DNA of 57,346 bases from an uncultured Acidobacteriaceae bacterium (GTDB lineage: Bacteria > Acidobacteriota > Terriglobia > Terriglobales > Acidobacteriaceae). This document shows positions 1-57,346 of this stretch, one piece after another. Below the pieces are notes generated by a model, which worked only from the letters and a program-made list of their open reading frames with translations, did not search any database and was not told where the DNA came from. The stretch's first letter is position 1. Every line of letters starts with the position of its first letter. Both the position numbers and the translations under genes were made by a program. Location: positions 1 to 57,346 of the forward strand of contig CAIVDV010000062.1 of assembly GCA_903904755.1 (NCBI GenBank), read 5' to 3'.

Positions 1-365
1 AGAACAGAAGCAGATTCCCTTCGGGAATGACAAACATAAAGGCAAGTGCAAGAGCAAAGGCAGAAGCAAGAACAGAAGCAGATTCCCTTCGGGAATGACA
101 AACATAAAGGCAACTGCAAAAGCAAAGGCAGAAGCAAGAACAGAAGCAGATTCCCTTCGGGAATGACAAACATAAAGGCAACTGCAAGAGCAAAGGCAAA
201 GGCAAGAACAGAAGCAGATTCCCTGCGGGAATGACAACAAGAAGGCAAAGGCAACTGCAAAAGCAAAGGCAGAAGCAAGAACAGAAGCAAGAACAGAAGC
301 AGATTCCCTTCGGGAATGACAACAAGAAGGCAAAGGCAACTGCAAGAGCAAAGGCAAAGGCAAGA
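1..365. repeat. 68-bp-period tandem repeat with hairpin core
   Basis: Units begin at 1, 69 and 137, each exactly 68 bp, then at 205. A 12-bp partial duplication lies at 278-289 and a further unit begins at 290. Every unit contains the perfect stem ATTCCC-TTC-GGGAAT (the unit at 205 has TGC in the loop). The rest is a purine-rich spacer built from AAGGCA/AGCAAAGGCA words. The short reading frames across it are low-complexity Q/K/R-rich by-products of the repeat. From 205 the unit carries an AACAAGAAGGCAAAGG variant. This resembles dispersed intergenic repeats common in Terriglobia (recollection, not searched). Confidence 0.85.
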
Positions 366-527
366 GCAGGGGTGGGGTTTGTTTTTCCCACCTTTCCAGA
401 AGAAGGAAGGGTAGGGCACTCAGATTGGTTCAGGGGCTGAAGGTGCGTTGCCGGCCTGGGGTGGTTATTCGCGGAGTGGGCTGTGGGGCAAGTGGCGGTG
501 TAGAGTGGTGGGGTTGGGAGGTGAGGG

Positions 528-1658
528 ATGCGGATGGGATGGATGGTTAGGGTGTTGGCGGGTGTGTTGTTTGGGATGGGGATGGTGGGGCTGGCGCAGG
601 GGACGGGAGTGCCGAATGCGGTTGGGCAGAAGGGGCCGGTGCGGGTGGCGGTGGTGGGGCTGGTGCATGACCACGCGCTGGGGTTGTTTGGGGCGTTGAA
701 GGCGAACAAGGATGTGGTGCTGGTGGGGGTTGCGGAGGCGAATAAGGAGCTGGTGGCGCGTTATGAGAAGCGGTTTGGGCTGGATGCGGGGCTGTTTTAT
801 GGGGAGCTGGGGCGGATGCTGGAGGCGACGAAGCCGGATGCGGTGCTGGTGTATACGTCGATTGCCGACCACCGGAAGGTGATTGAGGCGGCGGCGGAGC
901 GGGGGATTGCGGCGATGGTGGAGAAGCCGCTGGCGACGACGGTGGCCGATGCGGAGGCGATTGCGGCCACGGCGAGGAAGCACCATGTGGCGGTGGTGGT
1001 GAACTACGAGACGACCTGGTATGCGAGCAATGCGGAGGCGATACGGATGGCGCGTGCGGGGCGGCTGGGGGAGATTCGGCGGGTGGTGGTGCATGACGGG
1101 CACGAGGGGCCGAAGGAGATTGGGGTGAGCGGGGAGTTTCTGGGTTGGTTGACGGACCCGGAGGCGAATGGCGGGGGATCACTGTTTGATTTTGGGTGCT
1201 ACGGGGCGGATCTGATGACGGTGCTGATGGGTGGAGCGGTGCCGGAGAGCGTGACGGCGGTGACGATGACGGACAAGCCGGGGATTTACCCGAAGGTGGA
1301 TGACGACGCGACGGTGATTGTGCGGTATCAGGGTGCTCAGGCGGTGTTGCAGCCGAGCTGGAACTGGCCGTTTAGCCGGAAGGACATGGAGGTGTATGGG
1401 GCGACGGGGTATGCGGTGACGGAGGCGCAGAGCGGGCTGCGGGTGCGGCTGGCGGGGGAAGCTGGAGAGCGGCGGGTGGAGGCGCCGGCGCTGGCGGGGA
1501 CGGATAGGGATTCGCTGGATTACCTGGTGGGGGTGCTGCGGGGAGAGGTGAAGTCGGAGGGGGATTTGGGGGCGCTGGATACGAATGTGGTGGTGGTGAA
1601 GATATTGGCGGCGGCGCGGGAGAGTGCGCGGACGGGGAGGACGGTGGGGGTGAGGTAG
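528..1658 (+). CDS. Exported Gfo/Idh/MocA-family oxidoreductase
   Basis: A 376-residue protein with an N-terminal hydrophobic leader (about residues 5-25, ending near ALAQG-type sequence), so probably exported. It then has a Rossmann fold starting with VRVAVVGLVHDH and the family EKP motif (VEKPLATT, about residue 140). These are the nucleotide-binding half and hinge lysine of NAD(P)-dependent sugar or cyclitol dehydrogenases. The C-terminal alpha/beta domain (GSLFDFGCYGADLM) is typical of the family. The start is supported by GGAGG six bases upstream of ATG 528. Substrate cannot be read from the sequence. It stands alone, with the next gene on the opposite strand. The G-rich codon use gives long antisense shadow frames. 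Confidence 0.85.
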   Translation: MRMGWMVRVLAGVLFGMGMVGLAQGTGVPNAVGQKGPVRVAVVGLVHDHALGLFGALKANKDVVLVGVAEANKELVARYEKRFGLDAGLFYGELGRMLEATKPDAVLVYTSIADHRKVIEAAAERGIAAMVEKPLATTVADAEAIAATARKHHVAVVVNYETTWYASNAEAIRMARAGRLGEIRRVVVHDGHEGPKEIGVSGEFLGWLTDPEANGGGSLFDFGCYGADLMTVLMGGAVPESVTAVTMTDKPGIYPKVDDDATVIVRYQGAQAVLQPSWNWPFSRKDMEVYGATGYAVTEAQSGLRVRLAGEAGERRVEAPALAGTDRDSLDYLVGVLRGEVKSEGDLGALDTNVVVVKILAAARESARTGRTVGVR

Positions 1659-1667
1659 GGCAGGGGT

Positions 1668-1694
1668 GTTAGCGGGGCTAGCGGAGTTAGGGGT
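1668..1694. repeat. 9-nt tandem array GYTAGCGGR (copy 1)
   Basis: Three consecutive 9-mers, GTTAGCGGG, GCTAGCGGA and GTTAGGGGT. They lie just after the stop codon of the preceding oxidoreductase gene. A related array is at 3342-3377 on the other side of the next gene. Confidence 0.6.
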
Positions 1695-1845
1695 TCGAGC
1701 TGCGCTCGAATGTGATGTGCGGTCGGGAGATTTGTGGTTCCCCGGTCTCAGAGTCGAGACCGGGGGCATCCGGAGGGTTGTTGGGTTTGTGCGGGAAACG
1801 CAGGTCCTTCGACTCGCTGCGCTCGCTCAGGATGACCCATCTTTT
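1694..1845. repeat. REP-like intergenic cluster with two hairpins
   Basis: A hairpin TTCGAG-CTGCG-CTCGAA occupies 1694-1710. A 10-bp perfect stem CCCCGGTCTC/GAGACCGGGG with a 6-nt loop occupies 1740-1765. A REP-type stretch, GGTCCTTCGACTCGCTGCGC followed by TCGCTCAGGATGAC, occupies about 1802-1836 and ends near a T-run. The cluster sits between convergent genes (stops at 1658 and 1854), so it may also end transcription from both sides. Confidence 0.6.
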
Positions 1846-1853
1846 TTGCTGGG

Positions 1854-3209
1854 TTAGACGATCTTCATGTTGATGGGGTCCCAGTGGATGACGGAGTCCT
1901 TTTCGTAGCTGACGTTGGCGAGGAGGGCAGCGCCGGCGGCGCGGAATCCGAAGACGGCGTCTTCGACGACGGGTTTGCGGCTGCGGACTGACGAGAAGAA
2001 GTTGTGGAAGTGGTCGTAGGAGTCGGAGTAGCCCTCGGGAGCGACGAACTTCTGGTACTGGGCCTGGGGTTCGCCGGTGGGGTGCTGGCGGGGGTACTTT
2101 TTGTCGTGTTCTTCGCGGAGCTGGGTTTGCATGGCTTCGGTGTAGGTGCCGATGACGAGGCCGGGGTCCTGCTCGTGGGGGACGCGGGTGACGATGACGG
2201 AGTTGCCTGCGATTTCAAGCTGTCCCTCGTCGCCGGAGAAGAGGAAGCCTTCGGATTCTTCGCCGCCGTCGACGAAGTTGACGCGGAGGCTGAGGTTGAA
2301 TCCCTCGGGGTAGTCAAAGAGTGCGAGCATGACGTCGGGGGCGTCGCGGCCGTCGTTCCAGAAGCGGAGTCCGGCGGTGGAGACGGCGCGGGTTGGGCCT
2401 TTGGAGCCGGTGCAGAAGTGGGTTCCGGAGAAGAGGTGGACGAAGAGGTCGCCGGCGACGCCGGTGCCGTAGTCCTTCCACTTGCGCCACTGGAAGAATT
2501 TTTCGGGGTTGAAGGCGATTTTGGGGGCGGTGCCGAGGAAGCGCGGCCAGTCGCAGGTGGATTCGGAGGCGTCGGCGGGGACGGTGTAATTCCATGCGCC
2601 CATGGAGGAGTTGCGGTCCCAGCGGGCGGAGACGAGGTTGACCTTGCCGATGGCGCCGGAAGCGAGGAGGTCGCGGGCCTTGGCGTAGACGATGGAGGAG
2701 ACGCGCTGGCTGCCGACCTGGAGGATGCGGTTGGTTTTTTGGGCGGTGGCGATGATTTCGGGGCCGTCGGCGTGGATGTGGACCATGGGCTTTTCGAGGT
2801 AGACGTCTTTGCCGGCGTTCATGGCGTCGACGGCGGCCTGCTTGTGCCAGTGGTCAGGGGTGGCGATGATGACGGCGTCGATGTCTTTGCGGGAGAGGAT
2901 TTCCTCGTAGTGTTTGGTGGTCTGGAGGTCGGAACCCCAGAGCTCTTTGGCGTGGTCGAGGCGGCCCTGGTAGCAGTCGGCGACGGCGAGGAGCTTGACG
3001 CCGGGGACCTGGAGGGCGACTTTGGTATCTCCCTGTCCCTGGATGCCGGCGCCGATGAGGGCGACCTGGATGTGGTCGTTGGCGGCGACTGGCTTGTCCT
3101 GCGCAGAGAGGAGGGATTCCGGCAGGGAGAGGGCCTGGATGTGTCGGGAGGCGGCCGAGGCAGCTGCGGTGACGGAGGCGGCCTTGAGGAAATTGCGGCG
3201 ATTGAACAT
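1854..3209 (-). CDS. Tat-exported Gfo/Idh/MocA-family oxidoreductase
   Basis: A 451-residue protein. The start at 3209 is chosen over an upstream in-frame ATG because it has an AAAGGG ribosome site and begins with a twin-arginine leader (MFNRRNFLKAASV). The Rossmann motif is VALIGAGIQGQG, about residues 48-59. The hinge motif is LEKPM, and DHWHKQAAVDAM precedes it. The C-terminal domain contains VAGDLFVHLFSGTHF, probably reading the metal- or substrate-binding region. The protein likely acts folded in the periplasm with a bound nucleotide, as other Tat-dependent members such as glucose-fructose oxidoreductase do. Substrate is unknown. It is transcribed toward the REP cluster. Confidence 0.85.
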   Translation of the reverse strand: MFNRRNFLKAASVTAAASAASRHIQALSLPESLLSAQDKPVAANDHIQVALIGAGIQGQGDTKVALQVPGVKLLAVADCYQGRLDHAKELWGSDLQTTKHYEEILSRKDIDAVIIATPDHWHKQAAVDAMNAGKDVYLEKPMVHIHADGPEIIATAQKTNRILQVGSQRVSSIVYAKARDLLASGAIGKVNLVSARWDRNSSMGAWNYTVPADASESTCDWPRFLGTAPKIAFNPEKFFQWRKWKDYGTGVAGDLFVHLFSGTHFCTGSKGPTRAVSTAGLRFWNDGRDAPDVMLALFDYPEGFNLSLRVNFVDGGEESEGFLFSGDEGQLEIAGNSVIVTRVPHEQDPGLVIGTYTEAMQTQLREEHDKKYPRQHPTGEPQAQYQKFVAPEGYSDSYDHFHNFFSSVRSRKPVVEDAVFGFRAAGAALLANVSYEKDSVIHWDPINMKIV

Positions 3210-3341
3210 GGTGGATTGCCCTTTCTGAGACGTGAGTTCGGATGGGTCGGGGTTTCCCGATTTCGCTGCGCAAATCGATTGCGTGGACGGCGAAGGGAAA
3301 CGATAGCGGATTGGGCGGGGATTTGTCAGCAAAGGAGCGGA

Positions 3342-3377
3342 GGCAGCGGGGTTAGCGGAGCTGGCGGCGCTAGTGGT
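3342..3377. repeat. 9-nt tandem array GYTAGCGGR (copy 2)
   Basis: Four consecutive 9-mers: GGCAGCGGG, GTTAGCGGA, GCTGGCGGC and GCTAGTGGT. The array overlaps the last codons and stop of the glycosidase-like gene (stop at 3370-3372, minus strand). It mirrors the array at 1668-1694. Confidence 0.55.
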
Positions 3378-5286
3378 TGGTGCAGGAGAGTTGGCAGATG
3401 GCGTGGGCGAGGTATCCGGCGGCGGTGGCGAAGGCGCGGCCAGCCTGGTCCATACGGGCGGTGTCTGCGCTGACGCCTTCGGTGATGATGCCGCCATCCC
3501 AGTTGGAGGCGCGGAGGATTTTGAGGGCCTGGTCGCGGCCAGCGGTGAGGCTCATGTGGTCGGCGATGCCCCAGGAGGTGGTGAAGGGGAGGCGGTAGGA
3601 GCCGGGGAGGCCGTAGGGTTTGTCGGCGTAGGCCCACGGGTAGGCGGGGGAGTGGAGCCAGGCGTATGTGGCGTGGAAGACGGGGTCGGACTCGGGGAGG
3701 AAGCCGAGGGCGGGAAGGCGGAGGAGGGAGCCGGGGGGAATCTCAGTGAAGGCGTAGTGGGTGCCGTCCGTGGCGGAGGCGAAGATAGGGGTGGTTGCGC
3801 CGGGAGGGGTGGCGATGGAGTGGGCGAGGATGGCGGCGTGGAGGGAGGTGGCGCGCTGGGTCATCTGCTGGGCGGATTTGGGGTCCTGGAGGGCGGAGTA
3901 GATATCGGCGAGGCCGAGGAGGGCGCGCCAGACGAGGACGTTGTCGCAGGTGAGGAAGGGGAGGATCTGGAACTCGTCCTGGGAGTCCTGGAGGGAGGAG
4001 TAGAGGCCGGTGGTTTCGTCGAAGCGGCCGAGGAGGCGGTCGCGGAGGAGATTGATGGCGGGCTGATGGGCTGCCAGGAAGGCGGTGTCGTGGGTGGCCG
4101 CGTTGTAGGCGGCGAGGGCGACGACGGGGGCGGCAGCTTCATCGAGCTGGAAGCCGTCTTCGAGGACTCCGCCGCCGAGGAAGCGGGAGTGGGTGCCGGT
4201 GTTGCGGAGCTGGGTGGTGAGGGCGTAGTTGAGGGCCTCGCGGGCGAAGGGTTTATCGATATCGAGGAGTGCGGGGAAGCTCCAGAGCATGGCGTCGCGG
4301 TCCCAGTAGGCTGCGGAGACGTAGTAGCGGGGGGAGCGGGAGGTGACGCCGACGAGCTCTTCGGTGTCGAGGGTGCGGCCCCAGGCGTAGAGCTGGGTGA
4401 AGAGAAAGTTGCGGTTCATGAGGAGGTCGAGTTCGGGCTGGCCGGTGGTGCGTGTTCGGGCACGGCACCAGGCGGCGGCTTTCAGGATGGTGGCGTCGGG
4501 GCCGTCGCGGTCGAGGAGTTCGCGGAGGGCGCGGGCAGCGTGGGCAGCGGCGAATTCTTCGACACCGACACCGAGGACGAAGAGTGCCTGGGTGGATTCG
4601 CCGGGGGCGAGGGTGGCGGCGTGGCGAATGTTGGTGGCGGGGGAGGGGGAGAGTGGGGGCATGGTGGTATCGGCGGTGGAGCCGGGGTGGATGATGGCGA
4701 AGGAGAAGTCAGTGTCGGAGGTGAGGAAGCTGAAGGCTTCCCCGGGGGAGACCCAGGGGGCCTGGCTGACGGTGCGGTCGCCGCGGAGGGGAACTGGGAC
4801 GTAGGTGACACGGCTGAGGGAGCCGAAGCTGGCGCGGAGGCCGAGGGTGACGGGGATGGGGCGGGTGGAGTGGTTGTGGAGGGTGAGGCGGAGGAAGGCA
4901 CCGCGGGAACCGGAGGGGGCGCACCAGGTGAGGGTGGCGTCGAGGTCGGGGAGGGCGAGGATTGCGGTGGGGATCCAGTAGGCGTTGAGGGACCAGGAGG
5001 GGTTGTGGAAGGGGAGTGGCTGGTTGTCGGCCTCGAAATAGGGCTGGAGGGCGGGGGAACCCTGGTCGCCGGCGACCTGGAGGAGGCCGCGGTGGTTCAT
5101 GGAGAGGACGTTGAAGGTGGTGAGGGCACCGTCAGAGGCGCGGATGTCGGGGAGGGAGAGCCACTCGTTACCTGTTGGGATGACATCGTCGGAGGCGAGG
5201 TGGAGTGCCTGGGGGTGGGCGACGGGAAGGGCGATGGCAAGGAGGAGGAAAAGGGCGGCGAAGCGGAAGGAATGGAGGAGCTTCAT
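3370..5286 (-). CDS. Secreted six-hairpin glycosidase-like protein
   Basis: A 638-residue protein with a clear signal peptide (MKLLHSFRFAALFLLLAIAL, cleavage near AHPQA). An N-terminal beta-rich region of about 250 residues is followed by an alpha-helical region with YYVSAAYWDRDAMLW (about residues 320-335), GVLEDGFQLDEAAAPVVALA (about 370-390) and LPFTTSWGIADHMSL near the end. Aromatic-acidic repeats in helical hairpins are the layout of (alpha/alpha)6 glycosidases such as the GH15, GH63 or GH78 types. I cannot assign a family. WDRD and DE are the likeliest acidic catalytic sites (inference). A GAGG ribosome site precedes ATG 5286. The next minus-strand gene downstream (3209) is about 160 bases away. 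Confidence 0.6.
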   Translation of the reverse strand: MKLLHSFRFAALFLLLAIALPVAHPQALHLASDDVIPTGNEWLSLPDIRASDGALTTFNVLSMNHRGLLQVAGDQGSPALQPYFEADNQPLPFHNPSWSLNAYWIPTAILALPDLDATLTWCAPSGSRGAFLRLTLHNHSTRPIPVTLGLRASFGSLSRVTYVPVPLRGDRTVSQAPWVSPGEAFSFLTSDTDFSFAIIHPGSTADTTMPPLSPSPATNIRHAATLAPGESTQALFVLGVGVEEFAAAHAARALRELLDRDGPDATILKAAAWCRARTRTTGQPELDLLMNRNFLFTQLYAWGRTLDTEELVGVTSRSPRYYVSAAYWDRDAMLWSFPALLDIDKPFAREALNYALTTQLRNTGTHSRFLGGGVLEDGFQLDEAAAPVVALAAYNAATHDTAFLAAHQPAINLLRDRLLGRFDETTGLYSSLQDSQDEFQILPFLTCDNVLVWRALLGLADIYSALQDPKSAQQMTQRATSLHAAILAHSIATPPGATTPIFASATDGTHYAFTEIPPGSLLRLPALGFLPESDPVFHATYAWLHSPAYPWAYADKPYGLPGSYRLPFTTSWGIADHMSLTAGRDQALKILRASNWDGGIITEGVSADTARMDQAGRAFATAAGYLAHAICQLSCTNH

Positions 5287-5476
5287 GACATAACCTCACG
5301 GAGGCCGGGCGTTTGAGGATGGGCAGATTGGGGGCGCGGCTTCCGGGGCCATTCGAGCACCTGGGTTTGGGAGGTGTCAAGGCAACCGGGCCAGGTGCGG
5401 CTCATCTAAAATGGAGGAGCAGGCGTTGTTGCGTGAGGACGACCGCACGGCCTGGACCCAGAATCAATGAGGAGTT

Positions 5477-7351
5477 ATGGAATCGATGCAGAATCGTGAG
5501 TTTCAGACAGAAGTAAGCCAGTTGTTGCATTTGATCATTCATTCGCTGTACTCGCACCCGGAGATTTTTCTGCGGGAGCTGATTTCGAATTCGAGTGATG
5601 CGCTGGACAAGCTGCGGCATTTGACGCTGACGGAGGATGGGTTCAAGGGGTTGGCGTTTGAGCCGCGGATTGATTTGACGCTGGATGAAGAGGCGCAGAC
5701 GCTGACGATTGCCGATACGGGCATCGGGATGAATGAGGAGGATCTGGTTTCGCACCTGGGCACGATTGCACGGTCGGGGACGAAGAGCTTCTTGAATCAT
5801 TTGAGCGGCGATGCGAAGAAGGACTCGAACCTGATTGGGCAGTTTGGCGTGGGATTTTACAGCGCGTTTATGGTGGCGGACCGGGTGGAGGTGATTTCGC
5901 GCAAGGCAGGCGAGGAGCAGGCGTGCCGGTGGGAGAGCGACGGGAAGACCGGCTACACGGTGGATGCGGCGGAGCGCGAGCAGGCGGGCACGACGGTGAT
6001 TGTGCATTTGAACGAGGAAGGCAAGCAGTACGCGAACAACTGGCGGCTGCAGGAGATTGTGAAGAAGTACTCGAACCACATAGCGTTTCCGATTTTCCTG
6101 ACGTATGACAAGAGCGAGTGGAATGCGGAGGAGGAGAAGCAAGAGAAGACGCGGGTGACCGAGCAGGTGAATGCGGCGAGCGCGCTGTGGCGTCGGCCGA
6201 AGAGTGAGCTGACGGACGAAGACTACAAGGAGATGTACAAGGGGATTTCGGGGGATTTTGAGGACCCGCTTTTCTGGTTCCACACGAAGGCGGAGGGTTC
6301 GCTGGAGTACACGACGCTGTTCTTTATCCCGAGCAAGGCACCGCTGGATTTGTACCAGAGCGACTACCAGGGCGGAGTGAAGTTGTATGTGAAGCGGGTG
6401 TTCATTCTGGATGACTCGCGGGAGCTGCTGCCGCAGTATCTTCGGTTTGTGAAGGGGATTATTGATTCCGAAGATTTACCGCTGAATGTGAGCCGGGAGA
6501 TATTGCAGCAGAACAGGGTGTTGCAGAGCATTCGCACGGCGAGCGTGAAGAAGATACTGAGCGAACTGAAGACGCAGGCGGTGAACCAGCCGGAGAAGTA
6601 CGCGCAGTTTATTGCGGAGTTCAACCGGCCACTGAAGGAAGGGCTGTACGGGGACTTTGCGAACCGGGAGACGCTGCTGGAGCTGATTCGGGTGAAGTCG
6701 AGCCTGGTGGACGGGGTGACGAGCCTGGCAGAGGCGAAGGCGCGGATGCGGGAAGGGCAGAAGGCGCTGTACTACATCACGGGCGGCAAGGAGCAGTTGC
6801 TGCGGAATTCGCCGCTGCTGGAGGTGTATCGGAAGAAGGGCATTGAGGTGCTGATTCTGGACGATGACATCGACGAGATTGTGTTTGGCACGATTGCTGC
6901 GTATGGCGAGACGGCGCTGAAGAGCGTGAACAATGCGGGCGCGGCGGAAGAGCTGAAGGACGAGAGTGATGCGCCGAAGAGCGAGGGGTTGGAGCCGCTG
7001 CTGGCGCGGATTCGCGGGATCCTGGGCGACCGGGTGAAGGACGTGCGGGCGAGCGTGCGGTTGGCGGACAGCCCGAGTTGCATTGTGCGGGACGAGGATG
7101 CGCCATCCTTGCAGATGCAGCAGATGATGCGGGCGATGGGGCAGGCGAATGTGCCGGAGGTGAAGCCGACGCTGGAGATTAATCCGGATCACGCGATTGT
7201 GAAGAAGCTGGAAGCGCGTGCGGAGGATGAGTTGATGGTGGATGCGGCGTGGCTGCTGCTGGACCAGGCGCTGCTGCTGGAGGGGATTCCGCTGGAGAAT
7301 CCTGGGGAGTTTGTGCAGCGGCTGAACCGGGTGCTGGGGCAGACGGTTTAG
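5477..7351 (+). CDS. htpG: Molecular chaperone HtpG (Hsp90)
   Basis: A 624-residue protein, the usual HtpG length. The N-terminal GHKL ATPase carries LRELISNSSDALDKLRHL (about residues 30-47), the nucleotide-site DTGIGM (about 82) and GQFGVGFYSAFMVADRV (about 118-134). The middle domain has LYVKRVFILDD and PLNVSREILQQN, and a C-terminal dimerisation domain follows. It is an ATP-dependent cytoplasmic chaperone. A second ATG at 5486 gives MQNREFQTEV and sits 11 bases after GGAG (5471-5474), better placed than ATG 5477. The true start may therefore be 5486. It is a housekeeping gene with no evident tie to the carbohydrate genes around it. Confidence 0.97.
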   Translation: MESMQNREFQTEVSQLLHLIIHSLYSHPEIFLRELISNSSDALDKLRHLTLTEDGFKGLAFEPRIDLTLDEEAQTLTIADTGIGMNEEDLVSHLGTIARSGTKSFLNHLSGDAKKDSNLIGQFGVGFYSAFMVADRVEVISRKAGEEQACRWESDGKTGYTVDAAEREQAGTTVIVHLNEEGKQYANNWRLQEIVKKYSNHIAFPIFLTYDKSEWNAEEEKQEKTRVTEQVNAASALWRRPKSELTDEDYKEMYKGISGDFEDPLFWFHTKAEGSLEYTTLFFIPSKAPLDLYQSDYQGGVKLYVKRVFILDDSRELLPQYLRFVKGIIDSEDLPLNVSREILQQNRVLQSIRTASVKKILSELKTQAVNQPEKYAQFIAEFNRPLKEGLYGDFANRETLLELIRVKSSLVDGVTSLAEAKARMREGQKALYYITGGKEQLLRNSPLLEVYRKKGIEVLILDDDIDEIVFGTIAAYGETALKSVNNAGAAEELKDESDAPKSEGLEPLLARIRGILGDRVKDVRASVRLADSPSCIVRDEDAPSLQMQQMMRAMGQANVPEVKPTLEINPDHAIVKKLEARAEDELMVDAAWLLLDQALLLEGIPLENPGEFVQRLNRVLGQTV

Positions 7352-7391
7352 CGCATTTCAGGAAATACTGTGGTTTCACAGCATCGGTTCG

Positions 7392-7421
7392 GTGTGGCCT
7401 TTTTTGATAGAAAGGCCACAC
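7392..7421. other. Hairpin downstream of htpG
   Basis: An 11-bp perfect stem GTGTGGCCTTT/AAAGGCCACAC with the 8-nt loop TTTGATAG, about 40 bases after the htpG stop. The T-run lies inside the arm and loop rather than after the stem. It is therefore a weak intrinsic terminator at best, or an RNA-stabilising hairpin. Confidence 0.4.
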
Positions 7422-7480
7422 GATCTTCTGCTGGTCGATCTACACCTTTTCCTAAAATGCTTCCAGGGGCAGATTGAGCG

Positions 7481-7524
7481 GAAAAACAGAACAGGGGGAG
7501 CCTTCGGGAGCTCCCCCTGTTCTG
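7481..7524 (-). terminator. Rho-independent terminator of cytochrome c gene
   Basis: A 15-bp perfect stem (7487-7501 with 7510-7524) has an 8-nt loop. On the minus strand it is followed by a run of five T (AAAAA at 7482-7486 on plus). It lies 21 bases past the stop of the cytochrome gene. Confidence 0.85.
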
Positions 7525-7545
7525 CTGCTGCAAAAGTGCTGGAAT

Positions 7546-7869
7546 TTATTTGATGAAGGAATGGAATACCTCAGCGGAGCCCTTGATTTCGGCTTCGGAG
7601 AGGGATGCCTTGAAGGCGGGCATTTTGCCGACGCCGTTCTTGGTGGCTTCGATCATCTCGGCCAGCGTCATTTTGGAGACGGCGGGGTCGGTGACGGGCT
7701 TGACCTTGAGGGCCTTTGCCATGCCGGTTTCAGCCAGGCCAGCAGCGCCGTGGCAATTCTGACATTTGGCCTTGTAGGTCGCCTCACCCGGTCCCTGGGC
7801 AAAGCACGTGGCGCCAGCGAGCAGAACAACTGCCGCGAGCACCGTAGAGGTACGAGCATATTTCGTCAT
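7546..7869 (-). CDS. Small exported c-type cytochrome
   Basis: A 107-residue protein. The start at 7869 is chosen because AGGAG lies seven bases upstream and the protein then begins with a signal peptide (MTKYARTSTVLAAVVLLAGA, cleavage at CFAQG). The class I haem site CQNCHG is at about residues 36-41 of the precursor. VGKMPAFKASLSEAEI supplies the distal methionine (KMP). It is a monohaem periplasmic electron carrier of the cytochrome c5/c6 size. It has its own terminator, so it is probably monocistronic. The partner oxidase or dehydrogenase is not visible nearby. Confidence 0.88.
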   Translation of the reverse strand: MTKYARTSTVLAAVVLLAGATCFAQGPGEATYKAKCQNCHGAAGLAETGMAKALKVKPVTDPAVSKMTLAEMIEATKNGVGKMPAFKASLSEAEIKGSAEVFHSFIK

Positions 7870-7980
7870 GCGGAAACTCCTAAAACTGCCGATGGCGAAT
7901 GCTAACCCGGGATGTGGGCAAAGTTCTGTAATGGGCGTCACCGTGACGTGCGATGTACGTCGCGCTGGAGGTGGCGGTGA

Positions 7981-8673
7981 TCAGCGCTGATCGCGGAGGA
8001 TGGGGCCGGAGGGCTCGATGAGGAGGAAGTCGAGGTAGGCGAGGTTGGGGCCCTTGTTGTATTTGAGGGTGATGAGATTGAGCCCGGCGTGGGTGAAGGA
8101 GATTTCGCCGACGGTGGCCTGGGTCCATTTGTGGGGGCTGCCGGTGTCTTCGGGGAGGGTGAGAGAGGCGGCTTTCTGGCCGTTGAGCCAGAGCTCGGAG
8201 TGGTTGTCGTGGCCGGCGTAGACGGTGATGATGCGGTAACGGCCGGGCTGGAGGACGCGGATGGTGTAGTTGGTCCACTCGCCGTCCTCTTCCCAGCCGA
8301 TGTAGAGCTGGTTGACTTTGGGTTCTACTTTGTTGGGGTGGTTGAAGTCGGCCCAGTCTTTGGTGAAGGAGATGTCGACGCCCTCTTGCTCGCGGAAGAA
8401 GGCGATGTATGCGGGGACGCCGGGACGCCAGTGCTGGATGGTGTGGTTGAGTGCGGAGCCGTCGTTGGTGGGTGTGGTGTCGTGGTAAGCGACGCCCTCG
8501 CCACCGAGGTCGTAGTAGGCGAGCTCGACGCGGCCGGGGATGCGCTGTGGGCCGAGGCGGTACTCCTTGTCGCGGAAGGGCTTGCCGCGATAGCCGGCGG
8601 GGATTTGGGCGGCGAGGGGCAGGGCGAAGAGGACCAGAGATACGGCGAGGGTGAGGGGCGAGAGGCGGGCCAT
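7981..8673 (-). CDS. Secreted CBM6-like carbohydrate-binding protein
   Basis: A 230-residue protein from ATG 8673, which has AGGAG six bases upstream. The leader MARLSPLTLAVSLVLFALPL ends at AAQIPAG. The body (GRVELAYYDLGGEGVAYHDT, VNQLYIGWEEDGEWTNYTIRVLQPGRYRI, FTHAGLNLITLKYNKGPNLAYLDFLLIE) follows the beta-sandwich pattern of carbohydrate-binding module family 6. That includes the GEGVAYHD start and the W-(T/N)Y segment. No catalytic domain is attached. It probably binds plant polysaccharide outside the cytoplasm. It is divergent from the propeller/TPR gene with a shared upstream palindrome at 8743-8756. Confidence 0.7.
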   Translation of the reverse strand: MARLSPLTLAVSLVLFALPLAAQIPAGYRGKPFRDKEYRLGPQRIPGRVELAYYDLGGEGVAYHDTTPTNDGSALNHTIQHWRPGVPAYIAFFREQEGVDISFTKDWADFNHPNKVEPKVNQLYIGWEEDGEWTNYTIRVLQPGRYRIITVYAGHDNHSELWLNGQKAASLTLPEDTGSPHKWTQATVGEISFTHAGLNLITLKYNKGPNLAYLDFLLIEPSGPILRDQR

Positions 8674-8742
8674 TGGGGGCTCCTTTGGGTTGGTTTGGCG
8701 GGGCGGAATTGACGCCCGGAGGCGGCTGAGCAAGTCCGGAAA

Positions 8743-8756
8743 TGAGAACGATACCA
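8743..8756. promoter_or_regulatory. LacI-type operator candidate TGAGAACGATACCA
   Basis: A 14-bp imperfect palindrome with central CG in the divergent gap between the CBM6-like gene and the propeller/TPR gene. It matches the general LacI-family layout TGnnAACGnTnnCA. It resembles the sites at 12668-12681 and 25963-25976. The encoded LacI regulator at 11494 is the obvious candidate (inference). Confidence 0.45.
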
Positions 8757-8858
8757 CATTTGGGGCGGAGAAGTGGAAGGGGGATTCTGCGCGGGTGCAG
8801 TGGGGATTGCCGCGAGGGACGGCGGCAGTATACAGAATTTCATTTACACGCATGAAGA

Positions 8859-11378
8859 ATGGGGGATAGAGTTTCAGGAAGCGGTTGGCGGGGGAATTTG
8901 GGGCGGGTGCAGATGCGGGAAGATGAGCGGGATGGCGGGCAGGACGGTGGTGGGGAAGTACGGCGGATTGTTATCGTTCTCTTGATTGGGATGCTGGGCC
9001 TGGCTGGGGGTGCGAGCTGGGTTGGCGGCGGTGCGCCGCGAACGGGGATTGTGCGTGCAGCGGCAACGGCGGCGGGAACGATTCAGGTGGCGTATCCGCT
9101 GGAGGGGTCGATTTTTCCGCCGGAGATTGATGCGCCGACGGTGGTGTGGAAGGACGGAACGGCGAGCGACCGGTGGGAGATTGAGCTGCGATTTGCCGAG
9201 GGCGGGGCGATGCGGTTTGCGAGCGAGGGGCTGGCGCCGACGGTGGATGCGGTGGATGAGCGGTGTGTGTCTGCGAACAACAGACCGCCGGAGGTGCCGG
9301 CGCAGTTTGTGGGCGGACACAGCTGGAGACCGGACGAGAAGACGTGGGCGCGGGTGAAGGCGCGGAGTGTGGCGGGGCCGGCGGAGATGGTGATTCGGGG
9401 CTACCGGGGGGCGGAGCCGAAGGTGGTGCTGTCGGAGGGGCGGGTTGGGTTCCGGACGTCGCGGGATCCGGTGGGTGCGCCGATTTTTTACCGGGACGTG
9501 CCGCTGATGCCTTCGGCGACGGAGAAGGGAGTGATCAAGCCGCTGGCGCAGGTGGCGATTCCGTTAATCAATTGGCGGCTGAAGACGCTGGGTGAGGCGG
9601 GGAGCCGGGTGGTGATGAAGGACTTGCATACGTGCGCGAACTGCCACTCGTTTTCAGCCGATGGGAAGACGATGGGGCTGGACATGGACGGGCCGCAGAA
9701 CGACAAGGGGTTGTATGCGGTGCTGCCGGTGAAGCCGCGGATGGAGGTGACGAGCCGGGAGATGACGAACTGGAATCCGACCGAGAGGCGGCAGTTTGGG
9801 CAGAACCGGGTGGGCTTTATGAGCCAGGTGTCGCCGGATGGGCGGTATGTGCTGACGATGTTGACAAGCCGGGAGCGGGGGACGGAGAACAACTACTATG
9901 TGACGAATTTTACGGATTACCGGTTTTTGCAGGTGTTTTATCCGACGCGGGGAGTGCTGTGGGTGCTGGACCGGCAGACGGGGGAGCGGAAGCCGCTGCC
10001 GGGCGCCGATGATGCGGCGATGGTGCAGACGAACGGGGTTTGGAGTCCGGATGGGAAGTGGATTGTGTTTGCGCGGGCGAAGGCGCGTGATCCGTACCCG
10101 GCGGGTGGGGTGATGGCGAAGTATGCGAACGACCCGAATGAGGTGCCGATTCAATATGACCTGTACCGGGTGCCGTTCAATGGGGGACGGGGCGGGACGG
10201 CGGAGCCGATACGGGGCGCGAGCGGGAACGGGATGAGCAACAGCTTTCCGAAGGTGTCTCCGGACGGGCGGTGGATTGTGTTTGTAGAGGCGCACAACGG
10301 CGAGGTGATGCGGCCGGATGGGCAACTGTACATTGTTCCGTTTGAAGGCGGGGAGGCGCGGCGGCTGGGAGCGAATATGAGTCCGATGAACTCGTGGCAC
10401 AGCTGGAGCCCGAATGGGCGGTGGCTGGTGTTTTCGTCGAAGGCGAGGGGGCCTTATACGCGGATGTATCTGACGCATATGGACGAGCAGGGGAACTCGA
10501 GCCCGGCGATTTTTGTGGAGGGTGTGGCGGCGGGAAACCGGGCGGTGAATCTGCCGGAGTTTGTGAATATCAAGGCAGGTGGGATGGAGGAGATACGGAC
10601 GCCGGCGATTGCGATGTACCGGGAGTTTGACGTGGCGGCTGAGCTGGCGGAGAAGGGCGATTACGAGCGGGCGCGGGAGGAGTGGGAGCGGCTGGCGCGG
10701 GAGAATCCGGGAGAGGCGCGAATCCACAACAATTACGGGGTGAGCCTGATGCATCTGGGGCGGGCGGAGGAGGCGGTTGGCGAATTTGCAGGTGCGCTGA
10801 AGCTGAATCCGGAGTATGGGCTGGTGCACGGGAACCTGGCGAGCGCGCTGGAGAAGGCGGGCAGGGGGAAGGAAGCGCTGGCGGAGTATGCGCTGGCGGT
10901 GGAGACGACGCCGGATGCGGCGGAGCTGCATAACCGCTATGGGATGGCGCTGGGGGCGGCAGGAGAGGGGGCGCTGGCGCTGGCGGAGTTTGCCAGGGCG
11001 GTGACGTTGAAGGAGGATTTTGCCGAGGCACATAACAATCTGGGGCTGACGCTGGCGGAGGCGGGTGAGAGGAGCCGGGCGGAAGAGGAGTTCCGGACGG
11101 CGCTGCGGCTGGACGGGAAGCTGGCAGAGGCGGCGAACAACCTGGGGATGGTGCTGGCCGAGGGTGGAGACGACCGGGGGGCAGCGGAGTATTTCAGGCA
11201 GGCGCTGGAGATAGAGCCGGGATTTGCGAAGGCGATGGTGAATTTGGCGGCGGAGATGGCGGGAATGGGAAAGACGGAAGAGGCGAGCGGACTGGTGGCG
11301 CGGGCGCTGGCGGTGGAGCCAGGCAATGCGCAGGCGCTGGCGTTGCAGGGAATGCTGCGGCAGGGCGCAGGGCACTGA
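8859..11378 (+). CDS. TolB-like propeller / CxxCH / TPR exported protein
   Basis: An 839-residue protein. A single hydrophobic segment VRRIVIVLLIGMLGLAGGAS (about residues 34-53) anchors or exports it. ATG 8859 and ATG 8913 are both possible starts and neither has a good ribosome site; 8913 gives a more normal leader. A beta-sandwich region (about 75-200) comes first, then TCANCHSFSADG (about 258-269) with one covalent-haem motif CxxCH. A WD40-like propeller follows (QVSPDGRYVLTM, VWSPDGKWIVFAR, KVSPDGRWIVFVE, SWSPNGRWLVFSS, about 320-560), then at least six TPRs (605-835). It is a periplasmic scaffold of unknown role. The CxxCH just before the propeller recurs in homologues I recall, but haem binding is unproven. 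Confidence 0.75.
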   Translation: MGDRVSGSGWRGNLGRVQMREDERDGGQDGGGEVRRIVIVLLIGMLGLAGGASWVGGGAPRTGIVRAAATAAGTIQVAYPLEGSIFPPEIDAPTVVWKDGTASDRWEIELRFAEGGAMRFASEGLAPTVDAVDERCVSANNRPPEVPAQFVGGHSWRPDEKTWARVKARSVAGPAEMVIRGYRGAEPKVVLSEGRVGFRTSRDPVGAPIFYRDVPLMPSATEKGVIKPLAQVAIPLINWRLKTLGEAGSRVVMKDLHTCANCHSFSADGKTMGLDMDGPQNDKGLYAVLPVKPRMEVTSREMTNWNPTERRQFGQNRVGFMSQVSPDGRYVLTMLTSRERGTENNYYVTNFTDYRFLQVFYPTRGVLWVLDRQTGERKPLPGADDAAMVQTNGVWSPDGKWIVFARAKARDPYPAGGVMAKYANDPNEVPIQYDLYRVPFNGGRGGTAEPIRGASGNGMSNSFPKVSPDGRWIVFVEAHNGEVMRPDGQLYIVPFEGGEARRLGANMSPMNSWHSWSPNGRWLVFSSKARGPYTRMYLTHMDEQGNSSPAIFVEGVAAGNRAVNLPEFVNIKAGGMEEIRTPAIAMYREFDVAAELAEKGDYERAREEWERLARENPGEARIHNNYGVSLMHLGRAEEAVGEFAGALKLNPEYGLVHGNLASALEKAGRGKEALAEYALAVETTPDAAELHNRYGMALGAAGEGALALAEFARAVTLKEDFAEAHNNLGLTLAEAGERSRAEEEFRTALRLDGKLAEAANNLGMVLAEGGDDRGAAEYFRQALEIEPGFAKAMVNLAAEMAGMGKTEEASGLVARALAVEPGNAQALALQGMLRQGAGH

Positions 11379-11493
11379 TTTTAGGGGAGAAGGTTGGATT
11401 AGAATTCGGAAATGCCATGGAGCGACCGGGCGGGAAGAGACTGTTTCCCAGGGCGGTGAGCGGGCAGGGATTAGAAAGCAAGAAAGGGCTGCG

Positions 11494-12555
11494 ATGAGCG
11501 AGGACGGGTCGGGCAAGAAGACGAAACCAGCGAAGGTTCCGACGTTAAGTCGCAAGCCGACGATGAGCGATGTGGCGCGGTTGGCCGGAGTGGGCACGAT
11601 GACGGTGTCGCGGGTGCTGTCTGGGACGGCGGTGGTGAGCCCGGAGACGGCACAGCGGGTGCGGACGGCAATTGAGCAACTGCGGTACAGGCCGAACGAG
11701 ATAGCGCGGGCGTTTCGGGGGCAGCGGTCGAAGACGATTGGGCTGATTCTGCCGTATTTGTATGATCCGTTTTTTGGCAACTGCGCGCATGCAGTGACGC
11801 GGGTTGCGAAGGAGAACGGGTACACGGTGATTATTGCCACCTCCAACGAGGATCCGGAGACGGAGTATGGGGAGGTAGACCGGATGCTGCAGCGAGAGGT
11901 GGACGGGCTGGTGGCGATTCCGGCTCGGCAGCATGACTCGATTTTGGGGAGGAATCTGCTGGGTAGGACGCCGCTGGTGGTGTTTGACCGGCTGGTGGCG
12001 GACCGGACGGTGGATGCGGTGACGGTGGAGAACCTTGCGGGAGCGCAGAAGATGGTGGACCACCTGATTGGGCACGGGCACCGACGGATTGCATTTATGG
12101 GATTGAGCCGGGATATCTTCACGATCAACGAGCGATTCCTGGGGTATCGGCAGGCGATGCAGGATGCGGGGCTGGTGGAGGATGCGTTTTTTGGGTGCGA
12201 CTCCGAAGAGGGCACGGTGGCGGCGCTGAAGCAGAAGATGGCGAGCGGGAATGCGCCGACGGCGGTGTTTACGTCGAATACGCTGGCGACGCGGTATGTT
12301 CTGTCGGCGATTCTGCACCTGGGGATACGGATACCGGATGAGCTTGCGTTTGCGGGATTTGATGACTTTGACATGGCGGAGTTTACGGCGCCACCGCTGA
12401 CGGTGGTGCGGCAGCCTGCGCAGCAGATGGGCGAGGCGGCGACGAAGTTGCTGATTGAGCGGATTGCCCAGGGAGAGATTCCTGGTACGGGGAGCCGGGT
12501 TGTGCTGCCGGTGGAGCTGGTGCTGCGGAGCTCATGCGGGTGTACGAACCGGTAG
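11494..12555 (+). CDS. LacI-family transcriptional regulator
   Basis: A 353-residue protein. ATG 11494 is chosen because an AAAGGG site lies just upstream and earlier in-frame sequence does not look like protein. The helix-turn-helix is TMSDVARLAGVGTMTVSRVL (residues 23-42), followed by the hinge helix region YRPNEIARAFRGQRS. The periplasmic-binding-protein-like effector domain runs to the end (TIGLILPYLYDPFF, VVFDRLVADRTVDAVTVEN, FAGFDDFDMAEFTAPPLTVV). It is predicted to bind DNA as a dimer and respond to a sugar. Its position inside the mannoside locus and the LacI-type palindromes at 8743, 12668 and 25963 suggest it controls this locus (inference). The C-terminal SSCGCTNR is cysteine-rich. 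Confidence 0.92.
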   Translation: MSEDGSGKKTKPAKVPTLSRKPTMSDVARLAGVGTMTVSRVLSGTAVVSPETAQRVRTAIEQLRYRPNEIARAFRGQRSKTIGLILPYLYDPFFGNCAHAVTRVAKENGYTVIIATSNEDPETEYGEVDRMLQREVDGLVAIPARQHDSILGRNLLGRTPLVVFDRLVADRTVDAVTVENLAGAQKMVDHLIGHGHRRIAFMGLSRDIFTINERFLGYRQAMQDAGLVEDAFFGCDSEEGTVAALKQKMASGNAPTAVFTSNTLATRYVLSAILHLGIRIPDELAFAGFDDFDMAEFTAPPLTVVRQPAQQMGEAATKLLIERIAQGEIPGTGSRVVLPVELVLRSSCGCTNR

Positions 12556-12598
12556 GGGTGTGACGATGATATCGGTATCTATATAGATGACATTTCTC

Positions 12599-12649
12599 TT
12601 GAAGTTTGGTTGAAATTCTTTGAATTTGTTGAATTTTCTTGGGATTCAA
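12599..12649. promoter_or_regulatory. Helically phased TTGAA array
   Basis: TTGAA occurs at 12599, 12610, 12620 and 12629, about one helical turn apart. ATTCAA at 12644-12649 is the inverse of TTGAAT at 12629. It lies in an AT-rich island between the LacI gene and the TPR gene, in otherwise very GC-rich DNA. This may be promoter-proximal curved DNA or a multi-site binding region. Confidence 0.4.
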
Positions 12650-12667
12650 GGGGGTTTGTGTTAGGAA

Positions 12668-12681
12668 TGATAACATTACCA
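12668..12681. promoter_or_regulatory. LacI-type operator candidate TGATAACATTACCA
   Basis: A 14-bp imperfect palindrome (half-sites TGATAAC and TGGTAAT) immediately downstream of the LacI gene and 116 bases before the TPR gene. It shares the TGATAAC half-site with 25963-25976. Confidence 0.45.
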
Positions 12682-12797
12682 AATCGTGCGAGTCTGATCT
12701 CCCGGTTGCCGTATCCCTCGAGCTGTTTCCTGGAAGTGACGGGGAGTGATGCGGCAACCGAATTTTTGCGTTTGGGTGTGAGTTTTCGGGTGGCTGG

Positions 12798-14525
12798 ATG
12801 ACCGGGAAGTGGGCGGGATGGATGGCCGTGGCGGTGGTTGCCGGAATGGCGACGGCGGGCCATGCGGCCGGGCCGGGCGGGTGCCATGCTCCGGCGGCGC
12901 TGGAGGCCCAGGTGCGGGAGCGGCCGACGGCGAAGGCATGGGCAGCGGTGGGCGGCTGGTTTGGAGAGCGGCAGGAGTTTGGGTGCGCGGTGCCAGCGTT
13001 TGAGGCTGCGGTGCGGCTGGATCCGGAGGCGGCGCGGTACCACTATTTTCTGGGGTTGAGCCTGCATGGGGCGGGGCGCGGGAAAGAGTCGATTGGGGAA
13101 CTGGAGCGGTCGATTGCGCTGGAGGGGAATGCGCTGGAGCCGCGGCTGCTGCTGGGGCTGGTGTGGAACGAGCAGGGGAAGGTGGCCGAGGCGGAGCAGG
13201 CGTGGGAGGGTGCGCTGCGGGTGAATCCGGATTCGGCGATTGCGCTGGACTGGCTGGCGAAGGCTCGGAGTGCGAGCGGGGATTTTGCGGGAGCGATTGA
13301 GCTGCTGACGGCGGCGAAGCGGGACAAGCAACTGACGCTGGATTTGGCGATGGCGTACTCGGGGGCTGGGGAGTTTGACCGGGCGGCGGGGACGCTGGAG
13401 GCGGCGGAGAAGGCGAGTGGGGGAGATTTGCAGGTGGTGACGGGGCTGGCGACGGTGTATGTGCAGGCGCACCGGTACCAGGACGCGATTGCGCTGATTC
13501 GGGGAGCGCTGGAGAAGCGGCCGGGGACCGATGAGCTGGAGATGCTGCTGCTGCGGCTGGAGGTGCTGGGCGGCGATGAGGCCGGCGCACGGCCGCTGGC
13601 GAAGAAGGTTCTGGAGCGGCATGGGAAGGATTTTGACGCGCTGTACCTGGCCGGAGTGGTGGAGAACGATGCCGAGGAGTATGCGGCGGCGGCAGAGCAC
13701 CTGAAGGCTGCTGTGGCGCTGAATGGCGCGCACTATGACACGCGGTACAACCTGGGGGTGGCGCTGGCCAAGCTGGGCGAGACCGAGGCGGCGAATGCGG
13801 AGTTTGAGCGGGCGGTGACGCTGAATCCGGACGAGGCGCAGGCACACTTCCACCTGGCGCAGACACTGCGTGCGCTGGGGCGGACGGAAGAGGCCAGGGC
13901 GGAGCTGGAGAAGTACAGGTTGCGGCAGCAGGCGGTGGTGCAGACGGCGCTGGGAGAGACGAAGGCTGGGCAGGCGGCTGCGGCGATGAAGGCAGGGAAG
14001 CCGGATGATGCGGCGAAGCTGTACAGGGAGGCGATGGATGCGGAGCCGGCGAAGGTGACGTATGGCTATGACCTGGCGCAGGCGCTGGGAGCTGGCGGTC
14101 ATCGGGAGGAGCAGGTGGCGGCGCTGGAGGCGGTCATTGCGGCGAAGCCGGATTTTGCCGCTGCGCTGAACCAGCTGGGAGAGCTGGAGGCTGAGGACGG
14201 AAAGGCGAAGGATGCGGAGAGGCATTTTCGGGCGGCGCTGGAGGCGATGCCGGGATTTGCCGAGGCGGCGAATAATCTGGGGGCGCTGCTGGGGAATGAG
14301 AATCGCGAGGGCGAGGCGGAGGTGTATTTTCGCCAGGCGACGATGGGGAATCCGCGATTTGCGCAGGGGTGGGTGAATCTGGCGGCGACTTTGGCCAGCC
14401 AGGGGAAGTTCAGCGAGGCGAATGAGGCGGTGGAGACTGCGCTGAAGGTGGAGCCGGGCAATGCGGAGGCGGCGCGGCTGAAGGGGATGCTGGCGCAGGT
14501 GGGCAACGGGAAGCCGAGGAACTGA
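12798..14525 (+). CDS. Exported TPR-repeat protein
   Basis: A 575-residue protein with a short leader (WAGWMAVAVVAGMATAGHAA) and an early GCHAPAALE segment. Tetratricopeptide-like repeats fill the rest (for example YHYFLGLSLHGAGRGKESIGE, YNLGVALAKLGETEAANAEF, AANNLGALLGNENREGEAEV). It has no catalytic motif and is probably a periplasmic scaffold. The ribosome site is weak. It is followed after 4 bases by the FG-GAP gene, so the two are co-transcribed. Its last repeats and the ending VEPGNAEAARLKGML closely resemble the end of the propeller/TPR protein (VEPGNAQALALQGML), which suggests a shared origin. Confidence 0.8.
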   Translation: MTGKWAGWMAVAVVAGMATAGHAAGPGGCHAPAALEAQVRERPTAKAWAAVGGWFGERQEFGCAVPAFEAAVRLDPEAARYHYFLGLSLHGAGRGKESIGELERSIALEGNALEPRLLLGLVWNEQGKVAEAEQAWEGALRVNPDSAIALDWLAKARSASGDFAGAIELLTAAKRDKQLTLDLAMAYSGAGEFDRAAGTLEAAEKASGGDLQVVTGLATVYVQAHRYQDAIALIRGALEKRPGTDELEMLLLRLEVLGGDEAGARPLAKKVLERHGKDFDALYLAGVVENDAEEYAAAAEHLKAAVALNGAHYDTRYNLGVALAKLGETEAANAEFERAVTLNPDEAQAHFHLAQTLRALGRTEEARAELEKYRLRQQAVVQTALGETKAGQAAAAMKAGKPDDAAKLYREAMDAEPAKVTYGYDLAQALGAGGHREEQVAALEAVIAAKPDFAAALNQLGELEAEDGKAKDAERHFRAALEAMPGFAEAANNLGALLGNENREGEAEVYFRQATMGNPRFAQGWVNLAATLASQGKFSEANEAVETALKVEPGNAEAARLKGMLAQVGNGKPRN

Positions 14526-14529
14526 GGGG

Positions 14530-16275
14530 ATGGGAATGGCGGGAGCAGGATGGAGCAGGCGGCGGTTGCTGGGAGCGGGGGCTCTGGCGGCGGTGCCTGG
14601 GCTGTTGCCGGGGGTGCTGCGGGGCGAGGAGGCGGGGGGATTTTCGCGGCTGACGGATGTGGCGGCGAAGGCGGGGCTGACGGAGGCTATGGTGTACGGG
14701 AAGCCGGGGGAGGTGACGTACATTGTGGAGTCGAGGGGCGGGGGATGCGCGTTTTTTGACTATGACAATGACGGGTGGATGGATGTTTTCCTGGTGGGCG
14801 GGCGGACGATGGAGGGGACGCCGAAGGGGTCGGGGAACCGGCTGTACCACAACAACCGGGACGGGACATTTACCGATGTGACGGAGAAGGCGGGGCTGGC
14901 TGCGCCGGGCTGGGGGGTGGGCGTGTGCGTGGGCGACTACGACAATGACGGGTTTGAGGACCTGTTTGTGACGTATTACGGGCAGAACCGGCTGTTCCAC
15001 AACAACGGGGACGGGACGTTTACGGATGTGACGGCGAAGGCGGGGCTGCTGCACGAGGGAGTGCGGTTCGGGGCTGGGTGCACGTTTGTGGACTATGACC
15101 GGGACGGGCGGCTGGATTTGTTTGTGGCGAACTATGTGGATGTGGACCTGGCGACAGCGCCGAAGCCGAATGCGCAGGTGGCGACGTGCAGCTACCAGGG
15201 AGTGGCGGTGTACTGCGGGCCGCGTGGGTTGCCGATACCGGCGAATGCGCTGTACCGGAACAACGGGGACGGGACGTTTACGGATGTGTCGGAGAAGAGC
15301 GGTGTGGGGAAGGTGCGGACGTCGTACGGGTTGACGGCGGTGGCGATGGATGTGGATGAGGACGGGTGGCCGGACCTGCTGGTGGCGTGCGACTCGACGC
15401 CCGGGCTGCTGTTTTTGAACAACCACGACGGGACCTTTCGCGAAGATGCGCTGATGGATGGGCTGGCGGTGAGCGCGGATGGGCAGGCGATGGCGGGAAT
15501 GGGGATTGCGGTGGGGGATTATGACCTGGATGGGCATCTGGATGTGTTCCGGACGCATTTTCAGCAGCAGTCGAGCGGGCTGTACCGGGGAGTGGGGAAG
15601 GGGGAGTTTGAGGATGTATCGCTGGCGGCGGGGTTTGGCGGGGAGCGACGATTTGTGTCGTGGGGGGCGGGGATGGTGGACCTGGACAACGACGGGTGGC
15701 CGGATATTTTTTACGTGACGGGGAATGTGTATCCGGAGCTGGAGCGGGTGTATGCGAAGTTTCCAGCGATGAGCGGGCCGCTGGTGTTCCGGAACCAGCG
15801 TAACGGGAAGTTTTTGGCGATGGGGGAGGATGCGGGGCCGGCGATGGGAGCGCGGCACTGCAGCCGGGGATGCGCGTTTGGGGATTTTGACAATGACGGG
15901 GATGTGGATGTGCTGGTGATGAACCAGCATGAGGCGCCGTCGCTGATACGCAACGATGCACCGAAGGGGAACAACTGGCTGAAGGTGCGGCTGGAAGGGG
16001 TGAAGAGCAACCGGAGCGCGATTGGGGCGCGTGTGGTGGTGCGGTATGGGGGCAAGGTGCAGGCGCAGGAGGTGATGAGCCAGGGGAGCTACTGCTCATC
16101 GAATGATCCGCGGCTGCACTTTGGTCTGGGTGCGGCGGGGACGGCGGATGTGGAGATACGGTGGCCGATGGGGCAGACGGAAGTGCTGCGCGGGGTGGGG
16201 GCGAATCAACTGGTAACGGTGCGCGAGGGGGCGGGGCAGGTGAAGGGTCGGGGGTTTGCGGCGGCGGGCAAGTAG
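14530..16275 (+). CDS. CRTAC1-like FG-GAP/UnbV protein, Tat-like leader
   Basis: A 581-residue protein. It starts with a twin-arginine-like leader (SRRRLLGAGALAAVPGLLPG). At least six FG-GAP/VCBS calcium-binding repeats follow, such as FDYDNDGWMDVFLV, GDYDNDGFEDLFVTYYG, VDYDRDGRLDLFVANY and VDLDNDGWPDIFYVTG. Each has the DxDxDGxxD loop. The C-terminus (NNWLKVRLEGVKSNRSAIGARV to WPMGQTEVLRGVGANQLVTV) is an ASPIC/UnbV domain. The fold is a calcium-stabilised beta-propeller facing outside the cytoplasm. Ligand is unknown. It overlaps no neighbour, but its spacing of 4 bases from the TPR gene implies an operon. A second ATG at 14536 is possible. Confidence 0.85.
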   Translation: MGMAGAGWSRRRLLGAGALAAVPGLLPGVLRGEEAGGFSRLTDVAAKAGLTEAMVYGKPGEVTYIVESRGGGCAFFDYDNDGWMDVFLVGGRTMEGTPKGSGNRLYHNNRDGTFTDVTEKAGLAAPGWGVGVCVGDYDNDGFEDLFVTYYGQNRLFHNNGDGTFTDVTAKAGLLHEGVRFGAGCTFVDYDRDGRLDLFVANYVDVDLATAPKPNAQVATCSYQGVAVYCGPRGLPIPANALYRNNGDGTFTDVSEKSGVGKVRTSYGLTAVAMDVDEDGWPDLLVACDSTPGLLFLNNHDGTFREDALMDGLAVSADGQAMAGMGIAVGDYDLDGHLDVFRTHFQQQSSGLYRGVGKGEFEDVSLAAGFGGERRFVSWGAGMVDLDNDGWPDIFYVTGNVYPELERVYAKFPAMSGPLVFRNQRNGKFLAMGEDAGPAMGARHCSRGCAFGDFDNDGDVDVLVMNQHEAPSLIRNDAPKGNNWLKVRLEGVKSNRSAIGARVVVRYGGKVQAQEVMSQGSYCSSNDPRLHFGLGAAGTADVEIRWPMGQTEVLRGVGANQLVTVREGAGQVKGRGFAAAGK

Positions 16276-16353
16276 GGAAAAACCTGGACAAGAAGGGAAG
16301 GAGGACGGTGCTGCGGATGCGCGGCAGTGCGGGTGCGTGCGGTTAACAGAGGT

Positions 16354-16388
16354 TCTAACGGTACGCGAATGAGGGGTATCCGGTTAGA
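16354..16388. promoter_or_regulatory. Inverted pair TCTAAC-N23-GTTAGA
   Basis: Exact inverted 6-mers separated by 23 bases. The same pair with a 24-base spacer is at 25710-25745 upstream of the TonB receptor. Possible binding site for a dimeric regulator. Confidence 0.4.
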
Positions 16389-16503
16389 TGGGAGCGGTGT
16401 GAGTGCGCGTGCCTTGTGCTTGGAATGGGCGCAAAGCGGGCGGATGCGGGGGATGGGGGAAGCGGCGGGGGGAGAGGCTGAGAGTAACGTGCGCTGGGTT
16501 GCG

Positions 16504-16553
16504 GGATAGACACGCTTCTAACGTAGTTGGCGGGGATGTGGTGCGGCTAGAGT
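16504..16553 (+). promoter_or_regulatory. Conserved promoter block, copy 1
   Basis: Begins GGATAGACACGCT, then T, then CTAACGTAGTTGG. After a 17-base gap comes TAGAGT (16548-16553), a possible -10. The copy at 25985-26034 is identical in 26 of the first 27 bases and has the same gap to TAGAGT. CTAAC-GTA-GTTGG is a near-perfect inverted repeat overlapping the putative -35 region. It precedes the symporter operon. Confidence 0.6.
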
Positions 16554-16753
16554 GAGTTGGCTTCGACACTGAGGGTCCCGGCGGAGGTGGATGCGACGGG
16601 ACTGAAGGGATGCGCGAGGCGGGAGAGCCCAGGGAAGAAGGGAAGCCAACGCGTGCGAGAGACCATGTGGAGCGGAAGAGAGTGGCGGGCAGAGCGGCTG
16701 CGGCGAGCGGGTGACTGCGGGACGCGTGCGCGCGGCCAGGAACGAGCGGCGCG

Positions 16754-18133
16754 ATGATGCGGGAGAAGGAGAAGCCGGTCATCCTGATGCCGGAGCGGCT
16801 GGGGTATGCGGCGGGGGATTTGGCGAGTTGCCTGTACTACAACACGTTCAGCTTGTTCCTGATGTATTTCTACACGGATGTGTTTGGGATAGGACCGGCG
16901 GCGGTGGGGACGCTGCTGCTGGTGACGCGGACGTGGGACAACTTTGTGGATCCGGTGGTGGGGATGGTGGCGGACCGGACGACGACGCGTTGGGGGAAGT
17001 TTCGGCCGTGGATTCTGTTTGGGTGTGTGCCGATTGCGGTGGCGGGAGTGGCTGCGTTCCATACGCCGAACCTGAGTGCGCCGGGGAAGCTGATTTACGC
17101 CTATGTGACGTACTCGCTGCTGATGCTGATGTTTACGGTAATCAACATTCCTTATGGTGCGCTGCTGGGGGTGTTGACGCGGGATACGAACGAGCGGACG
17201 CGGCTGAGTTCGTACCGGTTTCTGGGTGCGTTTACGGGGAACTTTGTGGTGCAGGCGACGCTGCTGTGGTTGGTGAAGCACCTGGGGGGAGGGAGCGAGC
17301 AGAAGGGCTTTACGCTGGCGATGGGGGTGTACGGGGTGATGGCGGTGGGGCTGTTTCTGACGACGTTCCGGACGACGCGGGAGCGGGTGCGGAGTGCGGC
17401 GGATCGGGCATCGTCGGTGGGCAAGGATTTGTGGGACCTGGGGAAGAACGGGCCATGGATGGCGCTGGGGATGGTGAGCATCCTGTGCCTGGTGTGGATT
17501 TCGGTACGGAATGCCTGCCTGGTCTATTACTTCAAGTACTACGTGGGTGCGGAGCAGATGACGGCGACGTACCTGGTGGCGGGTACGCTGGCGACGCTGG
17601 CGGGCGTGACGGTGACGGCGAAACTGGTGAGCTTCTTTGGCGGGAAGAAGCGGGCGTACATCTGGCTGACGGTGTTTTGCGGGATTGCGAATGGAGCGAT
17701 GTATTTTGCGAGTCCGAAGAATTTTGGACTGATGTATGCGAGCCAGATTGTGATGTCGTTTTTCCAGGGGCCGCTGTTCCCGATGATATGGGCGATGTAT
17801 GCGGATACGGCGGATTATGCGGAGTGGAAGTTTGGACGGCGGACGACGGGGCTGATTTTTTCAGCGGGGACATTCTCGCAAAAGATGGGCTGGACGGTGG
17901 GCGCGGCGACGGCGGGATGGTTGCTGGGGTACTACGGGTTCAAGGCGAATGTGGTGCAGAACACGGGAACGCTGTTTGGGATACGGGTGATGGTGAGCCT
18001 GTTGCCTGCGGCGGCGTGCGGTGCGACGGCGGTGGCGGCGTTGCTGTATGGCATTACGCAGCCAATTGAGAAGCGGATGGGTGAAGAGTTGACGGCACGC
18101 AGAGAGTTGAGTGCCGAAGGAATTGGAGAGTGA
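16754..18133 (+). CDS. GPH-family (MelB-like) sugar:cation symporter
   Basis: A 459-residue, 12-TM major-facilitator protein. The signature of glycoside-pentoside-hexuronide symporters is at about residues 55-80: WDNFVDPVVGMVADRT, with the paired aspartates that bind cation and sugar in MelB, then GKFRPWILFG. IPYGALLGVLTRDTNERTRL matches the central loop. It imports small glycosides across the inner membrane. First gene of a six-gene operon, and since the next gene is a GH130 phosphorylase, short beta-mannosides are the likely cargo (inference). It starts at ATG 16754 or 16757 with a weak ribosome site. Confidence 0.9.
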   Translation: MMREKEKPVILMPERLGYAAGDLASCLYYNTFSLFLMYFYTDVFGIGPAAVGTLLLVTRTWDNFVDPVVGMVADRTTTRWGKFRPWILFGCVPIAVAGVAAFHTPNLSAPGKLIYAYVTYSLLMLMFTVINIPYGALLGVLTRDTNERTRLSSYRFLGAFTGNFVVQATLLWLVKHLGGGSEQKGFTLAMGVYGVMAVGLFLTTFRTTRERVRSAADRASSVGKDLWDLGKNGPWMALGMVSILCLVWISVRNACLVYYFKYYVGAEQMTATYLVAGTLATLAGVTVTAKLVSFFGGKKRAYIWLTVFCGIANGAMYFASPKNFGLMYASQIVMSFFQGPLFPMIWAMYADTADYAEWKFGRRTTGLIFSAGTFSQKMGWTVGAATAGWLLGYYGFKANVVQNTGTLFGIRVMVSLLPAAACGATAVAALLYGITQPIEKRMGEELTARRELSAEGIGE

Positions 18134-18143
18134 GGAGATGACG

Positions 18144-19133
18144 ATGAGCAAGAATGCGACAGTGGTGGGCGAAGCGATTCCGAATTTGCCATGGCAGGAG
18201 CGGGCGGAGGGAAGCCGGGAAGTGCTGTGGCGATACAGCGAGAACCCGATTCTGGGATGGAATCCGGTGGGGCGCGCGGCGCGAATCTTCAACAGCGCGG
18301 CTTGGCCGCATGAGGGTGGTTTTGTAGGTGTGTTTCGCGCAGATCACAGGAATGCGATGCCGGATTTGCACTTTGGCCGGAGTGCGGACGGCGTGCAGTG
18401 GGAGATTGATGCGGAGGTGATTCCGTGGCAGAACGAGGCTGGCGAGCGGGTATACAACAGGAACTACGCGTATGATCCGCGGCTGGTGAAGATTGATGAG
18501 ACGTTTTACGTGATTTGGTGCGACGACTTTCCGGGGCCTTCGATTGCGCTGGGGCAGACGAAGGATTTCAAGACGTGGGTGAAGCTGGAGCGTCCGCTGA
18601 TGCCGTTCAACCGGAATGGGGTGCTGTTTCCGCGGAAGATAGGCGGGGAGTATCTGCTGCTGAGCCGGCCGAGCGACTCAGGGCATACGCCGTTTGGGGA
18701 TATTCTGCTGTCGCACAGCCGGGATTTGACGTATTGGGGCAAGCACCGGCTGGTGATGCAGCGGCAGCCGAACAACTGGTGGGAGAGCACGAAGATTGGC
18801 GCGGGGCCGATTCCGATTGAGACGCGCGAGGGGTGGCTGCTGTTCTACCACGGGGTGATTACGAACTGTAACGGGTATGTGTACAGCATTGGGGCGGCGC
18901 TGCTGGATTTGGAGGACCCGTCAAAGGTGCTGTACCGGACGCACGATTATCTTTTGTCGCCAGAGATGCCGTACGAGACGGTAGGATTTGTGCCGAACGT
19001 GACGTTCCCGTGCGCGGCGCTGTGCGATGCGCCGACGGGGCGGATTTGCCTGTACTACGGGGCTGCGGATTCGTATACGGCACTGGCGTTTTGCCAGGTG
19101 GATGAACTGCTGGAGCACTTGAAAGGGAAGTAG
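18144..19133 (+). CDS. GH130 beta-mannoside phosphorylase
   Basis: A 329-residue cytoplasmic protein without a leader, the normal GH130 size. ATG 18144 is preferred: AGGAG (18133-18137) overlaps the symporter stop and is 6 bases upstream, whereas an in-frame ATG lies at 18138. Family motifs visible: GRAARIFNSAAWPHEGGFVGVFRA, AYDPRLVKI (its Asp, about residue 111, is the expected proton donor), NGVLFPRKI, WESTKIGAGPIPI and CLYYGAADSYTALA. GH130 enzymes split beta-mannosides with phosphate, giving mannose 1-phosphate. Acceptor (mannose, glucose or GlcNAc) cannot be decided from this sequence. Coupled by spacing to the symporter and to the GH2 gene, which starts 6 bases after its stop. Confidence 0.9.
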   Translation: MSKNATVVGEAIPNLPWQERAEGSREVLWRYSENPILGWNPVGRAARIFNSAAWPHEGGFVGVFRADHRNAMPDLHFGRSADGVQWEIDAEVIPWQNEAGERVYNRNYAYDPRLVKIDETFYVIWCDDFPGPSIALGQTKDFKTWVKLERPLMPFNRNGVLFPRKIGGEYLLLSRPSDSGHTPFGDILLSHSRDLTYWGKHRLVMQRQPNNWWESTKIGAGPIPIETREGWLLFYHGVITNCNGYVYSIGAALLDLEDPSKVLYRTHDYLLSPEMPYETVGFVPNVTFPCAALCDAPTGRICLYYGAADSYTALAFCQVDELLEHLKGK

Positions 19134-19139
19134 GGAGCG

Positions 19140-21740
19140 ATGCGAAGAGCTTGCTGGATGTTGGCGATGATGTGCGGGCTGCCGATGGTGGCGATGGGAG
19201 ATGGACCGGTGGAGAAGGTGACTCAGGCGGTGGCCGCGGGCTGGGAGTTTCGCCAGGTGCATGCGCGGGTCGGCGAGACGGATGGCGCGTGGAGGCCAGC
19301 GGTGGTGCCTGGCGTGGTGCATGCGGATTTGCTGCGGAACAAGCTGATTGGGGACCCGTATTATCGCGACAACGAGAGCAAGGTGCAGTGGATTGAGCGG
19401 GCGGACTGGGAGTATCGCACCGAGGTGGAGGTGAGCGCGAAGCTGCTGGGGATGCAGCATGTGGAGATGGTGCTGGAAGGGCTGGATGCGGTGGCGGAGG
19501 TGCGGGTGAATGGCGCGCTGGTGCTGAAGGCCGACAACATGTTCCGCGAGTGGCGGGTGGATGTGAAGGGAAAGCTGAAGCCGGGGAAGAACGAGATTGC
19601 AGTGAGCTTTCCGAATGTGGGTGCCGAGGCGGCGAAGGTGGCGGCGACGGACCCGTGGAGGAAGCTGACGCAACCGCTGCCGGCAGAGAAGACGTATGTG
19701 CGCAAGGCGGCGTTTGAGTATGGCTGGGACTGGGGTCCGCGGCTGGTGACGGTGGGGATTTGGAGGCCGGTGCGGTTGGAGGGATGGAATGCGGCGCGGA
19801 TATCCAACCTGTATGTGCGGCAGAAGGATGTGAGCCAGACGGTGGCGCGGGTGGTGGTTGAGGCGGAGGTGACTGCGGCGGGCGAGGAGCGGGCCGAAGT
19901 GGAGGTTCATGCGGCGCTGGGGGGCTTTGAGAAACAGTGGACTGTGGTGGCGCAACTGCATGCCGGGGTGAACCAGGTGAGTGTGCCGGTGGAGATTGCG
20001 AAGCCGGAGCTGTGGTATCCGGCGGGATATGGGGCGCATCCGCTGTACCGGTTTGAGGCGAGCGTGCGGGTGGGCGGCGTGCGTGTGGATGTGCGAGAGG
20101 CGAAGGTGGGGCTGCGATCGATTGTGCTGCGCAGGGATGTGGACGAGTGGGGACGGTCGTTTGAGCTGGTGGTGAACGGGATACCGGTGTTTGCCAAGGG
20201 CGCGGATGTGATTCCGTTTGATGCGCTGTTTACGCGGGTGACGACGGAGCAGTACCGGAGCGTGCTGGAGTCGGCGGTGGCGGCGAACATGAACATGGTG
20301 CGGCACTGGGGCGGGGGGTACTACGAGACGGATGAGTTCTACGCGATTTGCGATGAGCTGGGGATTATGGTGTGGCAGGACTTCATGTTTGGCAATGAAT
20401 GGCAGCCGGGGACGTACAGCTTCAAGCTGAACGTGGAGAAGGAAGCGGAGGAGCAGGTGCGGCGGCTGCGCAACCATCCGAGCGTGGTGCTGTGGTGCGG
20501 GAACAACGAGACGGAGACGTCGTGGCAGTGGGCGCAGAATGCGGACGTGATCAAGGCGCTGCCTGCGGATGTGCAGCGGCATATGTGGCAGGACTATCTG
20601 ACGCTGTTTTCAGGAGTGATAGCGCGGGCGGTGGAGCGTGGGGAGCCGGAGGTGCCCTACTGGCCGAGTTCGCCGAGTGCGGACTATGAGGATACGAGCG
20701 AAACGTACCAGTCAGGGGACATGCACAACTGGGCGGTGTGGCACGGGATGCTGCCGCTGAAGGGATATGAGAAGAGCTTTCCGCGATTCATGACGGAGTA
20801 TGGTTTCCAGTCGTTCCCGGAGATGCGGACTGTGGAGTCGTTTACGGAGCCGGAAGACAGGACGGGGATAACGACGCCGGTGATGCTGGCGCACCAGAAG
20901 AATGTGGCGGGGAACCAGAAGATCCACGAGTACATGCTGCGGGATTATCCGGAGCCGAAGGATTTTCGTTCGTTCCTGTATGTGAGCCAGGTGCTGCAGG
21001 CAGAAGCGGTGAAGATTGGCGCGGAGCATTTGCGGCGGATACGGCCGCGGTCGATGGGGTCGATTTACTGGCAGTTGAATGACTGCTGGCCGGTGGCGTC
21101 GTGGTCGAGTCTGGACTACTACGGACGCTGGAAGGCGCTGCACTATTATGCGCGGCGGTTCTACAACGATGTGCTGGTGCTGCCGCATGAGGAGGATGGC
21201 GGGGTGGCGGTGTATGGGGTGTCAGACCGGGTGGCGGGGAGCGATGCGCGGCTGCGGGTGCGGCTGATGACGATGGACGGAAAGGTGCTGAAAGAGATGG
21301 AGCAGGCGGTGACGCTGCCGGGGCTGAAGAGCACGGTGCTGGCGCGAGTGGCGGAGGCGGAGTGGCTGAAGGATGCGGATGGAGCGCGGGTGTTCCTGGT
21401 GGCCGAGCTGATGGCGGGCGGCAAGACGGTGTCGCGGAATCTTCTGTTCTTCCGGGAGACGAAGGATGTGCGGCTGGAGCCGGCGAGGCTGGAGACGACG
21501 GTGAGCCCGATGGGGGGCGGATACCGGGTGCGAGTGGCCGCAAAGGTGCTGGCGCGGGATGTGTATGTGGAGACGGGAAGTGTGGATGCGAAGGTGAGCG
21601 ACAACTACTTTGATGTGCTGCCGGGCGAGGTGGTGGAGATTGAGGTGAAGACGGCGGCGCCGGAGGCGGAGTTCCGGAAGGCGCTGCATGTGATGAGCCT
21701 GACGGATGCGTTTGCGGCAGGGAATTTTGCAGCGAAGTAG
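19140..21740 (+). CDS. GH2 beta-mannosidase, exported
   Basis: An 866-residue enzyme with a probable leader (ACWMLAMMCGLPMVAMG). Sugar-binding domain (WEFRQV...VPGVVHADLL, FEYGWDWGPRLVTVGIWRPV), Ig-like domain (200-330), then the TIM barrel with RHWGGGYYETDEFYAICDELG. The acid/base is in LWCGNNE (E about 457) and the nucleophile in FMTEYGFQSFPE (E about 553), as in GH2 mannosidases. It removes terminal beta-mannose from oligosaccharides. Predicted periplasmic, while its operon neighbour GH130 is cytoplasmic, so two alternative routes for the same substrates seem present. GGGAG upstream supports the start. Confidence 0.92.
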   Translation: MRRACWMLAMMCGLPMVAMGDGPVEKVTQAVAAGWEFRQVHARVGETDGAWRPAVVPGVVHADLLRNKLIGDPYYRDNESKVQWIERADWEYRTEVEVSAKLLGMQHVEMVLEGLDAVAEVRVNGALVLKADNMFREWRVDVKGKLKPGKNEIAVSFPNVGAEAAKVAATDPWRKLTQPLPAEKTYVRKAAFEYGWDWGPRLVTVGIWRPVRLEGWNAARISNLYVRQKDVSQTVARVVVEAEVTAAGEERAEVEVHAALGGFEKQWTVVAQLHAGVNQVSVPVEIAKPELWYPAGYGAHPLYRFEASVRVGGVRVDVREAKVGLRSIVLRRDVDEWGRSFELVVNGIPVFAKGADVIPFDALFTRVTTEQYRSVLESAVAANMNMVRHWGGGYYETDEFYAICDELGIMVWQDFMFGNEWQPGTYSFKLNVEKEAEEQVRRLRNHPSVVLWCGNNETETSWQWAQNADVIKALPADVQRHMWQDYLTLFSGVIARAVERGEPEVPYWPSSPSADYEDTSETYQSGDMHNWAVWHGMLPLKGYEKSFPRFMTEYGFQSFPEMRTVESFTEPEDRTGITTPVMLAHQKNVAGNQKIHEYMLRDYPEPKDFRSFLYVSQVLQAEAVKIGAEHLRRIRPRSMGSIYWQLNDCWPVASWSSLDYYGRWKALHYYARRFYNDVLVLPHEEDGGVAVYGVSDRVAGSDARLRVRLMTMDGKVLKEMEQAVTLPGLKSTVLARVAEAEWLKDADGARVFLVAELMAGGKTVSRNLLFFRETKDVRLEPARLETTVSPMGGGYRVRVAAKVLARDVYVETGSVDAKVSDNYFDVLPGEVVEIEVKTAAPEAEFRKALHVMSLTDAFAAGNFAAK

Positions 21741-21758
21741 AAGCAGAGGAGACGGTGA

Positions 21759-22751
21759 ATGGCGATGGCGGAGTATGTGGCGGCGGCGGGACGGTATGAC
21801 GGGATGGTGTATCGGCGGTGTGGGGCGAGCGGGGTGAAGCTGCCGGCGATATCGTTTGGGTTGTGGCAGAACTTTGGCGGAGCGGAGTTGCAGGAGAGCT
21901 GCCGTGCGATGGTGCTGCGGGCGTTTGACCTGGGGATTACTCACTTTGACCTGGCGAACAACTATGGGCCGCCGCCGGGAAGCGCGGAGACGAATTTTGG
22001 GCGGATCTTGCGAGGGGATTTGGGGCACTACCGGGATGAGCTGGTGGTGAGTACAAAGGCGGGCTACGATATGTGGCCAGGGCCGTATGGGGAGTGGGGA
22101 TCGCGGAAGTATATGCTGGCGAGCCTGGACCAGAGTTTGCGGCGAATGGGGCTGGAGTACGTGGATATCTTCTACTCTCACCGGCTGGATCCGGAGACTC
22201 CGCTGGAGGAGACGATGGGTGCGCTGGCGCAGGCGGTGCGCGTGGGCAAGGCGCTGTATGTGGGGATATCGAATTACCCGGCGGCGGAGACGGCGGAGGC
22301 GGTTCGGTTGCTGGGGGAGATGGGCGTGCGGTGCCTGATTCATCAGCCGAAGTACTCGATGTTTGTGCGGACGCCAGAGGAGGGAGTGCTGGGCGTGCTG
22401 CGGGAGAAGGGGATGGGCGCGATTGCGTTCAGCCCGCTGGCGCAGGGGCTGCTGACGGACCGGTATGCGACGGGAGTGCAGGCGGGCACGCGGGCGGCGA
22501 GGATGGAGTCCCTGAAGAGCGAGGATGTGGAAGGACGGATGGCGCAGGTGCGTGCGCTGGCGAAGCTGGCCGTGGAGCGCGGACAGACGCTGGCGCAGAT
22601 GGCGATTGCGTGGGTGCTGCGGGATGGCGTGGTGACGAGCGCGCTGGTGGGCGCGAGCAGCGTGGCGCAACTGGAGCAGAATGTGGCGGCGCTGGAGAAG
22701 CTGGAGTTTACGGCGGGTGAGCTGACGGCGATTGAGCAAATTCTGGGCTGA
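21759..22751 (+). CDS. Aldo/keto reductase (YghZ-like)
   Basis: A 330-residue NADPH-dependent TIM-barrel reductase. The catalytic tetrad can be read: Asp and Tyr in HFDLANNYGP, Lys in VVSTKAGYD, His in FYSHRLDP. KYMLASLDQSLRRMGLEYVDIF and AFSPLAQGLLTDRY follow the YghZ/voltage-channel-beta subgroup, with WVLRDGVVTSALVGAS as the C-terminal cofactor segment. It has no leader. It is the fourth gene of the operon with a GAGGAG ribosome site. Substrate unknown. Its location suggests it handles an aldose or ketose released from the imported glycoside (inference). Confidence 0.9.
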   Translation: MAMAEYVAAAGRYDGMVYRRCGASGVKLPAISFGLWQNFGGAELQESCRAMVLRAFDLGITHFDLANNYGPPPGSAETNFGRILRGDLGHYRDELVVSTKAGYDMWPGPYGEWGSRKYMLASLDQSLRRMGLEYVDIFYSHRLDPETPLEETMGALAQAVRVGKALYVGISNYPAAETAEAVRLLGEMGVRCLIHQPKYSMFVRTPEEGVLGVLREKGMGAIAFSPLAQGLLTDRYATGVQAGTRAARMESLKSEDVEGRMAQVRALAKLAVERGQTLAQMAIAWVLRDGVVTSALVGASSVAQLEQNVAALEKLEFTAGELTAIEQILG

Positions 22752-22761
22752 GGAGCGGTGG

Positions 22762-23757
22762 ATGGTGCGGTTTGGGATTGCGGGATATGGGCTGCATGCG
22801 GCGAAGCGGCTGGCACCGGCGCTGAAGGCGGCGAAGGGCTGCGAGCTGGTGGCGCTTTCGCGGAGAAATGTGGCGCAGGCGGAAGCGGATGCGGCGGCGC
22901 TGGGGTTGAAGTATGGCGTGGGCTCGACACGGGAGTTGTGTGCGCTGGCGGAAGTGGATGCGGTGGTGGTGACAAGCCCGAATGCCATGCACCATGCGGA
23001 TGTGATGACTTGCCTGGAGATGGGCAAGCATGTGCTGTGTGAAAAGCCGATGGGGCTGCGGGTGGAGGAGGCTGCTGCGATGGTAGCCGAGGCGAAGCGG
23101 CGGCGCCTGGTGCTGGGTGTGGCGCAGAGTTACCGGTTCTGCTGGTCACTGGAGTTTGCGCGGGATTGCCTGAAGAGTGGGGAGATTGGCAGGGCGGTGG
23201 CGTGCCGGGTGGACTTCAGCTTTGTGGGCTTGAACAGCGAGCGGCGGTGGCTGACGGATGCGGCGCTGGCCGGTGGCGGACCGATTGCCGATATTGGGGT
23301 GCACGCGGTGGATGCGATGCGGTATGTGCTGGACGAGGAAGTGGAGAGCTGCACGGCAGTTACGACGCGGGATGCGGAGAGCGGGGGAGTGGAGGCAAGC
23401 GCGGCGCTGAGTTTGCGGTTCCGGAGTGGAGCGCTGGGGACGAGCGTGGTGAGTTTTCGCTCGCCATATGACACACATCTTGAGGTGCTGGGGAGGAAGG
23501 GCCGGCTGGTGGCGCGGCACGGGCTGGATGTGGATGCACCGGTGGCGATGGAAGTGGAAGGCGAGGCGGGCAGCCGGGTGGTGATGGTGGACAATCGGGG
23601 GCTGTATGAGCGGCAGATGGAGGCATTCAGCGAGGCGATTGAGAAGGGCACCAAGTTTGTGGCGACGGGCGAGGATGGGGTGAAGAATCAGCGGGTGCTG
23701 GATGCGCTGTTTGAGAGTGCGCGGGTGGGCAGCACGATTTGGGTGGAGGGAGAGTGA
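22762..23757 (+). CDS. Cytoplasmic Gfo/Idh/MocA-family oxidoreductase
   Basis: A 331-residue protein. ATG 22762 follows GAGGAG at the stop of the reductase gene, and the protein opens directly with the Rossmann strand VRFGIAGYGLHA. The hinge motif is LCEKPMG (about residue 98). The C-terminal domain carries GGGPIADIGVHAVDAMRYVL, with the aspartate and histidine typical of the active site. Without a leader it is the cytoplasmic member among the three Gfo/Idh proteins here. Operon context points to oxidation or epimerisation of a sugar from the GH130/GH2 pathway. Exact substrate not readable. Confidence 0.88.
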   Translation: MVRFGIAGYGLHAAKRLAPALKAAKGCELVALSRRNVAQAEADAAALGLKYGVGSTRELCALAEVDAVVVTSPNAMHHADVMTCLEMGKHVLCEKPMGLRVEEAAAMVAEAKRRRLVLGVAQSYRFCWSLEFARDCLKSGEIGRAVACRVDFSFVGLNSERRWLTDAALAGGGPIADIGVHAVDAMRYVLDEEVESCTAVTTRDAESGGVEASAALSLRFRSGALGTSVVSFRSPYDTHLEVLGRKGRLVARHGLDVDAPVAMEVEGEAGSRVVMVDNRGLYERQMEAFSEAIEKGTKFVATGEDGVKNQRVLDALFESARVGSTIWVEGE

Positions 23758-23762
23758 GGACG

Positions 23763-24167
23763 ATGGCGAGCTGGAACGCGGAAACGATGCTGGCAGCGAT
23801 GGAGGCGAAGGCCGATGCGCTGGGGGTGACGGGTGTGATGGTGGTGGCGCGGATGGATGCGGTGGGAGAGCGTTGGGAGTCGGAGATGCGGGTGCGTGGC
23901 AGGAGCCAGATGAGCTTTGCCGAACCGAACGCTCTGGGATTTACCGGGTGCAACTTTATCGCGATTGCGTATTCAAAGGCGGCGGAGATGGCGACGACGA
24001 AGGCGAACAGCGGCGGGGGAGCGCGGGCGGTGCACCAGGGGGAGTTTGGGTATCCGGGCGGGGTGATTGCAACGCGGGATGGCGGATATGTGCTGGCGGT
24101 GTTCAGCGGGGCGACGGGCGAGCAGGATACGGAGATTTCGCTGGCGGGAATGGGCGCGCTGGGATAG
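23763..24167 (+). CDS. GlcG/HbpS-like (PF03928-type) protein
   Basis: A 134-residue protein starting at ATG 23763, six bases after the preceding stop. It shows the family pattern: LAAMEAKADALGVTGVMVVARMD, then FIAIAYSKAAEMATTKANSG, then YPGGVIATRDGGYVLAVFSGATGEQDTEIS. Members bind haem or act as accessory proteins near redox enzymes such as glycolate oxidase; the real role in most organisms is unknown. It is the last gene of the operon. Its stop is only 2 bases from the stop of the facing minus-strand gene, leaving no room for a classical terminator. Confidence 0.65.
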   Translation: MASWNAETMLAAMEAKADALGVTGVMVVARMDAVGERWESEMRVRGRSQMSFAEPNALGFTGCNFIAIAYSKAAEMATTKANSGGGARAVHQGEFGYPGGVIATRDGGYVLAVFSGATGEQDTEISLAGMGALG

Positions 24168-24169
24168 GG

Positions 24170-25558
24170 CTACTGGACGCGGAATGCGACGGGTTCGACG
24201 TGGACGGGGATGTTGTCGCGCGCCTGAATGTGGAGCAGGACCTGCCAGTTGGCGGGGACAGAGTGGTCCGAGGAGAGGGCGCGGAGCTTTTCCCAAACGG
24301 GGCGCATGGCGCGGGGGTCAGCGAAGAAGGAGCCAACGCCGGCGGTGCCGGTGCTGGTGATTCCGCCGAGGACGAGGATGCGGGTGCCTGAAGGCGATTG
24401 CGTCATCCAAATGAGACCGTAATCGTCGAGCAGCGGCCCGTTGCGCTTGTGGGGATACTCGGCGAGTTCGCCGGGCTGGGGCTTGGTGTTGTGGATGGTC
24501 TCGTATTCAATGACAAAATTTGCGGCGGCGATGGTGCTCATCCAGGAGCTCATGTGAGGGCCGCCGAGGACGACGAGGTGCTCGGTGCGTGCTGCGTCCC
24601 AGTTGAGGAAGCGCGCCTCAGTGAGCTGGGCGGGCTGGTTGAGTGACTGGAAGAGGCCGCCCAGCTCAAAGGCGGTTTTGGCTTCGCCCATGCCGGTGTA
24701 TTCGCCGTTGTTGAGCTCGAGGGCACGGTAGGGGAAGCTGAGCCAGCGGGGATCGGCGACGGTACCAATCTGTGTGGCCAGAGGTTCAGAGAGAGGGAAC
24801 TCGTAGGTGCCCATTTCCTGGGTGGTGACGGGCTGGTTGCTGCCCCGGTAGCGGAGTGTATTGGGGTCAGAGAGGACGATCCTGGTAGGGATGGCGGAGC
24901 TGGTGGCCATGGGGCCGAGGAGGTCGTTGTAGATGGAGAATTCGCGATCGGTGGCGGCGTTGTGGAAGATGTTCCAGCGAGCGGGGATGAAGGCCTGGGA
25001 GAGGAATGCACCGAGGAGAAGACAGCCGAGGGCGATGAGGGGGAGCTGAAACCAGGGGGCGCGCCGGGCGGCGAGGGGTGCAGGGGGGGCGGGAGGCGGT
25101 GCGGGAGCGTCTGACACAGGTTGGGGGGGTGCGGAGGGCCTTTCGACCGGAGCCGGCTCTGCGGGCTGGGCGTGGAGGATGCTGAATTCCGGGATGTAGG
25201 AGCCGGAGGGGAGACGGATGGCGAGCTCGTGCTCGGCGGCCTCGGCATAGAACTGGTTGAGGCGCTTGCGGACGTCGTTGGCGCTGACGCGGACGATGGC
25301 ATCCTGACTGGTATCGTAATCAGCGGGACGATGGAAGATTTCGATGCCGAGGATGCGCTCCTTGAGGCGGTCGTTTTCGCCCTTGAGTGCGAGTTCGACG
25401 AGGTGGCGGAGGAGTTCCTGGCTTCGACGGCTGCCGTGAAAGGCATCGCTCAAGAGAATTTTCTCGAGGGTGTGGAGAATCTCAGCTCGTAACCGTGGGA
25501 TCTCAGAGTCAACAAGGATGACCAGGCCGGGTTCCCGTTCTCGAGATGAAGTGGTCAA
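24170..25558 (-). CDS. Membrane-anchored regulator-like protein, TTG start
   Basis: A 462-residue protein. The start is TTG 25558, supported by GGAGG four bases upstream and no suitable ATG nearby. The N-terminal 120 residues (SRRSQELLRHLVELALKGENDRLKERILGIEIFHRP to YDTSQDAIVRVSANDVRKRLNQFY and LPSGSYIPEF) match a domain common in Acidobacteria in front of cyclase, TPR or propeller regions. That domain resembles a winged-helix DNA-binding fold. A proline/alanine linker and one TM helix (PLIALGCLLLGAFLSQAFI, about 185-205) follow. The C-terminal 250 residues are presumably periplasmic and unrecognised. It may sense a periplasmic signal and act on DNA. It lies between the two conserved promoter blocks. 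Confidence 0.55.
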   Translation of the reverse strand: MTTSSREREPGLVILVDSEIPRLRAEILHTLEKILLSDAFHGSRRSQELLRHLVELALKGENDRLKERILGIEIFHRPADYDTSQDAIVRVSANDVRKRLNQFYAEAAEHELAIRLPSGSYIPEFSILHAQPAEPAPVERPSAPPQPVSDAPAPPPAPPAPLAARRAPWFQLPLIALGCLLLGAFLSQAFIPARWNIFHNAATDREFSIYNDLLGPMATSSAIPTRIVLSDPNTLRYRGSNQPVTTQEMGTYEFPLSEPLATQIGTVADPRWLSFPYRALELNNGEYTGMGEAKTAFELGGLFQSLNQPAQLTEARFLNWDAARTEHLVVLGGPHMSSWMSTIAAANFVIEYETIHNTKPQPGELAEYPHKRNGPLLDDYGLIWMTQSPSGTRILVLGGITSTGTAGVGSFFADPRAMRPVWEKLRALSSDHSVPANWQVLLHIQARDNIPVHVEPVAFRVQ

Positions 25559-25709
25559 GCTGCCTCCAAGAGAGAACCCAGTATAGCAGGGACGTAACAG
25601 GTTAGAACGCGGAAGAGTGCGGGAATTGGGGGTGCGGGAGAGGGGGAGTGAAAGACGGAAGGAGGAGATGCGAGGGGCGGAGAGGGTGGAAACGGGAGGA
25701 AATCCTGCG

Positions 25710-25745
25710 TCTAACGTAGGCCGGAAATTGAGCTATCAGGTTAGA
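25710..25745. promoter_or_regulatory. Inverted pair TCTAAC-N24-GTTAGA
   Basis: Counterpart of 16354-16388 with a one-base-longer spacer. Its left arm continues as CTAACGTAGG, matching the CTAACGTAG core of the promoter blocks. Confidence 0.4.
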
Positions 25746-25962
25746 CGGGGTGATTTCGGGGGAATTTGCGGGAGAGTTGAGGAGATTTGGGAGTGTGGAG
25801 AGAAGCGGGAGGGAGGAAGGTGGTTGAAAAGCGATTTTCCTGAGGAAAGCGGGGGCGGCTTGAGTATGGCGTGGGGAGAAAACGGGGGTGGAGGAGATGT
25901 GTTGCAGGGGTGGAGGAGGGGTGAAAGAGAGCAGGATTGCCGGCGGGAAGTGCGGGCGGGCA

Positions 25963-25976
25963 TGATAACGTTCCCA
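25963..25976. promoter_or_regulatory. LacI-type operator candidate TGATAACGTTCCCA
   Basis: A 14-bp imperfect palindrome with central CG, nine bases upstream of promoter block copy 2. It shares its left half-site with 12668-12681. The position suggests control of the TonB receptor by the LacI regulator at 11494 (inference). Confidence 0.5.
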
Positions 25977-25984
25977 TTGAGGAT

Positions 25985-26034
25985 GGATAGACACGCTCCT
26001 AACGTAGTTGGTGCCGATTGGAAGCGCATAGAGT
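25985..26034 (+). promoter_or_regulatory. Conserved promoter block, copy 2
   Basis: GGATAGACACGCT, then C, then CTAACGTAGTTGG, 17 bases, then TAGAGT at 26029-26034. Only one base differs from 16504-16530 in the first 27, and spacing to TAGAGT is identical. It lies about 100 bases before the TonB receptor start. Confidence 0.6.
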
Positions 26035-26135
26035 TCTCTCGCTCCCATACCCCGCACGTTTCCCTTCCCGAAAAAATCGGAGGGGGAAACAGAAGAACGG
26101 GTGTAGGAAGCCAAACGAGGAAGGGAAGAGCCAAG

Positions 26136-29100
26136 ATGCAAAAATTTCAGCGAGTGCGCAACCTCTTGATTTGCCTTCTCCTGTTTAGTCTGCAGTGCGT
26201 CGTGTCCCATGGACAGACGCCGACAGGCACCATTCAGGGAGTGGTGACGGACAAGACCGGAGCAGCAATCCAGGGAGCATCGATTACGATTGTCCGGACA
26301 TCGACGAACGAAGAGCGCAAGGCGGCGACGGACGCTGCGGGGCGTTACACGTTTGTGTTTGTGGAGCCGGGTACCTACAACGTGTCGGTTTCGGCGGCCG
26401 GCTTCAAGGGGGAGACGGAGAACGGGATTCTGGTGCAGGTGACCGAGACCCGGCCTTTGAACTTCAAACTGGAAGTTGGCGCCGTGACCCAGAACGTGGA
26501 AGTGAGCGCGCAGGACCAGCAGAGCCTGGATACGCAGACGTCGAGTCTGGGCCAGACGATCCAGACAGATACGATGCTGCAACTGCCAGACCAGGGCCGA
26601 AATCCGTTTGATTTCGCATTTCTGGTGCCTGGCGTGAACAACGTAGGCGGAGCATCGACCCCGCATATCGGCGGCAGCCGTAACGGGAACAACGAGCAGT
26701 TGATTGACGGCATGACGAACATCACGCCGGAAAACAACATTGGCAACAACATCAGCACGTATCAGCCGGTGGAAGACAGTGTGCAGGAAATCAATGTGCA
26801 GACGAATGTGCTTCCGGCGGAGAACGGGCGCTTCTCGGGAGGCACTGAGAGCCTGGTGACGAAGAGTGGCGGCAATGCGTGGCATGGGACGTACTTTGAG
26901 TTCATCCAGAACTCAGCGCTGAATGCTGCCAGCTTTGCGGGTATTGGGAACAAGCGGTCAAAGAATGCCGCGTCGCACCAGTACCAGTCTGGCGGAACAG
27001 TGAGCGGACCGATTCTCAAGAACCGGGCGTTCTTCTTCTTTGACTTCCAGTACACGAGCCAGGCATCCGGGACGGTAGCGAGCGACAAGGTTCCGTCAGC
27101 GGACTTTACGACCGGCGACTTCACGAGCCTTTTTGGAGCGACAACGCCGGTGCTGTTTGACCCGGATACGGTTGCACAGAATGAGCAGGGCGTATACGAG
27201 CGTCAACCGTTCCAGGTTAACGGCAAGTACAACGTGATTCCCACGGAGCGGATTTCGCCGGTAGCAGCGGCGGCGCTGAAGTACTTCCCTGGCGCGAACC
27301 TGAGCGGCAAGCAGGCGTATGAAAACAACTACAGCGTGTCGGGCGCGGTGCCTGGTTCGGACTGGCACTTTGACTCTCGCGAAGATGCCGACATCACGTC
27401 GAAGTGGCATGCTTTCCTGCGCTATTCGATGGACAGCAACAAGTACAACACGTTCAACGACTTCAACAACGCGGCGAGCAATGGCGGCTACGGCGGCCAG
27501 GGTCACGGCTATACGTACAGCGGCTCGTTCAACAACACGGTGACGTTCTCGCCGACGCTGTTGGGTGAGTTCCGGTATGGTTATTCGCGGCAGACGTCGA
27601 ATCGCGTGCCGGCGGGCGGAACGTTTGACCCGACGAAGCTGGGCTTTGACTCGGCTTACGCGAACCAGGCGTCGCAGCAGTTGTCGATTTTCCCGCACTT
27701 TGGGTTTGGCGGCGCGAACAACGGCTACTTCACGGATCTTGGTCCGCTGGGCTACGAGGGATTGCAGGAAAATCCTCTGGCGCAGTCGATCAATGGCAGC
27801 CTGGTGAAGATTGTGGGCGGCCACACGTTGAAGGTAGGCGGCGAGTTCCGCAGCCTGCGATTGAACTTCTACCAGTACACGTATCCTTCGGGCGATTTCT
27901 ATTCGGATGACTCGTGGACGCGACAGTTCCCGGCGACGTTTGACGGCAACACGGGATCGCCAACGGGCTACTCGGTTGCATCGCTGCTGCTGGGCCTGCC
28001 GTCGAGCGGGCGCATCACGAATGATCCGAAGTACATCACGACGAGCCAGTATTGGGCATCTTACATTCAGGATGACTGGAAGGTGAGCCCGAAGCTGACG
28101 GTGAATGTGGGACTTCGGTATGACTTTGAAGTACCGCGCGAAGAAGCCCACAACCAGATGGTGTACTGGGATCCGACGGCGGTGTCTCCTTTGCAGGGGA
28201 ACTCGCTGATTTCAACCGCACTGGGAGCGAGCGGGGTGAGCTGCCCGCACTGCAACAACCTTCGTGGCGCGATGAATATTGTGGGCGCGGCGGGGTCGAT
28301 GTATGGCCGGCGGCAGGGCCCGGTGCAGAAGGGGGACTTTGGTCCTCGTCTGGGCCTGGCATATAACGCGACGCCGAATCTGGTGGTGCGCGGTGGACTG
28401 GGTATCGTGTACCAACCCTCGGCGCTGCAGGCCTCGGGTACGTCCGGCGGTTCGGGTGATGACGGCTTTGATGTTGAGTCGGATATGCACGCGAGTTTTG
28501 ACAATCAGCAGAGCCTGCCGGTGGCAACCCTGTACAGCCCAGATCCGAACCTGCCTGCTTCGGCGAAGAATCCCTTCCCGAGCGGGTATGCGACGGCACA
28601 GGCGAAGGATCCGACGTGCCTTGGGAATGCGCTTTGCACGCAGGGCATTGACATCGGCAACGGGATTTCGACGGCGTACTTTGATACGTACCGGAATCCG
28701 TACTCGATCCAGTGGAACCTGAATGCGCAGTATGCGGCGCCCTGGGGACTGAAGCTGGAAGTTGGATATCTTGGCAACCGAGGACTGTTCCTGGTGAACG
28801 GCGACCCTGGCTTGCCGATTGACCAACTGACGACGAACACGCTGGCAGCCAATGGCTGCACGGTTGGCGCAACGACGGCCCAGTGCCACTTGCTGGACCA
28901 GGTAGCGAATCCGTTCCAGGAGGCGATTGGGCCGGGATCGCCGTATTATCTGCCCGGATTGTCTCTGGGTGGATCGACAGTGAGCCGCGGTCAACTGCAG
29001 CATCGTTATCCGCAGTACAACGGAGTGAGCACGTTCCGCAAGCCGGATTCGGCCTCATTCTATAACGGGTTCACGTTCAGCGCGCAGAAGTCCTCGTCAA

Positions 29101-29801
29101 AGGGCCTGAGCTTTACGTATGCGTTTACGTATGGCAAGGAGTATGACAACGGTGCTTCGCCGGTGGGCTACCTTGGACCGACCTCGGGCACATATGCCGA
29201 CCAGTACAACCCGAAGGCAGAATGGGGCATTGGTGCGCAGAATGTGTTGTGGAACCATGCGGCGAGCTTCCAGTATGAGCTTCCGCTGGGCCACGGTCGT
29301 GCGTTCCTGAACCATGGCAATGCTGTCTCAGACCGTGTGGTTGGGGGATGGCAGATCTCCGGGATTGAGAACTACAGCGCGGGAACGCCTGTGGTGCTGG
29401 GCGGAGTGAACAACGGTACGACGCAGTCGACGTATGGCGGCCTGGGACAGCGCCCGGATTGGGCGGGAACGAGTCCGAAGCTGCCGAGCAAGAGTGCGAA
29501 GCTGTGGTTCAACCCGAACGTGTACTCGATTCCGCTGCCGTTCGAGATTGGCAACGCGCCGCGCACGATTGGCGTAAACCAGCCGAACTACCAGAACCTG
29601 GATTTGCAGATTGCGAAGAACACGCGGTTTGGGCATGAAGACAAGTTCAACTTCCAGGCCCGGCTTGAGATGTTCAACGCGTTTAACCATGCGAGCCTGG
29701 GTGGTCCGGGCACGTCGGTGGGAAGCGGCAACTTTGGTGTGATTCAGAATTTTTCGGGTACGGCCCGCAGGATTCAGTTCGCAGGAAAGTTCGTTTTCTA
29801 A
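26136..29801 (+). CDS. Oar-like TonB-dependent outer-membrane receptor
   Basis: A 1221-residue protein from ATG 26136 (AAGGGAAGAG upstream). The signal peptide is NLLICLLLFSLQCVVSHGQ. The N-terminal carboxypeptidase-regulatory beta-sandwich is about 28-115 (GTIQGVVTDKTGAAIQGASI, DAAGRYTFVFVEPGTYNVSV). A plug-like domain (about 120-250: LPDQGRNPFDFAFLVPGVNN, RNGNNEQLIDGMTN) follows, then a long beta-barrel ending in FAGKFVF, the terminal aromatic expected for outer-membrane insertion. Probable importer of oligosaccharides too large for porins, serving the flanking glycosidases (inference). No canonical SusD partner is present. Codon use is C-ending (AAC, TTC, TAC), unlike its GGG/CGG-rich neighbours, suggesting strong expression. 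Confidence 0.92.
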   Translation: MQKFQRVRNLLICLLLFSLQCVVSHGQTPTGTIQGVVTDKTGAAIQGASITIVRTSTNEERKAATDAAGRYTFVFVEPGTYNVSVSAAGFKGETENGILVQVTETRPLNFKLEVGAVTQNVEVSAQDQQSLDTQTSSLGQTIQTDTMLQLPDQGRNPFDFAFLVPGVNNVGGASTPHIGGSRNGNNEQLIDGMTNITPENNIGNNISTYQPVEDSVQEINVQTNVLPAENGRFSGGTESLVTKSGGNAWHGTYFEFIQNSALNAASFAGIGNKRSKNAASHQYQSGGTVSGPILKNRAFFFFDFQYTSQASGTVASDKVPSADFTTGDFTSLFGATTPVLFDPDTVAQNEQGVYERQPFQVNGKYNVIPTERISPVAAAALKYFPGANLSGKQAYENNYSVSGAVPGSDWHFDSREDADITSKWHAFLRYSMDSNKYNTFNDFNNAASNGGYGGQGHGYTYSGSFNNTVTFSPTLLGEFRYGYSRQTSNRVPAGGTFDPTKLGFDSAYANQASQQLSIFPHFGFGGANNGYFTDLGPLGYEGLQENPLAQSINGSLVKIVGGHTLKVGGEFRSLRLNFYQYTYPSGDFYSDDSWTRQFPATFDGNTGSPTGYSVASLLLGLPSSGRITNDPKYITTSQYWASYIQDDWKVSPKLTVNVGLRYDFEVPREEAHNQMVYWDPTAVSPLQGNSLISTALGASGVSCPHCNNLRGAMNIVGAAGSMYGRRQGPVQKGDFGPRLGLAYNATPNLVVRGGLGIVYQPSALQASGTSGGSGDDGFDVESDMHASFDNQQSLPVATLYSPDPNLPASAKNPFPSGYATAQAKDPTCLGNALCTQGIDIGNGISTAYFDTYRNPYSIQWNLNAQYAAPWGLKLEVGYLGNRGLFLVNGDPGLPIDQLTTNTLAANGCTVGATTAQCHLLDQVANPFQEAIGPGSPYYLPGLSLGGSTVSRGQLQHRYPQYNGVSTFRKPDSASFYNGFTFSAQKSSSKGLSFTYAFTYGKEYDNGASPVGYLGPTSGTYADQYNPKAEWGIGAQNVLWNHAASFQYELPLGHGRAFLNHGNAVSDRVVGGWQISGIENYSAGTPVVLGGVNNGTTQSTYGGLGQRPDWAGTSPKLPSKSAKLWFNPNVYSIPLPFEIGNAPRTIGVNQPNYQNLDLQIAKNTRFGHEDKFNFQARLEMFNAFNHASLGGPGTSVGSGNFGVIQNFSGTARRIQFAGKFVF

Positions 29802-29846
29802 CCCGGTGCCGCTGGCCGGGAGGCCGGTGGCGGATGAAGGCAACAA

Positions 29847-29889
29847 GCAGGGTGAGGACGGTGCGAACTGTCTTCACCCTGCATTTCTT
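29847..29889 (+). terminator. Terminator after the TonB receptor
   Basis: A 13-bp stem (29847-29859 with 29870-29882, one G-U pair) is followed by ATTTCTT. It lies 46 bases after the receptor stop, so the sugar-binding protein may have its own promoter or depend on read-through. Confidence 0.7.
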
Positions 29890-29953
29890 AACCGGTTGAG
29901 TGAACCGGAAATCCCGAGACAAATTGGAATCGAAACCAAGGTGGAGAGATGCC

Positions 29954-30895
29954 ATGGAACGACGCAGTGTGCTTCAAGGATTGCTGGGGATGGTGCTGGT
30001 GCCGACAGCAGGACGCGCGGCGAGTGCAAGTGCTGCAACTGGAGAAGGCAGCCGGTTGTTTGTGGCTTCGTTCATGACGATGCACGATCCGTTCTTTGTG
30101 GAGCTGAATGAGGGAATGCGGATGGCGGTGGAGAGCCAGGGAGACCGGTTCCTGTTTCTGGATGGATTGCATGAGCGCAGCAACCAGGAGAAGAACACGA
30201 TTGAGGCGCTGAATCTGCATCCGGCGGCGTTGTTTCTGGTGCCGGCGACGGATGCGGGAAGCATTGAGAAGATTGTGGCGGCGGCGAAAGAGAAGGGTGT
30301 GCCGGTGATTCTGGTGGACACCGATTTGACGGCGGCCGAGGGGATGACGCTGACGACGGTGCTGACGGATAACCGCGAGGCGGGACGGATTGCCGGCGAG
30401 GAGCTGGCGCGAGTGAATGCGAAGGCGCAGATTGGGGTGCTGAGCTTCAGCTATTCGCAGGGGTGTGTGGACCGAGTGGAGGGATTTCGCGAGGAGATTG
30501 CGAAGCACCCTGGGATGCGGATATTGGCGAGCCAGGATGGACATGCGAATCGCGAAGGCGTGCGTGGGGTGATCAAGGAGTTCTTGAACAGCCATGCGGA
30601 GATGGATGCGATTTTTGCAATCAATGATGTGAGCGCACTGGAGGCGATTGACGGGATTGCCACGGCCGGGCGGACAGGGAAGATTGCGGTGCTGGGAGTG
30701 GCGGGGTCGCGAGAAGGAGCGCAGGCGATTGTGGCCGGGAAGATGCTGGCGACGGTGGCGCAGATGCCGAAGGAGATAGGGCGAGTGGCGGTGGAGCAGG
30801 CGAGGAAGTTTCTGGCTGGGGGCACGGTGGCGAAGCGGGTGCTGGTTCCGGTGAAGCTGGTGACGGCGGCCAATGCCGAGGAGTTTGCGAAGTGA
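29954..30895 (+). CDS. Periplasmic sugar-binding protein, no ABC partner visible
   Basis: A 313-residue type I periplasmic binding protein (RbsB-like) starting at ATG 29954 (GGAGAG upstream). The leader MERRSVLQGLLGMVLVPTAG resembles a Tat or Sec signal. Two-lobed fold motifs: FVASFMTMHDPFFVELNEGMR, ALFLVPATDAGSIEKIV, VPVILVDTD, TDNREAGRIAGEEL and AIFAINDVSALEAID. These proteins normally deliver sugar to an ABC permease or a chemoreceptor, but no permease or ATPase gene lies in the window. It sits between the TonB receptor and the mannanase, so it may shuttle oligosaccharide in the periplasm (inference). Confidence 0.85.
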   Translation: MERRSVLQGLLGMVLVPTAGRAASASAATGEGSRLFVASFMTMHDPFFVELNEGMRMAVESQGDRFLFLDGLHERSNQEKNTIEALNLHPAALFLVPATDAGSIEKIVAAAKEKGVPVILVDTDLTAAEGMTLTTVLTDNREAGRIAGEELARVNAKAQIGVLSFSYSQGCVDRVEGFREEIAKHPGMRILASQDGHANREGVRGVIKEFLNSHAEMDAIFAINDVSALEAIDGIATAGRTGKIAVLGVAGSREGAQAIVAGKMLATVAQMPKEIGRVAVEQARKFLAGGTVAKRVLVPVKLVTAANAEEFAK

Positions 30896-30915
30896 AGGGG
30901 AATGGAGTGAGCGTG

Positions 30916-32415
30916 ATGAATCGCAGGTGGTGTGGTGTGCTGGCGGCGGTGGCGGTGTGCGGAGCGGTGATGGCGATGGGGCAGACGGCGGGAAAGGCGT
31001 GGCCGATTGTGCATCGCGAGGGCGACCAGTTGATGGAGGGGCAGCGGGTGTTCCGGTTTGTGGGGCTGGATGCGCCGAATCTGCTGGCGAACGAGACCCA
31101 GATTCGTGAGGACCGGACGAACCGGTTTCCCGATGAATTTGAGATACGGGATACGCTGGGCGGGTTGCAGAGGGAAGGGGCGCGGGCGACGCGGACGTTT
31201 GCGCTGACGGTGAAGTCGCCGAAGGACAAGGGACTGCCGGTGTATATCGAGGGGCGGCGGCGGTACAACGAGGATGCGTTCCGGTGCCTGGATAGGGCGA
31301 TTGCGCTGGCGCACGAATATGATGTGCGGCTGATTGTGCCGCTGATTGCGTCGCAGTCGTTTGATGCAGTGCGGGGAGTGGATGAGTTTGCGGAGCTTTC
31401 GGGCAAGCCGGGGAGCGCGTTCTGGACCGATGAGGCGGTGAAGGAGGACTTCAGGGACCTTATCCGGTTTGTGATGAATCGGCGGAATACTGTGAACGGA
31501 ATTTTGTACAAGGATGATCCGGCGATATTGGCGTGGCAGTTGGGCAATGAGTTTGGGAGTTATCCGGGGGACCGGAAGCTGGATTACCAGGAGTGGACCC
31601 CGCGGATATTGGCGTGGAGCCTGGAGATGGCGGCGTATATCAAGCGGGAGGACCCGAATCATCTGGTGATGGAGGCGGGCGGGGCGGATCGGGCGGCGCT
31701 GATTGCGGATGCGAACATTGATGTGATCAGCGACCACCTGTATGAGTACTGGAACCGGCTGGGCGGGCTGCCGACGGAGCTGGCACCGCTGGCGGCGGAG
31801 TCCAGGAGGCAGTGCAAGGGGAAAAAGGCACTGATTGTGGATGAGTTTGGGCTGGGAGCGACGGCGAATCTGCGGGCGCTGATGGAGGAGATTCGCGGGG
31901 ACGGGATTGTCGGAGGGTTGTTGTGGAGTATTCGGAGCCATCGGCGGGATGGGGGGTGGTACTACCACAATGAGGGCGGGACGCAGGTGAACTCGTTCCA
32001 TGTGCCGGGGTTTGCCACTGGGTATGGGTTTGACGAGACGCGAATGCTGGAGCTTGTGCGGCGGGAAGCGTATTTGATTCGGGGTGAGGATGCGCCGGGG
32101 GTGATGGCACCGGGACCTGCTCCGGTGCTGATGCAGGCGGGAGACGGGCTGACGTGGCGGGGTTCGACGGGAGCGGCGAGCTACACGCTGGAGCGGTCGG
32201 CAGATGCGGGAGGCCCGTGGACGGTGTTGGCGACGGGGCTGGCGGATTCCGTGATATTTGATGTGGCGGGTTTTGAGCCGTCGATTGCGGCGAAGAGTCC
32301 GCTGGTGCTGTACACGGATGAGAGCCGGGAGGATGGGAGGCAGTATTTTTACCGCATGCAGGGGACGAACGCTGGTGGAGAGAGCGGCTGGTCTGCGGTG
32401 CTGGACTGGAAGTGA
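30916..32415 (+). CDS. GH5-type endo-beta-mannanase, secreted
   Basis: A 499-residue protein. ATG 30916 (GGAG eight bases upstream) is preferred to an overlapping GTG at 30892, and gives a leader RWCGVLAAVAVCGAVMAMGQ. The clan-A barrel has the acid/base in AILAWQLGNEFGSY (E about 212) and the nucleophile in KKALIVDEFGLG (E about 310), with VFRFVGLDAPNLL at the start, as in GH5 mannanases (subfamily 7-like). A C-terminal Ig/FN3-like domain (about 400-499) follows. It is predicted to cut internal beta-1,4-mannan bonds outside the cytoplasm. The gene follows the sugar-binding protein closely. Other GH5 specificities cannot be ruled out. Confidence 0.78.
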   Translation: MNRRWCGVLAAVAVCGAVMAMGQTAGKAWPIVHREGDQLMEGQRVFRFVGLDAPNLLANETQIREDRTNRFPDEFEIRDTLGGLQREGARATRTFALTVKSPKDKGLPVYIEGRRRYNEDAFRCLDRAIALAHEYDVRLIVPLIASQSFDAVRGVDEFAELSGKPGSAFWTDEAVKEDFRDLIRFVMNRRNTVNGILYKDDPAILAWQLGNEFGSYPGDRKLDYQEWTPRILAWSLEMAAYIKREDPNHLVMEAGGADRAALIADANIDVISDHLYEYWNRLGGLPTELAPLAAESRRQCKGKKALIVDEFGLGATANLRALMEEIRGDGIVGGLLWSIRSHRRDGGWYYHNEGGTQVNSFHVPGFATGYGFDETRMLELVRREAYLIRGEDAPGVMAPGPAPVLMQAGDGLTWRGSTGAASYTLERSADAGGPWTVLATGLADSVIFDVAGFEPSIAAKSPLVLYTDESREDGRQYFYRMQGTNAGGESGWSAVLDWK

Positions 32416-32454
32416 GGGGGATTACGGCGGAGGAATGTTTTGCGGGATGGTGAA

Positions 32455-32500
32455 GAAAAAACTGCCGACAGCCAGAGTTTGTGGTGTGGCTGCCGGCAGT
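32455..32500 (-). terminator. Rho-independent terminator of GH3 gene
   Basis: A 14-bp stem (32461-32474 with 32487-32500, one G-U on the minus transcript). On the minus strand it is followed by a T-run (AAAAAA at 32455-32460 on plus). It lies 23 bases past the GH3 stop, between convergent genes. Confidence 0.85.
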
Positions 32501-32522
32501 GGGTTGGGTGGTGCGGGGTCGG

Positions 32523-35066
32523 CTACTCGACGGTGGCAGCCTTGGCCACGGTGATGGCGGCATCGAGCGGGAGGTGCTGGGAGGAGTCGCCGACGTGGAC
32601 GTGGAACTGGCCGGCGTTGACCTTCCAGGCCTTGGCAGCTACGTCGTAGTAAGCAAAGGCGCGGCCGTTGAGTTCGACGGAGACCTTGCGGGTTTCGCCG
32701 GGAGCGAGGGTGACGCGCTCGAAGCCCTTGAGCTCCTGTGCGGGACGGGGCAGGGTGGGCTTGTCTTCGCTGACATAGACCTGGGCCACGGTGGCGCCGG
32801 CGCGCTTGCCGGTGTTGGTGACATCGAAGGTGACCTTGAAGTGGAGGCCGTCGATGGCAGTGACCTGGGGATGAGCGAACTCAAAGGAGGTGTAGGAGAG
32901 ACCGTAGCCGAAGGGGAAGAGGGGCTTGACGCCGTTCTTCTCGTAGCCGCGGTAGCCGACGAAGATGCCTTCCTTATAGGTGACGTGGATGCTGTCGCCC
33001 TCAGGGTAGTAGTTGGCGAAGGTTGGGTTGTCCTGGTTGCGCTGCTCAAAGGTTGCGGGCAGGTGGCCGGAGGGGTTGACCTCGCCGAAGAGGATTTGGG
33101 CCAGCGCGGTGCCGCCCTGTTCGCCGCCGTACCAGGTGGCGAGGAAGGCGGGGACGTGGGGGAGCCAGGTGCTTGAGTCAACATTGCCGCCGGAGGTGAG
33201 GGCGACGATGGTTTTGGGGTTGGCCGCGGAGACTTCGCGGATGAGTTCGTCCTGTCCGACGGGGAGTTCGAAGGTGCGGTCGCCGCCTTCGCTTTCGCTA
33301 GCGTTGTCATAGCCGGCGGCGATGACAACGACATCGGCCTTGGCGGCGAGGGTGCGGACCTTTGGGTTGACGAGGGTGCGCTGGTCGGCGATGGCTACGC
33401 GGAGCTTGCCGCCGAGCGCGGCTTCCTGGTAGTCCTCGACGACGACTTTGTGGGGCCCGGTGGAGAGTTGCAGTGTGGTGGCGGGCTGGAAGGCGCGCTG
33501 CAGCTTCCAGTTATCGAAGACGAGCTTGTCATCGACGAAGAGGCGGGAGCCACCGCCCTCGCCCGCGCCTTCGAGAACCACTTCATAGGGGCCGGCAGTG
33601 GCTGCGGTGTAGTAGCCGGTGAAGCGGCGACTCTTTTCGGACTTGGCACCGGAGGCGAACAGGGCGAAGGCTGCTTCAGGGTCGGCTGCGATGGATTCCC
33701 AGCTCATGCCTTCGTCGTTGATGTGGTGGGTGTTCTTGGTGGAGGCGGGCGTGCCGCTGAGGGAGGTGTTGCCGAAGGTTTCGACAGTGAGGCCAGGCTG
33801 GCCACCGGTGGCCGCGGTCTGGAATTCCGTGGAGCGGGCGAGTTCGGTGACGGTGGGCAGTCCGCGGTCGTAGTAGACGGTGACGTCGTGGCCGAGGAGC
33901 TTCTGGATGCCCTCAAGATCGCTGACGAGAGCGAAGGGACGGACACCGGCGCTGCCGCCGCCAACGGCAACGCCGGGATAGGCGTCAGGACCGACGACGA
34001 GGATGGACTTGACGGCGTGCTTGTCGAGCGGGAGCAGGTGGCCTTCGTTCTTGAGCAGAACGGCGCCTTCCTGTGCCGCCTCAAGGGCGATGGCCTGGTT
34101 GTGGCCGTTGTAGACGGAGAGGGAGTCGTCGGTCTGGGGCTTGTCGAGCCAGCCGAAGCGCTCGGCGGTGAGGAGGATGCGGCGGATTTTCTCGTCGATG
34201 GTGGCGATGGAGAGGGTGCCGGCCTTGACGGCGGGCAGGAGGTTCTTCTGGTTCATGAATGCGCCGGTGGGCATTTCGATATCGAGCCCGCCGTTGGCTG
34301 CGGCCACGCCGTCGTAGGTGGCGACCCAGTCTGACATCATGACGCCGGGGAAGCCCCATTCCTTGCGGACGATGTCGGTGTTGAAGTAGCCGTTCTGGGT
34401 CATGTGGACGCCGTTGGTGAGGTTGTAGGAGTCCATGATGGCTCCGACGTGTGCCTGCTTGACGGCGGCTTCGAAGGCGGGGAGGTAGATTTCGCGGAGG
34501 GTGCGCTCATCGACGACGGTGTCGGAGTCGTGGCGGAGGTACTCGGAGTTGTTGCCGAGGAAGTGCTTGACGGTGGCGCTGACGCCCTGCTTCTGCATGC
34601 CGTTGATGTAGCCGACGGCGATGTTGGAGGTGAGGAAGGGGTCTTCGCCGAAGTACTCGAAGTTGCGGCCGTTGCGGGGGGAGCGATAGATGTTGACGCC
34701 AGGGCCGAGCATATAGTGGACGCCGCGGGCCTTGGCGTCCTGTCCGATGCCTGCGCCGACTTTTGCAGCGAGATCGCGGTCCCAGGAGGCGGCGAGGCCG
34801 ATGCCGATGGCGTAGGTGGTGGAGGGGAAGCCGGCGTTGCTGCGGACGCCGTAGGGGCCGTCGGACATTTCAAAGGATGGCAACTTGAGGCCGGGCACGG
34901 CGCGGACGGCAAAGCCGGTTCCGCCGATGTAATCGATCTTTTCTTCGAGGGTCATTTTGGCCAGGATGGCTTCCACGCGCGGGCTGGGCGCGGGGGCGGC
35001 CGGGGTCTGCGCGAAGGCGGCAGTTGCGCCGAGCAGGATGACGGCAAAGGGTTTGAACAGTCTCAT
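32523..35066 (-). CDS. GH3 beta-glucosidase with inserted PA14 domain
   Basis: An 847-residue secreted enzyme (leader MRLFKPFAVILLGATAAFAQ, AGGAG upstream of ATG 35066). The N-terminal TIM barrel carries VKHFLGNNSE (about 166-175) and the nucleophile in GVMMSDWVATYDG (D about 246). The second alpha/beta domain is interrupted at about 460-570 by a PA14-type beta-sandwich (SRRFTGYYTAATAGPYEVVLEG...LFVDDKLVFDNW). It resumes with VVVIAAGYDNASESEGGDR and ends in a fibronectin-III-like domain. PA14-GH3 enzymes act on oligosaccharides such as cello- or gluco-oligomers. In this locus it may trim glucose from glucomannan oligomers (inference). Confidence 0.92.
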   Translation of the reverse strand: MRLFKPFAVILLGATAAFAQTPAAPAPSPRVEAILAKMTLEEKIDYIGGTGFAVRAVPGLKLPSFEMSDGPYGVRSNAGFPSTTYAIGIGLAASWDRDLAAKVGAGIGQDAKARGVHYMLGPGVNIYRSPRNGRNFEYFGEDPFLTSNIAVGYINGMQKQGVSATVKHFLGNNSEYLRHDSDTVVDERTLREIYLPAFEAAVKQAHVGAIMDSYNLTNGVHMTQNGYFNTDIVRKEWGFPGVMMSDWVATYDGVAAANGGLDIEMPTGAFMNQKNLLPAVKAGTLSIATIDEKIRRILLTAERFGWLDKPQTDDSLSVYNGHNQAIALEAAQEGAVLLKNEGHLLPLDKHAVKSILVVGPDAYPGVAVGGGSAGVRPFALVSDLEGIQKLLGHDVTVYYDRGLPTVTELARSTEFQTAATGGQPGLTVETFGNTSLSGTPASTKNTHHINDEGMSWESIAADPEAAFALFASGAKSEKSRRFTGYYTAATAGPYEVVLEGAGEGGGSRLFVDDKLVFDNWKLQRAFQPATTLQLSTGPHKVVVEDYQEAALGGKLRVAIADQRTLVNPKVRTLAAKADVVVIAAGYDNASESEGGDRTFELPVGQDELIREVSAANPKTIVALTSGGNVDSSTWLPHVPAFLATWYGGEQGGTALAQILFGEVNPSGHLPATFEQRNQDNPTFANYYPEGDSIHVTYKEGIFVGYRGYEKNGVKPLFPFGYGLSYTSFEFAHPQVTAIDGLHFKVTFDVTNTGKRAGATVAQVYVSEDKPTLPRPAQELKGFERVTLAPGETRKVSVELNGRAFAYYDVAAKAWKVNAGQFHVHVGDSSQHLPLDAAITVAKAATVE

Positions 35067-35256
35067 ACTTCTCCTTGAATCGTTGGGCGGGAGGGATTGG
35101 AACCGAAGCCGGTGTGATGGTGCGGCTTCGTGCTGAGTTGACCAGACTGGATACGCATGCGTGCGAAGCGCCGGTTCCAGAATCGAAAGAAATTGTACAA
35201 GGTGGGGTTTACGGCTGGCTGTGATTTGAGGACGGGAAAAGTGAAGGGAAATTGGG

Positions 35257-35288
35257 CCGGCCGATGCGGAGGTTCCTGCATCGGCCGG
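35257..35288 (-). terminator. Probable terminator downstream of GH51 gene
   Basis: An 11-bp perfect stem CCGGCCGATGC/GCATCGGCCGG with a 10-nt loop, 34 bases past the GH51 stop. The minus strand continues into AATTTCCCTT, a weak T-tract. Confidence 0.55.
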
Positions 35289-35321
35289 GGTGGGTTGGAT
35301 ACGGGTTGGGGGGGCTGCGGG

Positions 35322-37451
35322 TTACTGCGCCAACGGAATGGTGAAAACGGTGACGCTGATGGGCGGGATGGAGATTGCGGTCAGGGGATCCGTTGAGGTG
35401 GATTCGGCCAGCTTGAGTTCTGCGGGTTTGCCGACGGTGTTGGAAGCGGTGAGGGATGCGCCCTCGAGGCGCTGGAGTTTGGCCGGGCCGGAGGCGTGGA
35501 TGCCGGCGAACTCGAGGTCGATGGTTTGGGCGGACTCAGTGGCGTTGACGACTGCGACGAGGAGGGATTTGCGGTCGGGCGAGAGAGCGGCGTAGAGGTC
35601 AAGCGGGTAGGTTGGGCTTCCGGAGGGGACTTTGGGCTGGTCACCGCCAGCGGGGTATTTGGGCGCGGGCTGGGGCGAGTTGCCGTTGAGGGCAACCGGG
35701 ATGGTGCCGGGGAAGGTGTTGCTGTAGAGGCGGAAAACCAGGCCGAGTGCGTTGAGGGTGGAGGCGGTCTGGTTTACGTCGAGGGTGGAGGTGCCCATGG
35801 TGTGGGCGGCCATGGGGATGAGGTCGGAGTTGCGGAGCATTTCGTTGAAGATGGTGGAGTAGGCGAGGGCCTGCTTAAGGGAGGGGCTATGGCCGAAGTC
35901 GCCGCCGAAGTAGGCCCACTCGTCGACGGAGAGGAAGATCTTTTTGGAGGGGATGGCGGGGTAGCGGTCGATGTATCCCTGCCACTCTTCAGCCTTGATA
36001 CGGACGAAGTTTGCGGGGTAGCGGGTGTACTCCTGGAGGGTTTGCTCGACTTTGACGTTGGCCTGGTCGGAGTTGGCGTCGGGGGGGAGGGTTTTGGCCT
36101 TTTCGAGGTCGAAGTGGACGCCGGGCGAGGCGTACCAGTGCTCGGCCATGCCCTCAAAGTTGCCCATGGTGGACTTGAGGAAGGAGCCGGTCCAGTCAGC
36201 GTCGGTGGAGTAGAGGGGGCCGAGGTTGCCGATGTTCTGGGCGCGTTTGGGGCCCGGGACGTTGCCATCTTCGAGCATTTCGCCGGAGGCGATGAGGGTG
36301 ATGGAGGGATCGACCTTGCGCATGGCTTTTGCGAAGTCGTTGTGCTTCTGCATGAAGTATGGGACATCGGTGCGGCCGATTTGCCAGGAGCCCCAGGGCT
36401 CGTTGCCGATGTTCCAGAACTTGATGCGGTATGGCGCGGGGTGGCCGTTTTTGGCACGGAGGGCACCCATGCGGGTGGTGGCCGCGCCGTTCATGTATTC
36501 GAGCTGTTCGGCGGCGGAATGGGCATCGCCGAGGCCGGCGTTGACGGAGATGTAGGGCTCAACGGCGATGAGCTTGCAGAACTCGGCGAACTCATCCATG
36601 CCGAGATCGTTGGTCTGCATCTGGTTCCATGCGAAATCCCACTCGGGTGGGCGCTTGTCGGGGTCGCCTATGGCGTTGTACCAGGTGTAGTTGGAGGAGT
36701 AGTTGCCGCCGAAGCGCCAGAAGCCGGATTTGATTTGCTTGAGGAGGGCGATGGTATCGGGGCGGAAGCCGTGGATGTTGTCGGCAGGCATGAGGGAGAT
36801 GGCACCGAGTTCCAGGGAGCCGGAACCGAGGGCTGAGACTTCGATGGAAGCGTCGGTGGCGTCAGCGGGCGCGACGAAGGTGAGGGGGAGGGTTCGCCAG
36901 GAGGCGGCGAGGGGAGCGAGGGTGATGGTTTGGCGGTCAGAAGGGCCGGTGCCCCAGACGAGGGAGACGGTGGCGTGGGCTGCGGGGGTGCCCTGAATGA
37001 CGATGCGGCCGGTGTAGTGTTTGCCTTTGACGAGGGCAAGGCCGGACTGGCGGATGCCGTGGGCGTCTTTGGCATCGAGGGAGATGCGGGGGCTCTGGTC
37101 GCCGACGTAGGGGTGGTGCTTGTCCATGGTGATGACGGAGTCGCCACCGATGGGACGCCACTTGCGGACGGACATGCCGGGGAAGCCGCGGCGCTCACCG
37201 GTGGGCGGGTCCTGGGAGGTGATGGGGAAGTAGAACTTTCGGTCGTCGATCATTTCGGCCCAGAGGGGGGTGTACATGGTTTTGCCGATGTGCTCGATGA
37301 ACATGCCGAAGATGTAGGGGGAGACGGGAGCGGCGGTTTGGGATGCGTCGATGGTGGCGACGATCTTCTGGGCGGGAGAGGCGGGAGCGGAGAGGAGGAG
37401 AGCCACAGCGAGAGAGGCGGCGGGTAGAAGATGCTTGAGGGTGCGGTTCAT
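35322..37451 (-). CDS. GH51 alpha-L-arabinofuranosidase, secreted
   Basis: A 709-residue enzyme from ATG 37451 (AGGAG six bases upstream). The leader is LKHLLPAASLAVALLLSAPA. It starts with PYIFGMFIEHIGKTMYTPLWAEMI, typical of GH51. A beta-sandwich insertion (about 120-225, CBM4-like) precedes the barrel, with RFGGNYSSNYTW. The acid/base is in KFWNIGNEPWGSW (E about 351) and the nucleophile in FLSVDEWAY (E about 511). The C-terminal beta-domain completes the fold. It releases arabinofuranose side chains from arabinoxylan or arabinan. The extended N-terminal insertion makes it longer than intracellular GH51 enzymes. Confidence 0.92.
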   Translation of the reverse strand: MNRTLKHLLPAASLAVALLLSAPASPAQKIVATIDASQTAAPVSPYIFGMFIEHIGKTMYTPLWAEMIDDRKFYFPITSQDPPTGERRGFPGMSVRKWRPIGGDSVITMDKHHPYVGDQSPRISLDAKDAHGIRQSGLALVKGKHYTGRIVIQGTPAAHATVSLVWGTGPSDRQTITLAPLAASWRTLPLTFVAPADATDASIEVSALGSGSLELGAISLMPADNIHGFRPDTIALLKQIKSGFWRFGGNYSSNYTWYNAIGDPDKRPPEWDFAWNQMQTNDLGMDEFAEFCKLIAVEPYISVNAGLGDAHSAAEQLEYMNGAATTRMGALRAKNGHPAPYRIKFWNIGNEPWGSWQIGRTDVPYFMQKHNDFAKAMRKVDPSITLIASGEMLEDGNVPGPKRAQNIGNLGPLYSTDADWTGSFLKSTMGNFEGMAEHWYASPGVHFDLEKAKTLPPDANSDQANVKVEQTLQEYTRYPANFVRIKAEEWQGYIDRYPAIPSKKIFLSVDEWAYFGGDFGHSPSLKQALAYSTIFNEMLRNSDLIPMAAHTMGTSTLDVNQTASTLNALGLVFRLYSNTFPGTIPVALNGNSPQPAPKYPAGGDQPKVPSGSPTYPLDLYAALSPDRKSLLVAVVNATESAQTIDLEFAGIHASGPAKLQRLEGASLTASNTVGKPAELKLAESTSTDPLTAISIPPISVTVFTIPLAQ

Positions 37452-37561
37452 GGGTGACTCCTGCGATCTGAGGCCCCCGAAGGGAGGCGAGGGTAGGTTG
37501 GCGGTTGCAGCCGGGCTGCGCGGCAGAGCCGGGGGCGAGCCGGGCGGGGTGGGTGGGGCAA

Positions 37562-40222
37562 TTATCGGAAGAGGCGGGGGGCGAAGTCGTTGAGGTCGCG
37601 CCGCCAGGTGAGCCACTCGTGCGCAGTTCCGGGTGAGGTGAAGTAGACGGAGGGAATACCTGCCTTGTCGAGCATGGCGCGGAAGGCGCCGATGGCAGCG
37701 GGGAAGGGGTTGGGTTCTTCTGTGCCCATGCCCAACCAGAGGAGCTTGACCTTCTGGTTGAAGGCAGGGCCGTCTTTGAATGTGCCGTTGAAGGCGGTAG
37801 TCGGGTCGAGCGGGTCAGTGCTGAGCCCGTTCATGGTGCCGCTGAAGCCGCCCATCCAGGCGAAGGTGTCAATGTTGCTGGTGGCGATGTGGAGGGCCTG
37901 ATTGGCACCCATGGAGAGGCCGGCCATGGCGCGGTGGTCGCGGTCGGGGATGGTGCGGAAGTCGCGGTCGATGATGGGGATGACGTCCTTGAGGAGGACA
38001 TCCTGAAAGGCCGTGAAGTCGCCCATGGGCGAGGGCGGAGGGCCGAAGGGGCCAACCGGGCGGGAGGCGTAGCCGTTGTCCATGACGATAATCATGGGAA
38101 CGGCCTTGCCGGCTGCAATGAGGTTGTCGAGGATGAGGTTGGCGTGGCCCTGGAAGCTCCATCCGGATTCATCCTCGCCGGAGCCGTGCTGGAGGTAGAG
38201 GACGGGGTAGCGGGTTTGCTGGCCGGCGTCGTATCCGGGCGGGGTGTAGATGAAGCAGCGACGCCAGGCTCCCGTGATCTGGGAGTGATAGGAACGGATG
38301 CGGACATCGCCGTGGGGAACGTCTTTGGGGAGATAGTAGTCGACGCCATCCTCAGGGATTTCAATTCCGCTGAAGTCCCTTCCGACGCCGAAGTAGGTGT
38401 GGCTGGCGGGGTCGTTTTGGCGGACGCCATCGACGACGAGCTGGTAGTAGTGGAATCCGACGACGAGGGGCGGAGTTGTGCCTGACCAGGTGCCGGAGGC
38501 GTCGCGGGTCATGGGGTACTGCTTGCCCATGATGTCGACGGCGACGGATTTGGCATCGGGGGCCTTGAGCTGAAAGGCTGCGCTTTTGTCGGGCAGGACG
38601 CGGGGAAAGGTGGCCCCGAGGACGTTGGTTGAGGCCGGGTGGGCATCTTCAATGGCGGAGGCGCGGGCACCCTCGGGCGAGCGACGCCAGGCAAAGTAGG
38701 CGTCCAGAGCCTTGAGCCCGGGCAGATTGGGAGCCGGACCGGTGTGTGGAGAGCCGGCAAAGTACATCAGGGTGGGGTTGGCCCGGGAGTAAGCCGGCCA
38801 TTGGGGCATGGCTTTTCCGTTTGGGTTGCCGTACCTGGCGAAGTTGGTCCAGTAGGTGGCCATGGCGTCGGAGATGCCGGCATCGTCGGGGGTGGTTTTT
38901 TCGTTCTGGAAGAGGTTGATGTGGCCGAAGACGTAGGCGACTTCGCGGCCGTGGGGTGCGCCGAGATCGGGTTGCGGCGAGTTGGCCGGGGCCTGGGGGT
39001 GCTGGTCAAAGTAGTAGTAGTAGACGGGGGCTTTGCCGAGGCTGGACTGGAGTTCGGCCCAGATCCAGGTTTGCCAGCCAAAAGCGGCATCGCGGCTGAG
39101 GTCGCGGGCGGTTTTTGGGACGGTGTTTTCTCCGGCGGGGTAGGCCTGAAGGAGCTGGTCAGCAAAGCCGGCGTAGCGGCGATGGACGCCTTCAGAGTAT
39201 TCGCGAGGGGTGCGGTCGCGGGAGAAGCTGGCGCCCTCGTCGGAGTTGTAGCCGATGAGGACGGGGACGTCGTTGAAGTGATGGGCTGAGTAGAGGGTGT
39301 ACTGGTCGGTGGGGATGACCCATCCGTCGATGATGGGCCAGGCGAGGCCGCGGGCGGCTGCGAGCAGCTTTTCAGGGGGAAGTTTGCGCAACTCGGCGAT
39401 GGAGGGTGCTCCGGCGGCGGTGGCAAAGTCGAGGCCGTTCTTTTCGGCGATGGCCAGGGGCCTCATGTTTTCGCCAGGGCCACCGGAGGGCCGAGGCGGG
39501 CCGAAGGAGCCGCCGCTCTCGGAGATGGCGCCGTCAAAGAGGCCTGCTGCCTGGGGAGAGGCGCAGAGCATGGAGACAGCGATGCCGCCGGCGGACTCAC
39601 CGAAGATGGTGACTTTGGCGGGGTCGCCACCGAAGGCCGCGATGTTGTGGCGAATCCACTGGAGGGCGGCAATCATGTCGAGGAGGCCGTAGTTTCCGGA
39701 GACGTGATTTGGGGATTCGGCGGAGAGTTCGGGGTGGGCGAGGAAGCCAAACTGGCCGACGCGGTAGGCGATGGAGACGAGAACGACGCCCTTGCGGGCG
39801 AGGACTTCGCCGGAGTATGTGGGCTCGGAAGTTCCGCCGGCGTTGAAGCCGCCGCCGTAGATCCAGACGAGGACGGGGACTTTGGCGTGTGGCGATTTTG
39901 CCGGGGTCCAAACGTTGAGGTAGAGGCAGTCTTCACTGGTTTTGGGGCCGTCGGAAGCGGGTGGACCAAAACCTCCCTGGACACACTGTGGGGCGAATTT
40001 GTCTGCGGGGCGAATGCCCTGCCATGCAGCGGCCGGCTGTGGAGCTCGCCAGCGAAGATCGCCGACGGGTGGAGCAGCAAAAGGAATGGCACGGAAGACG
40101 GTCAAAGCGCCTTCCTGGGTGCCCTGCAGGATGCCCTGCTGGATGTGAGCTGTGGTGCCCGCCCATGCGGTTGCCACTGCTGAGAGGATGAGGGCCAGCG
40201 AGCCAATGCGAAGGTGTTTCAC
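37562..40222 (-). CDS. Double-esterase fusion: type-B carboxylesterase + CE1-like
   Basis: An 886-residue secreted protein with a GTG start at 40222, supported by AAAGGA eight bases upstream. The leader is LALILSAVATAWA. Residues 25-515 are a complete type-B carboxylesterase: EDCLYLNVWTP, GGGFNAGG oxyanion loop, nucleophile in TIFGESAGG (S about 210), NSDEGASFS, and His in GAPHGREVAY. Residues about 535-620 form an Ig/CBM48-like module (FQLKAPDAKSVAVDIMG, GFHYYQLVVDG). Residues 640-886 form a CE1/esterase-D domain with VLYLQHGSGEDESGW, nucleophile in AGLSMGANQAL (S about 770) and His in GTAHEW. Both active sites look intact. It probably removes acetyl and/or feruloyl groups from hemicellulose. 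Confidence 0.85.
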   Translation of the reverse strand: MKHLRIGSLALILSAVATAWAGTTAHIQQGILQGTQEGALTVFRAIPFAAPPVGDLRWRAPQPAAAWQGIRPADKFAPQCVQGGFGPPASDGPKTSEDCLYLNVWTPAKSPHAKVPVLVWIYGGGFNAGGTSEPTYSGEVLARKGVVLVSIAYRVGQFGFLAHPELSAESPNHVSGNYGLLDMIAALQWIRHNIAAFGGDPAKVTIFGESAGGIAVSMLCASPQAAGLFDGAISESGGSFGPPRPSGGPGENMRPLAIAEKNGLDFATAAGAPSIAELRKLPPEKLLAAARGLAWPIIDGWVIPTDQYTLYSAHHFNDVPVLIGYNSDEGASFSRDRTPREYSEGVHRRYAGFADQLLQAYPAGENTVPKTARDLSRDAAFGWQTWIWAELQSSLGKAPVYYYYFDQHPQAPANSPQPDLGAPHGREVAYVFGHINLFQNEKTTPDDAGISDAMATYWTNFARYGNPNGKAMPQWPAYSRANPTLMYFAGSPHTGPAPNLPGLKALDAYFAWRRSPEGARASAIEDAHPASTNVLGATFPRVLPDKSAAFQLKAPDAKSVAVDIMGKQYPMTRDASGTWSGTTPPLVVGFHYYQLVVDGVRQNDPASHTYFGVGRDFSGIEIPEDGVDYYLPKDVPHGDVRIRSYHSQITGAWRRCFIYTPPGYDAGQQTRYPVLYLQHGSGEDESGWSFQGHANLILDNLIAAGKAVPMIIVMDNGYASRPVGPFGPPPSPMGDFTAFQDVLLKDVIPIIDRDFRTIPDRDHRAMAGLSMGANQALHIATSNIDTFAWMGGFSGTMNGLSTDPLDPTTAFNGTFKDGPAFNQKVKLLWLGMGTEEPNPFPAAIGAFRAMLDKAGIPSVYFTSPGTAHEWLTWRRDLNDFAPRLFR

Positions 40223-40258
40223 GGTCTTGTCCTTTCTGACGGAAGATGAGCGGGTGAC

Positions 40259-41956
40259 TCAGCTGAGGAGGAGTTTGCGGGCTTCGCCTTCGGGGTCGTT
40301 GGCCATGCGGCAGTGGTTGTCGAAGACCATGGTGGGGTTGTTTTCAGGGTCAGAGGGGAGCCAGGCGAGGCCGGGCTGGCTGGGATTGCCGGTGCGGGCG
40401 AAGTTGGCCCAAGCGGTGGCCATCTTGCGGGCGAGGGCCTGTGCTTCAGGGGTGTTGCCGGTGCCCTGGTTGCAGAGGCGGGTGTTGTCGAAGCAGAACT
40501 GGAGGTCAGAGGTATGCCATGCGCCGGGGATGCCGTCGAGCATGGGGGTTTGCCAGGAGAAGTAGTAGGCGTAGGCGGGCGCGGCCTTGAGTTCGTGCTT
40601 GAGGCGGGCCATTTTGACGACGTTGTTGCGGATGGAGAGGCTGTTGAGGCCGCCGACGCCGCTGCACATGTAGGAGAGGGTGCGGACGGATTTGCTGGGG
40701 TAGGTCTTTTTGAGGAGGGAGATGAGGGTGGCGGCTTTCTGGTCGCCGTAGGTTTTGGTGAGGTTGGCGCGCCATTCGTCTTCGGTGGGATGAGAGCCCA
40801 TCTGGTTGCCCTCTTCACTGACGGACCCGATGAGTATGGGAATGTTTTTGGAGATGTCGGGAGCGACGTCAAAGAAGGAGCGGAGGTTGATGTTTTTGCC
40901 GTCGACGGAGGGGGACCAGCCGACGCGGGGCGGACCGGGTGCGAAGGGGCCGAAGGGGCCGCGCATGGGTGGGTTGATTTTGGCGACGGCGGCGTTGCCG
41001 GCGGCGATGAGGGCTGGCCAGTCCATCTTCTGGAGGGAGGCGAGGTCGTTGGGGGCGAGGCCGAGGTCCTTCATCATTACGCGGGTGACTTCGCGCTGCT
41101 GGTCGCGGGAGGGGATGTTGCCGCCGCCGCCGGACTGGGCAGCGGCGCGATGGATGAGGCCGGAGGCGCCGGGCATGCCGAGGAGGGTGGTGACCTTGGA
41201 GCCGCCACCGGACTGGCCGTAGATCATGATGCGGTCGGGGTCGCCGCCGAAGTTGGCGATGTTCTGCTGGACCCACTTGAGGGCGGCGATGAGATCGGTC
41301 ATGCCGACGTTGACGGAGTCTTCGTAGGCTGCGCCGCCGACTTCGGCAAGGTCGAGGAAGCCGAGGATGTTGAGGCGGTGGTTGACGGAGACCTGAACGA
41401 CGTCGTGATGGCGGGCCATCTGCGCGCCGTGGTGTGCGGCGAGCTCGTAGGAGGAGCCGAAGCTGTATCCGCCGCCGTGGATGTAGAACATGACGGGGCG
41501 CTTGCCGGAGAGGCTGGGGGTCCAGATGTTGAGCTTGAGGAGGTCTTCGCTTTGCCAGCCGTCGTCCCACTGCTGGAGGAAGGTTTGCTCAGAGGCGGCC
41601 CAGGGGTGGAGGGTTTGGGGGCAGTTGGCACCGTAGGTGAGGGTGGGGAGTTCGTCCTTCCAGGGGGTGGGGGGCTTGGCGGGGAGCCAGCGGTTTTCGC
41701 CGGCGGTGGTTTGGGCGTAGGGGACGCCCTTGAAGGTGAGTACGCCGTCGTCGAGGAAGCCTCGGACACGACCGTATTGCGTGGCGGCGATGGCGGAGCG
41801 GGGGGTGGAGGTGCCGGGGGCTGCCGGGGGGCGAGGCGTCGGGACGGGGATGGGCTCGGTTGCGTGGGCGGCGGAGGCGAGTGAGAGGCCGCCGGCGAGG
41901 GAGAGGAGCATGGCGTCACGGCGGTTGAGTTTTGTGGAATCGGTGGGCTGGGGCAT
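40259..41956 (-). CDS. Exported type-B carboxylesterase
   Basis: A 565-residue protein with a twin-arginine-like leader (NRRDAMLLSLAGGLSLASAAHA). Carboxylesterase motifs: EDLLKLNIWTPSLSGKRPVMFYIHGGGYSFG (oxyanion loop), GGDPDRIMIYGQSGGGSK (nucleophile S about 249, with GQSGG instead of the usual GESAG), SEEGNQ, and the late GAWHTSDLQFCFDN for the histidine. It shares architecture with the N-terminal half of the adjacent fusion, suggesting duplication. Likely a deacetylating or aryl-esterase activity on plant polymers (inference). The stop is 36 bases from the start of the next minus-strand gene, so co-transcription is likely. Confidence 0.88.
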   Translation of the reverse strand: MPQPTDSTKLNRRDAMLLSLAGGLSLASAAHATEPIPVPTPRPPAAPGTSTPRSAIAATQYGRVRGFLDDGVLTFKGVPYAQTTAGENRWLPAKPPTPWKDELPTLTYGANCPQTLHPWAASEQTFLQQWDDGWQSEDLLKLNIWTPSLSGKRPVMFYIHGGGYSFGSSYELAAHHGAQMARHHDVVQVSVNHRLNILGFLDLAEVGGAAYEDSVNVGMTDLIAALKWVQQNIANFGGDPDRIMIYGQSGGGSKVTTLLGMPGASGLIHRAAAQSGGGGNIPSRDQQREVTRVMMKDLGLAPNDLASLQKMDWPALIAAGNAAVAKINPPMRGPFGPFAPGPPRVGWSPSVDGKNINLRSFFDVAPDISKNIPILIGSVSEEGNQMGSHPTEDEWRANLTKTYGDQKAATLISLLKKTYPSKSVRTLSYMCSGVGGLNSLSIRNNVVKMARLKHELKAAPAYAYYFSWQTPMLDGIPGAWHTSDLQFCFDNTRLCNQGTGNTPEAQALARKMATAWANFARTGNPSQPGLAWLPSDPENNPTMVFDNHCRMANDPEGEARKLLLS

Positions 41957-42386
41957 GGTGACTCCTTGAGAAATCGTTTTCCGAAATTGCCGGAAGATTT
42001 AGGAATCCGGCTGAAAGTGCGTTGCCTGCAACGCCGGCAGAATCAGTTGCCGGCAGGGAGACCTTATTTGGAAACTCGACCGTGGTGGAAGGGGCAAGTG
42101 CCCCGGCCATGGGGTGATAGATGGTTGCGTGTCAATTGCTTTCCAGTCAGGCGGAGAGAATCTGGACCGCGAGGAATGGAGGCATCTGGAACGCCAGCAA
42201 TAGTAAATCGGTTTTCTCGGATTTGTCGAATGATTTTTCTTTTGCCAGCCGCAGAGCGCGCGGGTGGCTTTTGCCGGTGGTGGGTTGGGATGGGCATCTG
42301 CGCCGTACACTACTGTGTGCCGTTGCCGGGGAGTGCCGGAAGCAGGCAAGGAAGCCAACATCTGCAAAGAGAGAGACGAGGGGCCT
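41957..42386. other. 430-bp divergent intergenic region
   Basis: No gene seen. It lies between the minus-strand carboxylesterase and the plus-strand hydrolase. It contains two copies of the palindrome TGCCGGCA-like sequence near 42030-42055 and an AT-richer patch at 42200-42245 that may hold the plus-strand promoter. Confidence 0.4.
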
Positions 42387-43457
42387 ATGTCGAGGAAGTT
42401 GATGACGAGTTTGCTGATTGCGATGTGCGTATGCGTTGCGAGCCGGGGTTTTGGGCAGGAGCCGACGAAGGCGGAGGCGAGGGTGGTTGTGGAGGGCGAC
42501 GGGACGGTTCACGTTCCGGCGCAGACGGTGGCGCCATCGGAGTTTCTGAGCCCGGAGGCAAAGGCTTACGTCGCTCAGCATCTGAAGGATATGCAGGATC
42601 CGGAGGCGGTGAAGCAGGACGGCGGGGTGCCGCGATTCATGAAGCCGATGCTTGAGCATGACCGCGCGGCCTATGCCGTGGACAAGAAGGACACGAGCAT
42701 TGCTGGGGTGCACGTGTACGACTATCGACCGACGGCCGGGATTGCGGCGGGGAATCGCGACAGGGTGCTGGTGAACCTGCATGGGGGAGGGTTCTCGGGC
42801 TGCTGGCCGGCGTGCGCGGAACTGGAGTCGATGCCACTGGCGGCGATGATGGGAGTCCGTGTGGTGAGCGTGGATTACCGGGAGGGACCGACGTACAAGT
42901 TTCCTGCCGCGAGCGAGGATGTTGCGGCGGTTTACCGGGAGTTGCTGAAGAGCTACAAGCCGGGAGCGATTGGTATCTATGGGTGCTCGGCGGGAGGGAT
43001 GCTGACTGCGATGTCGGTGGCGTGGTTCCAGACGCATGGGCTGCCGCGGCCGGGAGCGGTGGGCATTTTCTGCGCTTCGGCAGGGAGCTTTGGCGGGGAC
43101 GCGACGGCGTTTGCCTTTCCGCTGGGCGAGGCGCGGATGGCCGGCGGGTCAGCCCCGAGCACATCGCAACTGGGCTACTTTTCCACTGCCAAACCGGGCG
43201 ATCCGATGGTTTCGCCGATTGTTTCCCGTGAGGTGCTGGCTGCGTTTCCGCCCACGTTGCTGATGACCGGCGACCGCGATTTCGCTTTCAGCGGTGCGGT
43301 CTACACGGAGACGCAACTCGCGCGTCTGGGAGTGGAAACCGAACTGCATGTGTGGGATGGGCTATTCCATGGGTTTTTCTACAGTACGGATGTGCCTGAG
43401 TCCCGAGACGCGTTTGGGATGATGGCCCGCTTTTTTGACCGGCATCTTGTGAAATAG
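42387..43457 (+). CDS. Secreted alpha/beta hydrolase (HSL-type esterase)
   Basis: A 356-residue protein from ATG 42387 (GAGG upstream), with leader LMTSLLIAMCVCVASRGFGQ. Hormone-sensitive-lipase-family pattern: LVNLHGGGFSGC (oxyanion HGGG, about 132-135), nucleophile in IYGCSAGGML (S about 201), acid in MTGDRDFAFS (D about 298 or 296), and His in WDGLFHGFFY (about 328). It hydrolyses short-chain esters. Its position beside two carboxylesterases suggests a third deacetylating enzyme of the polysaccharide locus. A terminator follows at 43467. Confidence 0.88.
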   Translation: MSRKLMTSLLIAMCVCVASRGFGQEPTKAEARVVVEGDGTVHVPAQTVAPSEFLSPEAKAYVAQHLKDMQDPEAVKQDGGVPRFMKPMLEHDRAAYAVDKKDTSIAGVHVYDYRPTAGIAAGNRDRVLVNLHGGGFSGCWPACAELESMPLAAMMGVRVVSVDYREGPTYKFPAASEDVAAVYRELLKSYKPGAIGIYGCSAGGMLTAMSVAWFQTHGLPRPGAVGIFCASAGSFGGDATAFAFPLGEARMAGGSAPSTSQLGYFSTAKPGDPMVSPIVSREVLAAFPPTLLMTGDRDFAFSGAVYTETQLARLGVETELHVWDGLFHGFFYSTDVPESRDAFGMMARFFDRHLVK

Positions 43458-43466
43458 CCGGGGACG

Positions 43467-43499
43467 GGGACTTGCTGCGAAGTCCCGGGTTTTTCTTTT
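43467..43499 (+). terminator. Rho-independent terminator of hydrolase gene
   Basis: Stem GGGACTT/AAGTCCC (43467-43473 with 43480-43486) with loop GCTGCG, then CGGG and a T-rich tail TTTTTCTTTTC. It lies ten bases past the stop. Confidence 0.75.
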
Positions 43500-43533
43500 C
43501 CAGGGAAGACTGAGCTGGAGGCGAGGATCGCCT

Positions 43534-44514
43534 CTAAATAGTGACCAACTCATATTCGGATTCGCCCATTTTCAGTTCCTTCATGTAGGTGAGCTGGCGA
43601 AGGCCGTGTCGTGATTCGATGCGCTCTTTGAGGTCGTGGAGTTCTGCCTCGGGCAGTTTGTAAACCATGTCGATGGAGGCCTGGTCGATGGCGAGGATGT
43701 CAGTGGATGCGAGGATGCCGAGATTGCGGGCTTTGGGCGTGGCCGCACTGGTGCCGGCGCAGTCACAGTCGACGGACATATTGCGGAGGACATTGAGATA
43801 GACGATTTTTTTGCCGAAGTGGTCGATGGTGCCTTTGGCCGACTCGACCATGTTTTCCATGAAGGAATCTCCGGTGAGCCATTTGGAGATGTCGTCGTTA
43901 TCCGGGGCGTCGTGGACCGCTTTTTTCCCGATGATTCCGTCTGCGCAGCCGATGGCGAGGTTCTTTAACGACCCACCGAAGCCGCCCATGGCATGTCCTT
44001 TGAAGTGTGTGAGTACGACCATGGAATCGTAGTTGAGCATGTGTTTGCCGACGGAGATTTCCTTGAAGTGGTTTCCTCCTTTGACGGGAATGGTGACCGC
44101 GCCATCCTCGTCCATGATGTCGACGGGGCAGAAGTCCCAGCCATTGATTTTGATGGTTTCGCGATGATCGGCGGTGGTGCGGCGCTTGCCCTTGTAGAGG
44201 GTGTTGGTTTCAACCAGGCAACTGTTCGGGATGCTCTGCTGGAGGGTTTTGACCATTTCCCTGGGGAGAATGTTGGGGCCGTGCGGCTCGCCGGTGTGGA
44301 GTTTGATGGCGACTTTTCCGCTGATATTCTGATGGATTTTCGCGTAGAGCTTGAGGAGTCCATCGCCGGTGAGGTCTGGGGTGAAGTAGACCTGAGGTGG
44401 GTCCTTTCGCGATGATGCGACCGCATTCAAGCCGGTATACTCGCCTACGGTTGCGCAGCCCAATACGAGGGCGCTTCCCTTGAGGAAAGCGCGCCGCTCA
44501 ATCATGTTTTTCAT
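43534..44514 (-). CDS. DUF362-family protein with Tat-like lipoprotein leader
   Basis: A 326-residue protein. The leader ERRAFLKGSALVLGCATVGE has a twin-arginine motif (RRAFLK) and a lipobox-like VLGC. The DUF362 body is recognisable from VAIKLHTGEPHGPNILPREMV, VVLTHFKGHAMGGFGGSLKNLAIGC and DCDC...AARNLGILAS-type cysteine and aspartate patterns. Family members are often linked to iron-sulfur proteins, but no ferredoxin cysteine cluster is fused here. Function unknown. ATG 44514 and a second at 44505 are both possible, with weak ribosome sites. It is flanked by an esterase (convergent) and an SDR (same strand). Confidence 0.75.
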   Translation of the reverse strand: MKNMIERRAFLKGSALVLGCATVGEYTGLNAVASSRKDPPQVYFTPDLTGDGLLKLYAKIHQNISGKVAIKLHTGEPHGPNILPREMVKTLQQSIPNSCLVETNTLYKGKRRTTADHRETIKINGWDFCPVDIMDEDGAVTIPVKGGNHFKEISVGKHMLNYDSMVVLTHFKGHAMGGFGGSLKNLAIGCADGIIGKKAVHDAPDNDDISKWLTGDSFMENMVESAKGTIDHFGKKIVYLNVLRNMSVDCDCAGTSAATPKARNLGILASTDILAIDQASIDMVYKLPEAELHDLKERIESRHGLRQLTYMKELKMGESEYELVTI

Positions 44515-44681
44515 GGACTTGCCGATCTAGAACTGGATTCGGTACTTCGTAATGGAGCCAAGTTAGTCGATGTGTATGGAAGGAACTGAGCAATCCGGGG
44601 CTATTTGGAGCGGGGATGGGCCGGATTCTGCGGAATCGGGAGATATGGTTGCGGGAGGCAAAGATCCGGTGGTTGGGCGGG

Positions 44682-45509
44682 CTATTTGGGAGCGAGATCG
44701 CCGAACCACCAGGCGGCGGTGACGCCGCCATCCATGAGGAAATCGCTGCCGGTGATGAATGCGCCGTCGTGCCCCATGAGGAGAGCGCCGACGGTTCCGA
44801 CCTCGTCGGGGGTGCCGGCGCGTCCGGCAGCGGAGACCTCAATCATGCGGCGATAGCCTGGACCGCGGGGGCCTTTGAGCTCGTCGTTTGCGAGCGGGGT
44901 GATGATGATGCCGGGGCTGATGGTGTTGACGCGTGCGCCGCGTTTTCCCCAGCGGACGGCCTCGGCCATGACGCGGAGGGAGTTGCCGCGCTTGGAGATT
45001 TGATAGGCGTGCAGGGAGTCCCGAATTTGGTCGGGTTGCAGCATGGGGAGGCTGAGGAGATCTTCGACAGGGGTGGTTGCGAGGAGGGAGTTCTGTTCGA
45101 CGGAGAGCGGGCCGAGGCGATGGCCGGACTGGGAGGCGATCACGATTGCGGAGCCGCCGGGGGCGATGACGTTGCCGAATTCTTCGAGGACGAGTGCGGT
45201 TCCGTATAGATCGACCTTGAGGATGGTTGCCGGTGGTGCCTGCGAAGGCGAAACACCGGCGGCGTGGATGACGCCTGTGACGTCGCCAATCTGCGTGGCT
45301 GCTTCCACAAGGGCATGGACGGAGGTGCGCGACGAGACATCGACGGTGGCGGTGCTGACGGTGAAGCCGGCATCGAAGAGGACCTGCGCAGCAGCTTCGG
45401 CATTCTCTGAAAGGATATCTGCGAGCAGGATGTGCTTGCCCGCGCCAACGCGGCGGACAATTGCCTGGCCGATGGAGCCGGCGCCGATGACAACGATTAC
45501 GCTTGGCAT
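44682..45509 (-). CDS. SDR-family oxidoreductase
   Basis: A 275-residue short-chain dehydrogenase. Cofactor motif VIVVIGAGSIGQAI (residues 4-17), HAAGV replacing NAAG, an active serine region (IVIASQSGH) and catalytic Y-x3-K in HAYQISKRGN (Y about 168). A C-terminal substrate loop and DFLMDGGVTAAWWFG follow. Soluble, NAD(P)-dependent, substrate unknown. GAGG precedes ATG 45509. It lies 167 bases upstream of the DUF362 gene in the same direction, so a two-gene transcript is possible. Confidence 0.9.
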   Translation of the reverse strand: MPSVIVVIGAGSIGQAIVRRVGAGKHILLADILSENAEAAAQVLFDAGFTVSTATVDVSSRTSVHALVEAATQIGDVTGVIHAAGVSPSQAPPATILKVDLYGTALVLEEFGNVIAPGGSAIVIASQSGHRLGPLSVEQNSLLATTPVEDLLSLPMLQPDQIRDSLHAYQISKRGNSLRVMAEAVRWGKRGARVNTISPGIIITPLANDELKGPRGPGYRRMIEVSAAGRAGTPDEVGTVGALLMGHDGAFITGSDFLMDGGVTAAWWFGDLAPK

Positions 45510-45982
45510 TGCAAAACCTCACTTTGCTGGTCATTACCTGCGCTGGGAATTGCGCCGGCGGCAGGATGCCTTTGCGGGTGGTAGAGAATCGCCATCGGGG
45601 AGAAGTCTCCCCACGAATAGGGTATGCCTGCGGAGGGAGGGAAACTACGGGAAACTGGGCTGCCGGGAGGATTGGGCAAGAAGTGGGCAGGATTGTGACA
45701 TCGCATGGGGCGCAGGTGAGACGGGCAGGCAGGAAGCGCAGCAGGCTAAGTGGGGGAGGCGTTTCCGGAGGAGGTTCCGAGGGATGGCAGGGCTGTGGAT
45801 GAAAAAAGGTGTTTCCCCGGCGCCTTCTGATGGAAGTGCCAGTAGTATGGTTCTACGTTATTCAAAGGTTACAATCCAGCTGCTTCAACCAGGTGCTGGG
45901 GTTGCCACGGTAGTCGCGGACGCGCGGCGACAGAAAGCTCGCAATCCAGATGCGAACAATTACTCGGGATGTTGGAGGAGCA
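45510..45982. other. 473-bp divergent intergenic region
   Basis: No gene seen. A perfect hairpin GGGGAGA-AG-TCTCCCC lies at 45597-45612, in the 5' region of the SDR transcript. CTACGTTA at 45853-45860 is the reverse complement of the TAACGTAG core in the promoter blocks. TACAAT at 45870-45875 could be a -10 element for the FG-GAP gene. Confidence 0.35.
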
Positions 45983-48900
45983 ATGCGCGGTCGTGTGCTG
46001 ATGTTGTCGGTAGTCTTCTGCCTTTTCGTTTCTGGCGCATTTGCAGTAGCGCAGAGCACTACGGCGCATGCTGCGCCGAATCACGTGTACTTCCCACGGT
46101 TTGTTCGCCTGGCTCCGGAGATGGCGCACACGAATGGTGGGGCAGCATCGGGAGTTTCGGGGGGCGTGGGAAATCGTGCTGCTTCTCCGCGCCGGAACCC
46201 GGAGCATCAAAGCAGCTTTGATCGCATTGTGCGGCCGATTCTGGAGCGCCGGGATGCGGCGACGACTGGTGCCGCGCCGAAGCACGAGGGGGAGAGTGCG
46301 CCGTTGGCGGAGAGCCGCAACTTTGGCGGTCTGCTGGTTGCGCCCTCGTATCATGCGATCCCCTATACGGACCCTTACGACATTTCGCTGGTGACGCTGG
46401 GGGGTGATTTCAACCACGACGGATCGCCGGACCTGCTGACGCTGGATTATGACGGGAACATCAGCGTACTTATCAATGACGGGAAGGGGCATTTTGCCTC
46501 TCCTCTCATAACGAACGTGAATGCGTTGACGGGGAAGTCGCTGACGCTGGTTGCAGGAGTGGTGGCTGACCTGAATGGCGACGGGTACCCGGATATCGTG
46601 GCACTGGACGCAAAGTCGAGCAGCTTGTACCTGTTCCACAATCATCACGACGGGACGTTTGACCGGTATCAGAAGATTGCACTTCCAGCCAACTCGGAGG
46701 GCACGGACGGGGCATTTCTGGTGGCCGATGTGACCGGCGATGGCAAAGCCGATCTTGTGACGGTGACGGGCGTGTATGACCCGAGCGCGGCCAACACCGA
46801 TATCACAGTGCAGACAATTCCTGGTACGGGTGGTGGCCACTTTGCCACAGCCAAGGCGGTGCAGAGCACGTTTACCTTTGCTGGCTATTATGTGACCGTT
46901 CCCAACAATGGCGCGTTGCTGAAGACGCTGAATGGGAAGGCCAACCTGGTGCTGGAGGCGCAGGCCTACGACTCGAGTTTTCTGCTGGCCGGCGTGAGTG
47001 TGCTTGCGCTGCCGAGCAGTGGGGATGGCAGCTTTGCGGCGACGCCGAGCGCGGAGGCTGATTTTGGTGCTTCGTATGGCTTTGTGGCTGACAACAGCGG
47101 CGGGCTGAGTCTGGCCGACCTGAACAACGACGGATATCCCGACATCACGCTGAGCTTTGGGGACGATTATCTGTACTCCGCACTGGGACAGGCGGATGGG
47201 ACCTTTGGGAGCCCGATGGTGGCGGAGAATGGGTTTGCCATCAATCCGACGGGATGGGCCGTGCTGGACGTGAACCAGGATGGGTACAAGGACTTTGTGG
47301 ACTACGAGCAGTTCTACACTGCCATCTGGCCGGGGAAGGGGGATGGAACCTTTGCCAACCCCAAGTACCTGTACAGCACGGGCAGCGCGAATACGACGGT
47401 GAGCGGGAACTATCCGGGATGGAACCTTGCGGTTGCCGACTTCAACGGGGATGGTTTGCAGGATTTTGCAGTCGTGGATTCATCGCCGGTGTCGTACAAC
47501 CGGGCGTCGATTTTTGTGAGCAATGGGGATGGTTCGTTCCAGGCGGCACCGGCGGTTGCGCCGACGGATAATCGCAACCTGTTTCCGCAGGCGCTGGAGG
47601 CGGAGGCGGGTCTTGATTTGAATGGGGATGGCAAACCGGACGTGCTGTTCCAGAGCTTTATGGGTTCTCCGCCGTATCCGTTTATTGCGGGGCTGAGTGA
47701 CGGCAAGGGGAACTTCACCTACAAGCAGGCGCTGGCAGGCAATGCGGGTGGATTGAACTTCAGGACGACGTACAAGGTGACCGGCGACTTTAACGGAGAC
47801 GGGCTGGCGGATGTGGTGTTTGGCGGATCCACGGGAGGCTTTGGGCATACCAAGGCGTATCTTGCCGTGGCGCTGTCAAACGGAGATGGAACGCTGAAGA
47901 CGCCGGTTCCCTGGGATATGGGCTCGGTGGCAATCAAGGGTACGCCTGCGGAGATTGCTGTGGGCGATGTAAACGGTGACGGGAAACTGGACATCGTGGC
48001 GATTTACCCCGGTGACAATGTGACGCCGTCGGGCTTTCTGGTGGCGCTGGGCAACGGCGACGGCACCTTCCAGCAGCCAACGTTTACGGCGGCGGGGAAC
48101 CAGGATTTCGCGCTGTCGGTGGCGGACTTTGATGGGGACGGGAAGCTGGATTTGCTGCTGGTGGACGATGGCTCGTACAGCGACCCGAGCACGGCGAATG
48201 TTTCGATTGTGTACGGGGATGGAAGCGGGAGCTTCGATCCGGCCAAGGCGCAGGTGGTGAACAGCAGCTACATCATGGAAGACGCGCTGGTTGGCGATTT
48301 GAATGGGGATGGCAAACCGGATCTGGTTCTGCTGTCAGAAGGGCTGGGCACCTCAGACGGGAATGTTTACGACTCCGGGGAGGGTGCACTGGTCTACCTG
48401 AATGTGGGCAAGCGGCAATTCAGCCAGAGCGCGTACTACGAGCAGGGGCGCGAGGCTGCCACGGCGCTGCTTGCGGACTTCAACGGGGACGGAGTTTTGG
48501 ACCTGTTCTACAGCGAATACAGCCTGCTGGATGCCAATGACAACTACTACGGTTCGCAGGTGCTGCTGGGGAACGGCGATGGAACGTTCGGTTCGCCTTC
48601 CAATGCGCAGATTCCGCCGGCGACGCACAACCTGATGCCTGGCGACTATATGCAGGATGGCTCGGTGAGCATGGTTGCCAATTCGGAGTATGCCGCGGTG
48701 GCATTCCTGCTGAACCAGGGAGGGACGTCGGTTGCATTGACGAGCAGTTCCAGTGCGGTTCTGGCCGGGCAGGCCGAGAGCATCAGCGCAACGGTGACGG
48801 CGACGCTGGGTCATCGTCCCACGCCGACCGGCACGCTGGTTTTCACGGAGAATGGGGTGGCTGTGGGGACGGCGTCGCTGAACGGTGGCTCGGCGTACTT

Positions 48901-49552
48901 CTCGATTGATTCGCTGCCGGTTGGAGCGCACACGTTGGTTGTGACGTACAGCGGGGATGGGTCGTTCAATGTCCACCAGAAGGCCGCGAGCGTCTCGTTC
49001 ACAGTGAATTCTGTCCCTGTGGTGCCGCCGGGGATTTCGCTGACGGCGGATGCTGGAAGCCTTTCGCTGAAGGGCGGCGCGACGGGAACCGTGCTGCTGC
49101 ATGTTTCGGCCAACAGCACATATTCCGGAACGGTGAGCTTTGCCGCTTCGGGTTCTTATGCGGGGTTGAATGTTCAGATCAATCCGGGCAGTGTGACGCT
49201 GGCCGGCGGACAAAGCGCGACTGTGGCGGTGGCGGTGAGTGCGTCAACGCTTCGCAGTGCGGTGCAGCCGGAGTTGCTGGTGGGCAAAGCGGGAGCAAAG
49301 GGCGCGACGGCGCTGGCCTTGCTGCTGGGTGGGTTGCTGCTGCCTGCGGTGCGACGCAAGGGATTGCGGGCTCTCGGGATTGTGCTTTGCGCTGTTGCGA
49401 TGCTGGGTGGAGCTGCCGGACTGTCAGGGTGCGGAGGCGACTCCAACGTGAAAGTTGCGCCGAAGGGAACGTACACAGTTGTGCTGACGGCGACGCCCTC
49501 GGTGGCTGGGGCGAGCGTACAGACGGCAACCATCACCATTGCCGTGCAGTAG
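45983..49552 (+). CDS. Giant exported FG-GAP / Ig-repeat protein
   Basis: A 1189-residue protein. ATG 45983 is chosen because GGAGGAG is immediately upstream and a leader follows (VLMLSVVFCLFVSGAFAVAQ). About 140-920 contain many VCBS/FG-GAP calcium loops (GDFNHDGSPDLLTLDYDG, ADLNGDGYPDIVALD, GDLNGDGKPDLVLL). One Ig-like repeat (about 925-1010: SSSAVLAGQAESISATVTAT, SGDGSFNVH) and a beta-sandwich follow. Then come two short hydrophobic helices separated by VRRKGLR and ending LSGCGGDS, and a final beta-strand domain (GTYTVVLTATPSV). Surface adhesion or structural role is likely, function unknown. It is followed 90 bases later by the sedolisin gene with the same C-terminal layout. Confidence 0.85.
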   Translation: MRGRVLMLSVVFCLFVSGAFAVAQSTTAHAAPNHVYFPRFVRLAPEMAHTNGGAASGVSGGVGNRAASPRRNPEHQSSFDRIVRPILERRDAATTGAAPKHEGESAPLAESRNFGGLLVAPSYHAIPYTDPYDISLVTLGGDFNHDGSPDLLTLDYDGNISVLINDGKGHFASPLITNVNALTGKSLTLVAGVVADLNGDGYPDIVALDAKSSSLYLFHNHHDGTFDRYQKIALPANSEGTDGAFLVADVTGDGKADLVTVTGVYDPSAANTDITVQTIPGTGGGHFATAKAVQSTFTFAGYYVTVPNNGALLKTLNGKANLVLEAQAYDSSFLLAGVSVLALPSSGDGSFAATPSAEADFGASYGFVADNSGGLSLADLNNDGYPDITLSFGDDYLYSALGQADGTFGSPMVAENGFAINPTGWAVLDVNQDGYKDFVDYEQFYTAIWPGKGDGTFANPKYLYSTGSANTTVSGNYPGWNLAVADFNGDGLQDFAVVDSSPVSYNRASIFVSNGDGSFQAAPAVAPTDNRNLFPQALEAEAGLDLNGDGKPDVLFQSFMGSPPYPFIAGLSDGKGNFTYKQALAGNAGGLNFRTTYKVTGDFNGDGLADVVFGGSTGGFGHTKAYLAVALSNGDGTLKTPVPWDMGSVAIKGTPAEIAVGDVNGDGKLDIVAIYPGDNVTPSGFLVALGNGDGTFQQPTFTAAGNQDFALSVADFDGDGKLDLLLVDDGSYSDPSTANVSIVYGDGSGSFDPAKAQVVNSSYIMEDALVGDLNGDGKPDLVLLSEGLGTSDGNVYDSGEGALVYLNVGKRQFSQSAYYEQGREAATALLADFNGDGVLDLFYSEYSLLDANDNYYGSQVLLGNGDGTFGSPSNAQIPPATHNLMPGDYMQDGSVSMVANSEYAAVAFLLNQGGTSVALTSSSSAVLAGQAESISATVTATLGHRPTPTGTLVFTENGVAVGTASLNGGSAYFSIDSLPVGAHTLVVTYSGDGSFNVHQKAASVSFTVNSVPVVPPGISLTADAGSLSLKGGATGTVLLHVSANSTYSGTVSFAASGSYAGLNVQINPGSVTLAGGQSATVAVAVSASTLRSAVQPELLVGKAGAKGATALALLLGGLLLPAVRRKGLRALGIVLCAVAMLGGAAGLSGCGGDSNVKVAPKGTYTVVLTATPSVAGASVQTATITIAVQ

Positions 49553-49642
49553 CCAGTGGATGGCGGGCGCCGCGCTGGCAGCGCCCGCAGTTGTTTGCCG
49601 ATTGTGACTTGGCCCGCAGATGCGGAGAAAGCTCGGAGACCC

Positions 49643-52600
49643 ATGCGATACTTCTTTTTTTCGACCCGTGCCGTTGTTTCGATCATGATTGGAGTCGCGC
49701 TGTTGCTGGTTGGCGCTGCGCGCCCCGGACAGGCAACGCCTGCGGGTGGCGAGCCGCAATCGCGCATCTCCCAGGCGATCAACGATCAGATGTTGGTTCC
49801 GCTGAAGGGAAACACGCCGATTTTTGCGCAGGCGAAGAACGACCTGGGCGTGGCGGAGCCGAAGCTGCCGCTGAAGCACATGCAGCTTTTGCTGAAGCGG
49901 AGCGCGGCACAGGAAGCGGAGCTGCACGCGCTGCTGAAAGAGCAGCAGCAGCCGGGGTCACCGAACTTCAGGAAGTGGCTGACGCCGGACGAGTTTGGTG
50001 CGCGTTTTGGCGTGTCGACCGAAGACCTTGCAAAGATTACCGGGTGGCTTGGTTCCCATGGATTTGAGGTGGATTCGGTGGCGAAGAGCCGGCTGGTGGT
50101 GACGTTCTCTGGAAGCCATGAGCAACTGCGCTCGGCCTTCCACGTGGAGATGCACCAGTATGCGGTGAATGGGGAGAAGCGGCTGGCCAACAGCGGGGAC
50201 CCGCAGATTCCGGTTGCGCTGCTGCCGGTGGTGAGTGGATTTTCTTCGCTGACAAATTACGGGCCGCGGCCATTGCATACCAATCCGCGGCTGGTGACGC
50301 GGCAAAAAGGGCAGAGCTGGACGATGCCAGGAAGTACCCTGCCAAAGCAGGTGACCGGGGTGGATGGAGTGCGACCGCAGTTTACCGTTCCCATCTCAGG
50401 CCATACGTACGAGCTGGTGGCGCCGGGGGATTTTGCGACCATCTATGATGTCGCTCCGCTGTGGGGCGAGAGCATTGACGGCACGGGGCAGAGCATTGCG
50501 GTTGTGGCGCAGAGCGATGTGAACCCGGCGGACGTGGATGCTTTCCGCGCGGCGTTTGGCCTGCCTGAGAAGAAGCTGAACACGATTTACGTGAATGACA
50601 ATCCTGGCCTGACCGGTGACGGTGTGGAGAGCGAGGCGGCGCTTGACGTGGAGTGGAGTGGTGCGATGGCGAAGGGCGCCACCATCAACCTGATTGTGGG
50701 TGGGAATACGAATACGGAAGCCGGCGTACAGTACGCGATGGAGTACGCGGTGGATAACAACGTGGCACCGATTTTGAGCGTGAGCTGGGGAGCCTGCGAG
50801 CTTGGGCTGGGCACCAGTGGCAACGAATACTTCAATGCGATGTGGCAGCAGGCGGCGGCACAGGGGATTTCGGTGCTGGTGGCCTCAGGAGATGCGGGCT
50901 CTGCGGCCTGTGACCAGAACCAGTACTACGCTGTTTCGGGTGAGCAGGTGAACGGATTTGCCTCGACCCCGTACAACACGGCGGTGGGTGGAACGGATTT
51001 CTCTGCGAACTTCCAGAGCGGCAACACGTACTGGAATGCGACGAACGATCCGGTGACGCTGGCGTCGGCCAAGGGATACATTCCGGAGACACCGTGGAAT
51101 GAGAGCTGCGCCAGCCCGGAGATTCTGGCGGCGGCCCAGGTGTCGGGCTTTACCGAAACCACGAGTGAAGGTCTGTGCAACGATGCGTCAGGCGCGTTTA
51201 CCGACACGGCGGGCGGCGGCGGTGGGGCGAGCAGCTGCACGGTTTCGGACGGGCAGAACCCTTCCAGCTGCGAGGGTGGATACCCCACTCCGGATTGGCA
51301 GGCGAATGTGGCGGGAACTGCACCGGGCACCCGCAGCGTGCCGGATCTATCGTTTTTCTCGGGCTCCGGTACCTGGGGCAGCGCGTACCTGTATTGCCAG
51401 TCTGACGCCACGCCGGACGGATTGTGCAACTACGGCAACGGGGATGTGGGCTACCTGGCTGCAGGTGGAACATCGTTTGCGACGCCGGCTTTTGCGGGCG
51501 TCCTGGCGCTGCTGAACCAGAAGTCCGGGACGAGCCTGGGAAATGTGAACTATCTGCTGTATGAGTTGGGCCGGCAGCAGTATGCGGGCACAGCCAGCGG
51601 CATTTTCAACGACATTACGGAAGGGAACAACGCGGTGCCCTGCTATGCGGGCAGCGCGGGCGTCCTTCCGTCAACGCCGTGCACGGTGAGTGACGCGGCA
51701 GACAGCCTCGGCGTGCTGCCCGATTTCAACGCCGGCGTTGGCTACGATATGGCAACAGGCCTGGGTTCAGTGGACGTATCGCATCTGGCGGATGCCTGGG
51801 TGGCGGCGTCGGCTGGCCTGGGAGCGACGCAAACCAAGGCGAGCCTGGTGGGCGCCAGCACGGTGACTTACGGAACGCCATTTTCTGTGAGCGTGCAGGT
51901 TACCCCGAGCGTAGGGGCTGAGGTGCCCACCGGTGCTGTGGCTCTGCTGGACGGGACCACTTCCACGGGGACCGCATTGGGCTCCACAGGGCTGAGTGCC
52001 GGGTGGGCGACGATTGCTGGCAATGGGCTCAACACTGGAACGCACTCTCTTCTGGCGCACTATGGCGGCAACGGCACCTTGGCTGAAAGCACTTCAAGCC
52101 CGGTGGCGATTACGATTCAGCAGGCGCCGACAACGATTGCCGTGACCCCGAGCCGCACGACGGTGACTGGGGGAGAAAGCGTGAGCCTTACGGTGCTGGT
52201 GAAGACTGCGAGCACGGCGGCTTCGCCCAGCGGGAGCGTGACGGTCACCGATTTGACAACCGGCAAATCGCTGGGCACTGCGGCAGTGGCTGCGGCCACG
52301 GATGCGGGGAGCGGGGCGTCGATTGGCAGCGCCTTTCTGACCGTAGCCGGGAGCCAGTTGGCCACGGGGAGCAACTCACTGCAGGCCAGCTATTCGGGCG
52401 ACGCGAATTACGTTGCCTCTGTGGGGACGCAGGCGGTGAGCTATACCGGGCCGTTCTCGCTGGCGCTGGCTTCGACCGCGCTGACGCTGGCACCGGGTGC
52501 AACGAGTGGCAACACGATCACGATTACGGTTGCACCGAATGGGGGCGCGGTTCTGTCTGCGTCGACACTGTCGTTCCTTTGCCCAGGGACATTGCCGACG

Positions 52601-53242
52601 GGGTTGAGCTGCGTGTTCAGCGCGCCGACAGCGGGTGCTGGCGGCAGCGTTTCTTCGACTTTGACGATTGTGCAATCCGCACCGTTGGTGCAAACCAGTG
52701 CCCCGTCGAACCGGCTGGCCTGGTTTGGAGCAAGTGGGGTGGCTGGCCTGGCCAGCCTGTTCTCCTTCGGGATTCCGGCGCGGCGGCGCAGGCTGGTTAC
52801 GGTGGTGCTTGCGGTGGTGAGCGTGTCACTGCTTGCAGTGGGATGCGGCAGCAGCCAGAAGGCCGCGACGAGTTCTCCAGCTACGAGCACCACGCTGAGT
52901 GCCTCGTCTGCGAGCCCGGCGTGGGGCTCGGCGGTGACCTTGACCGCGACGGTGGCCAAGACGAACAACAGCGGATCGCCGAGCGGAACCGTGACGTTCG
53001 AGAACGGGGCCAACGTTGTGGGAAGCACCGCGCTGAGCGGCGGTACGGCGGCCTTGACAACGTCGTCACTGCCGCTGGGAACGCAGTCCATTACGGCAAC
53101 CTACGGCGGGGATTCGACGTTCCTTCCGTCCACTTCTTCTGTGGCGAAGGTGGATGTTACGCTGACGGCGAACCTGACGGTGGAAGTGGCCGACAACGCG
53201 GGTGACTCTGCAGTACAGGGCCTGACCGTAACGGTGAAGTAG
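49643..53242 (+). CDS. S53 sedolisin (pro-kumamolisin) with Ig repeats
   Basis: A 1199-residue secreted peptidase from ATG 49643 (GGAG upstream; leader AVVSIMIGVALLLVGAARPGQA). The pro-kumamolisin activation domain is about 45-215 (PGSPNFRKWLTPDEFGARFG). The catalytic domain is about 255-740. The E-x3-D pair lies in GDGVESEAALDVEW (E about 331, D about 335), the oxyanion Asp in VLVASGDAG (about 417) and the nucleophile in AAGGTSFATPAFAG (S about 611). These are the serine-carboxyl protease residues, active at acid pH. Ig-like repeats follow (about 755-980). Then a hydrophobic helix pair around IPARRRRLV ends AVGCGSS, and a last Ig-like repeat (about 1085-1170). Typical of acid-soil Acidobacteria. 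Confidence 0.93.
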   Translation: MRYFFFSTRAVVSIMIGVALLLVGAARPGQATPAGGEPQSRISQAINDQMLVPLKGNTPIFAQAKNDLGVAEPKLPLKHMQLLLKRSAAQEAELHALLKEQQQPGSPNFRKWLTPDEFGARFGVSTEDLAKITGWLGSHGFEVDSVAKSRLVVTFSGSHEQLRSAFHVEMHQYAVNGEKRLANSGDPQIPVALLPVVSGFSSLTNYGPRPLHTNPRLVTRQKGQSWTMPGSTLPKQVTGVDGVRPQFTVPISGHTYELVAPGDFATIYDVAPLWGESIDGTGQSIAVVAQSDVNPADVDAFRAAFGLPEKKLNTIYVNDNPGLTGDGVESEAALDVEWSGAMAKGATINLIVGGNTNTEAGVQYAMEYAVDNNVAPILSVSWGACELGLGTSGNEYFNAMWQQAAAQGISVLVASGDAGSAACDQNQYYAVSGEQVNGFASTPYNTAVGGTDFSANFQSGNTYWNATNDPVTLASAKGYIPETPWNESCASPEILAAAQVSGFTETTSEGLCNDASGAFTDTAGGGGGASSCTVSDGQNPSSCEGGYPTPDWQANVAGTAPGTRSVPDLSFFSGSGTWGSAYLYCQSDATPDGLCNYGNGDVGYLAAGGTSFATPAFAGVLALLNQKSGTSLGNVNYLLYELGRQQYAGTASGIFNDITEGNNAVPCYAGSAGVLPSTPCTVSDAADSLGVLPDFNAGVGYDMATGLGSVDVSHLADAWVAASAGLGATQTKASLVGASTVTYGTPFSVSVQVTPSVGAEVPTGAVALLDGTTSTGTALGSTGLSAGWATIAGNGLNTGTHSLLAHYGGNGTLAESTSSPVAITIQQAPTTIAVTPSRTTVTGGESVSLTVLVKTASTAASPSGSVTVTDLTTGKSLGTAAVAAATDAGSGASIGSAFLTVAGSQLATGSNSLQASYSGDANYVASVGTQAVSYTGPFSLALASTALTLAPGATSGNTITITVAPNGGAVLSASTLSFLCPGTLPTGLSCVFSAPTAGAGGSVSSTLTIVQSAPLVQTSAPSNRLAWFGASGVAGLASLFSFGIPARRRRLVTVVLAVVSVSLLAVGCGSSQKAATSSPATSTTLSASSASPAWGSAVTLTATVAKTNNSGSPSGTVTFENGANVVGSTALSGGTAALTTSSLPLGTQSITATYGGDSTFLPSTSSVAKVDVTLTANLTVEVADNAGDSAVQGLTVTVK

Positions 53243-53250
53243 CAGGGGCT

Positions 53251-53298
53251 GGGCTGCGGAGGGGCGATTTCGTTTCTCCGCAGCCCGGCCTGTTTTTT
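53251..53298 (+). terminator. Strong terminator after sedolisin gene
   Basis: An 11-bp perfect stem GGGCTGCGGAG/CTCCGCAGCCC (53251-53261 with 53276-53286), followed by GGCC and TGTTTTTT. It lies eight bases past the stop. Confidence 0.9.
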
Positions 53299-53336
53299 GG
53301 GGTGGGTGGCTTGGCGGGAGCGGGATCCAGACGCAG

Positions 53337-53365
53337 AAAAGGCCTCCGAAGTGGAATCGGAAGCC
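53337..53365 (-). terminator. Terminator adjoining the tRNA 3' end
   Basis: Minus-strand stem GGCTTCCGA/TCGGAGGCC (one G-U) with a 7-nt loop, followed by TTTT. It sits about 20 bases downstream of the tRNA fragment's CCA end, as expected for the original tRNA transcription unit. Confidence 0.65.
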
Positions 53366-53384
53366 GATGAGAATCTTGAGGTTT

Positions 53385-53429
53385 TGGTTGCGGGGGCTGG
53401 ATTTGAACCAGCGACCTTTGGGTTATGAG
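53385..53429 (-). other. 3' half of tRNA-Met(CAT): probable attachment site
   Basis: On the minus strand this reads anticodon loop CTCATAA, stem CCCAA, variable AGGTC, T-arm GCTGG-TTCAAAT-CCAGC, acceptor CCCCGCA, A and CCA. The 5' half is missing: the bases after 53429 (GAGACC) cannot pair with CCCAA and no D-arm follows. A 45-bp 3' tRNA fragment cut at the anticodon loop is the classic att copy left by a tyrosine-recombinase element. The orientation places the inserted DNA to the right, with an intact tRNA beyond the window (inference). Confidence 0.8.
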
Positions 53430-53503
53430 GAGACCAAGACCTAGCTAAATCAACAACTTAAAGAAATTGACCACAACGCTAAACCACTGTAAACGATATA
53501 CCG

Positions 53504-56500
53504 CTACAACATACTTGTCCCTGATCTGTCCTCGACGCTGCTCATCTCTGGTTCTTGAATCTCCAGGATGCGAAACGTTCTCTGCGAAATAGCCCCAGGG
53601 AGTTGTAAAGTCACTTCTGCGCCGACAGCCGCACCGAGTATTGTTCGAGCCAAAGGGGTTCCGCGATGGTAGAGCCCAGAGGCGGAATCGGTCTTGTTCT
53701 CGGTGAATTTGGCACACATGACACTATCCGGTTTTGCAAGATCAATATACTTAACCGTATCGCCTCCCCCGACCGTTCTCCCTTCTTCCTCATTGATAAG
53801 TGTTTCACGAACCCTCGCCGATTCTTCGGAAAATCCACGTCGGGATTCCTCTATCCACGACTGGCCGGCCGCATAATCCGGTCGCCACGTTTCTCGCAGG
53901 GTGCCAAGGAAAGCTAAAAGCTTCGCTGACTGGTCTCTTGGCGAGCGGAACCAATCTGTGGACCATATCCTCCATATCCGTCCACGCCACCCCAAGGACT
54001 CCAAAATCTCCTGTCGAATCCGATCCCGATCTCTGACCGACTGTGCCGAATGGTAAGTTGCACCGTCGCACTCAATCGCCGCGAGATATGTGCCCCTAAA
54101 GTTAGGGTGCTCAACGGCGATGTCAATACGGAACCCTGCGACACCAAGTTGTGGTGTGACGGCATATCCGCTTGCATTGAGAACATCGATCACACAGCGC
54201 TCAAAATCGCTATCCGGCTCGTGCCCAGTTTCTTCAACAACCTGCATCTTGCCAGATCGAGCATACTCAAGATAGGCGCGCAACGCCTTGGTGCCTTCCG
54301 GAGTACCACCGTCGAGGACGATGTCCTCCGGCCTCATCGACGTGAACAAAGCAAGCGACCTGCGTGCGCGCGTGAAGAGTACATTCAGACGGCGCCAACC
54401 GCCTTGCTTGCTGATGGGACCGAAGTTCTGTCTCACAACGCTGGCACCAGGGGGTTTTCCGAAGGTTGTTGAAACGATGATGGCGTCGCGCTCATCGCCC
54501 TGAACGTTCTCAAGATTCTTGACAAATAGCTCTTGCCCTGCATCTTTCCAGCGCGATCTATACTCACTTGCAGTCTCAATGCTCGCAAGCCGCTCATCAA
54601 GCAACTCTGCAATCAGGTCGCGTTGTTTGAGATTTAATGTCGCAATCCCAAGCGATTCGTCTGAGCGAGAGCGGATGTGCTCAACTGCTGCATCAACCAC
54701 CCGTTCCGCCTCGCGCAAGTTGGTTTGATCCTCATAAGTTGCATTTGGGAGGTAGGTCGCGCGAATGCCCAGCCGAGTGCTATGGCCAAATGGGGATGGG
54801 AAGATCACCATTTCACTGCGATAAAAAAGGCGGTTCGAGAAATCAATCAGTGAATGGTGCTGGGAACGATAATGCCAGCGCAGCATTCGTGGCGCGCCAA
54901 ATTGTGCCAGACAGACGTCGAGAATACTCTCAGCATCCGTCGTTACATATTGTTCTTCATCTTCGGCAGCAGTGCTCATCTTCGTAAAGAAAGAGGTCGG
55001 AGGGAGCTGCTTCTGGTCACCCACCACGACAAGTTGTGTGCCGCGAGCTATCGCGCCGATTGCCTCCTCAGGCTTCAACTGGGAGGCTTCATCCATGATT
55101 ACCAAGTCGAAAGTTAGAACGCCCGGCTGAAGAAACTGCGCGACTGCCTGTGGCCCGCTCATAAAACATGGTTTGATTGTCTGAATTGCGTGCCCGGCCC
55201 GGGCTAGCATCTTGCGAACGGGCATCCTCGGTCGTTGTTGCGGGAGAAGGTAGTGAAGCAGACACATCTCAGTCTTTTCATCAACCCTGGCACCATTCTT
55301 ACCCGTTGGTGGACTTGCGGAAGCGATTGAACTTCTTGCAACTTCGTGTCCCCGCAAGGCAATGATTTCCCGGTCGAGTCGCTGGTATGCCTCTCGTATC
55401 GAAGTGTGCTTGGTCCCAGAGAACCTTCCGAGTAAAGGACACTGATGGAAAAGTTGTCGAATGATTGAGACGAACAGGGAATACTGGTAGGCTGATGACA
55501 ACTCAGGTGCTGGAACTGACCCGTCCTCCATTCGCTCAACGAAGCTCCCCAACCCTAGCTCCGCCGCCTCTTGCCGCCGTGACAGATATGCAGCCCAAGA
55601 AGAGACTTCGGAGCAGCGTACAAGCGCATTTTGCGCACACACAACGATTTTATTGGCAAACTCCTGCAACCCAACTCCTGCTTGGATACCAGCCCATTTC
55701 TCCAAATTAAAACGCCCGTACGCAGATAGACATTGCGCGTGCTCAAACAGTGCCGCAAGAGCGGATGCAATTCCGCTCAGTTCCGGAATCAGCTCTTTGG
55801 CGGCCTTGATTGGGTTGCCAGCAAGCAATTGTCGCCGAATCACCGTAGGGACGCGCAATTCAGCAGCTCTCTCCGCCACTGCCAAGACAGCCAGGACCGT
55901 CCCAATCTCGGTATGAATTCCTTGGAAGTAAGGGCCGGCCAAATGCCTCGCCTCGCCATCTGACGCTGCCAAATCTTGAAGTCTTCTTCTTTCTAGCGCG
56001 GCCTGATGCGCGGTAATGGCCCCTTCCAAAGTTGAGCCAGCAACACAACAATCGAAGAGCGGTCTGCTGAGACTCTCGGCCTTTTGAACGATGTAACTGA
56101 CCGAAGCAACAATGCCATCTATGTTCGAAGTGGATTCTAGGCCTTTGGGGAACATCGCATTCAGCGATTCATATGATTCCAATGCAATAAGGAATTGAGC
56201 GTGAAGTTCCTTTACCTCCCGGTTCCACTTTTTAATATCAGAGGAAGAGAGGCTGTCAAGACTAATGAAAGGCGCTCCCATCGCCTCCATTGCGGCAGAC
56301 ATCATGCTGCACCATTCGGCAATTCTTAAATGAGGCGCAAGGTCGGATTCCCGGATTGAAGAATCGGAGTCCAGGTAATGTTGCAAAGACGGGTTCATCT
56401 TCCATCGCACCTCGATGGAGAGCAGTCGCGCGATCAACTCAAGCTCGGAGAGACGTTCGCTCGTGGATCGCTTTACCTTCATCGCCTGGAGCTGTCGGTG

Positions 56501-57235
56501 GAGACCCACTGCTCGGTGCCAACTAGGCTGCAAGAACCGATACCAGGCATCCCCTTGCCTAAGCGTTAAGATCGCCGCTCTCAGGGGCGGTTCCTCCGGG
56601 AGCGCGTCAAGATAAACGACTCCGCTGAGTCGGCTTTCCACCTCTTTCCATTCAGTCTGAATTGCTATGAGCTTGCGCAGGGCTGTCACAGTTCCTGCCT
56701 CGGCGAGGTGAGATGAATAAACGCCCCAGTCCTCAGAAGGAGCCTGGAGCAGGGATCTTATAGCATCTGCCATTCGCTGCAGACTCGCGACAAGAGACGG
56801 ACGTGGGAGATCCAATCGAGTACACTCCGCCGTGACCACTTCCAAGCTCGAACGCAACCGATCAGCGTCAGATTGAGCATTGGAGAGAGCTTGCCTAATA
56901 TGGCGATCGTCCTTCCAATCATGCCCTATTGTGATGCCGAGGTCTCGGAGCGCATTTAGACTCTCCAGCCCATCATGAGACACCTGGGCCTCATCAGTGA
57001 GCACCAACACGGCGTCGCTCTCAAGTCCCTTGTACTTAGAAATGAGAACCTGAAGCCTTTCAAGGGCCAGCCGCGCCGCTTGGCAAGCCCCATCCTTCCC
57101 GATAAATCTTGGCGTCAGTTCAAGCGGGAGCCGCTCCTCATTTGCTTGGACAAAATCTGAGAGCAAGGATTTTATGCTTGTAATCATCTCCTGGGAGACG
57201 GCTAAATGACCTTGCCCCCGAAAAGCGTACCTCAT
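53504..57235 (-). CDS. SF1 helicase-nuclease-Gre fusion, 5'-truncated
   Basis: 1243 residues visible. The first 650 are helical and unrecognised. SF1 helicase motifs follow: II LVIMDEASQL (about 711-720), III VVVGDQKQLPP (736-746), IV RWHYRSQH (786-793), V ENVQGDERDAIIVS (909-922), VI LNVLFTRARRSLALF (950-964). No Walker A GxxGxGK(S/T) is present, so the N-terminal P-loop part is missing. A PD-(D/E)xK/Vsr-like nuclease follows (FERCVIDVL about 1011, FRIDIAVEHP 1035-1044, LAAIECDGATYHS 1051-1063, RIWSTDWF), similar to PF18741 enzymes. Residues about 1190-1228 (GTPLARTILGAAVGAEVTLQLPG) resemble the GreA/GreB C-terminal domain. The layout recalls DUF4011-helicase-Vsr defence proteins. GC is lower than in flanking DNA. 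Transposase DNA abuts its 5' end. Confidence 0.75.
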   Translation of the reverse strand: MRYAFRGQGHLAVSQEMITSIKSLLSDFVQANEERLPLELTPRFIGKDGACQAARLALERLQVLISKYKGLESDAVLVLTDEAQVSHDGLESLNALRDLGITIGHDWKDDRHIRQALSNAQSDADRLRSSLEVVTAECTRLDLPRPSLVASLQRMADAIRSLLQAPSEDWGVYSSHLAEAGTVTALRKLIAIQTEWKEVESRLSGVVYLDALPEEPPLRAAILTLRQGDAWYRFLQPSWHRAVGLHRQLQAMKVKRSTSERLSELELIARLLSIEVRWKMNPSLQHYLDSDSSIRESDLAPHLRIAEWCSMMSAAMEAMGAPFISLDSLSSSDIKKWNREVKELHAQFLIALESYESLNAMFPKGLESTSNIDGIVASVSYIVQKAESLSRPLFDCCVAGSTLEGAITAHQAALERRRLQDLAASDGEARHLAGPYFQGIHTEIGTVLAVLAVAERAAELRVPTVIRRQLLAGNPIKAAKELIPELSGIASALAALFEHAQCLSAYGRFNLEKWAGIQAGVGLQEFANKIVVCAQNALVRCSEVSSWAAYLSRRQEAAELGLGSFVERMEDGSVPAPELSSAYQYSLFVSIIRQLFHQCPLLGRFSGTKHTSIREAYQRLDREIIALRGHEVARSSIASASPPTGKNGARVDEKTEMCLLHYLLPQQRPRMPVRKMLARAGHAIQTIKPCFMSGPQAVAQFLQPGVLTFDLVIMDEASQLKPEEAIGAIARGTQLVVVGDQKQLPPTSFFTKMSTAAEDEEQYVTTDAESILDVCLAQFGAPRMLRWHYRSQHHSLIDFSNRLFYRSEMVIFPSPFGHSTRLGIRATYLPNATYEDQTNLREAERVVDAAVEHIRSRSDESLGIATLNLKQRDLIAELLDERLASIETASEYRSRWKDAGQELFVKNLENVQGDERDAIIVSTTFGKPPGASVVRQNFGPISKQGGWRRLNVLFTRARRSLALFTSMRPEDIVLDGGTPEGTKALRAYLEYARSGKMQVVEETGHEPDSDFERCVIDVLNASGYAVTPQLGVAGFRIDIAVEHPNFRGTYLAAIECDGATYHSAQSVRDRDRIRQEILESLGWRGRIWRIWSTDWFRSPRDQSAKLLAFLGTLRETWRPDYAAGQSWIEESRRGFSEESARVRETLINEEEGRTVGGGDTVKYIDLAKPDSVMCAKFTENKTDSASGLYHRGTPLARTILGAAVGAEVTLQLPGAISQRTFRILEIQEPEMSSVEDRSGTSML

Positions 57236-57271
57236 ATAGAGCTCTGAGATACTGGCGAAGGAGCGGCGAAG

Positions 57272-57346
57272 ATGGTGCGTATACCGAGGAAGATTTACAC
57301 CTACGAGTTCAAGATGGAAGCGGTTCGGCTGGTTGAGTCGGGCCAG
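57272..57346 (+). mobile_element. IS3-type transposase OrfA, start only
   Basis: The last 75 bases encode MVRIPRKIYTYEFKMEAVRL followed by VESGQ and run off the window. The YxxEFKxEAVRLxESG pattern is the N-terminal helix-turn-helix start of IS3/IS911-family OrfA. Only 25 codons are visible. The left end of the element must lie within 57236-57271, possibly near TGAGATACTGG at 57245. Its insertion point coincides with the truncated 5' end of the helicase frame. Confidence 0.7.

Follow-up and report, generated by a model that had tools for sequence, protein, structure and literature searches.

Duplicated promoter elements in a mannan-use locus of an uncultured Acidobacteriaceae bacterium and a candidate transmembrane regulator encoded between their targets

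Described regulators of comparable design

In Bacteroidetes, SusR and HTCS are membrane regulators of polysaccharide loci, found beside a TonB-dependent receptor (TBDR) and glycosidases. The locus described here has a similar arrangement, since a candidate membrane regulator likewise adjoins a TBDR and glycosidases, but neither kinase nor response-regulator parts were seen in it, and its predicted DNA-binding and sensor domains are others. One-component regulators of the CadC/ToxR type offer a further likeness, with a predicted cytoplasmic DNA-binding N-terminal domain (N-domain), one transmembrane (TM) helix and a periplasmic sensor domain; the candidate differs from them in that its N-domain has no significant Pfam match and in its BcsB-like periplasmic domain, the place of which is taken by a GH16 domain in another member of the same family. 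The predicted helix order and two-strand wing of the N-domain recall the OmpR/PhoB winged helix (PF00486), although there is no significant sequence relation and one branch of the family has 13-bp palindromic sites, whereas PhoB-type sites are direct repeats. Finally, the local control of sugar transport is shared with the LacI-family sugar regulators, and both a LacI gene and LacI-type sites are present in the locus; these sites, however, belong to a different type, TGATAWCG, which has CG at its centre.

Transmembrane transcription regulators have been surveyed with Pfam DNA-binding models and, according to the available parts of that work, their mean number per genome is higher in Acidobacteriae than in other prokaryotes (PMC10269533). 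Judging from the methods given there, a survey of membrane regulators that depends on Pfam would probably overlook the family of the candidate, because its N-domain has no significant Pfam match. The family is not described in the available part of PMC3174227, and the papers listed by searches of the open-licence PMC literature included neither a description of the family or of its site nor a paper on the switching of the TBDR genes of this class, for which a first look gave 35 to 189 TBDR-like candidates per genome among the matches listed.

The shared elements of the two promoters

The window, i.e. the whole stretch of DNA analysed (57,346 nucleotides), contains a mannan-use locus with two target promoters 9.5 kb apart. 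One precedes a GPH-family sugar:cation symporter gene (16754-18133, + strand), the first gene of a presumed operon, inferred from strand and spacing, which continues (18141-23757, +) with a GH130 mannoside phosphorylase, a GH2 mannosidase, an aldo/keto reductase and a GFO/IDH/MocA oxidoreductase. The other precedes a TBDR gene (26136-29801, +; CarboxypepD_reg and OMP_b-brl_4). None of the other 60 genomes had a match to the GH130 gene at E<=1e-60 from which footprinting in relatives could have started.

Upstream of the symporter operon lies the 27-bp block GGATAGACACGCTTCTAACGTAGTTGG (16504-16530, +) and upstream of the TBDR gene its counterpart GGATAGACACGCTCCTAACGTAGTTGG (25985-26011, +); direct comparison confirmed the identity of 26 of the 27 bases reported in the initial annotation, as well as the occurrence of TAGAGT 17 bp past each block (16548-16553 and 26029-26034, both +). 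Each block ends in a near-palindrome, CTAAC-GTA-GTTGG on the symporter side (16518-16530, +) and its equivalent on the TBDR side (25999-26011, +). The inverted repeat had been placed over a presumed -35 element; a simple scan for a consensus sigma-70 promoter recognised none in either region, for which reason the presumed -35/-10 arrangement rests on TAGAGT, itself without a sigma-70 match as a -10. The core TAACGTAG was indeed found at the two further places already reported, giving four copies in the window (16519, 25712, 26000 and, inverted, 45853), against 0.22 expected. The sequence around the blocks had been called unrelated; this holds for the spacers on either side, but the two promoters have TAACGT in register as well (16485-16490 and 25966-25971, +), starting 19 bp before the block, and a second element is also common to both.

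This second element, upstream of both blocks, is an inverted pair of CTAAC and GTTAG. TCTAACG opens it at 16354 and at 25710, and TATCCGGTTAGATGG (16377-16391) has its counterpart in TATCAGGTTAGACGG (25734-25748), the full copies being TCTAACGGTA...TATCCGGTTAGATGG (16354-16391, +) and TCTAACGTAG...TATCAGGTTAGACGG (25710-25748, +). The copies differ by 1 bp inside and by 125 bp in their distance to the block. The pattern TATCMGGTTAGAYGG matches exactly at these two places only, its 11 other matches having two mismatches, while a control pattern gave 8 matches. A terminator-like hairpin (16396-16413) separates the ASPIC/UnbV gene from the symporter block.

The genome to which the window belongs (4,224,583 bases, 83 contigs, 97.5% complete) was searched for further copies. 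The 26-bp core of the block has exactly two matches with up to three mismatches (none for a control pattern) and CTAACGTAGTTRG has two exact matches, in all cases the same two blocks, both of them in promoter regions; the block is absent from all 99 other relatives searched. Since neither duplicated element occurs elsewhere in the genome at that similarity, a scattered repeat, which the initial annotation had named as the finding that would speak against its proposal, can be discarded. Furthermore, CTAAC is scarce across the window (18 occurrences against 38 expected), and 7 of the 18 fall in the two intergenic regions (1055 bp), where 1.17 would be expected and none of 2000 shuffles reached 7; all four CTAACG sites there continue with (G)TA. 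The two elements and TAACGT being shared, and CTAAC being in excess in the two regions taken together, it is very likely that one factor acts on both promoters, as had been proposed; two separate duplicated elements, unique at that similarity, give this proposal good support.

Candidate readers of the sites

For the factor, which the initial annotation had left without a name, the evidence now points to the product of the gene at 24170-25558 (- strand) as the best candidate. This gene lies between the two targets, divergent from the TBDR gene, and four CTAAC/GTTAG sites stand between the two; a GTTAG outside the second element (25601-25605, +) is found 43 bp upstream of it. At E<=0.001, neither Pfam nor NCBIfam gave a match for the 462-residue protein. 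An AlphaFold2 model built with 66 family members (mean pLDDT 84, pTM 0.59) predicts an N-domain of helices and a two-strand wing (residues about 17-127), a single TM helix (173-197; hydropathy 2.03 over the 19 residues 174-192) and a periplasmic alpha/beta domain (about 208-462). The latter is most similar to BcsB (Z 12.4, rmsd 3.4, 166 residues aligned; Foldseek E 4.7e-3), closely followed by the N-terminal domains of GH67/GH115 (Z 7.7-10.1, GH67 reaching 10.1) and an S-layer domain (9.8).

The N-domain, folded alone, reached a pLDDT of 92.8, and all 12 top entries of its comparison by VIA-align were OmpR/PhoB-type DNA-binding domains, at Z 5.7-6.9 where the guide value of the tool is 8; the best structural neighbours were PrrA, SaeR and PhoB. 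Foldseek alone had none of these entries in its match list for the N-domain. A profile comparison (hhalign) with the 13 PF00486 domains of the same genome was not significant (E 0.077, 2 of 10 column shuffles scoring the same or higher), and a Pfam search for PF00486 (Trans_reg_C) among the 66 family members matched a single one, at E 0.093. Thus, the modelled fold makes a winged helix likely, and none of the sequence comparisons links the N-domain significantly to PF00486.

Relatives of the gene at E<=1e-45 were found in 9 of 399 genomes of the class, its own included (8 non-self). Upstream of the five closest (42-47% identity; 1358 bp of upstream DNA, the stretch from genome G436 running to the contig end), CTAAC occurs seven times, in four of the five (2.18 expected; as many in 10 of 2000 shuffles), and CTAACGTR three times, in three of the five (0.06 expected; 0 of 2000 shuffles), the latter pattern being partly post hoc in that R was added after genome G152 had been read, while plain CTAAC comes from the window alone. 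G436, which belongs to another family, carries TCTAACGTAGGC, with 12 bases identical to the window at 25710, and G152 carries CTTCTAACGTGGTTAACG, the window counterpart of which is CTTCTAACGTAGTTGGCG. G061 (42%) has no CTAAC upstream and has two copies of TCTTAACCG instead; the more distant relatives in G442, G251 and G254 (33-34%) have no CTAAC upstream of the gene. The claim for the site rests on the close relatives, because the whole family has no excess of CTAAC.

Our main reading, to which we give a probability slightly above one half (about 0.55), is that the blocks serve a local regulon as its operators and are bound by this candidate transmembrane one-component regulator. The core of the site would be YCTAACG(G)TA, present at the block as the near-palindrome CTAAC-GTR-GTTRG. 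We infer that the predicted cytoplasmic winged-helix N-domain would bind these sites, and that the BcsB-like periplasmic domain would sense a product of glycan breakdown and thereby change the state of the N-domain. The active regulator would then aid RNA polymerase at both target promoters, in which no sigma-70 consensus can be recognised; that it activates and does not repress is the step of which we are least sure. The regulator would also control the promoter of its own gene, via the sites near the start of that gene. The LacI-family repressor would probably provide a second input, a cytoplasmic sugar signal acting at the TBDR promoter through TGATAACGTTCCCA.

The same LacI regulator (11494-12555, +) could instead be the factor that binds the block, which would then be a degenerate LacI operator. 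It is part of the locus, its relatives adjoin those of the TBDR in genomes G172 and G135, TAACG is common to the block and the LacI-type sites, and the site TGATAACGTTCCCA (25963-25976, +), which contains the TAACGT of the TBDR promoter, stops 8 bp short of the TBDR block on its upstream side. Sites of the type TGATAWCGNTNNCA (up to one mismatch) were found in the window at 8743, 12567, 12668 and 25963, as well as at 25309 inside the candidate gene (six matches where 0.5 would be expected, one site being counted on both strands, with a pattern partly drawn from these very sites). LacI thus probably has its own sites in the locus and a regulon overlapping the one studied here, which suggests that a second regulator also acts at the TBDR promoter. 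The 27-bp block, on the other hand, has no match to TGATAWCGNTNNCA at up to one mismatch. In the intergenic DNA of 29 LacI loci (of 30 non-self LacI matches), TGATAWCG, a pattern settled on once three of these loci (G172, G135 and G022) were known, occurs 14 times in 10 loci, palindromic copies being counted on both strands, against none for the reversed word, while CTAACG occurs 4 times and its reversed word 29. The loci of the five close relatives of the candidate have 4 CTAACG in 2 loci (reversed, none) and no TGATAWCG, and no LacI match was found in the 8.9-20 kb read around those that bear sites. Moreover, the promoter of the 83% identical TBDR in G172 has TGATAACGATACC and no CTAAC, in a locus with a LacI relative (68%, same recognition helix) and without a relative of the candidate. 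A LacI reader of the block is unlikely, though it stays a rival to be taken seriously. G135 speaks in its favour, since CTAACGTG adjoins the LacI gene there.

The blocks might also be a type of promoter served by an alternative sigma factor or by a regulator coded elsewhere, the divergent gene being a bystander. The lack of a sigma-70 consensus in both regions would fit, as would the register held from TAACGT through TAGAGT and the presence of TAACSGTAG in other intergenic DNA of the family loci (8 matches, against 6 upstream of the family genes). Two copies in the genome are few for a sigma regulon, though, and relatives of the divergent gene, including one from another family, are preceded by like sites; we consider this explanation improbable. 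It is far harder to maintain that a repeat or mobile piece was recently duplicated without regulatory meaning: the high identity over 27 bp and the nearness of the copies would follow from it, but not the unrelated spacers on both sides of the block between which TAACGT, TAGAGT and the second element were kept, nor the internal and distance differences of that element, nor the restriction of the block to two promoter regions. Least credible of all is an action of the block in an RNA leader, as riboswitch or attenuator; its position upstream of both target genes would allow it, yet the window has no Rfam match at gathering scores, and neither of the two 50-mers forms a fold better than expected by chance, since 185 and 172 of 200 shuffles, respectively, folded at least as well.

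The proposed reading by the divergent gene product was further compared with the loci of five TBDR relatives, which gave a mixed picture. In G172 the TPR-LacI-TBDR-TPR-ASPIC order is syntenic, but the TBDR is inverted and the candidate regulator is missing from the stretch read; the TBDR promoter has no CTAAC, two GTTAG, neither of them part of CTAACG, stand upstream of its LacI gene, and another member of the regulator family is present elsewhere in the genome. Set beside the window, this locus offers a natural case of the same receptor wired in two ways. In G220, the 12 kb read contain no family member, and the TBDR promoter lacks CTAAC. In G135, CTAACGTG lies at 2444 of the locus and a perfect TGATATCGATATCA is also present, with no family member in the 14 kb read. 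In G239 the TBDR faces away from a weak, divergent family member and a single GTTAG lies in between, and G200 has a divergent family member without a site. As regards the LacI-type sites of the window, those at 12567 and 12668 adjoin the LacI gene and that at 25963 lies at the TBDR, while that at 8743 is 116 bp before a TPR reading frame starting at 8859 and possibly inside an unassessed frame (7981-8853).

The wider family of the candidate regulator

The candidate belongs to a putative regulator family whose genes are widespread in the class and frequently divergent from a TBDR gene. A single-sequence scan of contigs gave no relative, and an alignment-based scan found them; among whole genomes, 69 of 151 in the class (own included) have a relative at E<=1e-40. 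The family was sampled as the best 80 of 136 contig matches plus 30 loci from whole genomes, and a TBDR-like reading frame is divergent to the family gene in 54 of the 107 cases with enough flank.

Upstream of 112 family genes, the top hexamer is ACGGTA/TACCGT (63 against 15.4 expected) and the top 8-mers are GTATGATA and GTATCATA (15 against 0.5 expected each). GTAN3TAC palindromes, counted on both strands, reach 2.63 per kb beside family genes against 0.21 per kb in other intergenic DNA, the reversed control giving 4 and 16 matches. CTAAC, in turn, is not enriched across the whole family (65 against 69 for the reversed control) and ranks 92nd among the pentamers upstream of family genes (82 against 67 expected); it was rejected as a motif of the whole family, its upstream positional peak being mostly a general intergenic pattern and the reversed control being as frequent. 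A motif search by EM in the upstream regions returned motifs of low information and no usable matrix. Genes with the same type of site group together on the protein tree (for both labels, none of 500 shuffles gave as low a value), a result which near-copies inflate, with a loose CTAAC label (CTAACG or TCTAAC) and 44 of 106 rows having neither type.

In six loci (L081, L083, L084, L088, L090 and L092), a spacer of 17 bp (18 in L090) lies between TAGACA and a downstream -10-like TATSAT overlapped by the 13-bp palindrome ACGTATSATACGY, and autoregulation of these six promoters is probable. ATAGACA was also considered as an operator half and rejected for these palindrome loci, where TAGACA resembles a -35; in the window no -10 of this kind comes after it.

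Taken at its broadest, the comparison would suggest a large family of Acidobacteriota TM regulators without a Pfam DNA-binding domain, with interchangeable glycan-sensing domains (BcsB-like or GH16), each controlling neighbouring TBDR and glycosidase genes through branch-specific operators, CTAACG(G)TA or ACGTATSATACGT. This proposal is tentative, and we rate it somewhat below even odds; if true, the family would be the counterpart in this phylum of the SusR/HTCS wiring of Bacteroidetes. With a regulator family that adjoins receptors, has an operator that can be read and carries a sensor domain open to testing, it would become possible to predict regulons throughout the phylum and to approach the question of which glycan each receptor takes up.

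The GH16 variant is found in the same genome as the window: a 617-residue protein (contig C75; 199-2049, -, of locus L013) combines a related N-domain (37% over query residues 45-137) with a GH16 domain and a hydrophobic helix apparent by eye, and its glycosidase fold is perhaps used as a sensor part. Two plasmid loci of Granulicella tundricola have a family gene annotated as hypothetical protein beside GH2 or GH16 and TBDR genes, each with one GTAN3TAC palindrome (2/2). Finally, related N-domains are found on 240 plasmid records, many of them rhizobial, and three alphaproteobacterial proteins of this kind, on inspection, carry TPR repeats, a sub-threshold FlgO match or an AAA_16 domain.
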